Part shown: piece after piece, positions 1 through 64,000 of the stretch
How the letters are laid out: each line of letters begins with the position of its first letter
Position numbering within the stretch: position 1 is the first letter of the stretch
Assembly: GCF_001983935.1 (NCBI RefSeq)
Contig: NZ_CP017641.1
Coordinates: 310,001 to 374,000, forward strand
Origin: Fuerstiella marisgermanici
GTDB lineage: Bacteria; Planctomycetota; Planctomycetia; Planctomycetales; Planctomycetaceae
Direction of reading: 5' to 3'
DNA: 64,000 nt
Notes under the pieces: generated by a model
What the model saw: the letters and a program-made list of their open reading frames with translations, nothing else
What the model was told of the DNA's origin: nothing
The model's database searches: none
Position numbers and translations under genes: made by a program

Positions 1-3000
1 GGACAGAACAACGACCACGAAGGTTGGTATATTGATGACATCATTATTGGATTCAGCGAACGCGGCGAGGCGGTTACCGGTCCCAATCGCAACAACACTA
101 CCTTCTTCGCGACGCCGACCAATCCGGTCTTTGGCGACCCAGCTGTCAATCTGACTGGGCGCTATCAATTGGAAATTCGTGAGGGCACGGAATACGTCTC
201 GTCGAGTGCCGACGGTCTGGGAAATCCGATCAATTCGCTGGTGGCAGACACCAAGATTACCTCCGTATTCGACACGAACGACCGCTTCATCGCAGATCCC
301 GCCCAACCTGGGTCTGTGGGAAGCATTGGTGACCAGAATGTGCATCGTGATCAGGGCCAGGTCACGATTCAAAACAACAGCATTCACTTTGCTCGGGATG
401 TCGGCATTCTGATCAACGCGGCACCTCGAACCGCCGATGGTCTGTCTGCGCCGGGAGCACCACGCAATTTTGATAGTCTTAACACGAAGCGTTGGGCTCC
501 AGGAGTGACGGTTCAGAACAATATTGTTGACAACTTCGGCGATACAGGTATCCGAGTCAGCGGTGACAACGCCGGTGGAGCGGCTGCGGCTGTGCCGTTT
601 GGCAAGATTTTGAACAACACTGTCTATGGCGGCACCACAGCCAACGGCGTTGGCATACGCATCGAACACAACGCGGCACCAACACTGCTGAACAACATCG
701 TGGCCAACACCACGACCAGCATCTCCATTGATGGCAGCCCGAATACGCTCGCCGACACAATTATCGGTACGACTCTGTTTAGTGGAAACGGTGCCAATCC
801 AAATCGAGGCACGGACTTCATTGATCTGTCCGACACCAACGACCCGTTCTACGTGCCCAATGCACCTCTGTTCGTTGATCCGGACAACCTGAACTTCTAC
901 CTGGACGCGGGTAGCCGAGCAATCGATAGTTCGTTGAATCGGCTGCCGGACCGTTCAGAGTTTGAATCGGTCAAAAATCCGCTGGGCATTCCTTCGTCGG
1001 ACACTCTGACGCCTTCGTATGACCGCTTCAATCAGCAGCGAATCGACGATCCGTCGCAGATGAGTGCTTCCGGTCTCGGTTCGCGGATCTTCTTTGACCG
1101 CGGGGCTGTGGAACGAGCCGACTTTATTGGACCGTTCGCTGTGTTGGTCAATCCGTTAGACGGAGCACCGCTGGATCTGGACCCAACTGACCACAACGTG
1201 CTTCGCATTGAAGCGACACACCTGACACAGTTTGTTGTGCAGTTACAGGATGCCGGCATCGGTATCGACGATAACTTCGTCACGGCTTCTCAGTGGGAAC
1301 TGAAACGCAACGGTCAGATTCTGACTGAAGGTGTTGACTATCGGTTCATCTACAACCCGGTAACGGACGAAGTGATCTTCCGAGCTGTCACCGTGTTCGA
1401 AACAGACCGGCACTACACGATTACCGTGATTGACCGAAGTTCCGGATCGGGCATCCGCGACCTTGCTCGCAACTCACTGCAGGCCAACCGTTCGAACGGC
1501 GATGTTCGGTTCGAGATCGTGCTGGACAACGACGCGAACGATGCGCCAGTCAATCTGGCGCCGAACATGGCGATGACAGATGAAGATACGGCCCTGACTT
1601 TTGAAACGGGCACACCGATCGCCATTCGCGTGTCAGACCGTGACACGTATCTCGGCAATAACGAGATCACTGTGACTCTGTTTGGCAACCAGGGCACGCT
1701 GATTCTCCCCGAATCTATCACGACAAATGTCGCTGGTGATGTGGTGACCTTCCCGTCTGCAGCCGCAGCAATTGGTGATGAACTAACGATTCTGGACAAC
1801 AGTGATTCGGCCAATCCCGATCGAGTGATCTTTACGTTCGTCAACGCCGCTGATGTCCCTTCGCCATCGGCAACACAGATCGCCGTTGCTGCGGGCGACC
1901 TGCCTGATGCAGTTGCTGCTGCGGCTGCGGCAGTGATCAATACTTATTTTGGTGCTGCGGCTCCGGCCACAGCGGCGGCTGATTCCATTAATCTGGCTGC
2001 GGACTTTACAGCATCACGTTTGCTGACTGTGGGCACGAACATCGAGGTTGACGGAGCGACCCAGATTTCCGTTCTGGACGGTGCGACCGTCATGGGCGAA
2101 CAGTTCACTGTGGGGATCGTGCAGTTTACGTACGTCGATCAAAATCTCGTGCCTTCACCGGAACTCGATCAGATCGCCATCGATCCGACGGACACCGCTG
2201 CAATGGTGGCCACAAAGACTGCTGCAGCCATCAACGTGGTGCCGTTGTACGGCCCAGGCACGGCGGAAGTGGACGGAACAGACGCAACTCAGGTGAACAT
2301 TCTGGTTCCCGATCTGTTCATCTCAAACACAGACGGCACGTCAATCGGCGTGGATGGCCAGCAGGTGACCTTCCCGAATGGTGCGACTGTCATCGGCGAA
2401 GAAATTGACTTTGACGGCACGGTCTACCGATTTGTTGACCTCAACGATGGCGTGCCAGGTGCTCAGGAAATCGGAGTTGACCAGACATTCTCGGCTCAGA
2501 ATGTGGCAGCAGCTGCACTGACTGTGCTTAATGCGGACTTTGGACCGGGCACCGCAACGCGGGCAAGCAACATCCTGAACCTGGTAGGTGTGACGCCAAC
2601 CTCAGTGATTCCACTTGTTTTGTCGGGCAGCGAATTTGCTTTGCCAGACGGTGCCACAGTGATTGGTGATCATATCGCCATCGGAGGCACAGCCTTCACG
2701 TTCATCGCTCCACCGGTCGCTCCGTTCGTTGCATCTGCAAACGAAATCGTGATTGATCCTGCGGACGACGCAGACACGGTTGCTACGAAAACCGCCGCCG
2801 CGTTGGACGCTTTCTTTGGAGCGGGGACAGCCACTGCTGCGGCCAGCGTTGTCACGGTGCGACGCTTGACGGTGGCGGGCATTACGCCAACAGCGGGTGT
2901 TTCCGTTGTTACACTGACGGGCGATATCACTCAGGTGAATCAAGCTCTAAACGGTCTGCAGTTCCTGCCTCGTCAGGACTACTACGGTCCGGCGGGCGTG

Positions 3001-6000
3001 ACGATTCTTTCTGAAGACAATGGCCAGTTTACTCAGAATCCGGCAAACCGGATCAACATGCTGGACATCGACACGATTCCGATCGTCGTGAAGCCTGTGA
3101 ATGATGATCCGACGATGGATGCGATCGCCGGTCAGCAGATCATTGAAGACCTGGACACGACGCCGATGGATGGTGTCAACGATGTGCAGACGGTTAATAT
3201 GTCCAACATCACAGCCGGTCCGATTAACGAACTGGAACCGCTGGCGGTGACGGCGGCTCTGGATGCGACGACGAATGTCGCGTTCGCCAGCGGCGCGAAT
3301 GTGATCGGTGAAACGCTGACGATTGCTGGCAATGCTCTAGTGTATGTTGACGCGGCTGTTGTGGCGTCTCCCGGGCCGTTGGAAATTGCTGTCAATCTTA
3401 CGGATTCGTCAGAGGCAGTGGCCGCCGCCACAGCCGCCTTTATTAATGCTGCGTTTCCTGGCACGGCCGAAGCAGCGTACAACTTTGTGGCGCTGAAGGT
3501 TGATGCCTCGCAGGTTAGTGGCTCGTCGTCAGAAGTGTTTTCGATCAGCAGCCAGGATGATCTGATCACTGGCCTGACCGTCAACTACACCAGCCCGGAC
3601 GAACTCGGAACGCTGCAATACAGTTCATTGCCAGATGCGTTCGGCATCGCGTATGTCACCGTTACGATTACAGATGGTGGCCTGAACCGCACATTGGACG
3701 GCATTGATGATGCCGTTGTGACTCGCGAGTTCAAGATTACTGTCGTTCCTCAAAACGATGATCCGACGCTGGACACGATTGTCGATGTGAACATCACCGA
3801 AGATCTGGACGCTGACGCTGACGATCTGAACGACGAAGTCGTTGTGCCACTGACCGGGATCACTCCGGCACCGGCCAACGAATTGGAAGACCTTTCGGTC
3901 ACGGCCGTTGTTGCGGACACAACGATCGTCGCCTTCGCGAACGGCACCAATGTGATCGGCGAAACGCTGACAGTGGTTGCTCCATCGGGCACCGTTGTGC
4001 TGACGTTTGTCGACATTGCCACTACGGCAGTCGGCCCAAATCAAATTCGAGTCAATCTTGCGGACACCACGATGCAGGTGGCGTCCGCCGTAGCGGACGC
4101 GATCAACAACCATGCAACCTTCATCGCCGACGGCATCGCGGCTGTGCAGACTGAGAACTCTGTATCGATCAACATTGCCAGCACTGAAGTGAGCGGCAGT
4201 GATGAAGTGGATGCGACGTTTATCAGCAATCAGGACGACCTGATTACTAATCTGACCGTCGATTATCTGCAGAACGCTGCAACGGGAACGCTTCGCTTCA
4301 CACCGGGCCGCAATCAGTTTGGTGGCACGGTTACAGTGACGGTTACTGTGGAAGACGCTGGCATCGATGCCCTGTTGAGCACGGATCGCAACGATGCTGA
4401 TCCTCAGAAACAGAACAGCATTGTTGAACAGGTCTTCACTGTCACTATTCAGCCAGTAAACGACGCTCCAAATCTGGACGCCGTGGCCGATCAGACGGTG
4501 GACGAAGATAGCGGGACTCATCCTGTCGACCTCACGGGCATCTGGGCGGGCATCGACAATCCTTCCGGCGTTCGAGTGCTGAATGAACTGGAAGATGTCA
4601 CCGTCACTCACCAGCTTCACAGCACAACAACGGTTGCCGTGGCGGCTGGCGAAAACGTCATCGGCACAACATTGGACTTTGATGGCACCACCGAGTTCGA
4701 ATTCGTTGACGCCGCCATTGTCACAACACCGACCGATGTGCAAATTGCGGTGAACCTGACCGATTCGACTCAGGACGTCGCATCGAAAGCAGTAGCCGTC
4801 ATCAACGCTAAACTCGGCGCAGGGAAGGTTGTTGCTTATTCCAACACGATCAACACTACGGAAGCCATGACGATCACCGGCAGTTCGTCCGAAGCCTTTG
4901 CGATCATGCAGGCTGCCGACATTGTCACCGGCTTAAACATCACTCACACGCCGCGTAGCGAAACTGGGGTGTTTGAATACTCGACCGTTGGCGACCACTT
5001 TGGCCAGGTGATTGTCACTCTGACGGCCACTGACGCTGGGCTGGATGGCATTGCTGGTAATAGTGACGACGCGAAAATTGACCGCACGTTCATCATCACG
5101 GTGCGGCCGCAAAACGATGATCCGACGTTAGGCGGCATCACGGATATCACGATTGATGAAGATCCTGATACGGATGCCGACAACAGCAACGATGAACAGA
5201 GCTTTGTGATAACGGACATTGGCCCCGGCGCAGCCAACGAACTGGAAGACCTGCAGGTGACTGCAACGTTGACCGACACGACGATCGTGGCATTCGCGAC
5301 CGGTGCCAACGTTGTCGGTGAAACTCTGACGATCGATGGCACGGTATTGACGTTTGTCGACGGCACCAGTGGCGGTCCATTCGGAGCGGACGATATTGCC
5401 GTGCTGCCAGCTGACGACACAAGTGCCGTCGCGGGCAAAGTGGCGGCTGCCATCAACGCTCACGCCGTCATCACCGCGCCTGCTGTGGCGACTGTGAATT
5501 CTGTGGTGATCGAAATTGATAGTGCCCTGGTTTCTGCCAGCGACACTGTGGATGCGATGTTCATCAGCAATCAGGACGATCTGATTACGGGCCTGACCAT
5601 CGACTACAACTCGCGAGAAGCCACGGGCACGCTGCGGTTTACACCGGGCAGGCATCAGTTCGGCGGAACGGTGAACGTCACTGTTGAAGTTGAAGATGCG
5701 GGCATTGACGGCCTCTTCAGCACGGACCGTAACGATGCAGATGACCAGAAGGTCAACCACGTCACGACTCAGACGTTTACGATCACCGTGCTGCCCGTTA
5801 ATGACGCACCGAACCTGGATGAAATCAGCGATCAGGTTGTCGCCGAAGATTCGGGTACTCATGACGTGGATCTAACTCGCATCTGGGCGGGAATGGACCT
5901 CCCGGCTGATGCGCGAGTCGTTAATGAATTGGAAGACATGGATGTCACACAACGACTGCACAACACGACGACGCTGGCGATTGCCGCTGGTAAAAACATG

Positions 6001-9000
6001 GTCGGCGAAACTGTGACAGTCAGCGGTGAAGTGTTTACCTACGTCGACGCTGCGTTCACTGTTCCAACGGCCAACCAGATTGCCGTCGCAGACACCGATT
6101 CGACACACGTGGTCGCTCAAAAAACAGCCGACGTCATCAACGCTCATACGAATCCGCTGCTGGGCGCAGGAACAGTCGTGGCCAGCTACAACACCGTCAA
6201 CACGGTGAAGGAAGCGGCAATGATCGTTGTTGATCCGGCGTCTGATCGTTTCGCAGTCATGCAGGCGGCTGATATTATCAACAGCCTGAGCATCAGCTAC
6301 ATGACTCGCGATACCACCGGCACGTTCAGCTACACCACGGTGGGCGACAACTTTGGTCAGGTCATTGTAAGTATCACCGCAACGGATGCAGGGATTGACG
6401 GTCTGTTCGACGGCGTGGACGATCTGGAGATTGAACGCACGTTTACAATCACGGTCGTCCCGGTCAACGATGATCCGACGTTGGATGCAATCGCAAACAT
6501 CACGATCGACGAAGATCCCGATCTTGATGGTAACCACATCAACGACGAACAAAGCTTCACTCTTACGGGAATTACGGCGGGCCCGGATAACGAACTGGAA
6601 GACATTCTGGCTTATGCAGAGCTGGCGGACACGACGATCGTCGCGTTTGGTAACGGCACGGCTGTACTGAATGAAACTCTGACGGTCGGTGCTGTCACGT
6701 TCACCTTCCGCGACTCATCCACCGGTCCGTTCGGCCCAACCGACATTCCTGTCAGCCCGCTGGGCAACACGATGCATGTCGCGACGGCCGCCGCGAACGC
6801 GATTAACGCTCATCCGACGCTTGGCGTTTCGGCTGTGGCAACGGTCAATTCCATTGCCATCGAAATCAACGATTCGCAGGTTTCGGCCAGCGATACAGCA
6901 GATGCGATGTTCATCAGCAATCAGGACGATCTGATCGCCAACATTGCCGTTGATTACGACACGCGAGACAACACCGGAACGCTGCGGTTCACTCCGGGAC
7001 GTCATCAGTTTGGTGGAACGGTGAACGTGACGGTCACCGTTGAAGATTACGGCATCGACGGCCTGGTCAGCACGGATCGCACCGACGCAGACGGTCAGAA
7101 ACGCAACAACTTCACAACAGAAACATTCACCATCACGGTGTTGCCGGTCAATGACGGCCCAAATCTGGATGAAGTGTCCGCTCAGGAAGTCGACGAAGAT
7201 AGTGGCACACACACCATCAGTCTCACCGATATCTGGTCCGGTATTGAGAATCCTGCCGATCTTCGAGTCATCAATGAACTCGAAAACCTGCGGATCAGCG
7301 AACGTCTGCACGACACGACAACAATCGCGATCGCGGTTGGTGAAAATGTTATCAATGAAACGCTGACGATTGACGGCACCGTCTTTACGTTTGTGGATGC
7401 TGCGACCAACCCATCGCCGACTGATGTGCAGATTGCTGTTGATCTGACAGATGCGACTCAGGTCGTTGCTTCTAAAGCTGCTGCGGTCATCAATGCCAAG
7501 TTGGGGGCAGGCTCAGTCACTGCCTACCAGAATACGATCAACACCACGACCGACCTTGTTGTTTCGGCGAGCTCCACAGACACGTTTGCGTTGATGGCGT
7601 CCAGTGACATCATCGACGGCTTGAGTATCAATTACACGTCACGAGACACGACCGGAACATTCAGCTATTCGACTGTCACGGACGCCTTCGGCCAGGTAAT
7701 CGTTTCGCTGACCACGGACGACGCCGGCATCGACGGCGTGTTTGGTACGGGAGACGATGGCCTGATTGTGCGAACGTTTACTATTAGCGTGAAGCCGATC
7801 AACGACGCCCCAAATATGGACGTCATTCCAGATCAGTTGGTCGACGAAGATGCTGCTGAACAGTTGGTGCCGTTGACGGACATCTGGGCGGGCATCAACG
7901 TGTCTGACGACGCGATGATCGTGAACGAACTGGAAGATATCGACGTCACAGCTGATCTGCACGACACAACATCGGTGGCCATCGCCATCGGTGCCAACGT
8001 GATCGGTCAAACGCTGACGATCGATGGCACGGTATTCACGTTTGTCGACGCGACTGTGACACCGACGCCGACATCCGTTGAAATTCCCGTCAGTCCGATC
8101 GACTTCGACACTGCCGGAGCTGACGCGACTCGAACAGTCGCAACTGCAGCCGCCGCTGTTATCAACGCGGAACTGGGTGCAAACACTGTCGTTGCGTACG
8201 AAAACACGATTAACACCACTGGCAACGTTACGGTAGCAGCCAGTTCGACCGACACCTTTGCGATTATGCTGTCGTCGGACATTGTCAGTGATCCGCAGAT
8301 TGACTACGTTTCACGTAACCCAGCGAGCACCGGTACCCTGCGGTACACGCCTGCCGGCAATGCATTCGGCGTCGTTATCGTTACTGTGACCACCGAAGAT
8401 GCCGGCGTGGATGGCATCTTTGAAGATGATTCCAACACGATCGGCGTTGACGAAAGTCTTGACAATATCGCGATCACGCGAACCTTCACCATCACGGTGA
8501 ATCCCATCAACGACGACCCGACGATGGACGAAGTCGATGGTTCCACCGTTTCTGCCGGTACAGAAACGGACGAAGACGAAGCTCAGCAAAGCGTGCCTTT
8601 GACCGGTATCACCGCGGGACCGATCAACGAACTGGAGGACATTCGCCTCACGCCGACGTTGCACGACACGACAACGGTGGCCATCGCCATTGGCGAAAAT
8701 GTGATCGGCGAAACGCTCACGATCAACGGAACGGTGTTCACGTTTGTTGACGCCGATGTGGTCACTTTGCCAGGCACCACAGAAATCGCCGTTAGCATGA
8801 CGGATTCCACCTTCGAAGTGGCCGTTCAGGCGGCCGCTGTCATCAACGCGGCTCTTGGAGTCGATACGGCCATTGCGTCGTCGAATACGGTTAACATCGC
8901 GTCGCCGGATGTCGTGGCAAGTTCAACGGCCGCTTTTGCCCTGATGTCTGCATCAGACGTGATCACCATTGACGGCATCGACTACGTGACTCGCAATCTC

Positions 9001-12000
9001 GCCGGAGAAGGCACATTCCTGTACACGCCGGTTGGCAATGCGTTCGGCGTCGTGACGGTGACCATCCGCACAGAAGATGCAGGGGGTGACGGTCTGCTTG
9101 AGACGACGGCCGACAACAACTTTATCGAACGCACATTCACCATTACCGTGAATCCAGTGAACGACGATCCGACACTGGACGCCGTGCCGGATCAGGCGCC
9201 AGTGAATGAAGATTCGGGCGAACATTCGGTTCCACTGTCCGGCATTTACGCTATGGCACTGCCGTCGGTGAATGAACTGGAAGACATGACCGTCACCGCA
9301 GAACTGGCGGACACAACGATCGTGGCTGTGGCGGTCGGCGACAACGTGATCGGCCAGTCACTGACAATCAACGGCACCGTCTTTGAGTTCGTAGATCTTG
9401 CCACGACGACTCCGAATGGAACTGACATCGGAGTCAACCGCACAGACGATACCTCCGCCGTTGCGGCAGCTGCTGCGGCTGTGATTAACGTCACCTTCCC
9501 GGGCATGGCTATCCCCACTCAGAACTCTGTTGCTCTTTCTACGGCGAAAGCCAACGTCAGCGGTACGGATACGGTCGACGCATTTGCGATCTTCGACCAG
9601 AACGACCTGATCGCTGATTTCGCTATCGATTACACCACGAGGGACACGACGGGCACCTTCCGATACACGCCGGCAGGCCATCAGTTTGGCGGTCCTGTTA
9701 CCGTGAAAATCACCGTGGAAGACTGGGGCGAAGACGGGCTGCTCGAAGACAAGTCCGGCACCCTGCGTGACGAGTCTGCCGACAATAACTTCATCGAAGA
9801 ATTCTTCACGATTACTGTTCTGCCGGACAATGACGACCCGAATATGGCCGCCATTGCCGATCAGGATACGACGGAAGACGCCGCTGAACAGAGCGTTTCG
9901 CTGATCGATATCTGGGCCGGTGTGGACACCACAACGGGCGTTCGAATCACGAACGAGCTCGAAGATATCGCGCTAACGCTGGAATTGGCAGATACCACGA
10001 CTGTGGCGTTTGCGGCGGGCGGCAATATGTTCGGCGAAGTGATCACCGTTGACGGCAGTGTATTCACCTTTGTGGATGCGGCAGTCACACCATCGCCGAC
10101 GAACCTGCAGATCGCAGTGAGCGACGGCGATACCACTCAATCTGTGGCCACTGCCGCCGCTGCGGTCATCAATGCAGAACTGGGAGCGGGTACGGTTGTC
10201 GCGACTGACAACACCATCAGCACGCTGAATGCAGCGACGACCGTCGCGGTTGCCGCAACGTCGGACCGATTCGCTGTGATGACGGCAAGCGACATCGTGA
10301 CTGATCTGGCGATTGACTACACGTCGCGAGACACAACCGGCACATTCCGTTACACGCCGGTGGCGAACAACTTCGGGCAGGTGCAGATCACGATCACCAC
10401 AACCGACGCCGGTGTGGATGGCATCTTCGGCAACGGGGATGACCATGCGATTACGCAATCGTTTAGCATTACCGTGGAACCAATCAACGACGATCCCACA
10501 ATAGATGTCATCGCCAATCAAACCGTCACCGAAGACGATCCGGAACAGAGTGTCACGCTCACGGGAATTCATGCCATTCGCCTGCCGTGGACAAACGAAC
10601 TGGAGGATATCCGGCTTTCGGCAACGCTACACGACACGAGGACCGTTGTCGTAGCGATCGGAGACCGAGTTATCGATGAAACGATCACGATTGGCTCGAC
10701 CACATTTACGTACGTGGACGAAGCCATCACTCCGTCACCGGACGCGGATGAGATTGCAGTCCTGCGAGGCGACACGTCTCAGACAGTTGCGACCAAGACG
10801 GCTGCACGAGTCAACGCACTGCTTGGCGCGAACACAGTTGTTGCGACAGACAACACCGTGAACACGGCTTCCACAGCCGTCTTCAGCTCAGGTGACGCGT
10901 TCTCGCTGATGTCGTCGTCTGAGATCGTCGATTCGGCCAGCATGGCGATCGATTACAACTCCCGCGACAACACGGCCACCTTCCGTTACACACCGATTGC
11001 GAACGCCTTCGGTCAGGTCACGGTGACCATCACCACCGAAGATGCCGGTGTGGATGGTGTCTACGGTACGGGCGACGAACGGTCCATCGATCGCACCTTT
11101 ACTATCACCATCGTGCCGGTCAACGACAATCCAACCCTGGATCCGATTGCCGATCAGGACACAACAGAAGACTTCCCTCAGCAGTCGGTACCGCTGTCTG
11201 GTATCTACACCATTCAGCAAGTGGAACACAACGAGCTGGAAGATATTCAGTTGTCGGCAACGCTGGCTGCAACGAAGTCGATTGCTGTCGCCACCGGTCA
11301 AAACATGATCGGCGAGTCCATCACAGTGGGCGGCGTGGTATTCCAGTACGTCGACGCTGCTAGTAGTCCGGTTCCGGCTCCGCAGCAGATCGCTGTGCTT
11401 AGCTCGTTTGATACCAGCCAGGTGGCGAATGCTACGGCGATCACGGTGAACGCTTTGCTTGGCGGAGGAACGATGACTTCTGCCTTCAATACCGTCACCA
11501 CGGCTGCCACCGTGGCTGTTAGTAATACGGATCGCTTGGCAGTCATGGACGCCGCCGACATTATCACCGACCTTGACTTCACCTACACCTCGCGTGACAC
11601 CACTGGACTGTTCCTGTACACACCGGTCGCGCATGCGTTTGGGCAGGTTACCGTCACAGTTACCGCCACGGATGCGGGCGTGAACGGTCTGTTCGGTGAT
11701 ATCGGTGACCTGCCAGTTTCGCAGACGTTTACCATCACGGTGCAGCCGATCAACGACACCCCGGTCATGGATCCGGTTGCTGATCAAACAGTAGACGAAG
11801 ATGCACCTGCACAATCTGTTAGCCTGAACAACATCTTCGCAATTGCCCCGTCGGAAGTGAATGAACTGGAAGACATCGCGTTCACCCACCAGGTTCACGA
11901 CACACGGACCATCGCGATTGCTGTTGGAGCGAACGTAATCGGCGAGAGCATCACGATCAACGGCAATGTGTTCACTTATGTGGACGCATCGCTCGGTGGA

Positions 12001-15000
12001 GCGGCCGTAAACGAAATTGCTGTGTTCGCCAACGATCCGACTCAGCTTGTCGCTTCGAAAACAGCCACCGTCGTCAACGCACTGCTCGGCGCGAACACGC
12101 TTGTGGCATCGCATAACACGGTTAACACCACGTCGGATGTCACAACGGTCGCAGTCAGCAACACCGACCGCTTTGCCGTCATGACAGCGGCAGAAGTTAT
12201 CACGGCGACCAGTGTCAGCTATGTGTCACGCAACAGTGGCGGGACGTTCAACTACACGCCTGTCGCAGATGCCTTTGGCCGGGTGATCGTGACGATCACT
12301 CAAACAGACGCGGGCGTAGACGGAATCTTTGGCAGTGGCGGAGATGACATCTCCGTGACGGACACCTTCACGATCACGGTCGTTCCGCAAAACGACTTGC
12401 CAACTCTGGACGCCACTCTGGACCAGGTTGTCACCGAAGATGCTGGCATGCAGACGATCGATCTGACGGGCATCACGCCACGACCAGCGAACGAACTGGA
12501 AGACATCCGAGTTACTCACGACTTGCACAACACCACAACCGTGGCTGTGCCTGTCGGGTCTCGGACATTCGGCGAAACGCTGACGGTTGGCGGAGTGCCG
12601 TTTACGTTTGTCGAAGCGGGCGTTACGCCATCACCGACATCGCAGCAGATCGCCGTCAACGGCAATGATTCGACGATCGACGTGGCGACTAAAGCGGCTG
12701 CTGTGATTAATGCTCGACTGGGTGCTGGCACCGTACTGGCTAGTCGCAACACGCTGAACACAGCGTCCAGTGTGACGGCCAGTTCCAGCACGAAGTTTGC
12801 CATCATGGCGGCTGGCGAAATCGTCGACAATTTGAATCTTACCTACGTCTCCCGTGCTGACAGTGGCACGCTGGACTACACGCCAGTGGCGAATGCGTTT
12901 GGTGTCGTCACGATCACCGTCACAACGCGAGATGCGGGTGTCGACGGGATCTTCGACAACAGCGACGACCGGGTGATCACGGATACGTTCAACATTACTG
13001 TGGACGCCGTAAACGATTCGCCAACACTGGACGCGATCGCCGACCAAACGACAGACGAAGATGCGACTCAACAGCAGATTCCACTGTCGGGCATCTACAA
13101 CATCGCTCCACCGACGACCAACGAACTGGAACATCTGCGAGTTTCTCACACGCTGCATGCGACGACGACGATCGCTGTCGCAAATGGTGCTGACGTTGTG
13201 GGTGAAACTCTGACGATCGATGGGACTGTCTTCACATTTGTCGATGCTACGACAACCGCGGCACCGACGTCAACGGAGATTGCCGTTAACGCGGCGGATT
13301 CGACTCAACAGGTGGCCACGACCGCCGCTGCCGTGATCAATGCAGAATTAGGTGCCGGCACAGTTACGGCTGTTCATAACACGCTGAATACCGAATCCAC
13401 CGTCGTAGCCAGTTCTGTAACGGCCTTCGCCACAATGCCTGCGTCTGGCATCGTGCAGGGGCTCGCCTTTAACTACAACAGTGGCGACAACACCGGTTCG
13501 ATGCGTTACACGCCAGTTGCGAATGCGTTCGGACAGGTCACGGTCACTGTGATACTCGCCGATGCTGGCGTCGACGGTATCTTCGGAACCAGCGACGACC
13601 TCTCGACAACCCAGACGTTCAATATCACGGTTGCCCCTCAAAACGACGCGCCCGTGCTTAACGGATTGGGCAATCTGACCAACGTTGAAGACGGCCCGGA
13701 AGGTTCTGCTCCGCTAAGCGGCATTCTGAACATCGCGGCACCGACGACCAACGAACTCGAAAACGTTCGTTTCGAAACCGAACTGCACGCGACTAATTCG
13801 GTCGCTGTGGCGGTCGGAAGTAACGTGATCGGTGAGAGCATTACGATCGGCACGACGACGTTCTCATACGTCAACGCCATAACGGTGAATTCGCCAACGC
13901 CGCTGCAAATCGCCGTCTTCCCGGATGACTCCACTCAGAACGTAGCCTCGAAGTCCGCTGTTGTGATCAACAACCGGCTCGGTGCGAACACTGTCGTCGC
14001 CACAAACAACACGTTGAACACGGCTCAACCGGTTCTTGTTAGTTCCACTGACCGATTCGCTGTGCGACAGGCATCGCAACTGGTTGAAGGTTTGGCCGTC
14101 GATTACGTATCACGAGCCACTGACGGAACTTTCCGCTACACGCCATCAGCTGATGCATTTGGACAGGTCACCGTGACCGTGCGAGCCATTGATGCGGGCG
14201 TTGACGGTCAGCCAGGCGGCGGCGACGACAAGGTGGCGGAACGGACCTTCACCATCACGATTGCTCCTGAAAACGACGTGCCGGTCTTTACGGCCAACGA
14301 TCACATCACCAGCGAGAATGCTGCAGAGCAATCGGTGACGATCACAGGCATCGGCACACGACACGCGCCGGCGTTCGACGAATTGGAAGACATTCGCCTG
14401 GACTTCAACCTTGAAGATTCCTCCATCCTTGTCGTGCCAAACGGCGAACGAGCCATTGGAAATACCATCACTGTGAACGGCACCGTGTTCACGTATGTCG
14501 ACGCTGCGTCAACCACCACACCGGTGGCTGGCGAGATTGCAGTAAACATCGGCGACACCACTCGAACTGTGGCGACGGCGACCGCCGCTGCCATCAATGC
14601 AGAGCTGGGAGCCAATACGGCTGCCGCTTCACACAACACGGTCAACACCTCAGCGACCGTGGTGCCAGGTTCAGCGACAGACTTCGATCTGTTCGCCGCT
14701 GCAGACGTTGTCGAAAATCTTGCAATCGATTACACGTCGCGAGCTACCACTGGTACGCTGCGTTACACACCGGTTGCGGATGCATTTGGCCAGGTCACTG
14801 TCACGCTGACGGCGACTGACGCCGGAGTCGACGGCATCTTCAACACGGCAGACGACGAAGTCACGACGGATTCGATTACGCTCACTGTAGTACCCGCGAA
14901 TGACCTGCCTGGAATCAACCCGATTTCGAAGCAGGTGATTTTGGAAGACAGCGGTGCTCAAGCGATTCCACTAAACGGCATCACACCGGGACCGCTGGGC

Positions 15001-18000
15001 GAGTTTGAAGACATTCGGATCTCGGCAGCCGTTAATGCGGGCAATATCCTGGTCGTGCCGAGCGGTGGAAACGCCGTTGGTCGTTCGATACAGGTGGGTG
15101 GCGAAACATTTACATATGTCACATCATCAGCGGGATCAACTACGGACATCGTCATCTTCGACGTTGTCACATTGGTCACGAAAGATTCCACCTTCGAAGT
15201 CGCCGAAGCAACCGCTCAGGCACTGAACAGGCATTTCGGAGCCGGGACTGCAACGTGGCACCAGAATACTGTGTTGACCCTGCTGCCGATCACCGCACCA
15301 TCTGAGTTTGTTGTGAAGACGGGGGCGGACATTATCTCTGCACCAAGTATCACCTACACCTCAGGCAACGCAGCTGGTTCTCTGAACTTTACGACGCTGC
15401 CGCATCAGTTCGGTACTGTCAACATGACGGTCACCGTTCAGGATGCTGGCGTCGATGGTGTGTTCAATACCTCTGACGATGGCACCACGACAGTGCCGGT
15501 TCAGGTCGTCGTCGATGCCGTCAATGACTCGCCGACGTTGAACGCACTCGCCAATCTGCTGCTGCCTGTCAGTGCCGGTCAGCAGACGATCGACCTCACC
15601 GGCATCTTCCGAGGTCCCGACAACGAACTTGATGATGTCATGGTGACTGTCACCAGCAGTAACACAGACCTCATCCCAACGCCGACCGTGCAATACCTGA
15701 CTCCGCAGAACGCCGGTTCGCTCACGTTCACACCGGTTGCGGGAATGTCCGGTTCTGCCCGAATTACGGTCACCGTTACAGACAATGGTGTCGACGGCGT
15801 CTTCGACGACCCGTTGACTCCAGCGAACGAACGGGCCGACAACCGCATGGTCACGCGTTCGTTTATCGTGTCGACGCCACCAATCGTGCTGGCGCCATCG
15901 GGGACGATTTCGGACAGCACGCCGCTGCTGCAATGGACGCAAATTGGTAACTCGCCCGCTTACGAAATGCGACTGCTGAACGTCACGGAAAATTCGTTCG
16001 TGACACTGGGCACCGGTCAAACGGCGGGCACGTCATTCCAGGTTAACACGCCTCTGCCGTTGGGGGAATATCAATTCGAAGTGCGAGCCATCGATGCGTT
16101 GGGTGTGCCTGGGCTGTGGAGCCAGCCGTCGACGTTCACGGTCGCGGCTTCGATTACTGTCGTGACACCGTCGTCTGACCGACTGCCGGATTCCACGCCA
16201 ACGTTTAGTTGGACAGCCGTCAGCGGTGCAGATTCGTATTCGCTGCAAATTTTCAACGATGTGACAGGTGAGTCCGTTTACCTTGTCGAAGACCTAACGA
16301 TCACTCAGCACACCGTGCCATCAGGCAGCGATCTTCCGCTGGGCCGTTATCGTTACGTTATCACGGCGGTTAACACGCCGGCGAACTCTTCGACGGGAGG
16401 TACTATCTCGGCAGTCACAGAAGGCGTCTTTACAGTTTCGACGCCGCCTGAAATTGACCTACCGTTCGTGGCGATCTACGACACGACGCCAGAGATTACT
16501 TGGACGCTGCCTGCTGGAGCGGTCTCAACCGAGCTGGAAGTCTTCAACGTGACCACCAACTCCGTTCAGTTCACTGAGTCGAATATCACCGGCACGTCTT
16601 ACGCGGTTACCGATTCGCAAACGCTGCCGTACGGTCGCTACGAAGCTCGCGTGCGAGCCTTCGCAGATGCCGCCGGGACGATTGCATCGGACCTGAGTAC
16701 GGTCCACGTATTCCAGGTTGGAGCACCACCAGTTCTGTCTGGCCCAGCGGGTGCTGCCAACCCACGACAGACAGTGAATGCTCGCCCAAGTCTTACATGG
16801 AACGGGTCGCTTAACGGCGAACGATACAAGATCTGGGTCACCAACGTCACGTCGGGCGAAGTCCTTTACGTTATTGACAACCTGACAACGCAAAGCTGGA
16901 CGCCACCGGCCAACTTAACGGTCGGCGAATACCGCTATTGGGTACAGGCGAAAACGGGAACCGGCGAAGTCAGTCCGTGGAGTAACGAATACAACTTCAA
17001 AGTCGTCACTCCGCCGACCATCAACAATACTCAGCCGTCGACCCTCGAAAGTCGGCCGACGATCACATGGAACGCTCAAACGGGCATCGATTCGTGGCAG
17101 ATTTGGGTGAACAAGGTGGACGAAGTGCCCGCTCGAGTGCTCTACACAACCAACGGTCTAGCGGCTCCAACGTTTACGATTCCGGAAGACCTTGTCGAAG
17201 GACGGTATAAGGTTTGGGTTCGTGGCACGGCCGTGAACGAAACTACAGGCAGCACCACGGTCACTTCGTGGAGTACGCCGTACGAATTCGAACTCGGTGG
17301 CCGGCCAGTGATCACTCACCCGACGAACACCACAGACACAACACCGACCTTCACGTGGTTTAGTGTGGCGTCTTCAGCCAGCTACGAGATCTTCGTTTCG
17401 ACAGCAGCCGAACCGGGCACGGCCATCATTCGAGAAGCTGGCCTGACATCGCCGTCTTACACGGTGACGTCACCGCTGGACAACGGTTCGTACATGGTTT
17501 GGGTGCGAGCCCGCAGTGCCGATGGAACGATTACCAAGTGGAGTCTCACGTCGCAGGCACGAGTCAACATCAACACGGTAGCGGCTCCGGTCGTCAACAA
17601 CGTGCCCGGCGGATCGGATCGCACGCCAACGATTTCATGGACGGCCGTAAGCGGTGCCAATCGTTACGAAGTCTTTATCTCACGCAGCACGTCACCGTCT
17701 GTGGCCGTTATCCAGGATGCGAACGTCACAGGGACAAGCTTCACACCGACCACCGATCTCAATCCGGACGACTACCGAGTGTGGGTGCGAACGATTGACC
17801 TGGACGGCAACACGAGTGCGTGGAGTAGCGCGATTTCATTCACGGTGACCTCAACTGGTGGCGATGCCACCGGTACCGACATCAGCATGTCAGAGATTGT
17901 TCTGCTGGCTTCTATGGATGCCGCTGATGCCGCCTTTGAGGACGTGCAGGTAACCGTCAGCCACACGGCGTCCGATGCAATGGCCGCCATCGACGAAACG

Positions 18001-18267
18001 GCCACGAAGCCCGCTCGAAGGGTTCGTCGAGTGGTTCCGGTTGTCGTGAAAGACGCACTGCCTGCTGAAGAAGTTGTTTCCGGCGACGAGTTGATGTCGA
18101 ACTGGGACGACGAGATCTGGGCTGTCGAATCTGCCGCACCGGTTGATACGGCTCCACCGACAGAATCGGCGGCGAGCGACCAGAAGCAGGCCTCTGCAGG
18201 CTGGCTGGCCGGTCTTGCGGCCCTGACGCCAGCTGTCCTGCGTCGTCGCCGCAAGGAGGAAAAGTAA
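1..18267 (+). CDS. Giant secreted Ig-like/FN3 repeat protein with nested insert modules (5' end outside window)
   Basis: The frame is open from the first base, so the gene starts upstream; 6088 residues are visible. The protein is probably secreted or surface-anchored with an adhesive or structural role, which I infer from architecture only. In order: residues 1-60 resemble the end of a jelly-roll domain (GWYIDDIIIG); about 100-260 show beta-helix-like turns with repeated 'NNxV/I' steps (VTIQNNSI, VTVQNNIV, ILNNTVYG, LLNNIVAN); about 375-510 an Ig-like domain; 513-1033 one Ig/cadherin-like host with four small inserted modules; 1034-5174 nineteen interrupted Ig-like repeats; 5175-5290 an uninterrupted repeat; 5290-5950 seven FN3-like repeats; then an acidic/Ala-rich linker. 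The C-terminus is GWLAGLAALTPAV followed by LRRRRKEEK, a short hydrophobic stretch plus basic tail like PEP-CTERM-type sorting signals, though no PEP motif is seen. No enzyme motif is evident. Codon use is uniform throughout and no frameshift is seen. Confidence 0.93.
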   Translation, partial: GQNNDHEGWYIDDIIIGFSERGEAVTGPNRNNTTFFATPTNPVFGDPAVNLTGRYQLEIREGTEYVSSSADGLGNPINSLVADTKITSVFDTNDRFIADPAQPGSVGSIGDQNVHRDQGQVTIQNNSIHFARDVGILINAAPRTADGLSAPGAPRNFDSLNTKRWAPGVTVQNNIVDNFGDTGIRVSGDNAGGAAAAVPFGKILNNTVYGGTTANGVGIRIEHNAAPTLLNNIVANTTTSISIDGSPNTLADTIIGTTLFSGNGANPNRGTDFIDLSDTNDPFYVPNAPLFVDPDNLNFYLDAGSRAIDSSLNRLPDRSEFESVKNPLGIPSSDTLTPSYDRFNQQRIDDPSQMSASGLGSRIFFDRGAVERADFIGPFAVLVNPLDGAPLDLDPTDHNVLRIEATHLTQFVVQLQDAGIGIDDNFVTASQWELKRNGQILTEGVDYRFIYNPVTDEVIFRAVTVFETDRHYTITVIDRSSGSGIRDLARNSLQANRSNGDVRFEIVLDNDANDAPVNLAPNMAMTDEDTALTFETGTPIAIRVSDRDTYLGNNEITVTLFGNQGTLILPESITTNVAGDVVTFPSAAAAIGDELTILDNSDSANPDRVIFTFVNAADVPSPSATQIAVAAGDLPDAVAAAAAAVINTYFGAAAPATAAADSINLAADFTASRLLTVGTNIEVDGATQISVLDGATVMGEQFTVGIVQFTYVDQNLVPSPELDQIAIDPTDTAAMVATKTAAAINVVPLYGPGTAEVDGTDATQVNILVPDLFISNTDGTSIGVDGQQVTFPNGATVIGEEIDFDGTVYRFVDLNDGVPGAQEIGVDQTFSAQNVAAAALTVLNADFGPGTATRASNILNLVGVTPTSVIPLVLSGSEFALPDGATVIGDHIAIGGTAFTFIAPPVAPFVASANEIVIDPADDADTVATKTAAALDAFFGAGTATAAASVVTVRRLTVAGITPTAGVSVVTLTGDITQVNQALNGLQFLPRQDYYGPAGVTILSEDNGQFTQNPANRINMLDIDTIPIVVKPVNDDPTMDAIAGQQIIEDLDTTPMDGVNDVQTVNMSNITAGPINELEPLAVTAALDATTNVAFASGANVIGETLTIAGNALVYVDAAVVASPGPLEIAVNLTDSSEAVAAATAAFINAAFPGTAEAAYNFVALKVDASQVSGSSSEVFSISSQDDLITGLTVNYTSPDELGTLQYSSLPDAFGIAYVTVTITDGGLNRTLDGIDDAVVTREFKITVVPQNDDPTLDTIVDVNITEDLDADADDLNDEVVVPLTGITPAPANELEDLSVTAVVADTTIVAFANGTNVIGETLTVVAPSGTVVLTFVDIATTAVGPNQIRVNLADTTMQVASAVADAINNHATFIADGIAAVQTENSVSINIASTEVSGSDEVDATFISNQDDLITNLTVDYLQNAATGTLRFTPGRNQFGGTVTVTVTVEDAGIDALLSTDRNDADPQKQNSIVEQVFTVTIQPVNDAPNLDAVADQTVDEDSGTHPVDLTGIWAGIDNPSGVRVLNELEDVTVTHQLHSTTTVAVAAGENVIGTTLDFDGTTEFEFVDAAIVTTPTDVQIAVNLTDSTQDVASKAVAVINAKLGAGKVVAYSNTINTTEAMTITGSSSEAFAIMQAADIVTGLNITHTPRSETGVFEYSTVGDHFGQVIVTLTATDAGLDGIAGNSDDAKIDRTFIITVRPQNDDPTLGGITDITIDEDPDTDADNSNDEQSFVITDIGPGAANELEDLQVTATLTDTTIVAFATGANVVGETLTIDGTVLTFVDGTSGGPFGADDIAVLPADDTSAVAGKVAAAINAHAVITAPAVATVNSVVIEIDSALVSASDTVDAMFISNQDDLITGLTIDYNSREATGTLRFTPGRHQFGGTVNVTVEVEDAGIDGLFSTDRNDADDQKVNHVTTQTFTITVLPVNDAPNLDEISDQVVAEDSGTHDVDLTRIWAGMDLPADARVVNELEDMDVTQRLHNTTTLAIAAGKNMVGETVTVSGEVFTYVDAAFTVPTANQIAVADTDSTHVVAQKTADVINAHTNPLLGAGTVVASYNTVNTVKEAAMIVVDPASDRFAVMQAADIINSLSISYMTRDTTGTFSYTTVGDNFGQVIVSITATDAGIDGLFDGVDDLEIERTFTITVVPVNDDPTLDAIANITIDEDPDLDGNHINDEQSFTLTGITAGPDNELEDILAYAELADTTIVAFGNGTAVLNETLTVGAVTFTFRDSSTGPFGPTDIPVSPLGNTMHVATAAANAINAHPTLGVSAVATVNSIAIEINDSQVSASDTADAMFISNQDDLIANIAVDYDTRDNTGTLRFTPGRHQFGGTVNVTVTVEDYGIDGLVSTDRTDADGQKRNNFTTETFTITVLPVNDGPNLDEVSAQEVDEDSGTHTISLTDIWSGIENPADLRVINELENLRISERLHDTTTIAIAVGENVINETLTIDGTVFTFVDAATNPSPTDVQIAVDLTDATQVVASKAAAVINAKLGAGSVTAYQNTINTTTDLVVSASSTDTFALMASSDIIDGLSINYTSRDTTGTFSYSTVTDAFGQVIVSLTTDDAGIDGVFGTGDDGLIVRTFTISVKPINDAPNMDVIPDQLVDEDAAEQLVPLTDIWAGINVSDDAMIVNELEDIDVTADLHDTTSVAIAIGANVIGQTLTIDGTVFTFVDATVTPTPTSVEIPVSPIDFDTAGADATRTVATAAAAVINAELGANTVVAYENTINTTGNVTVAASSTDTFAIMLSSDIVSDPQIDYVSRNPASTGTLRYTPAGNAFGVVIVTVTTEDAGVDGIFEDDSNTIGVDESLDNIAITRTFTITVNPINDDPTMDEVDGSTVSAGTETDEDEAQQSVPLTGITAGPINELEDIRLTPTLHDTTTVAIAIGENVIGETLTINGTVFTFVDADVVTLPGTTEIAVSMTDSTFEVAVQAAAVINAALGVDTAIASSNTVNIASPDVVASSTAAFALMSASDVITIDGIDYVTRNLAGEGTFLYTPVGNAFGVVTVTIRTEDAGGDGLLETTADNNFIERTFTITVNPVNDDPTLDAVPDQAPVNEDSGEHSVPLSGIYAMALPSVNELEDMTVTAELADTTIVAVAVGDNVIGQSLTINGTVFEFVDLATTTPNGTDIGVNRTDDTSAVAAAAAAVINVTFPGMAIPTQNSVALSTAKANVSGTDTVDAFAIFDQNDLIADFAIDYTTRDTTGTFRYTPAGHQFGGPVTVKITVEDWGEDGLLEDKSGTLRDESADNNFIEEFFTITVLPDNDDPNMAAIADQDTTEDAAEQSVSLIDIWAGVDTTTGVRITNELEDIALTLELADTTTVAFAAGGNMFGEVITVDGSVFTFVDAAVTPSPTNLQIAVSDGDTTQSVATAAAAVINAELGAGTVVATDNTISTLNAATTVAVAATSDRFAVMTASDIVTDLAIDYTSRDTTGTFRYTPVANNFGQVQITITTTDAGVDGIFGNGDDHAITQSFSITVEPINDDPTIDVIANQTVTEDDPEQSVTLTGIHAIRLPWTNELEDIRLSATLHDTRTVVVAIGDRVIDETITIGSTTFTYVDEAITPSPDADEIAVLRGDTSQTVATKTAARVNALLGANTVVATDNTVNTASTAVFSSGDAFSLMSSSEIVDSASMAIDYNSRDNTATFRYTPIANAFGQVTVTITTEDAGVDGVYGTGDERSIDRTFTITIVPVNDNPTLDPIADQDTTEDFPQQSVPLSGIYTIQQVEHNELEDIQLSATLAATKSIAVATGQNMIGESITVGGVVFQYVDAASSPVPAPQQIAVLSSFDTSQVANATAITVNALLGGGTMTSAFNTVTTAATVAVSNTDRLAVMDAADIITDLDFTYTSRDTTGLFLYTPVAHAFGQVTVTVTATDAGVNGLFGDIGDLPVSQTFTITVQPINDTPVMDPVADQTVDEDAPAQSVSLNNIFAIAPSEVNELEDIAFTHQVHDTRTIAIAVGANVIGESITINGNVFTYVDASLGGAAVNEIAVFANDPTQLVASKTATVVNALLGANTLVASHNTVNTTSDVTTVAVSNTDRFAVMTAAEVITATSVSYVSRNSGGTFNYTPVADAFGRVIVTITQTDAGVDGIFGSGGDDISVTDTFTITVVPQNDLPTLDATLDQVVTEDAGMQTIDLTGITPRPANELEDIRVTHDLHNTTTVAVPVGSRTFGETLTVGGVPFTFVEAGVTPSPTSQQIAVNGNDSTIDVATKAAAVINARLGAGTVLASRNTLNTASSVTASSSTKFAIMAAGEIVDNLNLTYVSRADSGTLDYTPVANAFGVVTITVTTRDAGVDGIFDNSDDRVITDTFNITVDAVNDSPTLDAIADQTTDEDATQQQIPLSGIYNIAPPTTNELEHLRVSHTLHATTTIAVANGADVVGETLTIDGTVFTFVDATTTAAPTSTEIAVNAADSTQQVATTAAAVINAELGAGTVTAVHNTLNTESTVVASSVTAFATMPASGIVQGLAFNYNSGDNTGSMRYTPVANAFGQVTVTVILADAGVDGIFGTSDDLSTTQTFNITVAPQNDAPVLNGLGNLTNVEDGPEGSAPLSGILNIAAPTTNELENVRFETELHATNSVAVAVGSNVIGESITIGTTTFSYVNAITVNSPTPLQIAVFPDDSTQNVASKSAVVINNRLGANTVVATNNTLNTAQPVLVSSTDRFAVRQASQLVEGLAVDYVSRATDGTFRYTPSADAFGQVTVTVRAIDAGVDGQPGGGDDKVAERTFTITIAPENDVPVFTANDHITSENAAEQSVTITGIGTRHAPAFDELEDIRLDFNLEDSSILVVPNGERAIGNTITVNGTVFTYVDAASTTTPVAGEIAVNIGDTTRTVATATAAAINAELGANTAAASHNTVNTSATVVPGSATDFDLFAAADVVENLAIDYTSRATTGTLRYTPVADAFGQVTVTLTATDAGVDGIFNTADDEVTTDSITLTVVPANDLPGINPISKQVILEDSGAQAIPLNGITPGPLGEFEDIRISAAVNAGNILVVPSGGNAVGRSIQVGGETFTYVTSSAGSTTDIVIFDVVTLVTKDSTFEVAEATAQALNRHFGAGTATWHQNTVLTLLPITAPSEFVVKTGADIISAPSITYTSGNAAGSLNFTTLPHQFGTVNMTVTVQDAGVDGVFNTSDDGTTTVPVQVVVDAVNDSPTLNALANLLLPVSAGQQTIDLTGIFRGPDNELDDVMVTVTSSNTDLIPTPTVQYLTPQNAGSLTFTPVAGMSGSARITVTVTDNGVDGVFDDPLTPANERADNRMVTRSFIVSTPPIVLAPSGTISDSTPLLQWTQIGNSPAYEMRLLNVTENSFVTLGTGQTAGTSFQVNTPLPLGEYQFEVRAIDALGVPGLWSQPSTFTVAASITVVTPSSDRLPDSTPTFSWTAVSGADSYSLQIFNDVTGESVYLVEDLTITQHTVPSGSDLPLGRYRYVITAVNTPANSSTGGTISAVTEGVFTVSTPPEIDLPFVAIYDTTPEITWTLPAGAVSTELEVFNVTTNSVQFTESNITGTSYAVTDSQTLPYGRYEARVRAFADAAGTIASDLSTVHVFQVGAPPVLSGPAGAANPRQTVNARPSLTWNGSLNGERYKIWVTNVTSGEVLYVIDNLTTQSWTPPANLTVGEYRYWVQAKTGTGEVSPWSNEYNFKVVTPPTINNTQPSTLESRPTITWNAQTGIDSWQIWVNKVDEVPARVLYTTNGLAAPTFTIPEDLVEGRYKVWVRGTAVNETTGSTTVTSWSTPYEFELGGRPVITHPTNTTDTTPTFTWFSVASSASYEIFVSTAAEPGTAIIREAGLTSPSYTVTSPLDNGSYMVWVRARSADGTITKWSLTSQARVNINTVAAPVVNNVPGGSDRTPTISWTAVSGANRYEVFISRSTSPSVAVIQDANVTGTSFTPTTDLNPDDYRVWVRTIDLDGNTSAWSSAISFTVTSTGGDATGTDISMSEIVLLASMDAADAAFEDVQVTVSHTASDAMAAIDETATKPARRVRRVVPVVVKDALPAEEVVSGDELMSNWDDEIWAVESAAPVDTAPPTESAASDQKQASAGWLAGLAALTPAVLRRRRKEEK
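1537..3099 (+). repeat. Ig/cadherin-like host domain carrying four tandem insert modules
   Basis: The host opens with NDAPVNLAPNMAMTDED and closes with ITQVNQALNGLQFLP, the usual beginning and end of one bacterial Ig/cadherin-like repeat. Between them lie four diverged copies of a small module, at roughly 1738-1985, 2065-2290, 2365-2570 and 2635-2870. Each has 'xFPxGAxxIGE...I', a strand such as DGTVYRFVD or GGTAFTFIA, then 'xxIxIDPxDxxxxVAxKTAAAIN' and 'FGxGTAT'. The module is the one found singly in each later repeat. Confidence 0.8.
3100..15522 (+). repeat. Nineteen tandem ~654-bp protein repeats, each an Ig-like unit with an internal insert module
   Basis: Units begin at the codon for N of 'NDDPTLD' or its variants: 3100, 3754, 4459, 5113, 5800, 6466, 7150, 7801, 8509, 9160, 9829, 10486, 11122, 11752, 12391, 13012, 13642, 14272 and 14899. 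Unit lengths run from 621 to 708 bp. Each unit reads: 'NDxPTLDxIxDQxxxED', 'VPLTGI', 'NELEDI', then an insert of about 105 residues containing 'VIGETLTIDGTVFTFVDA', 'QIAVxxxDSTQxVA' and 'AAAVINAxLGAGTV', then the second half of the Ig-like fold 'IDYTSRDTTGTFRYTPVA', 'AFGQVTVTVTxTDAGVDG' and 'RTFTITV'. The repeats are diverged at DNA level but clearly homologous at protein level. Confidence 0.9.
15523..15870 (+). repeat. Last Ig-like repeat, lacking the insert module
   Basis: This unit starts with NDSPTLNALANLLLP and has the same start and end as the nineteen preceding units (LTGIF, NELDDV, AGSLTFTPVAG, ARITVTVTDNGVDG). Between NELDDV and SLTFTP it contains only about 30 residues, including VTSSNTDLIPTPTVQYLTP, which is the ordinary uninterrupted form of this fold. 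It is about 116 residues long against about 218 for the others, and so marks where the insert lies in the rest. Confidence 0.85.
15871..17850 (+). repeat. Seven fibronectin-III-like repeats (~280 bp each)
   Basis: Each unit begins with a proline-rich start such as PPIVLAPSG, ITVVTPSSD, PPEIDLPF, PPVLSGPAG, PPTINNTQP, RPVITHPTN or APVVNNVPGG. It continues with 'TPTFSWTAVSGADSYSLQI' or a variant and ends with 'LPxGxYRVWVRAxDxxGxxSxWS'. The conserved Trp, the 'YxVWVRA' strand and the 'WSxxxxFTV' ending match FN3-like beta sandwiches common in bacterial surface proteins. Confidence 0.8.
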
Positions 18268-18688
18268 CGACGGTGGGCGACCTGACCACTGGGTGGCATA
18301 TCCACAAAGTGGTCGGGGCTGCAGCACAGTGATCACATCTCAGATGCTGCACATTTCGGTGCCGCGGACGGTTCCCTGCAAAGCCCTCAGAGCGACAGCA
18401 GATTTCATTAACGATTCTGCTGTCGCGCCCGTTCCTGGTTTTTGAATCGCTGTCGATGAGTTTTCGTGATCTCACGCCGACGGCGAAACGCTGCGGATTG
18501 GTTCGGTGCTGATCGCCGACAAGCCCGCAGCTGAACGCGGCCATGGTGACTGTTCTCTGCGCATAAGCGGAGGGCAGATTAGGACCGGGCCGCCGCAAAT
18601 GGTGACCTCGGCCTTTCGTCTGCCCTCCGTCCGAAAACTTTTGCGGCTGGATGTTCGCTGTTAGGCGGGCCGGCCTCGGCACTTGTTT
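18268..18688. other. Intergenic region between convergent genes; holds a long hairpin
   Basis: No coding frame here looks real. The only structure I see is the nested inverted repeat at 18568-18629, described separately. The region lies between the 3' ends of the giant gene (plus) and the PDZ gene (minus), so terminator or 3'-end processing functions are expected. Confidence 0.5.
18568..18629. terminator. Nested inverted repeat, possible bidirectional terminator or structured RNA
   Basis: A perfect 11-bp outer stem (CGGAGGGCAGA at 18568-18578 with TCTGCCCTCCG at 18619-18629) encloses an inner stem GGCCG (18588-18592) / CGGCC (18609-18613). It sits 300 bp past the giant gene and 60 bp past the stop of the convergent PDZ gene. 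There is no clean U-tract, so a plain intrinsic terminator is uncertain. Confidence 0.4.
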
Positions 18689-19804
18689 TCAGAATCGAAC
18701 AGAAGCAACACGGGCCATCTGAGCGACACCTTCCAAAACCTGACTGCCGTCGTCCGACAGCAACGTCAGGTGCAGGGTGCCTCCTGATATTCGAATGGCT
18801 TCCTGCATGGCTGCTTCATCAACCAGTGGGATACCATTGCACACGGTGATCACCATTCCTGGCTGCAGGCCGACTCGATCTGCCGGCGATCCCGGTTCAA
18901 CAGTGTCAACGCCCAGCCCTTTGCCCGGCAACAAAATTCCCTTCAGACCCAGGTACCACTGAACTTCCTGAGGTGGTGCTCCCACGTGCAAGGTTGTGCT
19001 GCAGCGAACCCGTGACCAGTCGCAGGTAACGATCTCATGAGTGTGACAATGAGCGATCGGCTGACAGTAGCCCACCCACCAGTGACACGTCGCTGGTCGT
19101 GTATGACACCAGTGGTTTCGATGATTGTGGTTGTGCAGGATGTTGTGGACCAGGTGCTTCCAGTTATTGTTGTGCCCGTTGTGGACATGGTTGCCGCCGG
19201 ACTTCGCAGACGAACTCTTCTGTCCGTTGGTCTTCGGAAGGAACGGCACGGTCTTGAATTTCGAATGATCAAACTTCGGATTGATCAGTTTGAGGTTGTT
19301 CTTCGAGACGGACAATGATTTGCCCGTTAACGATTTTCCGGACAACGACTTGCCGGAAAAATTCTTAATCGAATTCGCCCCACGACTGTTCCACTTCAAC
19401 TGCTGCCCGGTGAAGCTGCTGTTTGAATTTTTCCTGCTGCTCAGGCCGCCTGACTGAATCGGCAGACCCTTGCCGAATGACGTTCCGGGTGTTGTCGTGC
19501 GAGGTGCCGTTAGCTTCGGTGTGGACGAACCGCCCTGCTTTAGCGAACCGAATTTGCCGAATCGACTGCTACCGCGTGACGACGGTGCCTTCGACTGCAA
19601 GGATGTTCCGCTCTTCGGTTGCCCAAGCGAGCTACCGCCGCTGCGAAAACTACTTCCGCGTGAAATGCCGGACGATCCGGATCGCCCCATGCGGCTGCTC
19701 ATTCCGCCACTTTTGCGAAACTTAGACTGAGCGAACGAATCCGCCGGTGTGGTTGCCAGGCAGACAGCGGCCACACAGATCAGCGTATGGAAAGAACGTC
19801 CCAT
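18689..19804 (-). CDS. Secreted Ser/Gly-rich, His-rich protein with C-terminal PDZ domain
   Basis: 371 residues. An N-terminal signal peptide (hydrophobic LICVAAVCLATTPA, cleavage near SFA-Q) directs export. Residues 28-200 are low-complexity and rich in Ser, Gly, Lys and Arg, with repeats such as 'SGKSLTGKSL'. Residues about 205-265 are unusually rich in His, Trp and Cys (HNHNHRNHW, CHTRPATCHWW, HCHTHE), suggesting metal binding or disulfides, which is an inference. The C-terminal ~85 residues match a PDZ domain: LGLKGILLPGKGLGVDTV, then GSPADRVGLQPGMVI and a 'VCNG' turn. No protease domain is present, so this is a binding or scaffold protein rather than an HtrA-type protease. The 'xGAPADRAGLQPGD' class of PDZ is common in exported planctomycete proteins. 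It stands alone on the minus strand. Confidence 0.75.
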   Translation of the reverse strand: MGRSFHTLICVAAVCLATTPADSFAQSKFRKSGGMSSRMGRSGSSGISRGSSFRSGGSSLGQPKSGTSLQSKAPSSRGSSRFGKFGSLKQGGSSTPKLTAPRTTTPGTSFGKGLPIQSGGLSSRKNSNSSFTGQQLKWNSRGANSIKNFSGKSLSGKSLTGKSLSVSKNNLKLINPKFDHSKFKTVPFLPKTNGQKSSSAKSGGNHVHNGHNNNWKHLVHNILHNHNHRNHWCHTRPATCHWWVGYCQPIAHCHTHEIVTCDWSRVRCSTTLHVGAPPQEVQWYLGLKGILLPGKGLGVDTVEPGSPADRVGLQPGMVITVCNGIPLVDEAAMQEAIRISGGTLHLTLLSDDGSQVLEGVAQMARVASVRF

Positions 19805-19915
19805 GATTTCCCCCTCGTTTTCGGTTAAATGCGATCGGGCAAAGTGCCCAACTGCCTTTAGCGGGAGGAAAATTGATCTGTTACAGCTTTCTTTTGAAAT
19901 CCCTGACCGCAGGTC

Positions 19916-20911
19916 CTAGCCGTGCAATTCGTAGAAAGTCTTCAACGAACTGTCGACGACGGCTGGGGCGACGCGGATTTCTCGAAAAACCCGATTCAGC
20001 TGAGCGTCACCGTCTGCTTTCAGAGTCTTGGCGAGTTTTTGGAGATCGCTGATCATCTCGGGCGTGATTTCGGACATTCCTTTCGGAATGCTGGTCCCCG
20101 GTTGCGTGCCCCGGCCTCGTTGCATACAGACGTGCCGGCAGAAACTTATTAGCGAGTCGCCGATTTCTCGATTGGACATATTGGCAAGGTTACCCGGCCT
20201 CGGGTAGCGGGCATGCTGATAGAGCGCCGGTAGCATGTCACGAACGGTGATCTTCGTTCCTCGCAGTTTCAGAACGTCTCGCAGCTGCGCCTTGTAGCCA
20301 TTGGCGTAGTTTTCTGCCGCTCGTCCTTCCACCGTAACCAGTGGGTTGCCTGCTGATGCGAGTGTATTCAGGGCGGCCGATGCGGTGAGACCGTGGCCAG
20401 TCTTTCTCATGTGGAAATAACCTCGCGTGTGAGGAATGAATCCTCTAAGTCCCGTTCCGTAGTCTTCGGCCTTCATAAACAGATACTCCGTGCCTTTCGT
20501 GGTTTCCATCTGAACCAGCAGCTCGCGGTATCCCTTCAAAAAGGCCCAGCCTTTTTTCGCCGATCGGCCTGCACCGCCGAGGTGAGAACTTTTTCGCCTC
20601 GCCAGGTGTCTGTCGCACGCACGTTGAATGACGCCCCGTTGTTCTTCGGAAAGCTGGGACAGGTCAATCATGTAGCTGCCTTTTTCCAGCGGATGATGAA
20701 CCCAACAGGCGATATACAGAGCGTGAAAAGACTTGATGTCCCAACGTCCGGACGGCGCATGCAGCATCGACGTAACGTTTGTCTGAAGCGTACTCTTCAG
20801 GAAGTTTCGAAACGATCGAATGTCTCGGAACTTACTGCGAAAGACGTCGCGAACAATCTGCTGGTCGGACGCACTTCGGGATTGAATGAGTGCTGCGATT
20901 TGGCCGTTCAT
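19916..20911 (-). CDS. Unknown protein, last gene of a four-gene operon of unrecognised function
   Basis: I do not recognise this family. The ATG at 20911 is preferred over one 33 bp upstream because GGGAG lies eight bases before it. That gives 331 residues (MNGQIAALIQSRSA...). The protein is soluble-looking, Lys/Arg-rich and mixed alpha/beta, with no signal peptide or membrane segment. Notable stretches are a 'YIACWVHHPLEKGSYMID' segment near residue 60, a basic 'HLARRKSSHLGG' segment, an 'FIPHTRGYFHMRKTGHG' segment near 165, and a C-terminal helical region (EITPEMISDLQKLAKTLK). No catalytic motif is obvious. It follows the 209-residue gene by 84 bp and is probably co-transcribed with it. 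Confidence 0.6.
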   Translation of the reverse strand: MNGQIAALIQSRSASDQQIVRDVFRSKFRDIRSFRNFLKSTLQTNVTSMLHAPSGRWDIKSFHALYIACWVHHPLEKGSYMIDLSQLSEEQRGVIQRACDRHLARRKSSHLGGAGRSAKKGWAFLKGYRELLVQMETTKGTEYLFMKAEDYGTGLRGFIPHTRGYFHMRKTGHGLTASAALNTLASAGNPLVTVEGRAAENYANGYKAQLRDVLKLRGTKITVRDMLPALYQHARYPRPGNLANMSNREIGDSLISFCRHVCMQRGRGTQPGTSIPKGMSEITPEMISDLQKLAKTLKADGDAQLNRVFREIRVAPAVVDSSLKTFYELHG

Positions 20912-20995
20912 GGTTTGCTCCCGCCCGCGTTGTGCTCGGGACACAGCGACGAAGGATCAAGACTGCTGCGGTTCGAGTGTAGCATCACTGGGAAG

Positions 20996-21625
20996 CTACG
21001 CCTTCTGCAGTTTTAGTGGCCCCGCGCCATCCAAGGTTAGCTGGTCGTGGCCGGGTAGGTAAGTGCCCTTGTAAGGATGTCGAAGGCTCGGATCTTGGCC
21101 GTAGAGAATGCGTTTGTATTTGTCATAGTATCCCACGCTGGATGGCGTCGTGACGAACATAGCCCACTCGTTCTCTCCGATCGCGTCCACGCAGCCGCAT
21201 GCGCTGAGTGCGTTGTGCGTCTCAAGCATCACCAGCATGTTTTTCACACCCGCCTTCTGATGAATAGCCTGCGCGTCTCGCATGACTCCGGCACGAAACG
21301 CACCGCCGAGTGAATGCATTGATGCGGCCTTGCCTACTGCGGTGGTGCCGCCGGACGCAAGTGCTTCTACCCCCGATGTTCCGATTCCGGCTGCACCCGT
21401 TGCCGCGTTTGACAACCAGTTGAGCGCCATTCCCGCAAACCATAGTATCTTGCCGTTACCTCCTTTTGAGACCAGAAAGTGGTAACGGTTCTTACCCTGT
21501 TCCATGTCCTCGGCCCGTTGCACGAATATGCTCTCGGAACTGATTCGCAGATTCATTCTGGTGTCGTGCTTAGTGACCGTCTTGACGATCGCTTTGACAT
21601 CATTCAGCGAAAGAGTGTGAGTCAT
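20996..21625 (-). CDS. Unknown protein with Gly/Ala-rich centre (third gene of unrecognised operon)
   Basis: 209 residues from ATG at 21625; family not recognised. Residues 1-55 look globular and charged (SLNDVKAIVKTVTKHDTRMN). Residues about 55-110 are Gly/Ala/Ser-rich with a hydrophobic start (ILWFAGMALNWLSNAATG, then GTTAVGKAASMHSLGGAF), which could be an amphipathic or membrane-interacting segment. The C-terminal third has Tyr- and Gly-rich turns (SSVGYYDKYKRILYG, HPYKGTYLPGHDQLTLDG). There is no Sec signal. It starts 17 bp after the preceding gene's stop, consistent with one transcript. Gly-rich hydrophobic centres of this sort occur in some pore-forming or secreted effector proteins, but nothing here proves that. 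Confidence 0.55.
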   Translation of the reverse strand: MTHTLSLNDVKAIVKTVTKHDTRMNLRISSESIFVQRAEDMEQGKNRYHFLVSKGGNGKILWFAGMALNWLSNAATGAAGIGTSGVEALASGGTTAVGKAASMHSLGGAFRAGVMRDAQAIHQKAGVKNMLVMLETHNALSACGCVDAIGENEWAMFVTTPSSVGYYDKYKRILYGQDPSLRHPYKGTYLPGHDQLTLDGAGPLKLQKA

Positions 21626-21642
21626 CGAATAGCCCCATTTGT

Positions 21643-21918
21643 TCAGATTAATGGAAGAGAGTTAGAATTCGTCGTCTGCCGTTTTACCCGAGCCTTGCGG
21701 CGAGCAAAGATGATGGTCCCACCGAGCCACTGACTCATTAGGTTCCGAGATTTGTCCTTCAACTCAACAACCTGCTTGGGCGACGCACTTCCAGTTCGTC
21801 GCATTCCATCTTCGCGGTAGATTGACAGAGTCAGACCACGCGTAGATCGTAGGCGAGTCGCGCAGGTTTTGTTGGAGGTTCTGAGCCGGCCGGGGGCGAT
21901 CAATGCAGCCGCGGTCAT
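21643..21918 (-). CDS. Small basic protein of unknown function (second gene of unrecognised operon)
   Basis: 91 residues, strongly basic and Arg/Lys-rich, with no recognisable domain. Its start lies only 6 bp after the stop of the upstream gene and its stop is 17 bp before the next start, which is the main support for it being real. A weak hydrophobic patch (LMSQWLGGTIIF) is followed by a basic run (ARRKARVKRQ). No clear Shine-Dalgarno is visible, so translation may be coupled to the upstream gene. It could also be a chance frame between two real genes. Confidence 0.4.
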   Translation of the reverse strand: MTAAALIAPGRLRTSNKTCATRLRSTRGLTLSIYREDGMRRTGSASPKQVVELKDKSRNLMSQWLGGTIIFARRKARVKRQTTNSNSLPLI

Positions 21919-21924
21919 GGATTG

Positions 21925-22404
21925 CTAGGTGGCGAAATTGCTATTCGCTTCGTTGATCAATTTGACTATTTCGGCAGGAAACTCGTCATAGTCTTTCGCC
22001 ATGGATGCGTTGATCTCATTGTTGGCTTGCCACATTTGGAAGCTGGCTTCCCGTGCAGCACTCTTGCCACCAACGGCGTAGTGAAGAATTGGTAAAGCGG
22101 TTGGCAACATGCGCAGTATCGACGCGTAGTACCCAATTTTTCCGCTGTGATGCTTGTAGCCAAAGGCGATCTCAAAAAGTCTCCGAGGTCGCCCAAACAC
22201 TGGTCTCCTGAACATTAAAACGACACGCAGCCTCATGTTTTTGCTCACATTCCAGAACTCTAAGCAGGGTAACAGAAACTCATCCGGTATGATGTTCGAT
22301 CGGTGTCGATCCTTGACGCTGTCAATCCAGTCGCATCCTTCTCTAAGCGCATCGATGACTTCATAGCTGTGGGCCTGCCTAATCCTCTGCTGAAGGGTCC
22401 GCAT
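21925..22404 (-). CDS. Unknown protein, first gene of the four-gene operon
   Basis: The ATG at 22404 is chosen because AGGAG stands seven bases upstream (gtccAGGAGaagaaacATG); a longer frame exists but has no such site. It gives 159 residues. The N-terminus is helical and charged (MRTLQQRIRQAHSYEVIDAL), the middle basic (VVLMFRRPVFGRPRRLFEI), followed by a hydrophobic stretch (GYYASILRMLPTALPILHYA) that is too short and too broken to be certain as a membrane helix, and an acidic helical C-terminus. Family not recognised. Base composition over this gene looks more AT-rich than the neighbouring kinase gene, a possible hint of transfer, but I did not measure it. Confidence 0.5.
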   Translation of the reverse strand: MRTLQQRIRQAHSYEVIDALREGCDWIDSVKDRHRSNIIPDEFLLPCLEFWNVSKNMRLRVVLMFRRPVFGRPRRLFEIAFGYKHHSGKIGYYASILRMLPTALPILHYAVGGKSAAREASFQMWQANNEINASMAKDYDEFPAEIVKLINEANSNFAT

Positions 22405-22700
22405 GTTTCTTCTCCTGGACTCGAGGTGATGGTCTGCATACTGTGCCACTTGAGAAACTCGTGGGGCATAACACGAAAGGCGTTTTTTCTCAATTGGCGA
22501 TTTGAGTACCGGAATCAGGCTGCGGAAGGAAAATTGCGGGACAACTGGTTCGATTTCAGTCCAACGCACCCAGCTTGGATCCAGCAGCTGCGTTGCAACG
22601 GCTCCTGTTATGCGGCTACGGTTTCTCGTAAGATCGGACTACTTCAGTCGTTTTTCGGGCAACGAATCCCGACAACGCGGTGCCTTTGGGACACAGAAAA
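22405..22700. other. Divergent intergenic region upstream of the unknown operon and the kinase gene
   Basis: About 296 bp separate the two divergent starts and must hold promoters for both. I see no convincing -10/-35 pair and no strong inverted repeat. A longer open frame from the minus-strand gene crosses part of it but lacks a ribosome-binding site. Confidence 0.4.
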
Positions 22701-25331
22701 ATGTCACCGGAAAACTGTCCCGACGAACCGACGATCGCCAGGTTTGCTCACGGCTTGCTGGCAGAAGATGAGGCCGAATCGGTCGTGAGCCACATCGAAA
22801 CATGTGCCGCCTGCGGAGTGACGGTCGAGGTGCATGCCCGTAACGGTGACGATTTGATCAAACAGTTGCGTCACGCATCTCACCACGACCTTCCACCGGA
22901 TCCCGATTGTGACCGCACTCTGGGACGGTTAAGAGAAGTCGACGTGGCCAATGTTCTCAGTCACAAAGGCGAAGACGAAGCGACCGCGCCTGAGAGGATT
23001 CGCGACTACCAGATCGTCGAAAAACTTGGCGAAGGCGGAATGGGAGTCGTGTTCAAGGCTCTTCACACGCGCATGGATCGCACCGTCGCGATCAAAATTC
23101 TGTCGCAGCGCCATCTTTCAAGACCGGATCGCGTCAAACGCTTTGAACGCGAAGTGAAGGCGATCGCTCGGCTGGAACATCCCAACATCGTGCGAGCCAC
23201 CGACGCCGGTGAAGAAGACGGTCTTCCATTTTTGGTCATGGAATTCGTTGACGGTGCCGACCTGTCGTCGATCGTCAGGCAAGATGGCCCGCTACCAGTG
23301 GCAGAAGCGTGTGAAGTGATTCGGCAGGCCGCTGTCGGGCTTCAGTTTGCTCATGACCAGGGCCTGATTCATCGAGACGTTAAGCCGTCCAATCTGATTC
23401 TGTCGCCGACCTCGCCCGAGCATGCGGGGGGCTCCAGTGGAGCTGGCGGCGCAGCGGTAGTCAAGATTCTGGATCTCGGACTTGCCCGGCTACGCAGCGA
23501 CGCAGCCACGGGCAAAGAAACGCAGGCGACCGAGGCTGGCGATACCACCGAATACTCCGCGGAACTCACGCGCGACGGGTTGATTGTTGGAACCATCGAC
23601 TACATGGCCCCCGAACAGGCGCGAGACGGTGGCATCGCCGATGAACGGTCCGATATCTATTCGCTCGGATGCACGTTCTATTTTTTGCTGACCGGCCAGC
23701 CGCCATTCCGTGATGATCAAAAAGGAGCGATGACGAGAACGCTCGCTCGGCATCAAAGCGAGGCGCCCCGTCCCCTTTCTGACTTTCGCCGCGACGTACC
23801 ACCTGTGGTCGACGCTGTTGTCACGCGAATGATGGATAAGCAGCCCGTCGATCGGTACGGCGCCATGGCCGAGGTCGCAGCATCGCTGGCTGACACCGCC
23901 GACACTGCTGATTTGATGCGTCTTCAGAACCCGCAAAAATCCAACGCTGCCCCTCGGCCAGCTAGTCGGCGAAACAGTCAACCAGCGACTCACCAAGGCC
24001 GTACTGGAAAGGGGCGTCATTCCGGTTGGCGTCGCTTCGGCCTAATCGTGATGCTCGCACTGTTTGGCGGAGCGGCATGGTTCGGCGTCACGACACGAAA
24101 GGTCGACGTTGGTCACGGAACAATGGAGGTGCAGTTTGACGACAATGCATTTGAAGGCACCGTCGTTGGCGAAACTCTGACCCTCAAGAGTTTGCAGACC
24201 GGAAAACAGCAAACACTGAAGTTGACAGCGCAAAAAACGTCGGCCCCGCTGGCTCCGGGGACGTATGAAATTTCAGTAACGACGGATAGCGGTCTCGAAA
24301 TTGTTGGAGGACCGCAGCTAACCATCAAAACCGGTGAAAGTCATCAGGTTGTTGTTCGTTATTTGCCGACACCCAAACCGCCGGACGCACATCGCCGAGC
24401 GGCAAATCGCATTTTGGAACTCACTGGCAGCACGGTCACTGTTCGAGTAGCGGAGCAGGAACCCAAACTCATCGCCCGGCCCGAAGACCTGCCAGTCAAA
24501 GACTTTGAGCTGTGGGGGCTATATGCGATGGGAACCGAGTTCACGAACGAAGATGCGAAGTTGCTTAGCGGACTGACAAGCCTTCGCTCGCTGGTTTTTT
24601 ACCACACCGCAATCAACGATGACGCTCTCCGTGCATTCGCCCAGTTTCACCGCTGCAACTACATGGCGTTGGCCGAATGTCCCGTGACGTCGGCCGGAGT
24701 CATCCCGCTTGTCAGAGCATTGCGCGGGATCACTCACCTTAATGTCGACACAACCGGTGTGGGAGCTGATTTGGTACCGGAGGTCGCGAAGTGTGAGTCG
24801 CTGCAATGGCTGGGGTTGCCTTCGACAATCTCCGTGACTGAACTTCAACCGCTGAGCAAACTTAAAAACCCAATTCATCTCCGCTACTACGCGCCGCTAA
24901 AGGATGGCGATCTAAACCTACTGACAAAACTTCCCCTGGACTTCGTGGCACTGAATGCTTTAAACCTCACAGGCGAAGGATTCACGCACCTGAAGTCGTC
25001 GCCCACGCTGACCTCGCTTGGTTTAAAGGACGGAGCTGGTGTAACTGCGACGTCCCTGCGAGACCTGAAGTCCTGGCCAGCGCTGCGGCGATTGGAGTTC
25101 TCTAATTGTGATCTAACTGGTGAAAAACTAGCGGCTCTAAGCGAAGTGCGTCAGTTGCAGACGTTGCAGACGTTGCAGATCAACGCAGATTCGTTGTCTT
25201 CGGAGGATCTCGCGAATTTGAAAGATTTGCCAGAGCTGACCACTTTGTATTTATTTAATGCGGGGCTGAGTAATCCCGACATCACAGCCCTGAAAAAACT
25301 GCTGAAGGGCTGCCAGGTGATCACGAAGTAA
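22701..25331 (+). CDS. Membrane Ser/Thr protein kinase with N-terminal Cys motif and C-terminal leucine-rich repeats
   Basis: 876 residues from ATG 22701 (a GTG 21 bp upstream is possible). Residues 31-38 are H-x3-C-x2-C (HIETCAAC), the anti-sigma zinc-finger signature. The kinase domain covers about 103-370: glycine loop KLGEGGMGVVFK, VAIKIL lysine, catalytic HRDVKPSN near 224, DLGLAR in place of DFG near 258, and activation segment GTIDYMAPEQ near 297. All catalytic residues are present, so it should be active. A single membrane helix (GLIVMLALFGGAAWFGV) is at about 446-463. Outside it lies a beta-rich PEGA-like segment, then leucine-rich repeats to the end (LTSLRSLVFYHTAIND, LPELTTLYLFNAGLSN). 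An ECF sigma gene follows 181 bp downstream, so the kinase may sense an external signal and control that sigma factor, an inference supported by known kinase-linked ECF groups. Confidence 0.9.
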   Translation: MSPENCPDEPTIARFAHGLLAEDEAESVVSHIETCAACGVTVEVHARNGDDLIKQLRHASHHDLPPDPDCDRTLGRLREVDVANVLSHKGEDEATAPERIRDYQIVEKLGEGGMGVVFKALHTRMDRTVAIKILSQRHLSRPDRVKRFEREVKAIARLEHPNIVRATDAGEEDGLPFLVMEFVDGADLSSIVRQDGPLPVAEACEVIRQAAVGLQFAHDQGLIHRDVKPSNLILSPTSPEHAGGSSGAGGAAVVKILDLGLARLRSDAATGKETQATEAGDTTEYSAELTRDGLIVGTIDYMAPEQARDGGIADERSDIYSLGCTFYFLLTGQPPFRDDQKGAMTRTLARHQSEAPRPLSDFRRDVPPVVDAVVTRMMDKQPVDRYGAMAEVAASLADTADTADLMRLQNPQKSNAAPRPASRRNSQPATHQGRTGKGRHSGWRRFGLIVMLALFGGAAWFGVTTRKVDVGHGTMEVQFDDNAFEGTVVGETLTLKSLQTGKQQTLKLTAQKTSAPLAPGTYEISVTTDSGLEIVGGPQLTIKTGESHQVVVRYLPTPKPPDAHRRAANRILELTGSTVTVRVAEQEPKLIARPEDLPVKDFELWGLYAMGTEFTNEDAKLLSGLTSLRSLVFYHTAINDDALRAFAQFHRCNYMALAECPVTSAGVIPLVRALRGITHLNVDTTGVGADLVPEVAKCESLQWLGLPSTISVTELQPLSKLKNPIHLRYYAPLKDGDLNLLTKLPLDFVALNALNLTGEGFTHLKSSPTLTSLGLKDGAGVTATSLRDLKSWPALRRLEFSNCDLTGEKLAALSEVRQLQTLQTLQINADSLSSEDLANLKDLPELTTLYLFNAGLSNPDITALKKLLKGCQVITK

Positions 25332-25512
25332 CTCGCGGCCTGCCGAATTCCGCACGAGAGAGGTTGACCCGAGTTGATAAACAGACCAACCTGCCTGACA
25401 ATGCGAGGAAGCCAGATCGCAGGCGGACCGGACTCCAATCGAAGTTCGTCTGCTCAACGTCGGCTCCTTTCCTGTTGCCGCGTTTGCGATCTTTTCAGGC
25501 AGGTCTTTTTCG

Positions 25513-26142
25513 TTGTCACGTCCGAGTCAAACATCATCCACGCTTCTGGAACGCATTCGGGAATGTGATCAGGAGGCGTGGGTTCGGTTTGTTGATCTGT
25601 ACGGCCCCACGCTGTACGGTTGGTGTCGTGCGGCCCGTCTGTCCGACGACGATGCGGCGGACGTGATTCAGGACACCTTCCGCGCCGTGGCTCGCTATCT
25701 TGACGGCTTCAAACGAGAATCCGGTCAGAAAGGCGCACTCACCGCGTGGCTGTGGAAGGTGACTCAAAGCAAGATTCGAAACCATTGGCAGCGGATCGCT
25801 CGCAGCGAACCCGGTCAGGGCGGCAGCGACGCTCAGCGGCGACTTGCCGAATTGCCAGATCCGTTTGGTGACCTGGCGGATGACGAATCCGTTACGGGCG
25901 ATGGATCGCTCATCATCCGCGCGGCAGAATTGATTCGACCTGAATTCCAGGAATCCACCTGGAATGCGTTTTGGCGTGTGGCGATCGACGAACAACCCAC
26001 GGACGTCGTCGCAAAACAACTGGGCATCAGTGTCGCCGCCGTTCGTCAGGCCAACTACCGAGTTCGCCGCCGCCTGCGGCAGGAACTACAGGGTGTGGTG
26101 ACGGTGTCAGAGGAACATCCATCACTCGAGCCCGGCATTTGA
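25513..26142 (+). CDS. ECF-type RNA polymerase sigma factor
   Basis: 209 residues; TTG start with CAGG about ten bases upstream. Sigma region 2 covers about 25-67 (FVDLYGPTLYGWCRAA, DDAADVIQDTFRAVARYL), including the core-binding and -10 recognition helices. Region 4 covers about 148-193 (FWRVAIDEQPTDVVAKQLG, SVAAVRQANYRVRRRL), a helix-turn-helix for -35 recognition. The linker is longer than in small ECF factors (RLAELPDPFGDLADD). The C-terminal tail after region 4 is short. The subfamily, with 'WxAFWRVAIDEQP', is typical of planctomycetes. No separate anti-sigma gene is adjacent; the upstream kinase with its anti-sigma-like Cys motif is the likely partner. Confidence 0.9.
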   Translation: MSRPSQTSSTLLERIRECDQEAWVRFVDLYGPTLYGWCRAARLSDDDAADVIQDTFRAVARYLDGFKRESGQKGALTAWLWKVTQSKIRNHWQRIARSEPGQGGSDAQRRLAELPDPFGDLADDESVTGDGSLIIRAAELIRPEFQESTWNAFWRVAIDEQPTDVVAKQLGISVAAVRQANYRVRRRLRQELQGVVTVSEEHPSLEPGI

Positions 26143-26197
26143 TTTCGGACCGAGGCCGTGATTCCAACTTGTGAACTCGCGTATCGCAGCACTGCGC

Positions 26198-27070
26198 CTA
26201 CTTTGCGACGACTCGCCGTGTCACGATTTCCGGGACGGCTTCGTCCTGCGACGTGGAAAAGCCGGTGACGAATTCCAGTTCACTTAACGTTTGTTCTGTT
26301 TCGTGAATACTGTCGGCGACTGAATCGACTTCGTTTGACAGCATTGCCGGGTCACCGCGGCTGATCCCCATTTCCGCCAACGAACGAATCTTGTTCTCCA
26401 GCCGCTTCTGTTCGGCCTTCACTAATTCGTAGCTGTCGCGCGCCTGCTCGAAGTTCTTCTGCCGCTGCTTACAGGTGTTCAGGTTGTCCTGTAACGTTGC
26501 CATTATGCGAGCTCGCTGTTCGTTTTGCGGACGCTCGGCTTCGCGTTCCAGCCGCGACTGCACCTGTCTCGTTTCCCGTTCGATTTCATCGATCGTTGTG
26601 GTTTCGAAAAATCGGTTTAACGAATTTTCGGTGTACAGCAGTTTCAGAAACAGCCACAGCAGGCGGTCCAGCCCATCCAGCCGGACTTCAGCGAATGTGC
26701 CGTCCGGTTCCAGAACACCGTTCGCGGTCTGATACTGTTTGGTGATCGCGCGAAGTTCTTCGCAGCGACCCATCAATTTACGAAACCGCTGCTGAGCACC
26801 TCGGGGCAGTGACGTGAGCATCCGTCGCATGCGGACTTCAGCCGTCTTCGCATTATTCTCTTTCAGCTTCTGCTGTTCGGTGATGTCGACGTACTGGCGA
26901 AAGCGGGGGTGAGTTCCGACGAAGCCCAGCCACGCCATTTCGCCAGCGGCGACTAGCGAAAGTCCGACCTCCGGCTGTTGCGACATCATTGAAAACCCGA
27001 CCCCTGCCGCCAGGCCTAATAGGTTCCAGCGGTTCGCAAAGGCGGCTTTGATGTATTTAGTAAGGCTCAC
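26198..27070 (-). CDS. Membrane-anchored coiled-coil protein of unknown function
   Basis: 290 residues, GTG start. Two adjacent hydrophobic stretches near the N-terminus (WNLLGLAAGVGFSMM at about 15-30 and VGLSLVAAGEMAWLGFVG at about 35-52) probably form a membrane hairpin. The rest is charged and helical, with heptad-like segments at about 65-110 and 165-260 (RQVQSRLEREAERPQNEQRA, ARDSYELVKAEQKRLENKI), that is, a long cytoplasmic coiled coil. I do not recognise the family; similar short hairpin plus coiled-coil proteins accompany MoxR/vWA clusters in some planctomycetes, but none is adjacent here. It is divergent from nothing and lies downstream of the ABC ATPase gene by about 110 bp, so the two may share a transcript. 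Confidence 0.65.
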   Translation of the reverse strand: MSLTKYIKAAFANRWNLLGLAAGVGFSMMSQQPEVGLSLVAAGEMAWLGFVGTHPRFRQYVDITEQQKLKENNAKTAEVRMRRMLTSLPRGAQQRFRKLMGRCEELRAITKQYQTANGVLEPDGTFAEVRLDGLDRLLWLFLKLLYTENSLNRFFETTTIDEIERETRQVQSRLEREAERPQNEQRARIMATLQDNLNTCKQRQKNFEQARDSYELVKAEQKRLENKIRSLAEMGISRGDPAMLSNEVDSVADSIHETEQTLSELEFVTGFSTSQDEAVPEIVTRRVVAK

Positions 27071-27179
27071 GTGGATTACGTTCGGTCTTCAATTGACTGG
27101 GAATACCGTAGCAGAAAATTTCGAAGTTTCCGCGCCGCAGCCAGTTGGCTTTATGGCTGTCGTGAAAAAATGCTTCCGG

Positions 27180-28004
27180 CTACATTGCGCCCGCATGGGC
27201 GTTAGCGGACTCCAGTTCTTCAAGGATATCACGGATTCCAAAGACGGTCTTTTGGAAACCTTCTTCTCGCTGCATTTCCAGAGCTGGTCGATCAGGCGGC
27301 TCTACTTCGATTTGATGCAGCAGCGTACCAGGCGACCGACTAAGAATGAACACTCGGTCGCCGAGGTAGACAGATTCTTCAATCGAGTGCGTTACAAAAA
27401 AAACGGTGGCCTGCACTTCTCGCCACAAATTCACCAGCAGGTCCTGCATCTGCATGCGGGTATGTGGGTCGAGTGCTCCGAACGGTTCATCCATCAGTAT
27501 AATCCTCGGTCGTAGAATCAGCGTTCGAGCAATCGCGACTCGCTGCCGCATTCCACCGGATAATTCGTGTGGAAACTTGCCAGCGTCTGAATCCACATTC
27601 AGCCCGACTTTACCAATCCATGATCGAGCCTGCTCGTGGCGTTCTTCCCTGGACACACCGCGACATTCCATACCGAAGGCGACGTTGTCCAGCACTGTGC
27701 GGTTGTCGAAGCTGGTGTAATCCTGAAACACCATCCCTCGATCCGGTCCCGGTCCCAGCACTCGTTGACCTTCCACCAGCACCTCGCCGGTGGTCGGTGG
27801 ATGCTGCGGTGTCAGTCCGGCGATCATCCGCAGAATCGTACTCTTGCCACAGCCACTGGGGCCCAATACCGAAATGAACTCGCCATGATTTGGTACATCG
27901 GGAACCGCAAAGTTAATGTCTTTGACGGCGGTGAAAGCATCCGGCCGACCGTAGTTGTATGTCTTGGAAACGTTTCGAAATTCAACGACGTTTGGCGATG
28001 ACAT
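27180..28004 (-). CDS. ABC transporter ATP-binding protein, nitrate/sulfonate/taurine type
   Basis: 274 residues from ATG 28004 (a TTG 63 bp upstream lacks support). Walker A is GPSGCGKST at 48-56, the Q-loop DYTSFDN follows 'GMVFQ', the signature is LSGGMRQRVAIAR, Walker B is RIILMDEPFGALDP and the switch His is in FVTHSIEES. The 'EESVYLGDRVFILSRSPG' ending is typical of the SsuB/TauB/NrtD group of importers. The ATPase powers uptake by a membrane permease with a periplasmic binding protein. Neither partner gene is next to it: the downstream neighbour is a coiled-coil membrane protein and the upstream neighbour a TPR protein. The substrate therefore cannot be assigned. Confidence 0.88.
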   Translation of the reverse strand: MSSPNVVEFRNVSKTYNYGRPDAFTAVKDINFAVPDVPNHGEFISVLGPSGCGKSTILRMIAGLTPQHPPTTGEVLVEGQRVLGPGPDRGMVFQDYTSFDNRTVLDNVAFGMECRGVSREERHEQARSWIGKVGLNVDSDAGKFPHELSGGMRQRVAIARTLILRPRIILMDEPFGALDPHTRMQMQDLLVNLWREVQATVFFVTHSIEESVYLGDRVFILSRSPGTLLHQIEVEPPDRPALEMQREEGFQKTVFGIRDILEELESANAHAGAM

Positions 28005-28214
28005 GAGGCGATTGACCTGTTCGATATGGTGCGTGCAGAGGTCCGAATATGAATAGCTAAAGGTCAAACGCAGGGAACAGCGAGGCGGATCAAAAAACAG
28101 GCACGTTATCGGCTACAGCCAATCTCGCTGACGGGTAGTCGCGGAACAATCGTTTCGGGCGATGAAGGCTGTTTCCCACAAGCCCGAACCGTCCATGAGA
28201 GAAGGGAAACTGCT

Positions 28215-29669
28215 TTAATCGTCGTCGAAGTCTTCGAATTCGTCGCCGCCCTGAATTTCTTCCAACCGCTTTAGCACGTCACGGTAGTCGTAGTCGACGG
28301 ACAGAATTTCGGTGTAATGGTGTTCGGCAAGTTCGTTTTTCTTAGCCTTCTCGTACATGCGGCCAAGGCAGTAGTGAGCGTTCTTGAACGGATCCGGTTT
28401 TTCTTTGTAAGTCAGCGTTTCCAAAGCCTTCTCAAACTGACGCCGGCCGAGATCCATTTTTCCGGTTCGCATAAAGCATTCGCCCAGCGACACCAATGAA
28501 TCTTCCTTCAGCCGGGAATCGGCAGATGCCTGCTGGAACAGTGGAATCGCCAGCTTGTACTGCTTCGTTTTGCGATAACGATCCGCCAGTTCGAAACGCA
28601 TTTTCATGTCGTTCTTGTTGCGCTCAATGCGAGACGCCAGAACTTCGATTTCGCGAACGACAAGGTCCTTCTTAAGCGCATCCGCTTTTTCCTTCAGCCG
28701 TTCTTTGTCGGGATTCTTGCGAGCGCGGTCGTTGGCTTCCGACGCTTTGTCCTTCATGATTTCCAGTTCGATGTCTTCTTTTTCCTCCTGCAAAGACACG
28801 CTGTTGTTGAAGGTTTCCAGACCTTTGTCGAGGACTTCGATGGCTTGCGGGAACTTGCGCTGATCGCGCAGTACGTTCGATAGCTTCGAATACAATGCCT
28901 CGTTCTTCGGGTCCTTGCGAATAGCGTTTCGCAAGTCTGCTTCTTCAGATTCGCCGGGAGCGACAGAATCTGGTGCCGCACCGCGCCGACGACGCCGGTC
29001 GGCATCGTAAGCGCTTGATGCACCCGCGTCGCCTGATTTGCCGGACTTGTCCGCCTTTACGTCCTGAGTCGATTCGGCCTTCTCGTAGTTCCCGCGATCC
29101 ATCACCTTTTCAGCATCGATTTGCGACATCTTTGAACGCGCTTCGCCATCACTTGGATCAGCTTCATAGATTCGCTGGAAGCACGCGCGAGCTTTGTCGT
29201 ATTCGCCCCGTTCCAGCATGACGTCGCCGAGGCCGCGGTTAAAATCGATGTTGGTCTTGTCGAGATTCACGGCGGCGGAATAGGCGTAGGCCGCGATTTC
29301 TCCGCGGTCGAGTTCCTTCGACGCGGCGCCCAGATCGGCGTATAGTTGAGGATCCCACGGATTGACCAGCAGTCCATCTTCCGCCAGTTTGTCGAGCGTA
29401 TCCCAATCCTTTTTCATCCGAGCCTTTTTCATTTTGCCTCGGATCGACATCAGCTTCATGCCGGCCATTTTCGCGCCACTGCCGTTGTCGCCGTACATCT
29501 TTTTGCAGCAGCCGTGTTTCGTTTGACGGTACAGCACAACATCGGGCTTCATTTTGACGGAATTGCCGAAACAATTGACCGCGAAATCCCAGTTCTGCCG
29601 GTTCATGGCGTCGGTGCCTTTTTTGTACCATTCCTGAGCGGCACCGGCTAATGGATCTGCTTCTCCCAT
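28215..29669 (-). CDS. TPR-repeat protein, cytoplasmic
   Basis: 484 residues from ATG 29669, which has GGAAGA seven bases upstream; an in-frame start 45 bp earlier is less likely. No signal peptide. TPR-like units occur at about 10-45 (AAQEWYKKGTDAMNRQNWDF), 105-190 (LYADLGAASKELDRGEIAAY; GLGDVMLERGEYDKARACF), 265-300 (LYSKLSNVLRDQRKFPQAIE) and 355-460 (RFELADRYRKTKQYKLAIPL; HYCLGRMYEKAKKNELAEHH). A charged, low-complexity linker with RRRRRG lies at about 205-240, and a Lys/Glu-rich coiled coil at about 310-345. The C-terminus is acidic (GGDEFEDFDDD). The role is probably scaffolding. A TATAAT box lies upstream (29743-29748, minus). This arrangement recurs in planctomycete genomes from memory, but function is unknown. 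Confidence 0.75.
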   Translation of the reverse strand: MGEADPLAGAAQEWYKKGTDAMNRQNWDFAVNCFGNSVKMKPDVVLYRQTKHGCCKKMYGDNGSGAKMAGMKLMSIRGKMKKARMKKDWDTLDKLAEDGLLVNPWDPQLYADLGAASKELDRGEIAAYAYSAAVNLDKTNIDFNRGLGDVMLERGEYDKARACFQRIYEADPSDGEARSKMSQIDAEKVMDRGNYEKAESTQDVKADKSGKSGDAGASSAYDADRRRRRGAAPDSVAPGESEEADLRNAIRKDPKNEALYSKLSNVLRDQRKFPQAIEVLDKGLETFNNSVSLQEEKEDIELEIMKDKASEANDRARKNPDKERLKEKADALKKDLVVREIEVLASRIERNKNDMKMRFELADRYRKTKQYKLAIPLFQQASADSRLKEDSLVSLGECFMRTGKMDLGRRQFEKALETLTYKEKPDPFKNAHYCLGRMYEKAKKNELAEHHYTEILSVDYDYRDVLKRLEEIQGGDEFEDFDDD

Positions 29670-29742
29670 ATTTTCTTCCGTCTTTTGTTTCGGTCCCGAA
29701 CCCTGCAGAATCACGGCTGTCTAAACAACATCAGCCGATCGT

Positions 29743-29748
29743 ATTATA
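29743..29748 (-). promoter_or_regulatory. Candidate -10 box (TATAAT) for the TPR gene
   Basis: On the minus strand the sequence reads aagtTATAATacg, a perfect sigma-70-type -10 hexamer 74-79 bp upstream of the TPR start at 29669. No good -35 hexamer is found 16-18 bp further upstream, so this is a weak prediction. Confidence 0.3.
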
Positions 29749-29856
29749 ACTTAGATTGAGGGCGAAATCAGGTTTTGAATTCTGCTGCCTCGTCAATGCA
29801 GGTTAACATACCACACCCCTTCCACATACCCTCAGACCGAGTAGTTGCAGGCCATT

Positions 29857-30585
29857 ATGGAAGCTGACAAGCTGCGTCGAAAAATCTGCTACGCTGCCGC
29901 CCAACTTCTGAACACGCGGCAGGAAACCCGGTTCGTTGCTGCCCGGTGGCGCGCCGCTCGAGCGATCACCAGCAGCTACGTGGATTCGGAATCGCTACCC
30001 ACGGATCTGGAAATCCGGATGGCGCTGCAGCAACTGGTTTCTACCGTGCTGCCGGCTGAACCCCTGCCTGCTGAGTCGTATGACCAGTTTTCTGATGACG
30101 ATTCCGCAGACGAATCTGACCTGTCCGAGTCGCGTTTCGATCAATATCTGGCATTGCTGGAGCCGATGGATCGCGTCCGGCTAAACAGGGACACTCATCC
30201 GGAAGGCGACCTGCTGTACCACAGTCTGCAGGTGTTTGAGCTGGCCAAAGACGCTCGCCCGTGGGACGAAGACTTCCTGATTGCGGCCCTGTTGCACGAC
30301 GTCGGCAAGGGCATCGATCCGTTCGACAACCACACGGCGACATTAAACGCGCTCCACGAAATCGTCAGTCCGCGAGCTTTTTGGTTTGTCGAAAATCTGC
30401 CGACTCAACATCGCCTGTATGACGGCACAATCGGCGTGCGAGCACGGCGCCGTTTAACAGCTCACGAAGACGGTGAAGAGCTGAAACTCTTGGCACGGTG
30501 CGACAGCGAAGGGCGTGTCCCGGGGCGCCCGGTCAGTTCGCTGGACGAAGTGATTTGCTTTCTGCGAGAGTTGGCGTGGGAGTAG
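29857..30585 (+). CDS. HD-domain metal-dependent phosphohydrolase-like protein
   Basis: 242 residues from ATG 29857 (a TTG 12 bp upstream is also open). The N-terminal ~95 residues are helical with an acidic patch (DQFSDDDSADESDLSES). The HD domain starts with H122 (LLYHSLQVFELA), continues with H147-D148 in ALLHDVGKGID, and a later Asp in LLARCDSEGR may be the fourth ligand. This set of His/Asp residues binds metal in HD phosphohydrolases, which act on nucleotides or other phosphoesters; the substrate here is unknown. Similar stand-alone proteins with 'HDVGKG' occur in planctomycetes with no assigned role. It is divergent from the TPR gene and monocistronic. Confidence 0.75.
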   Translation: MEADKLRRKICYAAAQLLNTRQETRFVAARWRAARAITSSYVDSESLPTDLEIRMALQQLVSTVLPAEPLPAESYDQFSDDDSADESDLSESRFDQYLALLEPMDRVRLNRDTHPEGDLLYHSLQVFELAKDARPWDEDFLIAALLHDVGKGIDPFDNHTATLNALHEIVSPRAFWFVENLPTQHRLYDGTIGVRARRRLTAHEDGEELKLLARCDSEGRVPGRPVSSLDEVICFLRELAWE

Positions 30586-30994
30586 CGCTGACGTTTCCTA
30601 GCGCCCCGTCAACTGTCGAATAACAGCGATGTTGTCCTGCTTTTGGACGTGCCGCAACCTGAACGCAGTAAACGAGTTGCGAACATTCCGCTGGAATCGT
30701 ATTTGACCCGGGCTGATTGGACACCTAGCCTTTGTTTAGACGGAATGCGACGCGCAGCATCGTCCTCCACGCGTTTGCATTGACCCAAAAACATGGAACT
30801 TGATCGTTCAACGGAGAGTCTAAATAAGTACAACCGCGAACTGCTTTCATCCGGTAACCAAACCCAGAAGGAAGGGTGTCTGAACTCTAATTCGGACTGC
30901 CTGGAAATCTGAAAGCCAGATCGCCTCTAACACATCTCTACCGGCCTCTTTGTTCGTTCAAAGTGGTGGGTGGTGCTCTGAAAGTGAGGTAGAC
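30586..30994. other. Intergenic region upstream of the fatty-acid degradation cluster
   Basis: About 410 bp with no convincing coding frame. It ends in a good ribosome-binding site (aaagtGAGGTagac) before the acyl-CoA ligase ATG. A TTGATC...TAAATA pair near 30803-30830 has a 15-bp spacer and is only a weak promoter candidate. I see no operator-like palindrome. Confidence 0.4.
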
Positions 30995-32845
30995 ATGGCC
31001 ACGATTTTCAATGGCGATTCTGTGCCGGGCAAGCCCCGCCACGACGCCCCTCCAACAACACTGCCCGGCGATACATCGACCGGTGCCACTGATGCGAATC
31101 CAGGTAATCCTCCGAATCGCATCGCTTCTGCAGATCAAGGCGGCGATGCCGTGACGCGGACTACCGCGTCCAGCATCGACCGCTATCCGGTCGGCGTGCC
31201 TCGCCGCCTCGCATATCCCGACATACCTGCATGGGGACTGCTTGAACGAGCCGCCATGCTGATTCCCGGGCGTGCCGCGTGCATCTACAACGACGTCGAA
31301 TGGACGTGGGAAGAACTTAATCTCGACGCCATCCGCACGGTTGAATGCCTGCGTCGTTTGGGAGTTCAGCCCGGTGATCGAGTCGGCGTGCTGTTGCCGA
31401 ACGTTCCCGAATACCTCATCGCGCTCAACGGTATCTGGCGTGCTCAGGCGGTGGCGGTGGCACTCAGCCCAATGGCTGTGCCGGACGAGATCGACCGCAT
31501 GCTGGAAGCGACTGAATGCAAAGTCGTGATCTGTCTCGACATGCTGGTGTCGTTGATTTCGGGCGAACATCGCCCCGACAAGACTCTGCTGGTTTCGTTA
31601 AGACCTCAGCTTCCCCTGTTCGAACAACTGGGCTATCTGTTCCTGCGCAAACGCCGCACAGGGTTATGGTGGATGTCGGCCAACGAAAAGGTCGGTTGGT
31701 TCTGGGAAGAAGTGCGCGGGACAGACTCGACCGCTCAGCCAGCAGCCAGCGAGGCTTCCAAAGCCGATTGGTCGACAGTCCCCGCCTACATTCTGCCCAC
31801 CGGCGGTACGACCGGCGAACCCAAGGCGGTGACGCTCAGCCATCGCAACATGGTGGCCAATGCGTGGCAGCAGTATTACTGGGCGGGAGCCGCCGTCGGC
31901 AAAGAGACACTGCTGGCTGTGCTACCGTTCTTTCACAGCTACGGTTTGTCGACGAACGTCATGGGCGGAGCCGCCATGGTGGCCACGCTGATCATGGATC
32001 ACCGCTTCAACGTTCGTAAAGCGATTCGAATGATCGAACAGTACCGCCCAACGGTCTTCCACGCCGTGCCTGCGATGCTGGTTGCGATGAACGAGCACCT
32101 GAAAACTCACAAGGCGGACTTAACGTCATTGAAATGGGTGATCAGCGGCGGAGCTCCGTTGCCTGAAGCAGTTGGTCGTGAATTTGCAGAACACACGGGA
32201 GCGCTGGTCGTTGAAGGCTATGGCCTGTCGGAAGCGTCGCCGGTCACGCACGTGGGGCCGCTCGACGACACGTCCAGCTTTGGCACGATCGGGTTGCCAT
32301 TGCCGGATACCGCTTGCCGTATTGTCGATTCCGAAACCGGTCAAGTCGATGTCGCGCCGGGCGAAGTTGGCGAGCTATTGGTGCGCGGTCCACAGGTGAT
32401 GCTGGGTTATTGGCCTTCCGTCAAACCCGGCAACGAAGACGACTGGCTGCACACCGGCGACCTTGCTCGATTGACGCCTGACGGCTTGTACCAAATTGTC
32501 GAACGCAAAAAAGATTTGATCATCACCAGCGGTTTCAACGTTTACCCACAGGACGTGGAAGGAGTGCTGAAGAAGCATCCGTCCGTCAAAGACGCCGCAG
32601 TTGTTGGCGAGCCTGACGAACGCAAAGGCGAAATAGTGAAGGCGTTTGTGGTGCTGAACAGCGGTGCCAGGTTCGACGAAGACGAACTGAAGGAGTTTTG
32701 CCACGAACACCTTTCGTCTCATAAACGGCCGGCCGTTATTGAACTTTGCAAAGATGACTTGCCCCGAAGTTTTTTGGGAAAGGTGATCAGAAGGAAGTTG
32801 CGGTCGGAAACGCCGACCGGCGAAGACGTGGCCAGTGAAGGCTGA
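30995..32845 (+). CDS. Long-chain acyl-CoA ligase (AMP-forming), FadD-like
   Basis: 616 residues; the start has GAGGT five bases upstream. It activates fatty acids to acyl-CoA via an acyl-adenylate. Motifs: P-loop-like AMP-binding YILPTGGTTGEPKAVTLSHR at 264-283, adenylate motif GYGLSEASPV at about 409, 'DWLHTGDLA' at about 480, and the hinge motif VERKKDLIITSGFNVYP at about 500 with the catalytic C-terminal domain following (KGEIVKAFVVL ... SHKRP). The first ~65 residues are a low-complexity, Thr/Pro/Asp-rich extension not usual for FadD, possibly a tether or disordered tail. It is the first gene of a five-gene beta-oxidation cluster, which supports a fatty-acid substrate. Confidence 0.9.
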   Translation: MATIFNGDSVPGKPRHDAPPTTLPGDTSTGATDANPGNPPNRIASADQGGDAVTRTTASSIDRYPVGVPRRLAYPDIPAWGLLERAAMLIPGRAACIYNDVEWTWEELNLDAIRTVECLRRLGVQPGDRVGVLLPNVPEYLIALNGIWRAQAVAVALSPMAVPDEIDRMLEATECKVVICLDMLVSLISGEHRPDKTLLVSLRPQLPLFEQLGYLFLRKRRTGLWWMSANEKVGWFWEEVRGTDSTAQPAASEASKADWSTVPAYILPTGGTTGEPKAVTLSHRNMVANAWQQYYWAGAAVGKETLLAVLPFFHSYGLSTNVMGGAAMVATLIMDHRFNVRKAIRMIEQYRPTVFHAVPAMLVAMNEHLKTHKADLTSLKWVISGGAPLPEAVGREFAEHTGALVVEGYGLSEASPVTHVGPLDDTSSFGTIGLPLPDTACRIVDSETGQVDVAPGEVGELLVRGPQVMLGYWPSVKPGNEDDWLHTGDLARLTPDGLYQIVERKKDLIITSGFNVYPQDVEGVLKKHPSVKDAAVVGEPDERKGEIVKAFVVLNSGARFDEDELKEFCHEHLSSHKRPAVIELCKDDLPRSFLGKVIRRKLRSETPTGEDVASEG

Positions 32846-32915
32846 ATAGCAAGCGACACCGCGCAGAACGCGGCTATGGAATTTGTAGCAAGGGGATCGG
32901 AAAGGGAGAACGAAG

Positions 32916-34184
32916 ATGAATAAGCCACTCGCCATTTTAAGCGGCATGCGAACGCCGTTTTGCAAAGCGTACACCAGCCTGACCGATGTACATGCGGTTG
33001 ACTTGGGTGTTGCCGCTGTCACTGCTGCCTTGGAGCAAGCCAAAGTGGATTCCGACAGCATCGATGAAGTTGTGATGGGGAACGTGTCCGCTCCGGCCGA
33101 CGCAGCAAATATCGCTCGTGTCGTCGCGCTAAAGTCAGGGATTCCACAGGACCGGATTGCGCACACGGTTAACCGAAACTGCGCGTCGGGGATGGAATCC
33201 ATTCTGACCGCGTGGCAGATCCTGAACGAAGGACGAGCCAGCACCATTGTGGCGGGCGGAACTGAATCGATGTCCGGCATTCCCCTGCTGGTTCGTCCCA
33301 GCGCGGCAAAGTTATTGACGGCGCTAAGCCGAGCCAAATCGATGGGGGCAAAACTGAAGGTGCTGGCCAAACTGCGCCCCAAACACTTCAAGCCAGTACC
33401 TGGAGTCATGCTGGGGCTGACTGATCCGTTTTGCGGACTGAACATGGGACAGACGGCTGAAAAGCTGGCCCGGGAATTCAATATCTCGCGTGAGGACCAG
33501 GACCGATTTGCCCTGGACAGCCACGTGAAGGCGGCGGAAGCTCGTGAGCGTTGCTTCTTGTCGGGAGAGATTACGCCACTGTCTGATGTGGAGAAAGACA
33601 ACGGACCACGTGAGAACCAAACGCTGGCCGCTCTGCAGAAACTGCGTCCAGTTTTCGACAAAGACGGCAGTGTCACGGCAGGCAACAGTTGCCCATTGAC
33701 CGACGGAGCGGCGGCCGTAGTGCTGACGACAGCTGATGCGCTCGATGTTAATTCAGTCAAACCGTTGGGCTATGTGACGGGTTACGCCATCGCCGGTTGC
33801 GATCCTTCGCGAATGGGACTGGGGCCGGTTTATGCAACGGCAAAGCTGCTGAAACAAACCGGGTTGCAATTAAGTAACTTCGATTTGTTTGAGATCAACG
33901 AAGCCTTTGCGGCTCAGGTTCTGGCGTGTCTGGCGGCGTTTGAATCCGATGACTTCGCGACCAGCGAACTGGGCCTGTCGAAAGCGGTGGGCACGATTCC
34001 TCGCGACAGACTTAACGTACACGGTGGAGCAATCGCTTTGGGGCATCCGGTGGGAACCACGGGAACTCGAATGATTATCACGCTGCTACGAGCGTTAAAT
34101 GAACAGGGATTGCACAGAGGTCTTGCAACGCTGTGCGTCGGTGGCGGACAGGGAGTCGCAATGGTTGTGGAGACGGCCGTTTAG
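32916..34184 (+). CDS. Acetyl-CoA acyltransferase (3-ketoacyl-CoA thiolase), FadI/FadA type
   Basis: 422 residues, ATG after a gggagaacgaag ribosome-binding site. It cleaves 3-ketoacyl-CoA with CoA, the last step of beta-oxidation. The nucleophilic cysteine is C89 in NRNCASGMES; the second-domain motifs are NEAFAAQVL near 328, catalytic H377 in GGAIALGHPVG and the second cysteine C407 in LCVGGGQG. Residues about 125-170 form the longer loop domain expected in FadI-type thiolases. It lies 70 bp after the ligase and 85 bp before the alpha subunit gene, so it probably works with the latter as the beta subunit of a fatty-acid oxidation complex. Here the beta gene precedes alpha, as in fadI-fadJ. 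Confidence 0.92.
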   Translation: MNKPLAILSGMRTPFCKAYTSLTDVHAVDLGVAAVTAALEQAKVDSDSIDEVVMGNVSAPADAANIARVVALKSGIPQDRIAHTVNRNCASGMESILTAWQILNEGRASTIVAGGTESMSGIPLLVRPSAAKLLTALSRAKSMGAKLKVLAKLRPKHFKPVPGVMLGLTDPFCGLNMGQTAEKLAREFNISREDQDRFALDSHVKAAEARERCFLSGEITPLSDVEKDNGPRENQTLAALQKLRPVFDKDGSVTAGNSCPLTDGAAAVVLTTADALDVNSVKPLGYVTGYAIAGCDPSRMGLGPVYATAKLLKQTGLQLSNFDLFEINEAFAAQVLACLAAFESDDFATSELGLSKAVGTIPRDRLNVHGGAIALGHPVGTTGTRMIITLLRALNEQGLHRGLATLCVGGGQGVAMVVETAV

Positions 34185-34269
34185 GCCAGGACGAGTCGTC
34201 AACCGCCGAAGTGCCTGCCAGGGGAAACGGGAAGATTTAAAAAGAACGCAATAATCAGGGAGCATCATC

Positions 34270-36633
34270 ATGATCAGTAAAGTAGCCAACCATTTTCGAA
34301 TGGAAGAAGACAACGGCGTCGTCACTGTGTGGATCGATGTCGCTGGCAGTTCAATGAACGTGTTCAACAGTTCTGTGATCGAACGGTTGGAAGACGTGGT
34401 GACCGAGCTGGAATCGTCAACAGCCGACGCTGTGATTTTCCGCAGTGCCAAACCTTCCGGATTTTTTGCCGGCGCCGACGTGAAGCAGATTGCACAGCTA
34501 TCGGGCCGCGAGGAAGTCAGTGCGGTGGTCGCTCGTGGACAGAAGTTGTTTGCTCGGATTGAGCGACTACCAATGCCGACCATCGCTGCGATTCACGGGC
34601 CGTGTTTGGGAGGCGGGCTGGAGTTCGCGCTGGCGTGTTCACAGCGCATCGCGCTGGATAGCTCTGCGACTCGCCTTGGACTGCCGGAAGTACAGTTGGG
34701 CCTGATTCCCGGTTGGGGGGGATCTCAGCGTTTGCCGAAACGCATCGGACTGATCGCGGCTTTGCCGATGATTCTGCAGGGGAAAAAACTGACCGCTGCC
34801 CAGGCACTAAAGGCGGGGTTAATCCATGCCGTCGCGAAAGAAGCAGACTGGGAGGCGACCCTTTCGCGTCGTTCGACCTTCTCAAAACCAGCGAATGGAC
34901 TGCGCCGTCGCCTTGAAGATTCGTATCTCGGCCGGTGGTTTATTCTGAGAACGGCTGAGAAAAAAATCGCACGTGATTCGAAGAACTACCCCGCGTTAGC
35001 AGCGGCGTTAACAGCCGTGAGAGCGGGCTTTGACCGGCGATGCGACGGATTCGCCGTTGAACGCGATGAGTTTACAAAACTGATCGAAACGCCGACCTGT
35101 CGCAATCTGCTGACTCTGTTCCTCTGGCGAGAAGAAGCACGCAATTTGAACTTCCGGAGCTCAACGTCTTTGCGGCGCGAAGACAGCACTGCTGATTCTC
35201 GTCCACGCTTTGAGCGTCAGATGGCGGAGTCACACGACTGGCAGAATATGGCAGAAGTGTCAGGTGGGGGCGCTGACGGACACGATGAGCCCGCCGCTGA
35301 CGGTCGAACGAGTCGGCTTGGAGAAGTTGATCAACAAAAGCTGCGGACCATCGGCATCATTGGTGCTGGAGCCATGGGTGCTGGCATCGGTCAATTGGCT
35401 GCGTTGAAAGGCTACGACGTCGTCTTCAAGGAACTCAACCGCGAACTGGCCGATGCCGGGATGGCTCGCGTGACCAGGCTACTCGACGACATGGTCGCGA
35501 AGCGGCGGTTGTCGAAGAGCGAGTATGATGCAGCGCTGGCTCGGGTGCAGGCGACGAATAACTTCGAAGACATGGCCGACTGCGATTTGGTGATTGAAGC
35601 GGTCGTCGAAAAGATGGATGTCAAACGTGCCGTGTTCGCGTCTCTGGCTGCAGTGCTGAAACCTCATGCCGTGATTGTGTCCAACACGTCCGCGTTGTCG
35701 ATTGGTGAGATGGCGGCGGCAACAAGCCGGCCCGATCGAGTAGCCGGGTTGCACTTCTTTAACCCTGTGCATCGCATGGACCTGGTTGAAGTTGTGCGAG
35801 CAAAAGACACCAGCGACGACACGGTGATGATGCTGTTGAAACTGGTGAAGACGCTGGGCAAGACGCCAATCGTGACCAGTGACTCGCCAGGATTTCTGGT
35901 GAATCGCGTATTGTTCCCGTACATCGGCGAAGCTGTGCGGATGGTGATGGAAGGTCATTCGCCCCGCGAACTGGATCGCGAGATCAAGAAGTTTGGCATG
36001 CCGATGGGCCCGATCGAGCTGGTCGACCATGTTGGCTTGGACGTGGCATGGCACGTAGCGGGAACACTCGAACATGTGTTGCCGGAATCCGGTGACGTAA
36101 TTCGTTTTCTGGGGAACATGGTGGCTCGCGGCTGGATGGGGAAAAAGTCGGGACGCGGGTTCTACGACTACATTGAAGGAAAACGGGGAGACGCGGCCGA
36201 TCTTTCAGCGCTGCTAAGTTCGGCACATGTACCCACGGAAAATAAGCCAGGCGGCGTGCGGCCGTTTGAAGACAGTGATGTCCAGCGGCCCAACATTGGC
36301 GCGTTTCTGGATGACCGGTTGAGTGATATTCAGCGTCGTCTTGTGTACCCGATGATCAACGAAGTTGGATTCTGTATGCAGGACGAAGTTGTGGCCAAAT
36401 CCTGGATGGCGGATCTGGCGATGATTCTTGGGACTGGGTTTGCTCCGTTTCGAGGTGGGCCAATGACTCTGGCAGAATCGATCGGGCCGCAAACGTTACG
36501 AAACAACCTTAATGTGTTGGCGGCAAGGCACGGAGAACGATTCAAGCCATCGGCATGGCTGGTCGCTGCAGGCCGCCCGTCACGCGAAACAAATTCGCAG
36601 CAACGCCAGGAAGGCGTCAATGGGACTGTTTAA
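34270..36633 (+). CDS. Bifunctional enoyl-CoA hydratase / 3-hydroxyacyl-CoA dehydrogenase, FadJ-like
   Basis: 787 residues. The hydratase domain (about 1-190) has the oxyanion loop GPCLGGGLEFALAC with E118 and GLPEVQLGLIPGWGGSQRLP with E140, both catalytic glutamates. The NAD-binding dehydrogenase domain begins near 355 with GIIGAGAMGAGI; catalytic H495 is in HFFNPVHRMDLVEVV. The C-terminal dimerisation halves follow (GFLVNRVLFPYIGEAVRM; GWMGKKSGRGFYDY). Residues about 320-350 form a polar, Gly/Asp-rich linker (SGGGADGHDEPAADG) longer than usual. It converts 2-enoyl-CoA to 3-ketoacyl-CoA and hands it to the thiolase encoded just upstream. Confidence 0.92.
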   Translation: MISKVANHFRMEEDNGVVTVWIDVAGSSMNVFNSSVIERLEDVVTELESSTADAVIFRSAKPSGFFAGADVKQIAQLSGREEVSAVVARGQKLFARIERLPMPTIAAIHGPCLGGGLEFALACSQRIALDSSATRLGLPEVQLGLIPGWGGSQRLPKRIGLIAALPMILQGKKLTAAQALKAGLIHAVAKEADWEATLSRRSTFSKPANGLRRRLEDSYLGRWFILRTAEKKIARDSKNYPALAAALTAVRAGFDRRCDGFAVERDEFTKLIETPTCRNLLTLFLWREEARNLNFRSSTSLRREDSTADSRPRFERQMAESHDWQNMAEVSGGGADGHDEPAADGRTSRLGEVDQQKLRTIGIIGAGAMGAGIGQLAALKGYDVVFKELNRELADAGMARVTRLLDDMVAKRRLSKSEYDAALARVQATNNFEDMADCDLVIEAVVEKMDVKRAVFASLAAVLKPHAVIVSNTSALSIGEMAAATSRPDRVAGLHFFNPVHRMDLVEVVRAKDTSDDTVMMLLKLVKTLGKTPIVTSDSPGFLVNRVLFPYIGEAVRMVMEGHSPRELDREIKKFGMPMGPIELVDHVGLDVAWHVAGTLEHVLPESGDVIRFLGNMVARGWMGKKSGRGFYDYIEGKRGDAADLSALLSSAHVPTENKPGGVRPFEDSDVQRPNIGAFLDDRLSDIQRRLVYPMINEVGFCMQDEVVAKSWMADLAMILGTGFAPFRGGPMTLAESIGPQTLRNNLNVLAARHGERFKPSAWLVAAGRPSRETNSQQRQEGVNGTV

Positions 36634-36723
36634 TGATGGAGGCCACAAATGCATTGACGACAACAGTTTGAAACGGCGATCCGAACCAGAGGATGAAACC
36701 TACTTCCATGAAAGGGGAGAACC

Positions 36724-38652
36724 ATGAGCATCGATATCAAAGACATTGCACCGGAAAACGAACCGCAGCGTTCTGGCGACGTATCGTTCGCTGAAACGGC
36801 GTTGCGACTCGGCGGGAAGTCTGCTGAGGAGGCTCGGCGGACGGGCGTGCTGGATTCGGCCGATGATCAGGTCGAAACGATGTTCGCGGAACGCTATCGC
36901 ACCAATGCCAGCCCTGTGCATCGAGCCGTCTGGGAACGCCGCGTGCCCACGGATCTGTTTCACATGGATCTGCCGCCGATCACCGACGATGTCAGGCAGA
37001 TGATCAACGACAGCCTGCACGTCGTGCGCAAACATAAACGTGAAGGGACGCTTTACAATGAGCTTGGAAAGCTGACTGACACCGTGCTGGATGATCTCGG
37101 CCACGCCGGCTACTGGGGCGCACTTGTCGAAAAACGATACGGCGGCTGCGGGCTTCCATTCCAGCACTTTGCCGCCTTCCTGACTCGCATGGCCACCATC
37201 GAACCAACCGTTGCCGGCCTGGCGTCGGTCCACGGGTGCATCGGCGCGGTTGATCCGGTTCGTACGTTTGGCACGGCGGCTCAGAAAGAACGATACCTGC
37301 CACTGCTCGCCAGTGGGCGTCGGTTAAGTGCCTTCGCGCTGACCGAACCGGGCGCGGGTTCTGACCTGACCGCGTTAAAAACCACTGCCGCGCTGGATGG
37401 TGATCACTATGTGGTTAACGGTGAAAAACTATTCATCACGAACGCAGTTCCGGGGCGCACGATCGGACTCGTTTGCCTGATTGATGGCAAGCCAGCGGTT
37501 CTGGTGGCCGACCTTCCTGAAGAACAGAACGATTCGTTCCGCCTGAACGAATATGGGCTGTACGCGTTGCGGCGAGCCCACAACAACGGGCTGATCTTCA
37601 AGAACTTCCGCGTTCCGAAGGACAACCTTTTAACGCCACCGGTTGGCGACGGCTTGACGATTGCGTATCACGGTTTGAATCTGGGGCGAGTCGCTTTGTG
37701 TGCCAACGCGGCAGGGACGATGCGAACCATGCTGGCCAGCATTTTGCCGTGGGCAAAGTTCCGCGAAACGTACGGGCAGCCGATCGCCAACCGTGAACTG
37801 GTGCAGCGGCGAGTCGGCCATATGGCCGGTTTGATCGTCGGCTGTGATGCTCTGGTGCAATGGTGCGGCGGGCTGATCGACCAGGGTTATCGTGGAGAAA
37901 TGGAATGTATCATCGCCAAGATCTTCGGCAGTGAAGCTCAGAAAGAAGCGGCCATTGAACTGTTCATGAAGACTCATGGCGGCCGGTCGTTTATTCGCGG
38001 CCATCTGTTCGGCGATAACGTGCATGAATTCCTGGCTCCATGCATTTACGAGGGTGAAGGCGAAATGCTGGGCATGGCGTTCTTCAAGTCGCTGGTGAAG
38101 CAGCACGGCAAGGATTACTTCGAATCCATCGGCCGCATTCTGTACGACGCGGGTATCAAACAGCCGAACCTGGCCAACCCAGCTCATCTGTGGAAACTGC
38201 GTGCTCCGATGACAGCGTACGCGAAGTGGTACGCGGGACGACGTCTGCTGGGCGTATCGCGAGATTCGTTGGCCGCTTTGCCGGGCGACCTTCGGAAGCA
38301 TGCGGAATTTGCGCGGGACTTCCTGAGTGGTTCGGCGTTCGACATCAGTGCGATGATGAGAACTTATCAACTGAAGCTGGCGGATCGTCAGTGCAGCATG
38401 GCTCAGGCCTCACTGGCGGTGCAGGACGCGGTGACGATTTTGGTGACGGCACTGCATGGGGCAAAATCGGATTGCGAGATTACTCGCGCTGCCGCTTCGG
38501 TGCTGTGTACTCATCTGAAACACCGCATGTTAGGCACAAAGCCGAATGGTCGAGACTTCCGACGCGTAACTTCGCTGGGCGAAGCGATCGCGGAAAGCGG
38601 CTGGGCAGCGTTGCACGATGTCGATGCAGAAGAAGTGCTGATGCGGTATTAG
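36724..38652 (+). CDS. Acyl-CoA dehydrogenase, FadE-like with C-terminal extension
   Basis: 642 residues with a gaaagggGAGaacc ribosome-binding site. It carries out the FAD-dependent first oxidation of acyl-CoA. Seen: helical N-terminal domain with [18 protein letters not shown]-binding '[17 protein letters not shown]' at about 200; '[11 protein letters not shown]'; the RETYGQPI motif; '[13 protein letters not shown]'; and the catalytic-glutamate region [11 protein letters not shown]. It is longer than the usual 380-400 residues, with about 60 extra N-terminal residues and a ~150-residue C-terminal helical extension ([20 protein letters not shown] onward), as in very-long-chain-type enzymes. 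It completes the cluster's set of beta-oxidation steps. An electron-transfer flavoprotein is not encoded here. Confidence 0.9.
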
Positions 38653-38662
38653 GAGCGAAATC

Positions 38663-39586
38663 ATGATTGCAGCAAACCACAATCAGAAAGCGGTCCTCGC
38701 TCTGGGTGGCGGGGGAGCTCGCGGGGTGGCTCACCTGGGAGTCATCGAAGTGCTTCGCCAGGTGCCGATCGATATTGAACGCTTTGTTGGTGTCAGTATC
38801 GGAAGCCTGGCCGGTGCGCTGTGCGCGGTGGACGACGACTGTGACCGCGTGCAGCTGAAGGTCGTGGAGTACCTGATGTCGGAGGCGTTTCAGCAGAAAC
38901 AGGCGGAACTGTTTCTGGCGGCGCCCGAAGCAGATGAGCCAGCGGTTTCAGGCCTGTTTGCGTGGTATTACCAGGTGCGCAAGTTCATTGGTGCTCGACG
39001 GAAGCTGGCGCAGTTGTTCAGCAAGCCAGCTCTTCTGGAAGCGAGCGTCATGCAGGACGTCGTCGATGCGCTGATTCCCGACATCGACATTCAGGACACC
39101 ACGATTCCCATCAGTATCGTGGCTCTGGATCTGTATTCCGGAAAGAAGGTGGTCTTAACCGAAGGTTCGCTAAAGCTGGCCGTGATGGCGTCGGCTGCAA
39201 TTCCGGGCGTCTTTCCACCCGTGAAGTGGGATAACATGTTGCTGTGCGACGTCGGAATGATGGATGCCGTGCCCTCAAAAATTGCGAAGTCGTACGGTAG
39301 TCCTCTCACAATTGCCGTGGATGTCAGCGGGACCGTGGAACCGATCGATAAGTGCGAAACGGCGGGTGATATCTTCGTTCGCCTGTACGACATCGGCGAA
39401 CCATTGGTGCGCGAGTACACTCGCGGGATGGCCGATTTGTTGATCTGTCCCAATGTGTCTCACATGCCGTGGTACGATTTTTCTGATCCTTCAGCGCTGA
39501 TTCAGCTGGGGCGTGAAGCGACAAGGATTCGACTTGAAGAAGAATCGATGGATTTCCGAGAATTGCTGAAGCCGGTCCGGTTATAA
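38663..39586 (+). CDS. Patatin-like phospholipase / lipid acyl hydrolase
   Basis: 307 residues. The ribosome-binding site taGGAGcg overlaps the stop codon of the preceding gene, showing tight coupling. The oxyanion hole is GGGGARG at 15-21, the nucleophile S45 is in GVSIGS (G-x-S-x-G), and the second catalytic residue D196 is in CDVGMMDAVP (DG/A motif with Gly). The patatin family hydrolyses acyl esters of lipids with a Ser-Asp dyad. No signal peptide is present, so it acts in the cytoplasm or on the inner face of the membrane, presumably releasing fatty acids for the adjacent beta-oxidation enzymes; that link is inferred from position. Confidence 0.88.
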   Translation: MIAANHNQKAVLALGGGGARGVAHLGVIEVLRQVPIDIERFVGVSIGSLAGALCAVDDDCDRVQLKVVEYLMSEAFQQKQAELFLAAPEADEPAVSGLFAWYYQVRKFIGARRKLAQLFSKPALLEASVMQDVVDALIPDIDIQDTTIPISIVALDLYSGKKVVLTEGSLKLAVMASAAIPGVFPPVKWDNMLLCDVGMMDAVPSKIAKSYGSPLTIAVDVSGTVEPIDKCETAGDIFVRLYDIGEPLVREYTRGMADLLICPNVSHMPWYDFSDPSALIQLGREATRIRLEEESMDFRELLKPVRL

Positions 39587-39670
39587 CGCCGAATTGGGAA
39601 GTGAGACAGTACGGCGTGAGTGCATTCATGCGCGCCGGGCGTCGCTTTTCTGGCAGACCTGGGGTAGCCG

Positions 39671-40435
39671 ATGAATCTTGCGGAATATCGTGTCGATCTG
39701 CGTCAGTACGGCGGGCCGCTGGATCTGTTGTTGTACCTGGTGCGACGTCACGAGCTGGATGTATGCCAGATTTCACTGGCAAAGGTCACGCGAGACTTCC
39801 AGAGCTACATGGAAGTGCTGGAGTTGCTGGATCTTGATCTGATGGGCGAGTTTGTCGTCATCGCCAGCACGCTGCTCGAAGTCAAATCACGCGAGGTTCT
39901 GCCGCGTCCGGAAGAAGTTGTCGCGGACGACGAAATCGAAGAATCCAGCAGCGACCTGATCGGTCAGTTGCTGCAATACAAGCGCTACAAAGAAGCGGCG
40001 AAGTCACTGGACGAGCGAGCGTCCGAATGGCTGGAACGTTACCCGCGGCTTAGCGATGATCGCCCTGATCAAAAGCGTGACAGCTCAATCGACCGCATTC
40101 GTGAAGTCGAATTGTGGGACCTTGTCAGCGCGTTGGCTCGCATTGTGCGGCTGCCGGAAGTGGCAAAAGAGACCAGCATCCGCATGGATGAAACGCCGAT
40201 CGGTGTCCACCAGGACCGCATTCGAAAACGGCTGGCAACGGAAGAACAAGTGGCCTTCAGTTCGTTCTTCGAAAACGAAAAACTTCAGTCCCGCATCGTG
40301 GGCATCTTTCAGGCCATCCTGGAGCTCATCCGGCACGAAAACTATCGAGCTCAGCAGCCCGAACTTTACGGAGAAATCTGGGTGCTGCCGCCCGCCGAGC
40401 AGTCCTCGCAATCCGACGACGGAACCAGCGAGTGA
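39671..40435 (+). CDS. scpA: Segregation and condensation protein A
   Basis: 254 residues. The N-terminus has the family signature YGGPLDLLLYLVRRHELDV, followed by 'DFQSYMEVLELLDLDLMGEFVVIASTLLEVKSREVLPRP' in parts, then QLLQYKRYKEAAKSLDER. The C-terminal winged-helix part is at about 165-240 (VAFSSFFENEKLQSRIVGIF). ScpA is the kleisin subunit bridging SMC heads in the condensin-like complex that organises the chromosome. Its usual partner gene scpB is not adjacent. It lies 84 bp after the patatin gene on the same strand; its placement behind lipid genes looks incidental. Confidence 0.9.
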   Translation: MNLAEYRVDLRQYGGPLDLLLYLVRRHELDVCQISLAKVTRDFQSYMEVLELLDLDLMGEFVVIASTLLEVKSREVLPRPEEVVADDEIEESSSDLIGQLLQYKRYKEAAKSLDERASEWLERYPRLSDDRPDQKRDSSIDRIREVELWDLVSALARIVRLPEVAKETSIRMDETPIGVHQDRIRKRLATEEQVAFSSFFENEKLQSRIVGIFQAILELIRHENYRAQQPELYGEIWVLPPAEQSSQSDDGTSE

Positions 40436-40438
40436 CAG

Positions 40439-40459
40439 CGCCGCTGCGACGCGGCGGCT
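40439..40459. terminator. Short GC hairpin between convergent scpA and symporter genes
   Basis: CGCCGC (40439-40444), a six-base loop, and GCGGCG (40451-40456) form a perfect 6-bp stem, extendable by two pairs with a bulge. It begins four bases after the scpA stop. No U-tract follows on either strand, so terminator activity is uncertain. Confidence 0.3.
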
Positions 40460-40514
40460 GCCTCACATCACGCGATGAACGGTAGCGCCGCCATCGCATG
40501 ATCCAGTCAATCTG

Positions 40515-42497
40515 TTAGTCTGCCGCCCTGCCCTCCGCCTGTTCAGGCTTATCGGATCGGCTTGTGTAGAAGTACTTGAGAACGAGTTCTCGTGGCGGCG
40601 CCGGTGTCATTTTTGACACGACGTAGCCGGCCAGAAACGAGACGCCGATGCCGACCACGACCGGGTCCAGTTCAAACGGCCGCCACGGCTTTTTGAAACC
40701 GGCGTCGTGCATGAACGCTCCCACGATGTACAGCGCGAGATGGCTGAAGAATCCGGCGGCCATGCTGGCCATCGCTCCGGCAGCGGTTGTTCGCTTCCAG
40801 TACAGGGCAAATGCCATCGGTGCCAGAAAACAGGCGGCGAGACCACTGCCAACGTAGACGATCACGTATTGCAGAATGTCGGGAGGATTCATGGCCGCAA
40901 TCACCACGCCCGTACCGATCACCAACGTCACCGTGTAACTCATCCGTTGCAGCGTCTTCTGAGAAGCGTCCGGATTAATGTTGCGTTGATAGATATCGCG
41001 AACGACAGACGACGAAATCATCAGCAGGAAACTGTCGACGGTCGACATCACCGCCGCAAACGGAGCGGCCACCAACAGTCCGGCCAACCAACCCGCTCCG
41101 ATATTTTCTGTGAGGGTGACGGCCATCTGAGGCATTATGCGATCGGATTCCACCTCCATGCCGGGCAGAAGCAGTCGAGCACAGCAGAAAATGACCACCA
41201 ACGGAAAATAGATGAAAGAGAAGTACACAGCGACGGTTGCGATCGAAATTCGCAACGTGCGAGTGTTGTTAAACGCCATCAGGCGGACCATGCTGCTGGG
41301 CTGTCCGGTACCCGAGATGGCCCAGTAGAAGAACATCGAAAACGCGAGACTCATCGGGAGAAATCCACTCAGCTCCGTCGAATGAGCGCCCGGTGCCGTC
41401 ACGAACCCGCCCGGTTGGTCGTCCGGGGGGAATGCGGCTGCGGTTGATTCGTTCACAGCCTGAATCCGCACTTCCGTGTTGACGACGACATCTACCTTGC
41501 TTTCGCGAATGCGCGACTTGTCGCCAGCGTCAACAATTTCGATGGCGCTGACAGTTGCTGAGCCTGGTTCAGGGAAAGCGACTGTTGTTCCTGTTCGGAA
41601 GATACGTGGCGGGCTGTCATCTGTTTGCAGCCATGTGCCTGCAGGCACGTCTGTGGCTGCCTGGTCGACTTCGATAACAATTTCCGCCTGATGAGGGGGA
41701 ACCATCGCGGCCAGTTGTTCAGTGGCGTGTTGCATTCCACCGACCTGAGAAATCGCCAGCGGCAGCATGATGACGACTCCCGCCACCATAACAACACCCT
41801 GCATCACATCGGTCCAGACGACCGCGTGGAAGCCGCCCCACGTCGTGTAGATAACGACGGCAACGCCGAATGCCAGCAGGCACAAGACGTAACCGGGATC
41901 CAGTCCGGACATCATGCTGTTGGACGCCAAAAAGACCCCGACACTTGTGCGAGCCCACTGGTAGAGTTCGTTATCTCCCAGCAACGTTTGCAGAATCATG
42001 CTGCCGGCTTTGAATTGAGCCACCAGATTCACACACGTGAAGAAGACAATCAGCAGTGTCGCCATGATCGAAAACTGGGGCATCTGAAATCGGTCGCGAA
42101 AAATGTCGGGCACCGTGATCGCGCCGGTCTTTCGAGCCACCTGGTTGATGCGTTTTCCCATCAGCCCCATCGTGCAGATGGGAAAAATCATATAGCTGCC
42201 GATCCACAGCGCGAGGACCCAGCCGTGCATGTAGATCAGCGACGGGAACCCCGTAAACGACCCACCCGAAGCACTGGTTGCAGCAAATGTCAGCGCGAGG
42301 GCCCATACGCCCAGGCTGCGGCTGCCGAGGAAGTATTCGTTTAGGAAGCTGCGATTCTTCAGCAGCTGACTGGACAGTGCTGCCAGTCCAAACACAGCCA
42401 GCGTGTACAGCAAAAATGTGACCAGTGCGGCCGTTCCGGCTGCGGCCAGTGTTGGAATTTCTGTCAGTGATTGCAGTGAAATCAGGTTGGCCATCAT
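40515..42497 (-). CDS. Sodium:solute symporter, PanF-like, with a large extracytoplasmic insertion
   Basis: 660 residues with about 13 hydrophobic helices. Family motifs: FAATSASGGSFTGFPSLIY (first Na+-binding helix), 'GSYMIFPICTMGLMGKRIN', 'AITVPDIFRDRF' and 'GGFHAVVWTDVMQG', matching the pantothenate-permease branch. Between 'LPLAISQVGG' (about 250) and the helix 'LPMSLAFSMFFYWAISG' (about 375) sits roughly 110 extra hydrophilic, beta-rich residues (EVDQAATDVPAGTWL ... TVSAIEIVDAGDKSRI). This explains the length against about 480 for PanF. The gene overlaps its upstream YhdT-like partner by four bases (ATGA), the same pairing as yhdT-panF in E. coli. The substrate is unproven; pantothenate or another carboxylate is likely. 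Confidence 0.85.
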   Translation of the reverse strand: MMANLISLQSLTEIPTLAAAGTAALVTFLLYTLAVFGLAALSSQLLKNRSFLNEYFLGSRSLGVWALALTFAATSASGGSFTGFPSLIYMHGWVLALWIGSYMIFPICTMGLMGKRINQVARKTGAITVPDIFRDRFQMPQFSIMATLLIVFFTCVNLVAQFKAGSMILQTLLGDNELYQWARTSVGVFLASNSMMSGLDPGYVLCLLAFGVAVVIYTTWGGFHAVVWTDVMQGVVMVAGVVIMLPLAISQVGGMQHATEQLAAMVPPHQAEIVIEVDQAATDVPAGTWLQTDDSPPRIFRTGTTVAFPEPGSATVSAIEIVDAGDKSRIRESKVDVVVNTEVRIQAVNESTAAAFPPDDQPGGFVTAPGAHSTELSGFLPMSLAFSMFFYWAISGTGQPSSMVRLMAFNNTRTLRISIATVAVYFSFIYFPLVVIFCCARLLLPGMEVESDRIMPQMAVTLTENIGAGWLAGLLVAAPFAAVMSTVDSFLLMISSSVVRDIYQRNINPDASQKTLQRMSYTVTLVIGTGVVIAAMNPPDILQYVIVYVGSGLAACFLAPMAFALYWKRTTAAGAMASMAAGFFSHLALYIVGAFMHDAGFKKPWRPFELDPVVVGIGVSFLAGYVVSKMTPAPPRELVLKYFYTSRSDKPEQAEGRAAD

Positions 42498-42856
42498 GCG
42501 ACTCCTTCGCTGGTTGATGGCGAGCTGTTTCCGTTGGCTGCGTCCTGTTCATCGGGTTCCGTGCCCAGGTCGGCGTCCTTCATTTTGAAGATGCAAAACC
42601 AGATGGTCACGATGTCAGCGGCCAGCCATGGCAGAGCAATGCCGTATGCGACCCATGCCGGAATGCCAAAGACCGTGGGGAACGTCTCCGGTGTAATGCT
42701 ACCGGGATCGGGGTATCCCTGTGTCAGACAGGCGGCCAGCGTCCATATAAAGCAGGCCACCCACATCAATAGTATCCAGCCAGCTTCTCGCAGACTGTCA
42801 ACAAAAAGCGGATCCGGTTCGTATTCGTCGCCGAGGGACGTGGTGGGAGAAGTCAC
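42494..42856 (-). CDS. YhdT-like small membrane protein (DUF997)
   Basis: About 120 residues if GTG 42856 is used (ACAGG upstream); a GTG 57 bp earlier is also open. Two membrane helices: WILLMWVACFIWTLAACL and WVAYGIALPWLAADIVTIWF, separated by a periplasmic loop with 'FGIP'. Short charged ends (DADLGTEPDEQD). The YhdT/DUF997 family is typically encoded immediately before a PanF-type sodium symporter, and here the stop and start codons overlap, so the two proteins are likely made together and may form one transport unit. The precise role of this subunit is unknown. Confidence 0.75.
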   Translation of the reverse strand: MTSPTTSLGDEYEPDPLFVDSLREAGWILLMWVACFIWTLAACLTQGYPDPGSITPETFPTVFGIPAWVAYGIALPWLAADIVTIWFCIFKMKDADLGTEPDEQDAANGNSSPSTSEGVA

Positions 42857-43172
42857 GCAGAAAACCTGTGGGTGAGAGTATCGGCGGGGAGGTCGTGAAG
42901 GCCGCGATTCCACACTTTTTGACCGACGCTGTCAATCGACTGCCTGCGGAACAACCTTGCGTCGGCCCAAAGTCCGCACAGAGATGCCACACCCGGATGG
43001 TGTGAATGTAAGCCGGAGATTACGTCGAAGAGGTCTTGATTTGCGAGCCGTCCCGCGCGCTCGTAAACTGCCCGGGGACGATCGTCACTGGTCATTGCTC
43101 AGGGGTGATGTGGCCCCTTCGGTGCGATTGGGATGCACGTCCCAGGATAACCGTTTTTCGATTTCCCCGGCG
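42857..43172. other. Divergent intergenic region
   Basis: About 316 bp between the symporter operon (minus) and a small membrane protein gene (plus). Open frames cross it but have no ribosome-binding site or recognisable protein. No clear promoter or palindrome is seen. Confidence 0.35.
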
Positions 43173-43505
43173 GTGCCTCACTTGCAAAGTTCCGATGACA
43201 ATCCGTACGCCGCGCCTGCCCGTATTGACGTTTCGAAACGGCAAAAGCCGTCACCGTTTTTCAGCTGGCCGGTTTCTGTCGCCGCTGTAGGCCTTGGTTT
43301 GTTGGTTGCCAGCATCTACGTTGGCGCCATCTACAACGGTGTACTGGCCTCATTGCCTCAACACGTGTTTGGCGTGTCACTGGCCGCAGGCTTCTTCCTT
43401 GTTGGGGTTGGTTCACTGCTTGAGGTGAAGCCCATGTTCAATCTGGGTTTTGCGCTGTTCCTGGTCTGGACCACGATGCTGCTGAAGACGTACCGGCAGA
43501 GTTAG
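43173..43505 (+). CDS. Small two-to-three-helix membrane protein with 'NPYAAP' leader
   Basis: About 110 residues from GTG 43173 (TTG 43182 is equally possible); the open frame continues upstream but that part does not look protein-like. Near the N-terminus is SSDDNPYAAPARID, a short 'NPYxxP' motif placed before the first helix in many small planctomycete membrane proteins. Hydrophobic segments: FFSWPVSVAAVGLGLLVASI, HVFGVSLAAGFFLVGVGSLL and FNLGFALFLVWTTMLL. No catalytic residues are apparent and the function is unknown. It stands alone, convergent with the EF-hand gene. Confidence 0.55.
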   Translation: MPHLQSSDDNPYAAPARIDVSKRQKPSPFFSWPVSVAAVGLGLLVASIYVGAIYNGVLASLPQHVFGVSLAAGFFLVGVGSLLEVKPMFNLGFALFLVWTTMLLKTYRQS

Positions 43506-43586
43506 CGCCGTCGCGGCTTCGGCATCGGCTGCATTCGTACGCTGGTTCTGCAGCGGGACGGAAGCTGGAAGCAGTGCCTCTCGTCG

Positions 43587-44180
43587 TTAGGCACTCAGCG
43601 ATCGAATCAAAGCGGCCGCCATGCGTTTGGCTTCGGTGGCGTCGAGGGCTTCGTCTTTATTTTTGTCGAACGTCAGGCTGCGCGTGACAAAGACGTCGAC
43701 CATTTCTTCCACGGTGGGTGGTTTTGTCTGAGAAGCCAGCGGCCCGTTTGCTTTGCCGGGGGAGTGAGCAACGCCGTGTTTATTAAGTTCCGTCAGCACA
43801 GCCTTGCCGACTTCGGCCAGTTCTTTTTTATCAAGCCGGCCATCGCGATCGGTGTCAAACTTTGAGGCGGCTTTGACAAACTGGGCTGCGGTGGGGCGTC
43901 GATTTTGACCATTAGCCGCGATCTGGCCCGTGCGGTTCACACCTCCGCCATTGCGGACGGTGAAGGTGTTAATGCCGATCAACTGGCTAAATCCGGCATT
44001 CACCCCCAGGCGAACACCCGTTCGGCTGGGATTCACAAATCCGCCGACGACCAGCGAACCGCCGCTGACGACTCCGTTTTGTTGAGTCACGCCGAAACTG
44101 ATTTGAGCTGATCCGGTAGTCGGCAGAATTGCCCACAGGATGGACACGGCGAACAATGCAGGGGCTTTCGAGCGAGACAT
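43587..44180 (-). CDS. Secreted EF-hand calcium-binding protein
   Basis: 197 residues from ATG 44180, which has GGAG seven bases upstream; a much longer frame upstream is not supported. A signal peptide (APALFAVSILWAILPTTGSA, cleavage before Q) directs export. Residues about 26-85 are Gly/Val-rich with beta character (SGGSLVVGGFVNPSRTGV). Two EF-hand loops follow: DTDRDGRLDKKE at about 109 and DKNKDEALDATE at about 174. The first is canonical; the second has Glu where the loop's conserved Gly is expected, so it may bind calcium less well. Extracellular EF-hand proteins are common in planctomycetes; the partner is unknown. Confidence 0.8.
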   Translation of the reverse strand: MSRSKAPALFAVSILWAILPTTGSAQISFGVTQQNGVVSGGSLVVGGFVNPSRTGVRLGVNAGFSQLIGINTFTVRNGGGVNRTGQIAANGQNRRPTAAQFVKAASKFDTDRDGRLDKKELAEVGKAVLTELNKHGVAHSPGKANGPLASQTKPPTVEEMVDVFVTRSLTFDKNKDEALDATEAKRMAAALIRSLSA

Positions 44181-44539
44181 AGCGGAACTCCGTTTATAAG
44201 TGCTTTGCAGCAGGCCGATTACGTATGAGACGTCATTTCCGGCTGTCTTTCCAGTCGAATCGGAGCAATGATTGAGAATCGAACAGGGAGAACGAGTGCC
44301 GTCCAAAGTGAAACGACGGGCGGGTTTTTGCGACGTTTGGCTGAATTTTGTCATTTTCGACGCACAATACGGGATTCTGCCTACGTTAATGGGAGTGGCG
44401 ATCAGCCCTAAATCGTTGGCTTGGCACATGATGGAGCGATTTGAAGAATTCACGCCGTTGCGACGTGTGAGAACATGGGCTAACCTATAATAGCGTCTAT
44501 CGAGATGCATTTTTCCGGACCAGACTGAGGTATCTAACC
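44181..44539. other. Divergent promoter region between EF-hand and vWA genes
   Basis: About 359 bp. It contains a perfect TATAAT at 44486-44491 oriented toward the vWA gene, listed separately. I see nothing clear for the EF-hand gene on the minus strand, and no RNA gene. Confidence 0.4.
44486..44491 (+). promoter_or_regulatory. Candidate -10 box (TATAAT) for the vWA gene
   Basis: The sequence taaccTATAATagcg places a perfect -10 hexamer 49 bp before the TTG start at 44540. No consensus -35 lies at the usual spacing; TTGCGA at 44458-44463 is 22 bp away, too far. Confidence 0.35.
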
Positions 44540-46471
44540 TTGAGTGCCATCGAAGCAAATTCACCGCTGCAGGCTGAAGAGCCGGTCGTCGATGGCGGCG
44601 TCTGGGGGTTCCTGTACGACATGCCCGCCTGGGGCATTAGCCTGGTCGTGCATGTGGGCATTCTGCTTGCGCTGATGAGCATCACGTATGTGATTGAAAC
44701 TCAGCGAGAACTGGAGATCACGTCGACGATCACTCCGGAAGAAGTTCGGCAGGAAGAGTATGTGATCGATACTGAGGTCACTGAAGAAATCGGCAGCAAA
44801 AGCGATCTAAACATCACTGGCCCGTCGATGGCGGCCGCCCAAAACGCGGGCTACGACAACCATCGCGAAGAACAGGAACGCATCGAAGAAAATATCATGG
44901 ACGTTCGCGTCCAGACTCCCGTTTCCCTGCCGACGCCTAACGAGGCGGAAATGATGGAGTCGATCGATCTGACAGGCACCACCGAACACGCTGGTGGAAC
45001 CGATGGCGCGATCGATCGTATCGTGCAGGAGATTGCGGCGTCACTTCGGCAACGGAAGACTCTGGTCGTCTGGCTGTTGGACGAATCGGCATCCATGCAG
45101 GATCGTCGCGAAGCCGTGGCGAAACGCTTTCGAGGCATCTATCAGCAACTCGGTCAGCTGGATATCGGTGCTGACGTCGCCTTGCGAACAGGCATTATCA
45201 GCTACGGCAAGGATGTCCATGTGCTACAGAAAGAGCCGACCGGCGATCTGGATTTGCTGATGAAAGCCGTCGAGTCTGTACAAAACGATCCGTCCGGGCT
45301 GGAAAACGTCTTCACTGCCGTCAACGAAGCGCTTCGAGTCTACGGACGGGAGCGCAAAAAGATGAACGCTGAAATGATGCTGATTCTTGTGACGGACGAA
45401 CGCGGTGACGATTATCACCTGCTGGAAGACACCGTGCGCCGGTGTGCTCGCGAAGGTGTGAAATCGTACTGCGTCGGCAATGCATCGGTCTTCGGCCGTG
45501 AGAAGGGTTTTGTGCACTTCAAGTGGGAAGCCGATGGCGAGCAATTTGAAGGCGATCTGCCAGCCGACATGGGACCAGAAACTGTCGCGGCAGAAGGTCT
45601 GCAACTGCCGTTCTGGACAGCGAGTGCTCGCGGTCTGGAACGTATGTCCTCCGGCTACGGGCCGTACACGCTATCGCGACTGTGTGCGGAAACCGGCGGC
45701 GTGTTCTTTCTTGCGGAAGACGGCAATCGCAGGAAGTGGGATCCCACAATCATGCGGCAGTACACGCCCGACTATCGACCGCTGAAAGATTATCAGCAGC
45801 AGCTTTCCACCAATGCTGCCAAGGCTGCGTTGGTGAATGCGGCCAAGCAAACGCTGTTGGACGGCGACGACATTCCCGTTCCTCGATTGTGGTTCCAGGC
45901 CAACGACGACAACATTCTGCGTCGGCAGATCACGGAAGCTCAAAAGCCGCTGGCAACGATGGACTATTACGTTAAGGAGTTGCAAAAGATTCTGGAAGTC
46001 GGCGAGAAAGATCGCGACAAGCTGGATTCCGATCGTTGGCGAGCCAGCTACGACCTTGCCATGGGCCGTGTCCTGGCGATGCGAGTCCGAGCGTTTGGCT
46101 ACAACGCGATGCTGGCTGAGATGAAGTCCAACCCAAAATCATTTGAGCAAGCGGGCAACAACCGATGGATTTTGCAGCCGGCAGAAGATGTTAATGCTGG
46201 AGCGACCGTTCGCAGGTTGCACAAAAAGGCGACCGAATACCTGACTCGGGTTATTAGCGAACATCCAGGCACGCCATGGGCGTTTCTGGCGTCAGTGGAA
46301 CTTGGCGATCCGCTGGGGTGGGAATGGAAAGAAAGCAAGATGCAGATTGCTGCCAACGACATGAACGGCAACAATGCCAACCGCCCGCAGTTCAGTCCGG
46401 AAGAAGAACGGGAACGTCAGGACCGACGTCGTCGTGAAGAGAAGAAGCGAGCTTCGCAGCCGAAGCTGTAG
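44540..46471 (+). CDS. Membrane-anchored von Willebrand factor A domain protein
   Basis: 643 residues; TTG start supported by GAGG nine bases upstream. One membrane helix at about 30-50 (WGISLVVHVGILLALMSITY). Residues 55-165 form an acidic linker (EEVRQEEYVIDTEVTEE). The vWA domain begins near 173 (TLVVWLLDESASM) with the metal-ion site D181-x-S183-x-S185 and a later LILVTDERGDD strand. The region about 460-570 is helical. The C-terminus is highly charged (EEERERQDRRRREEKKRASQ). The position of the vWA domain relative to the helix suggests a periplasmic or cytoplasmic binding module; orientation is not certain. No MoxR ATPase lies beside it. The next gene, murC, begins 33 bp downstream and may be co-transcribed. 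Confidence 0.8.
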   Translation: MSAIEANSPLQAEEPVVDGGVWGFLYDMPAWGISLVVHVGILLALMSITYVIETQRELEITSTITPEEVRQEEYVIDTEVTEEIGSKSDLNITGPSMAAAQNAGYDNHREEQERIEENIMDVRVQTPVSLPTPNEAEMMESIDLTGTTEHAGGTDGAIDRIVQEIAASLRQRKTLVVWLLDESASMQDRREAVAKRFRGIYQQLGQLDIGADVALRTGIISYGKDVHVLQKEPTGDLDLLMKAVESVQNDPSGLENVFTAVNEALRVYGRERKKMNAEMMLILVTDERGDDYHLLEDTVRRCAREGVKSYCVGNASVFGREKGFVHFKWEADGEQFEGDLPADMGPETVAAEGLQLPFWTASARGLERMSSGYGPYTLSRLCAETGGVFFLAEDGNRRKWDPTIMRQYTPDYRPLKDYQQQLSTNAAKAALVNAAKQTLLDGDDIPVPRLWFQANDDNILRRQITEAQKPLATMDYYVKELQKILEVGEKDRDKLDSDRWRASYDLAMGRVLAMRVRAFGYNAMLAEMKSNPKSFEQAGNNRWILQPAEDVNAGATVRRLHKKATEYLTRVISEHPGTPWAFLASVELGDPLGWEWKESKMQIAANDMNGNNANRPQFSPEEERERQDRRRREEKKRASQPKL

Positions 46472-46504
46472 TTTTGCACCTGAAACCGATTCTGTCAGGC
46501 AAGG

Positions 46505-48055
46505 ATGCCGTACCAACAAACACAATGGGTTCCGCCCCACAGCTTCCAGCAAAAACGTCTGCGGTGCCTACTGCTTGGCATCAACGGAGCAGGCATGACG
46601 GCGGCTGCCGAAATCCTGAACGACGCGGGGCACACCGTGTTCGGCATGGATGCTGGCAATCCCACTCCATTTCCGTCGCGAAACTGCGCCGCAAGCAATG
46701 CTACAAGTTGGCCCGCCGATGCTGCTGCGGCGAGTGCGAATAGCCATCGTTTCCATGGCACGACGTTGCTGAATTGGGATCCGGATGCGATTCCTGCCGA
46801 CCTCGACGTTTGCGTATCCACGCGAGCTGTCGCAGCCGACGACCCGTTGACGAAGGCGTTAGCAGCGCAAGACATCCGTGTGATTGCATTGCCCACGTTC
46901 CTGGCTGAGATCTTCGCTGAACACCGGCAACTGTGCGTCGCTGGAACTCATGGCAAAAGCACCACGTCTGCGATGCTGACGTGGATTCTGGAACAGGCGG
47001 GGCGCACGCCAAGCTGCTTTGTGGGAGCTCACCAACTGGACGTGGACTGCTCCGGACGGTTTAGAACTTGGGCTTCTGGCGAGCCGTCTGCCGCCGCTTC
47101 GCCGCTCGCCGTGATTGAAAGCTGTGAGTTCCGATCGTCGTTTCTGGAGTTTGCCCCTAGTGTCGCGGTTATCACGGGGATCGAACGAGACCACTTCGAT
47201 TGCTTCCCGGACGCTGCCAGCGAAGATGCCGCCTTTGCTGAGTTTGTGGCTCGTGCGAAAGAAGGCAGTGTGTTGGTCCATCGAGCGGACTGTTCTCGCA
47301 GCGTCGCGGTTGCTCGGCAGTTTTTTGGACGCTCCGTCAGCTTCGAGGTTTGCGAGTCGCTTGAAGATCACTCGACGGATTCACGTGCTGATTGGCTGGC
47401 GAGTCGCCCGGTTGCTTCCGGACTCAGTTCTCGCTGCGAGTTGCATCACGACGGACGGCAGTACGAATTACGGCTTTCAGTTCCCGGTTTACACAACATT
47501 CACAACGCCATCGCGGCGATCGCGGCGGCCAACGCCGTGGGGGTCGATCCGGAAGTCGCCTGCCAGGCGCTGGGCAGCTTTCACGGCATTCGGCGGCGGT
47601 TCGAACTTCGGGGCCACTATGGCGGGATGACGTTGATCGACGACTACGCTCACCACCCAACGGCGATTCGTGAGACGTTGCAATCGGTTCGCCAGGCGTT
47701 TCCGGGCCGTCGCATCATTGCGGCCTTTGAGCCTCATCAACACGCTCGAACGACGGCATTGTTCAATGATTTTGTTCAGTCATTGGCGCTGGCGGACGAA
47801 ATTCTGATCCTTCCCGTTTTCGCGGCGCGGGAACAAGTGAGCCATTTGGAGTGCTGTCGGGCGAGCGGTCGGCTGGTAAAAGCACTAAACTCCGGCGGCG
47901 GTCGAGCATTCCTGTTTGCCAGTCTTGACCAGATTGTTTCGAGAATAGACCATTCCGGCAAACCGTCCGATATTTTTGTGACCATGGGAGCCGGCAGGAC
48001 CAACCTGATTCATGACGAACTCACTAGACGACTTCAACGAAATTCTGTCGCCTGA
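46505..48055 (+). CDS. murC: UDP-N-acetylmuramate--L-alanine ligase
   Basis: 516 residues. The N-terminal Rossmann domain has LLGINGAGMTAAAEILNDAG; the ATP site is GTHGKST at 147-153; the central domain has 'VITGIERDHFDCF', and the C-terminal domain has LIDDYAHHPTAIRETL and AFEPHQHART. These are the defining MurC motifs. It adds L-alanine to UDP-MurNAc, the first peptide step of peptidoglycan synthesis in the cytoplasm. Residues between 55 and 80 contain an Ala/Ser-rich loop not usual for MurC. The last 44 bp overlap the start of murB, so the two are translationally coupled. Its presence supports peptidoglycan synthesis in this planctomycete. Confidence 0.92.
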   Translation: MPYQQTQWVPPHSFQQKRLRCLLLGINGAGMTAAAEILNDAGHTVFGMDAGNPTPFPSRNCAASNATSWPADAAAASANSHRFHGTTLLNWDPDAIPADLDVCVSTRAVAADDPLTKALAAQDIRVIALPTFLAEIFAEHRQLCVAGTHGKSTTSAMLTWILEQAGRTPSCFVGAHQLDVDCSGRFRTWASGEPSAAASPLAVIESCEFRSSFLEFAPSVAVITGIERDHFDCFPDAASEDAAFAEFVARAKEGSVLVHRADCSRSVAVARQFFGRSVSFEVCESLEDHSTDSRADWLASRPVASGLSSRCELHHDGRQYELRLSVPGLHNIHNAIAAIAAANAVGVDPEVACQALGSFHGIRRRFELRGHYGGMTLIDDYAHHPTAIRETLQSVRQAFPGRRIIAAFEPHQHARTTALFNDFVQSLALADEILILPVFAAREQVSHLECCRASGRLVKALNSGGGRAFLFASLDQIVSRIDHSGKPSDIFVTMGAGRTNLIHDELTRRLQRNSVA

Positions 48056-48893
48056 CGAACCGCTGGCGAAGCACACCTGGCTAAAACTGGGCGGCAATGC
48101 CGAACGCTTCTACGTGCCAAAATCACGCGAGCAACTGATTGCATTGGTGCAGGCGTGTGTGGCAGCTGACATGCCGATCCGCATTCTCGGCGGCGGTTCC
48201 AATCTGATGGTGTCCGACGCTGGCGTTTCCGGCGCTGTGATCAAGCTGACGGATCCTGTGCTGTCGGCAATCTCTGTCGACGGCAATCGCGTCACAGCCG
48301 AAGGCGGTGCCCTGCTTTCGCGAGTCGTTTCTGAATCTGTGCGTTCAGGACTGGCGGGGCTTGAGAACCTGGTCGGCATCCCGGGCACTGTTGGCGGTGC
48401 TGTGGTTGGCAACGCGGGCGGTCGAAACGGCGACATTGGCGAATTCGTCAGCAAAGTCGAAGTGATGACTCACGCGGGCGAACTTGCTGAACGCACCGGC
48501 GACGAGCTGACGTTTGCGTACCGGTCGAGCACCATTACCGACTTGCTGGTGCTATCGGTGGACCTGGAACTGCGGCCTGACGAATCCGATGACCTGACGG
48601 CTCGCATGAAGAAGCTGTGGATTATGAAACGAGCGACGCAGCCGCTGGCCGATCAGTCCGCCGGTTGTATCTTCCGGAACCCTCGCGGGTTAAGTGCCGG
48701 AGCGCTAATCGAACAGTGCGGCCTGAAGGACCTCACGGTCGGGAAGGCTCGCATCAGTGACCGACATGCCAACTTTGTCGTGACCGAAGACGGCGCTACC
48801 AGTGCCGATGTGGATTCGTTGATTTCGAAAGTTCAGCACGCCGTCGCCGATAAATTTGGCGTGGATTTGGAACTGGAAATTCGAAAGTGGTAG
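48012..48893 (+). CDS. murB: UDP-N-acetylenolpyruvoylglucosamine reductase
   Basis: 293 residues. The start at 48012 lies inside murC, and no later ATG would leave the family's N-terminal 'HTWLKLGGNAERF' intact. FAD-binding motifs: ILGGGSNLMVSDAGV and LENLVGIPGTVGGAVVGNAGG. The C-terminal active-site segment is SAGCIFRNP, where C219 occupies the position of the catalytic serine of E. coli MurB; a cysteine is found there in many homologues. 'LIEQCGLKDLTVGKARIS' and 'HANFVV' follow. It reduces UDP-GlcNAc-enolpyruvate with NADPH to UDP-MurNAc, the substrate of MurC encoded just upstream. Confidence 0.93.
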   Translation: MTNSLDDFNEILSPDEPLAKHTWLKLGGNAERFYVPKSREQLIALVQACVAADMPIRILGGGSNLMVSDAGVSGAVIKLTDPVLSAISVDGNRVTAEGGALLSRVVSESVRSGLAGLENLVGIPGTVGGAVVGNAGGRNGDIGEFVSKVEVMTHAGELAERTGDELTFAYRSSTITDLLVLSVDLELRPDESDDLTARMKKLWIMKRATQPLADQSAGCIFRNPRGLSAGALIEQCGLKDLTVGKARISDRHANFVVTEDGATSADVDSLISKVQHAVADKFGVDLELEIRKW

Positions 48894-48916
48894 GCGTCGT
48901 CGTTGTGGGAGGGCTG

Positions 48917-50188
48917 CTACTCGGCAGCCTGTCCAGCAACGCTGAAGCGATGGACGGTCTTTGACGAATACGTCTCACCGGGCATCAGGGTCGTCGATGG
49001 AAAATGCGGCTGGTTGGGCGAATCCGGGTAGTGCTGAGTTTCCAGGCACAAACCGTGATGCTTGTCGAAGCCGCCGCTGTTTTCTGAACCGTCCAAAAAG
49101 TTGCCGCTGTAAAACTGGACGGCTGGTTCGGTGCTGAAGATTTCCACTACGCGACCGGATTCCGGCTCTTCCACCTTCGCGATCGGTACCAGCCCCTCCA
49201 TCTCGTGGTTGACGACAAAACAGTGATCATAGCCGCCTTCGACGTTGTCGATACGCGATCCAATCGAATGTGGTTGCACGAAATTCATCGCCGTATTGGC
49301 GACTGCCACCGTGTCACCTGTCGGGATTAGATGCTCATCGACAGGCAGATACAAATTGCAAAACAGCGTCAGACGGTGCTTCAGCACATCTCGTTCAGCA
49401 GCTCTCCCCGTCAGGTTCCAGTAGCAGTGGTTCGTGAGATTCACGACGGTTGGCTTGTCGGTGGTCGCTTCGTAGACAATGCTTAATTCGTTGTCTTCGT
49501 TTAGCGAATATGTGACGGATGTTTGCAGATTTCCCGGGTACCCGTCTTCGCCATCGGGGCTGGTGCGAGTGAACTCGACCTGAACGCTGGAATCGTCGGA
49601 TGTGGCCTCGGCATTCCACAGCGTTCTGTGAAAGCCCTGTTCGCCACCGTGCAGGTGGTTCGTTCCGTCGTTTTTTGCGAGTCGATAGATATTGCCATTT
49701 AATCCGAACATGCCGTTGGCGATTCTGTTCCCATAGCGGCCGACGGTGGTTCCGAAGTACGCGGGATTCTTCAGCCACATTTCCGGCTTTTCGTAGCTCA
49801 GCACAATGTTGGCTGGCTTGCCGTCCTTGTCCGGCGTGTCGACTCTCACAACGGTGGCGCCCCAGTTGATCAGGCGTACAGTCACGCCGTTTGAATTTGT
49901 CAGCGTGTATTGTTCGATGATCTGGCCGTCATCAGTCTTGCCGAATTCTGAATGCTTCCAATCCATACTGTTGTCGTCTTGTTCAGGCAAAGGAAAAACG
50001 GCTGGGACCGCCGGTGCAGATGTGGTGGAAACGGTCGCGGCGACTGGCTCTTGCGGTGCGGACACAACCATGCTCGGTTGAGCCACGGAGTTTGTGCCAG
50101 AATCGCCACAGCCGCAAGCAACCAGGAAAAGAACTCCGACAACCAAAATTCGGTCGGCCAGTTCGGTAAAAGCGATCATTTTGGGCAC
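48917..50188 (-). CDS. Aldose 1-epimerase (galactose mutarotase) with lipoprotein signal
   Basis: 423 residues from GTG 50188, which has cGGAG eight bases upstream; ATG 50179 is an alternative. The N-terminus has a hydrophobic segment ending in a lipobox-like VACGCGDSG, so the enzyme is likely a lipoprotein facing the periplasm. The mutarotase fold shows GRYGNRIANGMF, the substrate loop 'NDGTNHLHGGEQGFHRTLWNAE', the catalytic His in VVNLTNHCYWNL, 'FCNLYLPVDEHLIPTGD' and the catalytic Glu in LCLETQHYPDSPN. It interconverts alpha and beta anomers of hexoses such as galactose or glucose. Extracytoplasmic placement suggests handling sugars released from polysaccharides. Convergent with murB by 23 bp. 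Confidence 0.88.
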   Translation of the reverse strand: MPKMIAFTELADRILVVGVLFLVACGCGDSGTNSVAQPSMVVSAPQEPVAATVSTTSAPAVPAVFPLPEQDDNSMDWKHSEFGKTDDGQIIEQYTLTNSNGVTVRLINWGATVVRVDTPDKDGKPANIVLSYEKPEMWLKNPAYFGTTVGRYGNRIANGMFGLNGNIYRLAKNDGTNHLHGGEQGFHRTLWNAEATSDDSSVQVEFTRTSPDGEDGYPGNLQTSVTYSLNEDNELSIVYEATTDKPTVVNLTNHCYWNLTGRAAERDVLKHRLTLFCNLYLPVDEHLIPTGDTVAVANTAMNFVQPHSIGSRIDNVEGGYDHCFVVNHEMEGLVPIAKVEEPESGRVVEIFSTEPAVQFYSGNFLDGSENSGGFDKHHGLCLETQHYPDSPNQPHFPSTTLMPGETYSSKTVHRFSVAGQAAE

Positions 50189-50328
50189 CGTATCATCTCC
50201 GTAAACACGCCACGCGATTCCTGACGGCAGGGAAGTCCCGCAGGACGCCGTTTATATCCATTCCTTCCGAGTTCGGAAACAAGAGTTTTTTCTGTTGCCA
50301 GCCGTGCGATTGCCAATCAAACTGGCAT

Positions 50329-50346
50329 TAGTTAGCGTGCTAACTA
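50329..50346. promoter_or_regulatory. SlyA/MarR-type operator palindrome
   Basis: TAGTTAGC-GT-GCTAACTA is an 18-bp perfect inverted repeat with a 2-bp centre. Its core TTAGC-GT-GCTAA equals the known SlyA consensus TTAGCAAGCTAA except for the two central bases. It lies about 50 bp before the proposed MarR start and therefore fits an autoregulatory operator for the efflux operon. Confidence 0.6.
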
Positions 50347-50396
50347 GTTGTGCGGTTGCTATCGGGCCCCAGCACTGCAAAGAAAACGAGGCTCGT

Positions 50397-50864
50397 GTGT
50401 CGGTGGACATTCAACACGATTTTGAAGAGAGCATCGGTTATTGGGTCACCATTTCTGCGCTCGCGTTTCGTAAAGCGTTGAATGAAGATCTTGCACCTCA
50501 CGGCATCACTTTTCGGCAGTCACAGGTGCTCGGCTGGCTGGTTTTGGAGGGTGAGTTATCGCAGTCCGAACTGGCAGCTCGCATGGAAGTCGAAGCGCCG
50601 ACGCTGGCGGGTTTGATTTCACGTATGGAAGCAGCTGGTCTGGTGGCTCGGCACAGCTGCCCGAACGATGGACGCCGCAAAATTATTCGCATTGAAGAAG
50701 CGGCGAAGCCAGTCTGGGAAAAAATTGCAGAATGTGCGCGGCGTCTGCGAGCCGCAGCAACGACAGGCTTGTCAGAAGAACAGGTCCGCCAGCTTCTTGA
50801 TTGGCTGCGTGTCGTCCACGAAAACCTGAGCCAGCGATCGCTGGCTGTGTCTGATTCTGTGTGA
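50397..50864 (+). CDS. MarR-family transcriptional regulator
   Basis: 155 residues if GTG 50397 is used (GAGG five bases upstream); the open frame extends upstream, but that part would cover the operator and is not protein-like. Helices for dimerisation frame a winged helix-turn-helix: GITFRQSQVLGWLVLEG, LSQSELAARMEVEAPTLAGL (recognition helix) and wing 'SCPNDGRRKIIRI'. The 'ELAARMEVEAPTLxGLISRME' pattern is the MarR/SlyA type. These dimers bind palindromes and release them when bound to phenolic or lipophilic compounds. The palindrome at 50329-50346 and the RND pump genes downstream (33 bp to the adaptor) fit a repressor of drug efflux. Confidence 0.87.
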   Translation: MSVDIQHDFEESIGYWVTISALAFRKALNEDLAPHGITFRQSQVLGWLVLEGELSQSELAARMEVEAPTLAGLISRMEAAGLVARHSCPNDGRRKIIRIEEAAKPVWEKIAECARRLRAAATTGLSEEQVRQLLDWLRVVHENLSQRSLAVSDSV

Positions 50865-50897
50865 ACTTAGGTATTTCTTAATCCTACCTGCAACAAC

Positions 50898-52205
50898 ATG
50901 CCCACCAAAATTATGCGCACTACAACATTCGCTGCTTTAATCCTGGTCGCGATTCCTGTCGCATTTGGCCAGGCTCCGCCTCCGGCGCCGGTTGTCGTTG
51001 TCCCGGTCGTCGATCGTCAGCTTCGTACGGGACAGACGTTTGTCGGCACCATCCAGCCTGAACAGCGAGCCACCATTGGCAGCGCGGTCGACGGTCGTGT
51101 GGTGAAGTTCCCCGTCAATGAAGGTGATCGAGTTGAAGCCGGGCAGGCACTGGCTGAACTTCTGACAGAAACGATCAAGCTGGAATTGGAAGGCGCAGAG
51201 GGGGAACTTCAGTTTCGCGAGCAGGAACTGGCCGAACTGGAAAACGGGACTCGGCAGGAAGACATCGACCAGGCGAAAGCTCAAACGCTGGCCGCCAGAA
51301 CGGCGGTGACGCTGGCCGAAAAGCGATTGGTGCGAATAGACCAACTCATCAAAACAAACACCGCCAGTCGCGACCAGCTGGATGAAGCGCAGGCCGCGGT
51401 GGACAACGCCAAAGCCGTGTTGGCAGAACGCGAAGCCGCAGAAGCGCTTGCGATCGCCGGCCCGCGTAAAGAACGGATTGCTCAGTCCAAAGCGCGAGTG
51501 GCGATTCAGAAGGCCATGGTGAATAAGCTCAGCGACCAGATCAAAAAACACACGATGATCGCTCGCTTCGCCGGCTATGTCGTCGCCGAACACACGGAAA
51601 TTGGTCAGTGGGTGAATCGCGGCGACGCGGTAGCGGAGATTGTGGGCATCGACCGAGTCGACGTGACGGCCAGCGTTCTGGAAGCTCACGTGCCATATAT
51701 TGAAGTTGGAATGGAAGCCCGCGTCGAAGTGCCGGCCCTGCCGGATCGAGTCTTCATTGGCAAGGTTGCGATTGTTGTGCCGCAGGGGGACGCTCGGTCA
51801 CGCACATTTCCCGTTAAGGTTCGACTGGACAACGAATTTAAGGGCGACAAACCGCTGCTGAATGCCGGCATGCTGGCCCGAGTGACGCTTCCCACCGGCC
51901 CCGAAAAAATGGCTCGCATGGTCCCCAAGGACGCTCTGGTCCTGGGTGGTGCGACCCCGATCGTGTTTGTTGTCGATACCGGTGAAAAGGGCGTTCAGAC
52001 CGTGCGGCCGATGCCGGTCACGCTCGGAGCTCCCAGCGGCGCGCTGATCGAAGTGCGTGGCGATTTGCAGCCGAAGGAACTCGTCGTCGTACAGGGCAAC
52101 GAACGCTTACGGCCGGGGCAGACAGTCAAGATTATCCGCGAAGCCGCTGTGGAAAAGTTCGCCGCAAAGGATCTCGATGCGATCAAGCCCGGTGCTGCCG
52201 AATAG
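50898..52205 (+). CDS. RND efflux periplasmic adaptor (membrane-fusion protein)
   Basis: 435 residues from ATG 50898 (ATG 50913 is an alternative). Signal peptide: TTFAALILVAIPVAFG, cleavage before QAPPPAP. The adaptor fold is seen in order: barrel-sandwich half 'GSAVDGRVVKFPVNEGDRVEAGQALAEL' in parts, a helical hairpin coiled coil at about 100-205 (ELEGAEGELQFREQELAELE; TASRDQLDEAQAAVDNAKAV), the second lipoyl half 'IARFAGYVVAEHTEIGQWV', then beta-barrel and membrane-proximal domains (VPALPDRVFIGKVAIVVPQG). It links the inner-membrane pump encoded next to an outer-membrane channel. No TolC-type channel gene is present in the window. Confidence 0.9.
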   Translation: MPTKIMRTTTFAALILVAIPVAFGQAPPPAPVVVVPVVDRQLRTGQTFVGTIQPEQRATIGSAVDGRVVKFPVNEGDRVEAGQALAELLTETIKLELEGAEGELQFREQELAELENGTRQEDIDQAKAQTLAARTAVTLAEKRLVRIDQLIKTNTASRDQLDEAQAAVDNAKAVLAEREAAEALAIAGPRKERIAQSKARVAIQKAMVNKLSDQIKKHTMIARFAGYVVAEHTEIGQWVNRGDAVAEIVGIDRVDVTASVLEAHVPYIEVGMEARVEVPALPDRVFIGKVAIVVPQGDARSRTFPVKVRLDNEFKGDKPLLNAGMLARVTLPTGPEKMARMVPKDALVLGGATPIVFVVDTGEKGVQTVRPMPVTLGAPSGALIEVRGDLQPKELVVVQGNERLRPGQTVKIIREAAVEKFAAKDLDAIKPGAAE

Positions 52206-52271
52206 ATCTGATACCTGCAACCTGAATTCAACGCTCATCCCACCACCGTCAAACCTTCCGACCTTCCTGCC

Positions 52272-55200
52272 ATGAAACTTATCGAAGCCTTTGTCAGCAG
52301 TCCGGTGAAAGTCAGTGTCGGCGTGCTGATGCTGATTCTGTTTGGCTGTGTCGCCTTGCTGCGCATGCCCATGCAGCTAACGCCGGAAGTGCAGACGCCG
52401 ACCATCACTGTTCAAACTCGCTGGCCTGGGGCGAGTCCTCAGGAGATCGAACGGGAAATCATTATTGAACAGGAAGAGCAACTCAAAAGCGTCGAAAGCC
52501 TGACCAAACTGTCGTCCGAAAGTTCCGACTCCACCGGCAACATCACGCTGGAATTTCGAGTCGGCACGAATATGGACAAGGCGGTTGTCGACGTCATTGG
52601 TCGCCTGGAACAGGTGCCGCAATATCCGGAAGACGCCGATAAGCCAGTCATCAGCACGTCTAACGCATCGGACCGGCCCATCGCATGGTTCATTCTTAGC
52701 GCCGAACGACCGACGACAGAACGCATCGACGAATTCGCGGCCGCTCATCCTGAATTGAAGGAAGGTCTCGACAAAGCTCGCAATGCCTTCAACCCTGGCC
52801 TCGCCATGTTGCGGCTACGAAATCTGGCGGAAGAACATCCTGAAGTGGCGGAACTGTTGCCACCGCCGGAACTGGAAGTCACTAAGCTGCGGCGCTTTGC
52901 AGAAGACGAAATCGAATCGAGGTTCGAACGCATCTCCGGCGTGTCGCAGGCCAACGTACTTGGTGGCCTGGAAGACGAACTGCAGGTCATTATCGATCCG
53001 GAAAGCCTAGCCGCTCGCTCGCTGACAATTGAGGACGTTCGGCAGGTTCTCCGCAGCCAGAACACGGATGTGTCGGCAGGCGACTTTTGGGAGAGCAAAC
53101 GTCGTTGGGTCGTGCGAACTCTGGGGCAGTTCCGATCGCCAGACCAGGTAGCCAATCAACTTCTGGCGGTACGCGATGGGGCACCCGTGTACGTTCGAGA
53201 TGTCGCCGAGGTCAAGCTGGGTTACAAAAAGCCGGACGGTCTTGTGCGGCGTTTTGGTGAATCCAGTATCGCTATTAACGCGCTGCGCGAAACCGGTGCC
53301 AACGTGCTGGATGTGATGTCGGGGCTGCGAGCTATCAACGAAGAGCTGAACGCAGACATTTTGAAGAAGCGTGGCCTTGTGTTGACTCAGGTCTACGACG
53401 AAACCGACTACATTTATTCTTCCGTCGATTTGGTGCAGCAGAACATTTTCATCGGCGGTGCTCTGACCATGATTGTGCTCATGGGCTTTCTGCATCTGGG
53501 TATCCGCACGCTGATTATCATTCCGCTGATTCTGGCCTCGTCGTGGGCGGCCGCGTTTGTGTCGCCATGGTTCTTTGCCGTGACTTTGGCCATCATCATT
53601 ATCGGCGGATTTTGGTTCGCTCGCGGAGCACTGGTCGTGGGGCTGGCCATTCCGGTCAGCATCATCGGCACCTTCCTGGTGCTGCAGATTTTGGGGCGGT
53701 CGCTGAACGTGATCAGCCTAGCCGGAATGGCGTTCGCCGTCGGTATGCTGGTCGACAACGCGGTCGTGGTTCTGGAAAACATCTATCGCCGTTACGAATC
53801 GCTGGGCGAAAAGCCATTTGTCGCAGCGGTCCGAGGAACCCAGGAAGTGCTCGGCGCGGTGGTGGCTTCAACACTGACGACGATTGCCGTGTTTCTGCCA
53901 ATCGTGTTTATTCAACAGGAAGCGGGCCAGCTTTTCCGCGACATCGCTTTGGCCATTAGCGCGGCTGTCGCGCTTTCGATGGTCGTGTCAATGACGGTCA
54001 TCCCGACCTCGGCCGCGCGACTGTTTCGACGAGAAGACGAGGAAGACGACGACAGTTCAGACGTCCGCGCCGAACAAGCGGTAGCGCCGCAGAATCGAGG
54101 CTTCTTTGCTGGGATTCAGCGGAGTGTTCTGGCGCCGGTCAACTGGTTCGGCAAGGTGTTTGTCGGGTTCGTGACATCCGTCAACGCATGGGTGCAGCGA
54201 GGGTTTATTCGACGCGTTGCGTTGCTGACGGTTTTGGTTTGTGGAGCGTTCTATCTGACTTATGCGTTTTGGCCGAAGGTCGAATACCTTCCGACCGGCA
54301 ATCGAAATCTGGTGTTTGGAATCCTGCTGCCGCCGCCCGGCTATAACCTCGACCAATTGATGGAAATGGGTGAGCAGGTTGAACGCGAACTGAAGCCGTA
54401 TTGGGATATCGAACCAGACAGCCCGGAGCGAGCGAAACTCGATTTCCCGATGATCGGCGACTTCTTTTTTGTCGCTCGCGGACGCAGCGTATTTTTGGGG
54501 ATTCGAGCTCACAACCCGATGGAAGTCGCCAAGTTGGTGCCTCTGGTGTCGCAGGTGGGTTCGCGGTTGCCTGGCACGTTTGCTGTGGCCAAGCAGTCCA
54601 GCTTGTTCGAGCAGGGGCTCACAGCCGGCCGAACGATCGACGTGGAGATTACCGGCCCGGAACTGCAGAAGCTGGTGGGACTTGGCGGACAGATTTTCGG
54701 TCTGGTGCGCGGGGCTATCGAGAATGTCCAGGCGCGGCCAGTGCCGAGTCTTGACCTTTCGAGTCCGGAAATTCACGTTGAACCAAGACTGATGCAGGCT
54801 TCGCAAATGGGCCTGAACACGACGGAACTGGGCTATGCTGTTAACGCACTGGTCGACGGAGCGTACGCTGGCGACTACTTCCTTGAAGGTGACAAGATCG
54901 ATGTGACGATCACGGGCCGTGAAAAGTACGCCGACAGTATTCAGAATTTGCGTGCTCTTCCGATCGCCACGCCGATTGGGCAACTGGTCAGCCTTGAAGC
55001 GGTTGCCACCGTGAACGAACGCAGTGGGCCGGAACAGATTAATCACCGTGAACGCGAGCGTTCCATCACGATCGAAGTGTCTCCACCGCAGGACATGGCT
55101 TTGGAAGATGCGATGGCCATTCTTCGCGACGACATCATCCAGCCTCTGCGCGAAAGCGGACAGCTGGAAGGCGGCTACCGAGTGACATTGGCCGGGACGG

Positions 55201-55841
55201 CCGACAAACTCTCCAGCACGTGGGAGGCGTTGCAGTTTAACGTGGCCCTAGCGCTGTTGATCACGTATTTGCTGATGGCGGCGTTGTTCGAATCGTGGCT
55301 GTATCCGTTGGTGGTCATCTTTAGCGTGCCGTTGGGAGCCGTCGGCGGAGTGTTGGGCTTGAACGCACTAAACTGGTGGCTGTCGCGCGAGACCGGAACC
55401 ATTTACGGCCAGCCGCTGGACGTTCTAACGATGCTGGGTTTTGTGATTTTGATCGGCACCGTGGTGAACAATCCGATTTTGATTGTGCATCAGTCGCTGA
55501 ACCTGATCCGTGAAGGGATGAACCGACAGGCGGCCATTCTGGAAAGTGTTCGCACGCGAATTCGCCCGATCTTCATGACTACGCTGACCACGGTTCTTGG
55601 CCTGATGCCACTGGTACTGTTCCCCGGAGCTGGCAGCGAACTTTATCGGGGCCTCGGTAGTGTGGTCCTGGGCGGTTTGATGGTGTCCACCGTGTTCACG
55701 CTGTTTCTTGTGCCGACGCTGTTTAGTTTGACGATGGACGGCAAGGATGCGTTTGTCCGACTGTTCGTCCGCAAGCGAAAACGGAAGCGTATCGTCGTTC
55801 CGGAACCAAAGCCCGAAAAGGATTTGGTCCCGGCATCGTAG
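52272..55841 (+). CDS. RND-family efflux pump inner-membrane subunit with unusual insertions
   Basis: 1189 residues against about 1030-1050 for AcrB-type pumps. Starts with 'FVSSPVKVSVGVLMLILFG', then porter domain 'PTITVQTRWPGASPQEIERE' and 'GRLEQVPQYPEDADKPVIST'. At about 145-205 an extra segment (IDEFAAAHPELKEGLDKARN, LRNLAEEHPEVAELLPPPEL) enlarges the porter domain. Between the second and third membrane helices, 'IRTLIIIPLILASSWAAAF' and 'FFAVTLAIIIIGGFWFARG' form an extra hydrophobic hairpin not seen in AcrB. The proton-relay helix reads AGMAFAVGMLVDNAVVVLENI; the usual second Asp of the DD pair is Asn (VDN). 'FIQQEAGQLFRDIALAISAA' and the second half with 'MLGFVILIGTVVNNPILIVH' follow. 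Substrates are unknown; hydrophobic drugs or lipids are likely. Confidence 0.9.
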   Translation: MKLIEAFVSSPVKVSVGVLMLILFGCVALLRMPMQLTPEVQTPTITVQTRWPGASPQEIEREIIIEQEEQLKSVESLTKLSSESSDSTGNITLEFRVGTNMDKAVVDVIGRLEQVPQYPEDADKPVISTSNASDRPIAWFILSAERPTTERIDEFAAAHPELKEGLDKARNAFNPGLAMLRLRNLAEEHPEVAELLPPPELEVTKLRRFAEDEIESRFERISGVSQANVLGGLEDELQVIIDPESLAARSLTIEDVRQVLRSQNTDVSAGDFWESKRRWVVRTLGQFRSPDQVANQLLAVRDGAPVYVRDVAEVKLGYKKPDGLVRRFGESSIAINALRETGANVLDVMSGLRAINEELNADILKKRGLVLTQVYDETDYIYSSVDLVQQNIFIGGALTMIVLMGFLHLGIRTLIIIPLILASSWAAAFVSPWFFAVTLAIIIIGGFWFARGALVVGLAIPVSIIGTFLVLQILGRSLNVISLAGMAFAVGMLVDNAVVVLENIYRRYESLGEKPFVAAVRGTQEVLGAVVASTLTTIAVFLPIVFIQQEAGQLFRDIALAISAAVALSMVVSMTVIPTSAARLFRREDEEDDDSSDVRAEQAVAPQNRGFFAGIQRSVLAPVNWFGKVFVGFVTSVNAWVQRGFIRRVALLTVLVCGAFYLTYAFWPKVEYLPTGNRNLVFGILLPPPGYNLDQLMEMGEQVERELKPYWDIEPDSPERAKLDFPMIGDFFFVARGRSVFLGIRAHNPMEVAKLVPLVSQVGSRLPGTFAVAKQSSLFEQGLTAGRTIDVEITGPELQKLVGLGGQIFGLVRGAIENVQARPVPSLDLSSPEIHVEPRLMQASQMGLNTTELGYAVNALVDGAYAGDYFLEGDKIDVTITGREKYADSIQNLRALPIATPIGQLVSLEAVATVNERSGPEQINHRERERSITIEVSPPQDMALEDAMAILRDDIIQPLRESGQLEGGYRVTLAGTADKLSSTWEALQFNVALALLITYLLMAALFESWLYPLVVIFSVPLGAVGGVLGLNALNWWLSRETGTIYGQPLDVLTMLGFVILIGTVVNNPILIVHQSLNLIREGMNRQAAILESVRTRIRPIFMTTLTTVLGLMPLVLFPGAGSELYRGLGSVVLGGLMVSTVFTLFLVPTLFSLTMDGKDAFVRLFVRKRKRKRIVVPEPKPEKDLVPAS

Positions 55842-55905
55842 CTGCGTCTGACGCAACACCAGCTTGCAGCACAAGGCCCTTCAACACTGCGATGGGGACA
55901 CGGCG

Positions 55906-56142
55906 TTACGCCAAAAACAACAACGCGGAACTCGTTTCCGGCTCGGCACGAGCTGCGCCGCGGTCAGACGCGTGTGCATCGCTGCGATGCGGGCGATTGG
56001 CGTCCGGGCGGGTGATTTCAACGTCTTGAGGTGCCTGAATTCCGAGTTGCACGCGGCTGTTTCCGATCTTTACCACCGTGATCGTGATATTCAATTCGGG
56101 AATGAAAATCTGTTCGCTCGTCTTCCGTGACAGTACCAGCAT
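55906..56142 (-). CDS. csrA: Carbon storage regulator CsrA
   Basis: 78 residues; ATG 56142 with AGGAG eight bases upstream. The core is MLVLSRKTSEQIFIPELNIT, then 'VVKIGNSRVQLGIQAPQDVEI', with the RNA-binding strand-1 residues (L4, R6) and the GxQAPxxxxI motif preserved; the usual conserved Arg region after 'I' is 'TRPDANRP'. It binds GGA-containing hairpins in mRNA leaders and alters translation. The tail after position 47 is longer than in the 61-residue E. coli protein and is low-complexity, Arg/Ala/Ser-rich. No fliW or flagellin gene is near. It converges on the RND pump gene 65 bp away. Confidence 0.93.
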   Translation of the reverse strand: MLVLSRKTSEQIFIPELNITITVVKIGNSRVQLGIQAPQDVEITRPDANRPHRSDAHASDRGAARAEPETSSALLFLA

Positions 56143-56244
56143 CGGGGCGCTCCTTGTGTTCCGCAGAAGTTGTTGTTGACAGTGAACGGCAACTTAATGG
56201 GTGTTTCGGAATCCGTCAAGGGCATTCGGTAGAACAAAATCCGG

Positions 56245-58374
56245 CTATTCGACGTCGGTTGTGGCAGCTGTTTGCTTTAGGATGGGCGTTCCCTGAGCGT
56301 TCTTTTCGGCGGCGTAGATGACATCGACCGCTTTTAGAATTCGGCCGCTGGAGTCCGTTTCTGTCACCAGGCGGCCATCGGCGGTGAAACGTTCCTGCAT
56401 CTTGCCACGAATTCTGGTCCAGCCGATCAGCTGCTTTTGACTATCGTATTCGAATTCGTCGCGCCAGTTTCGAGGCGTGATGATTGCCGGATCTGCGTAC
56501 AGCCCGCCTTTGTCCTGAGTCTTGTATTCCACAGATTGGATGCGGCCGTCAGGGTGGTAGGTGCGAGTTTCGTTTTCCGGCCAGTAGAAAGAAATGATGC
56601 AAGGTGCCGAGTAGTACGTTCCATTGTCCGCGAAGACGCCGATGTCTACGCGACTGGATTCCATCAACGACCCTTCCTGGATCGGACGACGCTGTTGGTG
56701 CTTGACGGTAATGGTGGCCTGCGTGCCGTCTTCGGTCGGCGTGATCGTGATTCCTTCCGGATCGCCTTGCAGCACGGACCAGTGAAATGTCAGCTCTTTC
56801 CCACTCAGCTCCTGGCTCTTTTTCACCGACACGGTCATCTGGCGCGTCTGTTTCAGTGACTGGCAAACTCGAGCGATAGCGGCCGGAGTCGTGAACAGTT
56901 CTTCGCGCGGACCAATGTCGAAGTAGTCTTGGTTGACCTCAAACTTGTCCTCGTCCACGACTTCCATAACTGCGATCGGCGGTACGCTGTCGGGCTGCAT
57001 TTCATGAGCCAACTCCACCATTTTTAGCTTATCGATTTGATAGCCTTGAAACACGGCCGGATGAGCCAGCCCTGTGAGGTAGTCCTGTTTGTCCCGAACC
57101 TGTGAGTTGCTGCTGCGAAAAATCATCTGCACGGTGGGCATCAGGGCTGCCTTTTCAGCCAACAGTTTGCGAGTCTCGGGGCGGAAGGCCGCCAGCGTGG
57201 CCGCGATAGCATCCATGAATTCGCGATCCGAATACGATGATCCCTGCGACACAATGACGTACGGTGTGTTGGCGGGAAAGACATCGCCGTAGCCGCCCTT
57301 GCCATTGGTTCCGGGGTCGTAGTCTCGATGTTCCGGATAAAAGTAAAGATGATTCGTAAAGTACTGAGCCGCCAGAATTGTGGGCGACCGGCCATCAGTG
57401 TACGCCAACCGTGCCTGACTGCGCCAGAAGGGGCTGCTGACAATCGCCGTCGAAGAATTGCCGATGACGATGCCGTTAAAGTGGAGCAATGTCTGCACGC
57501 CGTTGTGTAGCGAATGGCGTTTTGCGGCATCCGAATATTCGATGCGGGCCAGCTGAGGATACCGCTTCCAGTCGAGATTCGAATGATCGGCGTCGTGGTT
57601 GTCGTACAGCACGCCCGCATGTCCGGCAGCTGTGCCTTCTTCGTGCCACTGCTTGAGACGTTCGCTGGCGTCGTCGAAACCCGTCGCAATGGGCTTGTCA
57701 CTGGCCTCATTCTGTCCGTCGCGAAAGAAGGAATGGATCAGCCGTTGAGCAGGAACCCACACACTGTTGGATTCCTGAACGATGGCCACGCCGTTGTGAA
57801 TCGGCGCCGGACGAATCGTCACCTTCTGCTGACGCGGCGTGAACGGTTCTGCTGCTGCCTCAAGCAATTGATTCCAGTCTTCCCGCTGTTTCAAACTATC
57901 CAGATCCGGATCCTTCGAAAGATGGTCCGGGCTGCGAAAACCGTGCTCCACTGCCGCCGTCAGTTGCGTCATGGCTTCATCCGGTTTGTTCTGTCGTGCC
58001 AAGGAGCAGCCAAGGTTGTACAGGCTTGTGGGGTCGTCGGGCAGCAATTTCAGAAGTGCGCGACACTGTGTCTCACCGGTCGCATAATCCCCCTGTCGAA
58101 ACACAAACGTCACTTCTTTGCGTAGACGGTCCACCAGTTCCTGAATCTTAGGTTTCGCAAAAACGCCCTGCAGATCTTCGGCCTTCAGCGTGACACGTTC
58201 CTGTGCCGCGCTGGCCGATTTGTACCTCGTTAGGATCAGCATGCAGGCGGCGATGGCCATGATTGCCGCGACAACCGCAATTCTGTGGTTGGCATTCGCA
58301 GGGCCAGGCTTCACCGGATCAGTTTTGACCGAGCGTTGATCCGGGGTGCTTTGTTCATTCATAGCTAAACTCAT
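56245..58374 (-). CDS. Membrane protein with TPR-like region and large unrecognised extracytoplasmic domain
   Basis: 709 residues. One membrane helix near 30-50 (IAVVAAIMAIAACMLILT), then two TPR-like units at about 95-150 (GDYATGETQCRALLKLLPDD; SLYNLGCSLARQNKPDEAMT). Residues about 165-475 contain an unrecognised domain with HYLT-like features: HGVQTLLHFNG reads as 'HNGVQTLLHFNGIVIGNSST', 'LAAQYFTNHLYFYPEHRDYD', which resembles secreted planctomycete domains of unknown function. The C-terminal third is beta-rich with 'YHPDGRIQSVEYKTQDKGGL' and 'RFTADGRLVTETDSSGRI', reminiscent of RHS/MORN-like DGR turns. No enzyme motif is certain. Its start overlaps the upstream fuconate dehydratase gene by 20 bp, so they are translated from one mRNA. 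Confidence 0.65.
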   Translation of the reverse strand: MSLAMNEQSTPDQRSVKTDPVKPGPANANHRIAVVAAIMAIAACMLILTRYKSASAAQERVTLKAEDLQGVFAKPKIQELVDRLRKEVTFVFRQGDYATGETQCRALLKLLPDDPTSLYNLGCSLARQNKPDEAMTQLTAAVEHGFRSPDHLSKDPDLDSLKQREDWNQLLEAAAEPFTPRQQKVTIRPAPIHNGVAIVQESNSVWVPAQRLIHSFFRDGQNEASDKPIATGFDDASERLKQWHEEGTAAGHAGVLYDNHDADHSNLDWKRYPQLARIEYSDAAKRHSLHNGVQTLLHFNGIVIGNSSTAIVSSPFWRSQARLAYTDGRSPTILAAQYFTNHLYFYPEHRDYDPGTNGKGGYGDVFPANTPYVIVSQGSSYSDREFMDAIAATLAAFRPETRKLLAEKAALMPTVQMIFRSSNSQVRDKQDYLTGLAHPAVFQGYQIDKLKMVELAHEMQPDSVPPIAVMEVVDEDKFEVNQDYFDIGPREELFTTPAAIARVCQSLKQTRQMTVSVKKSQELSGKELTFHWSVLQGDPEGITITPTEDGTQATITVKHQQRRPIQEGSLMESSRVDIGVFADNGTYYSAPCIISFYWPENETRTYHPDGRIQSVEYKTQDKGGLYADPAIITPRNWRDEFEYDSQKQLIGWTRIRGKMQERFTADGRLVTETDSSGRILKAVDVIYAAEKNAQGTPILKQTAATTDVE

Positions 58375-59632
58375 TGATGGCCGCTTCAGTAAATTCGACG
58401 CTGTACCCCTGGTCTGACGGAGGCATATAGCGTCCGGATTTCATGGTCACCGGATGACGAACATGTTCATGCAGATGGTCAGAATATTCCGTGATTCGGC
58501 CATCCAGAGTTCCGGACACGCACACGAAATCGATGATGCTTAAATGCTGGACGTATTCGCACAAACCCACACCGCCCGCGTGAGGGCAAACCGGAATTTG
58601 GAACTTGGCGGCCAGCAGCATCACAGCCAGCACTTCATTGACGCCACCCAGCCGGCAACTGTCCAGCTGGCAAACCTGCATGCCGCCGGACTGCATAAAC
58701 TGTTTAAACATCACTCGATTATGACACATTTCTCCCGTCGCGACTCGAATTGGTGCAATTGCCTTGGCAATTGCGGCATGTCCCAGAATGTCGTCCGGAC
58801 TAGTCGGTTCTTCGACAAACCAGGGCTGGAACTTCGCCAGCTCACGAATCCAGGCGATCGCCTGCGGCACGTCCCACACCTGATTGGCGTCCACCATCAT
58901 GAATGCATCGTCGCCCATTTCCCGGCGCAGAATTTTGCAGCGGCGGATGTCGTCATCCAGGTCGCGTCCAACTTTGATCTTAAAGTGCGACCAGCCGCGT
59001 GTTTTCAGGTCGGCGCATTTTTGAGTCAGGTCGTCGTCCGAATAACCCAGCCAACCTGCCGATGTGGTGTAGCTGGGATAGCCGGAATCCTGAAGCTGTT
59101 CAATACGTTTGGCCTTTGACGTCGCCAATGGCTGCAGTAGTTCAACGGCGGCCGCTGGTGTGAGTGCATCCGTGAGGTAGCGGAAGTCGATACAACTGAC
59201 GATCTGATCGGGAGTCATGTCGCACACAGCCTGCCAAAGCGGTTTCTGCTGGATTCTGGCCCACAAATCCCACACGGCGTTAATGACGGCTGCAGCGGCG
59301 AGATGAACAGCTCCTTTTTCTGGTCCGATCCATCGCAGCTGGCTGTCGCCCGTGATCTTTCGGTATAGCGTCACGGGGTCGGCCATCAGCTGATCAACCC
59401 GAGTGCCCACCAGCAATTCAGCCAGCGACCGAATTGCAGTCACGCACACTTCGTTGCCACGTCCGATGGTAAACGTCATGCCGTGACCGGATAGCTCGTC
59501 AGAGTCCGTGGTCAGAACAACATACGCGGCCGAATAATCCGGGTCCGGATTCATCGCGTCAGATCCGTCCAGCTGCTGCGACGTCGGGAAACGCAGGTCG
59601 AAGGTCTGGAATCCAGTGATTGTGATTGGCAT
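58355..59632 (-). CDS. L-fuconate dehydratase (enolase superfamily)
   Basis: 425 residues from ATG 59632. Choosing this start places the active-site residues K220 (HFKIKVG), D248 (MVDANQVWD), E274 (FVEEPTSPDD), E301 (VATGEMCHN) and H351 (CPHAGGVGLCEY) at exactly the numbers I recall for the Xanthomonas campestris enzyme. K220 and H351 are the catalytic bases; the three acids bind Mg2+. Other family marks are TSAGWLGYSDDDL and YVQHLSIIDFVCVSG. The enzyme converts L-fuconate to 2-keto-3-deoxy-L-fuconate in non-phosphorylating L-fucose catabolism, which marine planctomycetes use on fucose-rich algal polysaccharides. No fucose dehydrogenase or aldolase is adjacent. Confidence 0.93.
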   Translation of the reverse strand: MPITITGFQTFDLRFPTSQQLDGSDAMNPDPDYSAAYVVLTTDSDELSGHGMTFTIGRGNEVCVTAIRSLAELLVGTRVDQLMADPVTLYRKITGDSQLRWIGPEKGAVHLAAAAVINAVWDLWARIQQKPLWQAVCDMTPDQIVSCIDFRYLTDALTPAAAVELLQPLATSKAKRIEQLQDSGYPSYTTSAGWLGYSDDDLTQKCADLKTRGWSHFKIKVGRDLDDDIRRCKILRREMGDDAFMMVDANQVWDVPQAIAWIRELAKFQPWFVEEPTSPDDILGHAAIAKAIAPIRVATGEMCHNRVMFKQFMQSGGMQVCQLDSCRLGGVNEVLAVMLLAAKFQIPVCPHAGGVGLCEYVQHLSIIDFVCVSGTLDGRITEYSDHLHEHVRHPVTMKSGRYMPPSDQGYSVEFTEAAINEFSYE

Positions 59633-59663
59633 AAGCTTGTCGTTGTTTTGCTGTGGCAAACGT

Positions 59664-60617
59664 TTAGCGGCACCGCCAGATGTCGTCCATGGCGATGTCC
59701 AGTTCCGCTGCCTTTGATTCGATGTCGTTGCGAAATCTTTTCGCGTCGACTGGATAGCCCTTTGTCGGTTTCAGGTCTGGCAGATGGTGTTGCCAGAAGT
59801 TGTTGAACTGCATCATGACGACTTCGCGAACATACTTCGACACCATCGACGCGAAGGCAACCGCCAACACTTCTTCGGCTTTCGTACGAAAACAGAAATC
59901 CAGTTGTCCAAGTCGATAACGGGAACTCGGCCCGGATTCTTCAAGCCGAAACACGAGTTCGTCATCGAATGCCTGTGAGATCAAATCGTCGTATCGATTT
60001 CGGCCACCATGCTTGTCGCACACGACTGATCCACATGGCGTGCCATCGCAAATGTCGGTCATCTCTCGTACAAGTTGCAGGGTTGCTGCAGACAGGACCA
60101 TGCCCTTCGAACCTGTGGCTCGCACTCCCCGATTAAATTCAGGAGCGAACATGATTCGGCTGCGTACGCCCATCAATTTTATGCCCGCTTCCTGCAATGC
60201 CGTCGCAAAAGATTCTGCGTCTCGGTCTATATTGGAAGGATCGCAAGCAACTGGCAGGCTGAAATCCGCCACTGTGTTTCGACACACGCCTGCATAGTCG
60301 GCCTCAAACGCTGAGGAACTTACGGAAGCTCCCAGTCGGCCCACCGTGTCGGCTTTGCAGTCAGAATTTCGAAGCAACGCATGGACAGATCGTTCCAGCG
60401 GCGCGATTGACCTGCCAGCCGAATACACCTGCTTGGAATCGCCAACGTGCATTCGCTGGTCGCCTCGCGCGGGCTGGCTGGTCAGCACCGTCTGCAGCGA
60501 CGACCACATGTCTTCGGGCGTTGTGGAATCCGGCAATTGCCAGGCTGTTGCCGTGATGACCAGCGGGCCAAAATTGGGACCGTATCCGGCTTCGTCTGTG
60601 CCGATAAGAAGGGGCAT
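59664..60617 (-). CDS. RNase HII-like nuclease, long planctomycete-type variant
   Basis: 317 residues, against about 200-215 for bacterial RNase HII. The N-terminal signature is LIGTDEAGYGPNFGPLVI, with D8-E9 of the DEAG motif and the G-x-G-P substrate loop. The third carboxylate is probably D201 in VVCDKHGGRNRYDD. The segment EEVLAVAFASMVSKYVRE corresponds to the 'AAASIxAKxxRD' helix, and KGYPVDAKRFRNDI to the C-terminal substrate part. The middle ~100 residues (ESFATALQEAGIKLMGV ...) are extra. It would cleave RNA of RNA-DNA hybrids or single ribonucleotides in DNA. Because of length and altered motif spacing it may be a distinct subgroup. It starts just upstream of the fuconate dehydratase gene, on the same strand. 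Confidence 0.78.
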   Translation of the reverse strand: MPLLIGTDEAGYGPNFGPLVITATAWQLPDSTTPEDMWSSLQTVLTSQPARGDQRMHVGDSKQVYSAGRSIAPLERSVHALLRNSDCKADTVGRLGASVSSSAFEADYAGVCRNTVADFSLPVACDPSNIDRDAESFATALQEAGIKLMGVRSRIMFAPEFNRGVRATGSKGMVLSAATLQLVREMTDICDGTPCGSVVCDKHGGRNRYDDLISQAFDDELVFRLEESGPSSRYRLGQLDFCFRTKAEEVLAVAFASMVSKYVREVVMMQFNNFWQHHLPDLKPTKGYPVDAKRFRNDIESKAAELDIAMDDIWRCR

Positions 60618-60679
60618 CCGAGTCTTTCGTGACGGATCTCACGAACCTGTAAACTGCAGCAATATGGCCAGAATTGTGA

Positions 60680-61309
60680 TCAACGGCGTTTGCGTTTGAA
60701 GCGAATCGCACAGCCGCGTGCTCCGGTTGTTGTGACTTCGGGGTTTCTGCCAGACAGTGCTGCTTCGACCGCGAATTCGACATACTTCACTTTGACCGCT
60801 TCCGCCTTCGTGTTGTCATCCATTGCACCGCGGTAGACAATTTTGCGGTCGCGGTTCAGAACGTAGAACTCGGGTGTGTAAATTGCGCCGTACTCGCGAG
60901 CCACGTCCTGAGTTTCATCCTTCAGGTAGTCGAAGTTGAACTGTTTCTCCGTCGCCCGCTTCTTCATGTTCTCCAGACTGTCGACGGGCACACCGTTGGA
61001 GTTGATGGCTACGAGTTTCACGCTTGCGTTTGATGCGGCGTACTTTTCTGCCAAGGCGATCAATCGATCTTCGTAGTCAACCGAATAGGGACACGTATTG
61101 CAGGTGAAGCACACCACAATGACGTCTGCCGCCGACAGGTCAGACAATGAGTGTTGCTTTCCATCCGTCCCTGTCAAAGCTTTCCATTCCGGTGCTGCGT
61201 CACCAATCTGCGGCTCTGCGTTCGACTTTTCCTGAGCAGCGCCGTTGACGGTGAGAATGAATGGCAGCAGAAGCAATGGTATCTGTATTCGATCTAAATA
61301 GCTGATCAT
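60680..61309 (-). CDS. Exported thioredoxin-fold (AhpC/TSA-type) protein
   Basis: 209 residues from ATG 61309; an ATG-less extension upstream is disregarded. A signal peptide covers about 1-25 (IPLLLLPFILTVNGAAQ). The redoxin fold has IGDAAPEWKALTGTDGK, the strand VIVVCFTCNTCPYS with C70-x2-C73, 'VKLVAINSNGVPVDSLENM', 'FDYLKDETQDVAREYGA' and cis-Pro-like IYTPEFYVL. The family in which 'FTCNTCPY' replaces 'WxCPPC' is common among exported planctomycete redoxins. It probably acts as a periplasmic thiol-disulfide or peroxide-reducing protein; the electron donor is unknown. The Arg/Lys-rich tail (IRFKRKRR) is unusual. Confidence 0.82.
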   Translation of the reverse strand: MISYLDRIQIPLLLLPFILTVNGAAQEKSNAEPQIGDAAPEWKALTGTDGKQHSLSDLSAADVIVVCFTCNTCPYSVDYEDRLIALAEKYAASNASVKLVAINSNGVPVDSLENMKKRATEKQFNFDYLKDETQDVAREYGAIYTPEFYVLNRDRKIVYRGAMDDNTKAEAVKVKYVEFAVEAALSGRNPEVTTTGARGCAIRFKRKRR

Positions 61310-61627
61310 GACTGCTGGCCTGAACGTAAGTGTGGGCATCGAAGATCGGTCCGGTGAAGTTTGTGAGCGTAGCTGGTGCGGCCACTTCAGGCCAGTGTAT
61401 CGAAGGACTGTTGCGTTGAGTAACTTCGTGCGAAAACCGACGTCTTAGCAAATGCCAGCTTGTTGGCAGTTCGAGGTGATGGCCGCTGGTCGGAAATGGC
61501 TTGCTCTCTTCAGGCTACGGCTGTGTGTCACACGACGGTCCGCCAACGTCGACTGATTGGCTTGTGACTATGTGCTAAGGTCGAAGCAGAAAGGCGAGGT
61601 CATGACTGTTGGCAAATTCGTCCAACA
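61310..61627. other. Intergenic region between two minus-strand genes
   Basis: About 318 bp between the DUF4405 gene's stop and the redoxin gene's start. It probably holds the redoxin promoter. I see no recognisable element, RNA gene or repeat. Confidence 0.4.
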
Positions 61628-62161
61628 CTATTGTGGCTGCACAATTGTCATCTGAGCGGCTCCTACGACGATGGCTCCGCAAACCAAAAATGCGATTAGG
61701 ATTCCAACGCCGTAGACCGTGCGAATGCCATCGTCGGGAATATCTGATCGGCCGAGGACACGTTTGGAATACACGCTGCAAATCCAGGTCCAATGCAGCA
61801 TGACGTGAAGCACGACGCCCAGCCCCAATACCGCCAGCATCCCGAACTGCAGACTGCACCACTGTCCGTAGCTCATGCCCCACAACGACCAATCGCGTGC
61901 TGCGATTCCCGGCGGGAACACAAACTGCACAACTACAGCGACGATGCACAGCGTGACAAACATAAGCCCTAGCAGTGAGTCGAGCCAAAAGTTCAACAGC
62001 GTCCTGGAAATCCGCCCTGCAGCTCGCGGCGTTTGGGGCGTTGTGTGTTCGTGGTCGTCATGATGCAGCAACGGCTTCTTTGTCTTTTTGCCGGTGTCGC
62101 TGCTGGCTGGCGAATCGCCACGAATTTTCGATAGCGCATCTGAAGCAGAGTTGTCGTCCAT
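61628..62161 (-). CDS. DUF4405-like membrane protein
   Basis: 177 residues from ATG 62161; a longer frame exists but would overlap the upstream gene. Residues 1-55 are polar and His-rich (KPLLHHDDHEHTTP), likely cytoplasmic. Four hydrophobic helices follow: LDSLLGLMFVTLCIVAVVV, 'SLQFGMLAVLGLGVVLHVML', and 'VYGVGILIAFLVCGAIVVG'. The segment HVMLHWTWI with paired His and Trp matches DUF4405, whose members resemble cytochrome-b-like membrane proteins; haem binding by the two His is possible but unproven. It ends a three-gene operon with a SafE-like transporter and a DUF1559 protein; spacing to the upstream gene is 17 bp. Confidence 0.7.
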   Translation of the reverse strand: MDDNSASDALSKIRGDSPASSDTGKKTKKPLLHHDDHEHTTPQTPRAAGRISRTLLNFWLDSLLGLMFVTLCIVAVVVQFVFPPGIAARDWSLWGMSYGQWCSLQFGMLAVLGLGVVLHVMLHWTWICSVYSKRVLGRSDIPDDGIRTVYGVGILIAFLVCGAIVVGAAQMTIVQPQ

Positions 62162-62178
62162 TATCGAACCATCAGATT

Positions 62179-62925
62179 TCAGGAATTCCCTTCGGCTTCT
62201 GCACAGATCGGGCATGCTTCCTCAGGGTTTTCGGCCGACGCATTTGCTGCGAATGCGATGCCACGACCGACGGTGAGCATGCCAGTGACGATAACACATA
62301 AAGCCGCAACTTTCATCAGTCGCTGCCGCAGTTTCAGCGACGCCATTGTCAATCCGGCTCCCGTGACCAGCATCACCGGGACGGTGCCCAACCCGAACGC
62401 CAGCATCAGCAGCGGCCCCTTCCAGACACTCGCGCTGGCCGCTGCCAGTGCCAGAAACGAATACACCAATCCGCACGGCAAAAACCCGGTCAGAATTCCG
62501 GCCACAAACACGCCAGTTCGCGAACCTCCGCGCAGAAATTTTCCAAACACCGATGCGGTTAAGCATCCGCTACTGCCCTGGATCTTCTTCGAACGAAACC
62601 AACCAGCTGCGAGCATTCCCTGAAACACCAGCAACAGGCCCGCCATAATCGCAAAGCCCGCCTGAATACTCACAACGCTGGATTGCGACGTCAGGAATTC
62701 GGATTCGCTTAACCGGCCTCCCGCGAACCCCGCCGCCATCCCCAAAAACGCGTACGTAAACGTGCGCCCGATACTCCACAGCATCTGCCGATTCAGTGCG
62801 CTTTGCACACCGGTCGTGCCCAGATTCATCGTGGCTGAGATCGCTCCACACATGCCTATGCAGTGTGCTGAGCCAAGCACACCGCTGAAGAAGACAAGCG
62901 GCAATTCGTAACTCAGACTATCCAT
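62179..62925 (-). CDS. SafE/DsbD_2-like six-helix membrane protein
   Basis: 248 residues with six hydrophobic helices. The first carries GSAHCIGMCGAISATMNLG, the H-C-x-GMCG motif of the 'sulfite exporter TauE/SafE' / UreH-like (DsbD_2) family, and the fourth carries GILTGFLPCGLVYSFLALA, the second conserved cysteine motif. The C-terminus adds an unusual ACPICAEAEGNS with a CxxC, possibly metal-binding. Members are linked to copper or cytochrome oxidase assembly and to metal or thiol transport; which applies here is unknown. It begins two bases after the DUF1559 gene's stop, so it is co-translated, and lies 17 bp before the DUF4405 gene. Confidence 0.8.
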   Translation of the reverse strand: MDSLSYELPLVFFSGVLGSAHCIGMCGAISATMNLGTTGVQSALNRQMLWSIGRTFTYAFLGMAAGFAGGRLSESEFLTSQSSVVSIQAGFAIMAGLLLVFQGMLAAGWFRSKKIQGSSGCLTASVFGKFLRGGSRTGVFVAGILTGFLPCGLVYSFLALAAASASVWKGPLLMLAFGLGTVPVMLVTGAGLTMASLKLRQRLMKVAALCVIVTGMLTVGRGIAFAANASAENPEEACPICAEAEGNS

Positions 62926-62927
62926 CG

Positions 62928-64000
62928 TTAGAAGTCACCGACCACGTTGCCGTCGTTGTGTTGAATCAGGTTGTTCAACTGGTCTGCTGCGATGTCTTTC
63001 GAAACGTTGCGAACGGCCCCGTCGCACATCAGCACCAGGAAGCTGTCGCCAATTTTTCCCAGCAGTTCAATGGAGTCTTTGCCGGTGAACTTCAGGCCGC
63101 CCGGTTTAGTCCAGATCTCCGCCGTATCAGGCCCTGCTTCCACGGCCAGAAAAGTGTTGGACGTACCGTCGCGGTAATCCCGGATTCGCGGTGCTTTCGT
63201 GCCGTCGCCGAAGGCCGTGTCTTCCCCAATGAACACATGCATCGCCGTGTGCCCTGGTTTCTCGACGCCTTCAGTCTTGAAGACATCTGGCATCTCTTCA
63301 ATCAGCGTTTTGTTGTGCTCGCTGTCCCAGGGTTCATCCAGGTGAAATCTCTCGTAGAGTTCCCCTCCTTCCAGAAACGGCAAAAGGTGAACTCGCCAGC
63401 TTAGCCCACGCCGAACGTGACCAGGAACATTAACGCCGCTGCCGTCGTAGCGAGGGAACGCTGTGTACACATCGTGATAATTGTGGAAGGCAAGCCCAAT
63501 CTGCCTGAGGTTATTCATCCGTTGAGCAGCGCGAGCTTCCTTGATCGGCTGTTGCATCGCAATAAGCGTAGGCTTCAGATCCTCCAAAAAGACGTCCATG
63601 TCTTCCGGTTTGGACATCGAGTAGTGGACCTGCTTACCTTCTGGCTTCACTTCGACTCGATCGTACACCTTTGCCACGATGGTTGCCCAGGTTCCGGGAA
63701 CTGGGCTGTTGGGGGCGTTGGCCATGCCCAACATCTGAGCTTTCTGCATTTGCACCAGCCCCTGCAACAGGGCCGACAGTTGTGCGGCGGATTGTTCATT
63801 CGACAGATCGGCTGTGATGGTGTTGAGTTGCTTGCTGGTGCCGCCAACGTCAAATGTTAACTGCAGTGATTCCACGGCCTGCACCAAGCCAGCCATGGGA
63901 ACTCGGCCACCCAGCTTGTCTTTGATGACCTTCAGGTCCTTGAAGTTAACGGCCGCCGCAAGATCGTTCAGGGCCGTTTGTTTCCGCAGTCGCGTACCGA
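62928..64000 (-). CDS. DUF1559-domain secreted protein (N-terminus outside window)
   Basis: The frame is open to the right edge, so the visible 356 residues lack the start. The DUF1559 core begins with MNNLRQIGLAFHNYHDVYTAFP, seen at about 165-187 of the visible part, then 'LSWRVHLLPFLEGGELYERF', 'VFIGEDTAFGDGT', 'RDYRDGTSNTFLAVEAGPD' and the typical ending GDSFLVLMCDGAVRNVSKDI. This large planctomycete family usually has an N-terminal type IV pilin-like methylation signal and is exported; here the visible N-terminal part (LNDLAAAVNFKDLKVIKDKL, LTFDVGG) shows an additional upstream domain, so it may be the longer subtype without the pilin signal. The SafE-like gene follows two bases downstream. 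Confidence 0.88.
   Translation of the reverse strand, partial: GTRLRKQTALNDLAAAVNFKDLKVIKDKLGGRVPMAGLVQAVESLQLTFDVGGTSKQLNTITADLSNEQSAAQLSALLQGLVQMQKAQMLGMANAPNSPVPGTWATIVAKVYDRVEVKPEGKQVHYSMSKPEDMDVFLEDLKPTLIAMQQPIKEARAAQRMNNLRQIGLAFHNYHDVYTAFPRYDGSGVNVPGHVRRGLSWRVHLLPFLEGGELYERFHLDEPWDSEHNKTLIEEMPDVFKTEGVEKPGHTAMHVFIGEDTAFGDGTKAPRIRDYRDGTSNTFLAVEAGPDTAEIWTKPGGLKFTGKDSIELLGKIGDSFLVLMCDGAVRNVSKDIAADQLNNLIQHNDGNVVGDF

Follow-up and report, generated by a model that had tools for sequence, protein, structure and literature searches.

The stretch of DNA analysed here, 'the window', comprises 64,000 nt of the genome of Fuerstiella marisgermanici (GCF_001983935.1, contig NZ_CP017641.1, positions 310,001 to 374,000, forward strand). 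Window positions 1–18267 hold the 3' part of a giant gene, the upstream part of which lies outside; like all the features described below, it is on the + strand. The complete frame spans 8396 codons (G000:C1:303077-328267 including the stop, G000 being the organism's own genome), and its first Met is codon 19. Within the window, the encoded parts follow one another in a simple order: an Ig-like region containing four copies of a small module, nineteen repeat units each split by that same module, one unsplit unit, and a C-terminal region.

The protein is probably extracellular, or displayed on the cell surface. Its upstream part matches a matrixin-type peptidase and a PPC domain, both at E 1.2e-4 and both below cut-off, and contains the only HExxHxxxxxH motif of the frame. 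The C-terminal region (15871–18264) consists, by eye, of Ig/FN3-like segments followed by a short, Arg-rich end with a sequence resemblance to sorting tails (MYXO-CTERM match, E 0.051, 14/20 bits). All Pfam matches in this region fall under the cut-off, and a scan of the window part of the gene, taken in thirds, gives no match over the curated cut-off in either Pfam or NCBIfam. The sole PHROG with E < 1e-3 in the same scan is PHROG 31, 'central tail fiber J', which matches the C-terminal region at E 3.8e-13. He_PIG (PF05345), matched 42 times in the genome, is not matched in the giant gene.

The early Ig/cadherin-like region (1534–3093: NDAPVNLAP... GTLILP, the four modules, then LTGDITQVNQALNGLQFLP...), whose domain and boundaries were drawn by eye, carries its modules bare and in tandem, 5' of the split-unit array, between 1741 and 2922. 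On the module tree, b1 (1741–2055) groups with one bare module from each of two relatives, at only 62/75. These relatives are G003, the Planctomycetaceae bacterium MAG bin.28 (JANSXP010000024.1), and G004. The other three modules each have a G004 partner: b2 (2059–2358) with its b2 at 99/98, b3 (2362–2631) with its b3, a long branch, at 92/92, and b4 (2635–2922) with its b4 at 78/75.

The array itself runs end to end from 3094 to 15516, within a few bases of the nineteen-repeat array at about 3100–15522 that a sequence-only reading had described. Unit 1 occupies 3094–3747, with its module at 3259–3552. Units 2 to 7 form an ABABAB block in which type A is represented by unit 2 (3748–4452, module 3910–4230), unit 4 (5107–5793, module 5269–5571) and unit 6 (6460–7143, module 6622–6921), and type B by unit 3 (4453–5106, module 4615–4911), unit 5 (5794–6459, module 5956–6264) and unit 7 (7144–7794, module 7306–7599). 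There follow units 8 (7795–8502, module 7957–8271), 9 (8503–9153, module 8659–8949), 10 (9154–9822, module 9304–9597), 11 (9823–10479, module 9985–10284), 12 (10480–11115, module 10627–10914), 13 (11116–11745, module 11263–11550), 14 (11746–12384, module 11893–12186), 15 (12385–13005, module 12523–12810), 16 (13006–13635, module 13153–13440), 17 (13636–14265, module 13783–14070), 18 (14266–14892, module 14410–14697) and 19 (14893–15516, module 15031–15321). Unit 20 (15517–15870) is unsplit, and so provides a natural empty-site control. The earlier inventory was right about the nineteen split units, but it overlooked both the four bare modules and this last unit.

The split occurs at the same place each time. 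Measured between two anchors of our choosing, the end of the NELEDI strand and the start of the IDYTS strand, the intervening stretch is 106–117 residues in all 19 split units of the window; the nested units of G003 and G004 have 102 and 108 residues there, respectively. In ten of ten unsplit units, namely unit 20 and nine from the orthologue in G003, it is 12 residues. The net insert is therefore about 90–105 residues, in a single loop, and the constant split site claimed in the sequence-only reading is borne out. When the 20 units are aligned, invariant host positions flank the insert on both sides; the module sits at one site in all nineteen split copies and is absent from unit 20. Mean pairwise identity among the nineteen is 48% for the host halves (range 31–69%) and 43% for the modules (range 23–65%), so the repeats are diverged, and Tandem Repeats Finder reports nothing within the array. 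Because the repeats are diverged, the frame runs through 8396 codons and the genome is a single contig (8,920,478 bases), misassembly of the array is unlikely.

Five module positions, G14, V56, A57, N65 and N78, are invariant in all nineteen copies. The modules contain no Trp, no Cys and little Tyr, and have conserved Phe, Asp and Asn positions. DxNDN, the classical calcium motif of cadherins, does not occur in the giant frame; of the 21 occurrences of the shorter NDxP, 20 mark where units 1–20 begin. GGxGxD, the motif of the nonapeptide repeats of RTX adhesins, has no match in the 8396 residues.

An AlphaFold2 model of two adjacent units, 15 and 16, shows in each unit three host strands, then a separate beta-alpha domain, then four more host strands, the division of strands between host and module being our own. 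The two host halves fold together like cadherin domains in comparisons of predicted structure, that is, as seven-strand sandwiches in tandem, with the guest inserted within the Ig-like domain and the host fold completed afterwards. The module of unit 16 is also predicted to fold alone. That each unit might instead be one continuous domain of about 218 residues, with nothing nested, is a view to which the same order of parts in all 19 window units lends itself; it is almost certainly wrong, given the unsplit units with their 12-residue linker, the bare modules in tandem and the module's predicted independence, and as far as prediction goes the paired model, with its separable insert, refutes it. 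Nor does any of the profiles matched in Pfam, NCBIfam or PHROGs cover the whole unit, as the reading of separate host and insert had anticipated. The host halves match the tandem-95 repeat NF012211 (NCBIfam, 98 positions), whose core is recognized in the window part at E 8.8e-12 and 2.9e-8. The best stretches, profile positions 41–94 and 42–94, correspond to the half after the insert, and the scores, 44.8 and 33.6 bits in thirds 2 and 3, do not reach the curated cut-off of 90 bits; scanning by thirds lowers the summed score, and third 1 gave no listed match. The upstream part of the gene, scanned apart, does not match NF012211.

The guest is a different matter. Its predicted fold is shared, at the level of fold only, with phage tail sheath, nozzle (T7 gp12) and capsid proteins, flagellins, FliD and the Flagellin_IN domain (PF07196): by title, 37 of the 39 entries listed by VIA-align are phage virion or flagellar proteins. 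Foldseek alone gives a weaker signal, with a best E of 0.071 in the PDB and 1.9e-4 in BFVD. By sequence, Flagellin_IN matches one of 54 modules (E 1.1e-4) and PHROG 165 matches four of the 54 (best E 0.0029). The sequence-only impression of a resemblance to segments of phage-tail and flagellar-hook-like proteins thus holds for the fold, in VIA-align and BFVD, but is weak in sequence. A sequence search of the PDB with the module returned a single match with E of 10 or less, an unrelated protein at E 2.8, and the 23 window modules scanned singly against Pfam gave a best E of 0.0024, to KH_GLD-3. Scattered matches of one or two modules to unrelated families were judged to be chance. Direct descent from a phage was considered and set aside: a tblastn search of 50,697 phage records with a single module as query gave no match at E 0.1, and among viral contigs seven close modules yielded 216 matched stretches, none of which was confirmed. 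A remote shared ancestry is nevertheless possible. In phage sheaths and flagellins the fold serves in subunits of tubes or filaments, whereas the host of the module is a cadherin-like rod with many copies per chain.

The module is not peculiar to this gene. In the same genome, its profile finds 23 copies in the giant gene and at least six in another giant protein (6394 codons), which shares 45% identity with it in the C-terminal region. Modules matching at E 1e-3 or better occur in 65 of 397 genomes of the class, the organism's own included, mostly within frames that run to thousands of codons; at most 13 candidates were scored per genome, so that copy counts are lower bounds. Across the phylum, ten of 294 genomes have a match, again counting its own, and four of these lie outside the class. 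The whole nested unit is far rarer. Among the matches listed for 170 genomes of the family, a profile of the complete unit is matched at full length in three: G000 (at least 18, with 18 candidates scored), G003 (one) and G004 (at least one, its contig stopping within the second unit, which makes the number there a lower bound). The other listed matches are partial, and mostly cover the half after the insert. Four genomes of the same genus (G001, G002, G005 and G007) have no module match, though contig breaks interrupt the gene in at least some drafts. Read from N to C terminus, the orthologue in G003 bears a lone module far upstream; then, within the early Ig-like region, a tandem pair of modules; then eight unsplit units followed by a nested one; and last another unsplit unit.

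How did nineteen nested units arise? If whole units were duplicated, then host and module similarities should agree, and over the 19 units they do (Mantel r 0.58, P 0.0001). A module and the C-half of the same unit agree (r 0.63, P 0.0002); agreement is weak between N-halves and modules (r 0.26–0.27, P 0.04–0.05) and between N-halves and C-halves (r 0.16–0.21, P 0.07–0.13), and there is none between a C-half and the module of the next unit (r 0.11, P 0.24). Units that lie further apart in the array are less similar, a trend that may contribute to the correlation. A shifted register of duplication, pairing each module with the N-half of the unit that follows, does no better than the in-register one (r 0.20, P 0.07). 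The two-unit period of units 2–7 shows in the identities of hosts and of modules alike, with the module of unit 5 standing apart from those of units 3 and 7 on the module tree. On that tree, nested and bare modules fall on opposite sides of one branch (90/94, not starred), unit 1 and the nested unit of G004 form a pair (96/90), and so do unit 19 and the nested unit of G003 (97/94), although unit 19, one bare module of G003 and b3 of G004 are long branches whose placement the program considers unsure. The host tree also joins unit 1 to G004 (81/54); it leaves unit 19 without G003, though that pairing is not rejected (p-AU 0.318). Forcing the 19 window modules together without their relatives is nearly rejected (p-AU 0.059). 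Because the module tree pairs units 1 and 19 with these relatives, nested units seem to be older than the expansion. Taken with the p-AU results, the pairings indicate that the nested units at both ends of the array probably predate the split between these species, and that most of the others probably reflect expansion on the lineage of the window, or were lost elsewhere.

The module might, alternatively, have spread separately, by many insertions at one favoured loop and with no duplication of whole units. The module does occur elsewhere—in the four bare copies, in the second giant protein and across the class—and the host tree places units 15 and 19, with weak support, on the same side as the unsplit units; the poor agreement of N-halves with both modules and C-halves points the same way. 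Against this stand the host–module correlation, the two-unit period, and the clustering apart of the window's split hosts (two changes, a number as low in 0 of 500 shuffles), and we regard separate spread as improbable. Insertion followed by amplification of the nested unit, as first proposed from the sequence, is supported but not settled: correlation and trees favour it, whereas a single origin of all 21 split hosts is neither rejected nor shown (p-AU 0.267). A duplicated insertion site was also sought, by scanning a profile of the 12-residue linker over the 21 split units. Ranked among about 100 positions, both flanks come out fairly high, with a median of 4–7 for the N side and 3–10 for the C side, varying with the flank interval chosen; because inner stretches often rank higher, and because the best of several flank positions was used, no footprint of target duplication can be claimed.

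Parts of this picture are familiar. Giant cadherin-like and tandem-95 proteins are described from planctomycetes, in which giant genes of this class are frequent, according to the accessible text of two papers (PMC7717043, PMC11573180); the host halves resemble these proteins in profile and cadherin-like fold, with the difference that the repeat is interrupted here and scores under the cut-off. Split Ig-like domains are likewise familiar from RTX adhesins such as MpIBP, FrhA and AhLap. There, as far as the available portions of the papers go, the chain breaks off an Ig-like sandwich before it is complete, folds a guest, and then comes back to complete the sandwich, so projecting the guest from the rod of Ig-like repeats (PMC12077191, PMC10865825), much as predicted here; the guests differ in fold from our module. 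In AhLap, according to the same portions, a few split domains with differing guests lie beside a long unsplit extender array, whereas here 19 of 19 units are split, all by one guest. We found no published precedent for an array whose units are all interrupted by one and the same guest; in a search for nested bacterial Ig or cadherin arrays, which left subscription journals mostly uncovered, the two RTX split-domain papers were the only ones among those listed that bore on the question.

Because the split domains of RTX adhesins project their guests from the rod axis, the array would by analogy bear nineteen side lobes at regular spacing, each the putative lateral functional arm of its bead. 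What these might do can be read in several ways, and since readings of origin and of function are not mutually exclusive, our estimates for them need not sum to one. The inserts may be ligand-binding heads, which would make the protein a multivalent adhesin with 19 heads. Binding heads in RTX adhesins are recognized, guest by guest, by just such emergence from split Ig-like domains, in the accessible parts of PMC12077191 and PMC10865825, and giant planctomycete proteins have been given putative adhesion roles from their domains in those of PMC7717043. But the AhLap arrangement does not favour heads on every bead, the modules lack Trp and Cys and are poor in Tyr, conservation, analysed without coordinates, gave no binding site, and the top structural matches come from virions and flagella, none among those listed being titled a lectin; we think this reading possible, if on the unlikely side. 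A serious rival, though itself rather doubtful, is that the inserts are tolerated ballast, adding only bulk while a giant repeat protein grew in a near-neutral way. The varied giant proteins in which the module is found would fit, as would the G003 orthologue, where eight unsplit units and a single split one precede the last. On the other side, all 19 modules are in frame and keep their invariant core at 23–65% identity, which suggests that selection acts on the module fold. Most likely, the lobes make weak, putatively multivalent contacts, either outward or between rods.

Unless we misread the array, the product of the gene is a giant rod protein, probably extracellular. In each bead, as both sequence and prediction indicate, the chain exits after strand three of seven, folds a beta-alpha guest, re-enters, and finishes the bead; and the array would have grown by duplication of already nested units, in part as two-unit blocks. 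The cadherin-like cores would form the load-bearing rod, and each insert a sideways lobe, giving a regularly decorated fibre whose lobes could touch, weakly and many times over, an external surface or the fibres alongside. We consider this account as a whole—a rod of nineteen beads, each split by a guest of phage-tail and flagellin fold, duplicated in nested form, with weakly contacting lobes—to be quite probable. A bolder version is unlikely: that a mobile domain of the phage-tail or flagellin type became fixed in a cadherin-like bead and was multiplied with it into a 19-fold, evenly decorated surface fibre, with the putative lobes docking on those of adjacent rods and so joining the rods sideways into a sheet or cable.

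Unit 20 in the same protein, the unsplit units of the G003 orthologue, and the single nested units of two relatives are natural controls through which the growth of such a nested array can be read. The array offers a regular, side-decorated protein scaffold, and it joins a fold of phage tails and flagella, as predicted, to the giant rods of bacteria.

The module also occurs outside the split units. Ahead of the array of nested repeats, the giant gene carries four modules directly in tandem (window 1741-2922), a stretch that reads as lying inside one earlier Ig-like domain, of a type that differs from the split units; the same early region has four tandem modules in G004 and two in G003. A second giant protein of the same genome, 6394 codons long, contains at least six diverged modules, again in tandem, in its middle (locus L050, 12328-13779, equivalent to G000:C1:5442328-5443779), and a profile search of this locus found no cadherin-like unit adjoining them.

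Four stretches of the giant protein's C-terminal region (window 15868-16191) are similar to PHROG 31, 'central tail fiber J' (E 3.8e-13), perhaps on account of FN3/Ig-like repeats. Downstream of the gene lies a Ser/Thr protein kinase (window 22680-25331; Pkinase, E 7.4e-47) with a weak LRR-like match at its C-terminal end.

Contigs of same-genus drafts end within or next to the giant-gene repeats (the end of G004:C312 and the start of G005:C553), and nested-unit counts derived from these drafts are therefore lower bounds. At another locus, L104 (G426:C169), cadherin-like repeats are broken up by another kind of small insert, which contains ...FSIVVDTEIMTVTGISGNNFTVIRG..., measures roughly 65 residues by eye and sits at a position other than that of the window module. 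Split beads with other guests thus occur in the family.
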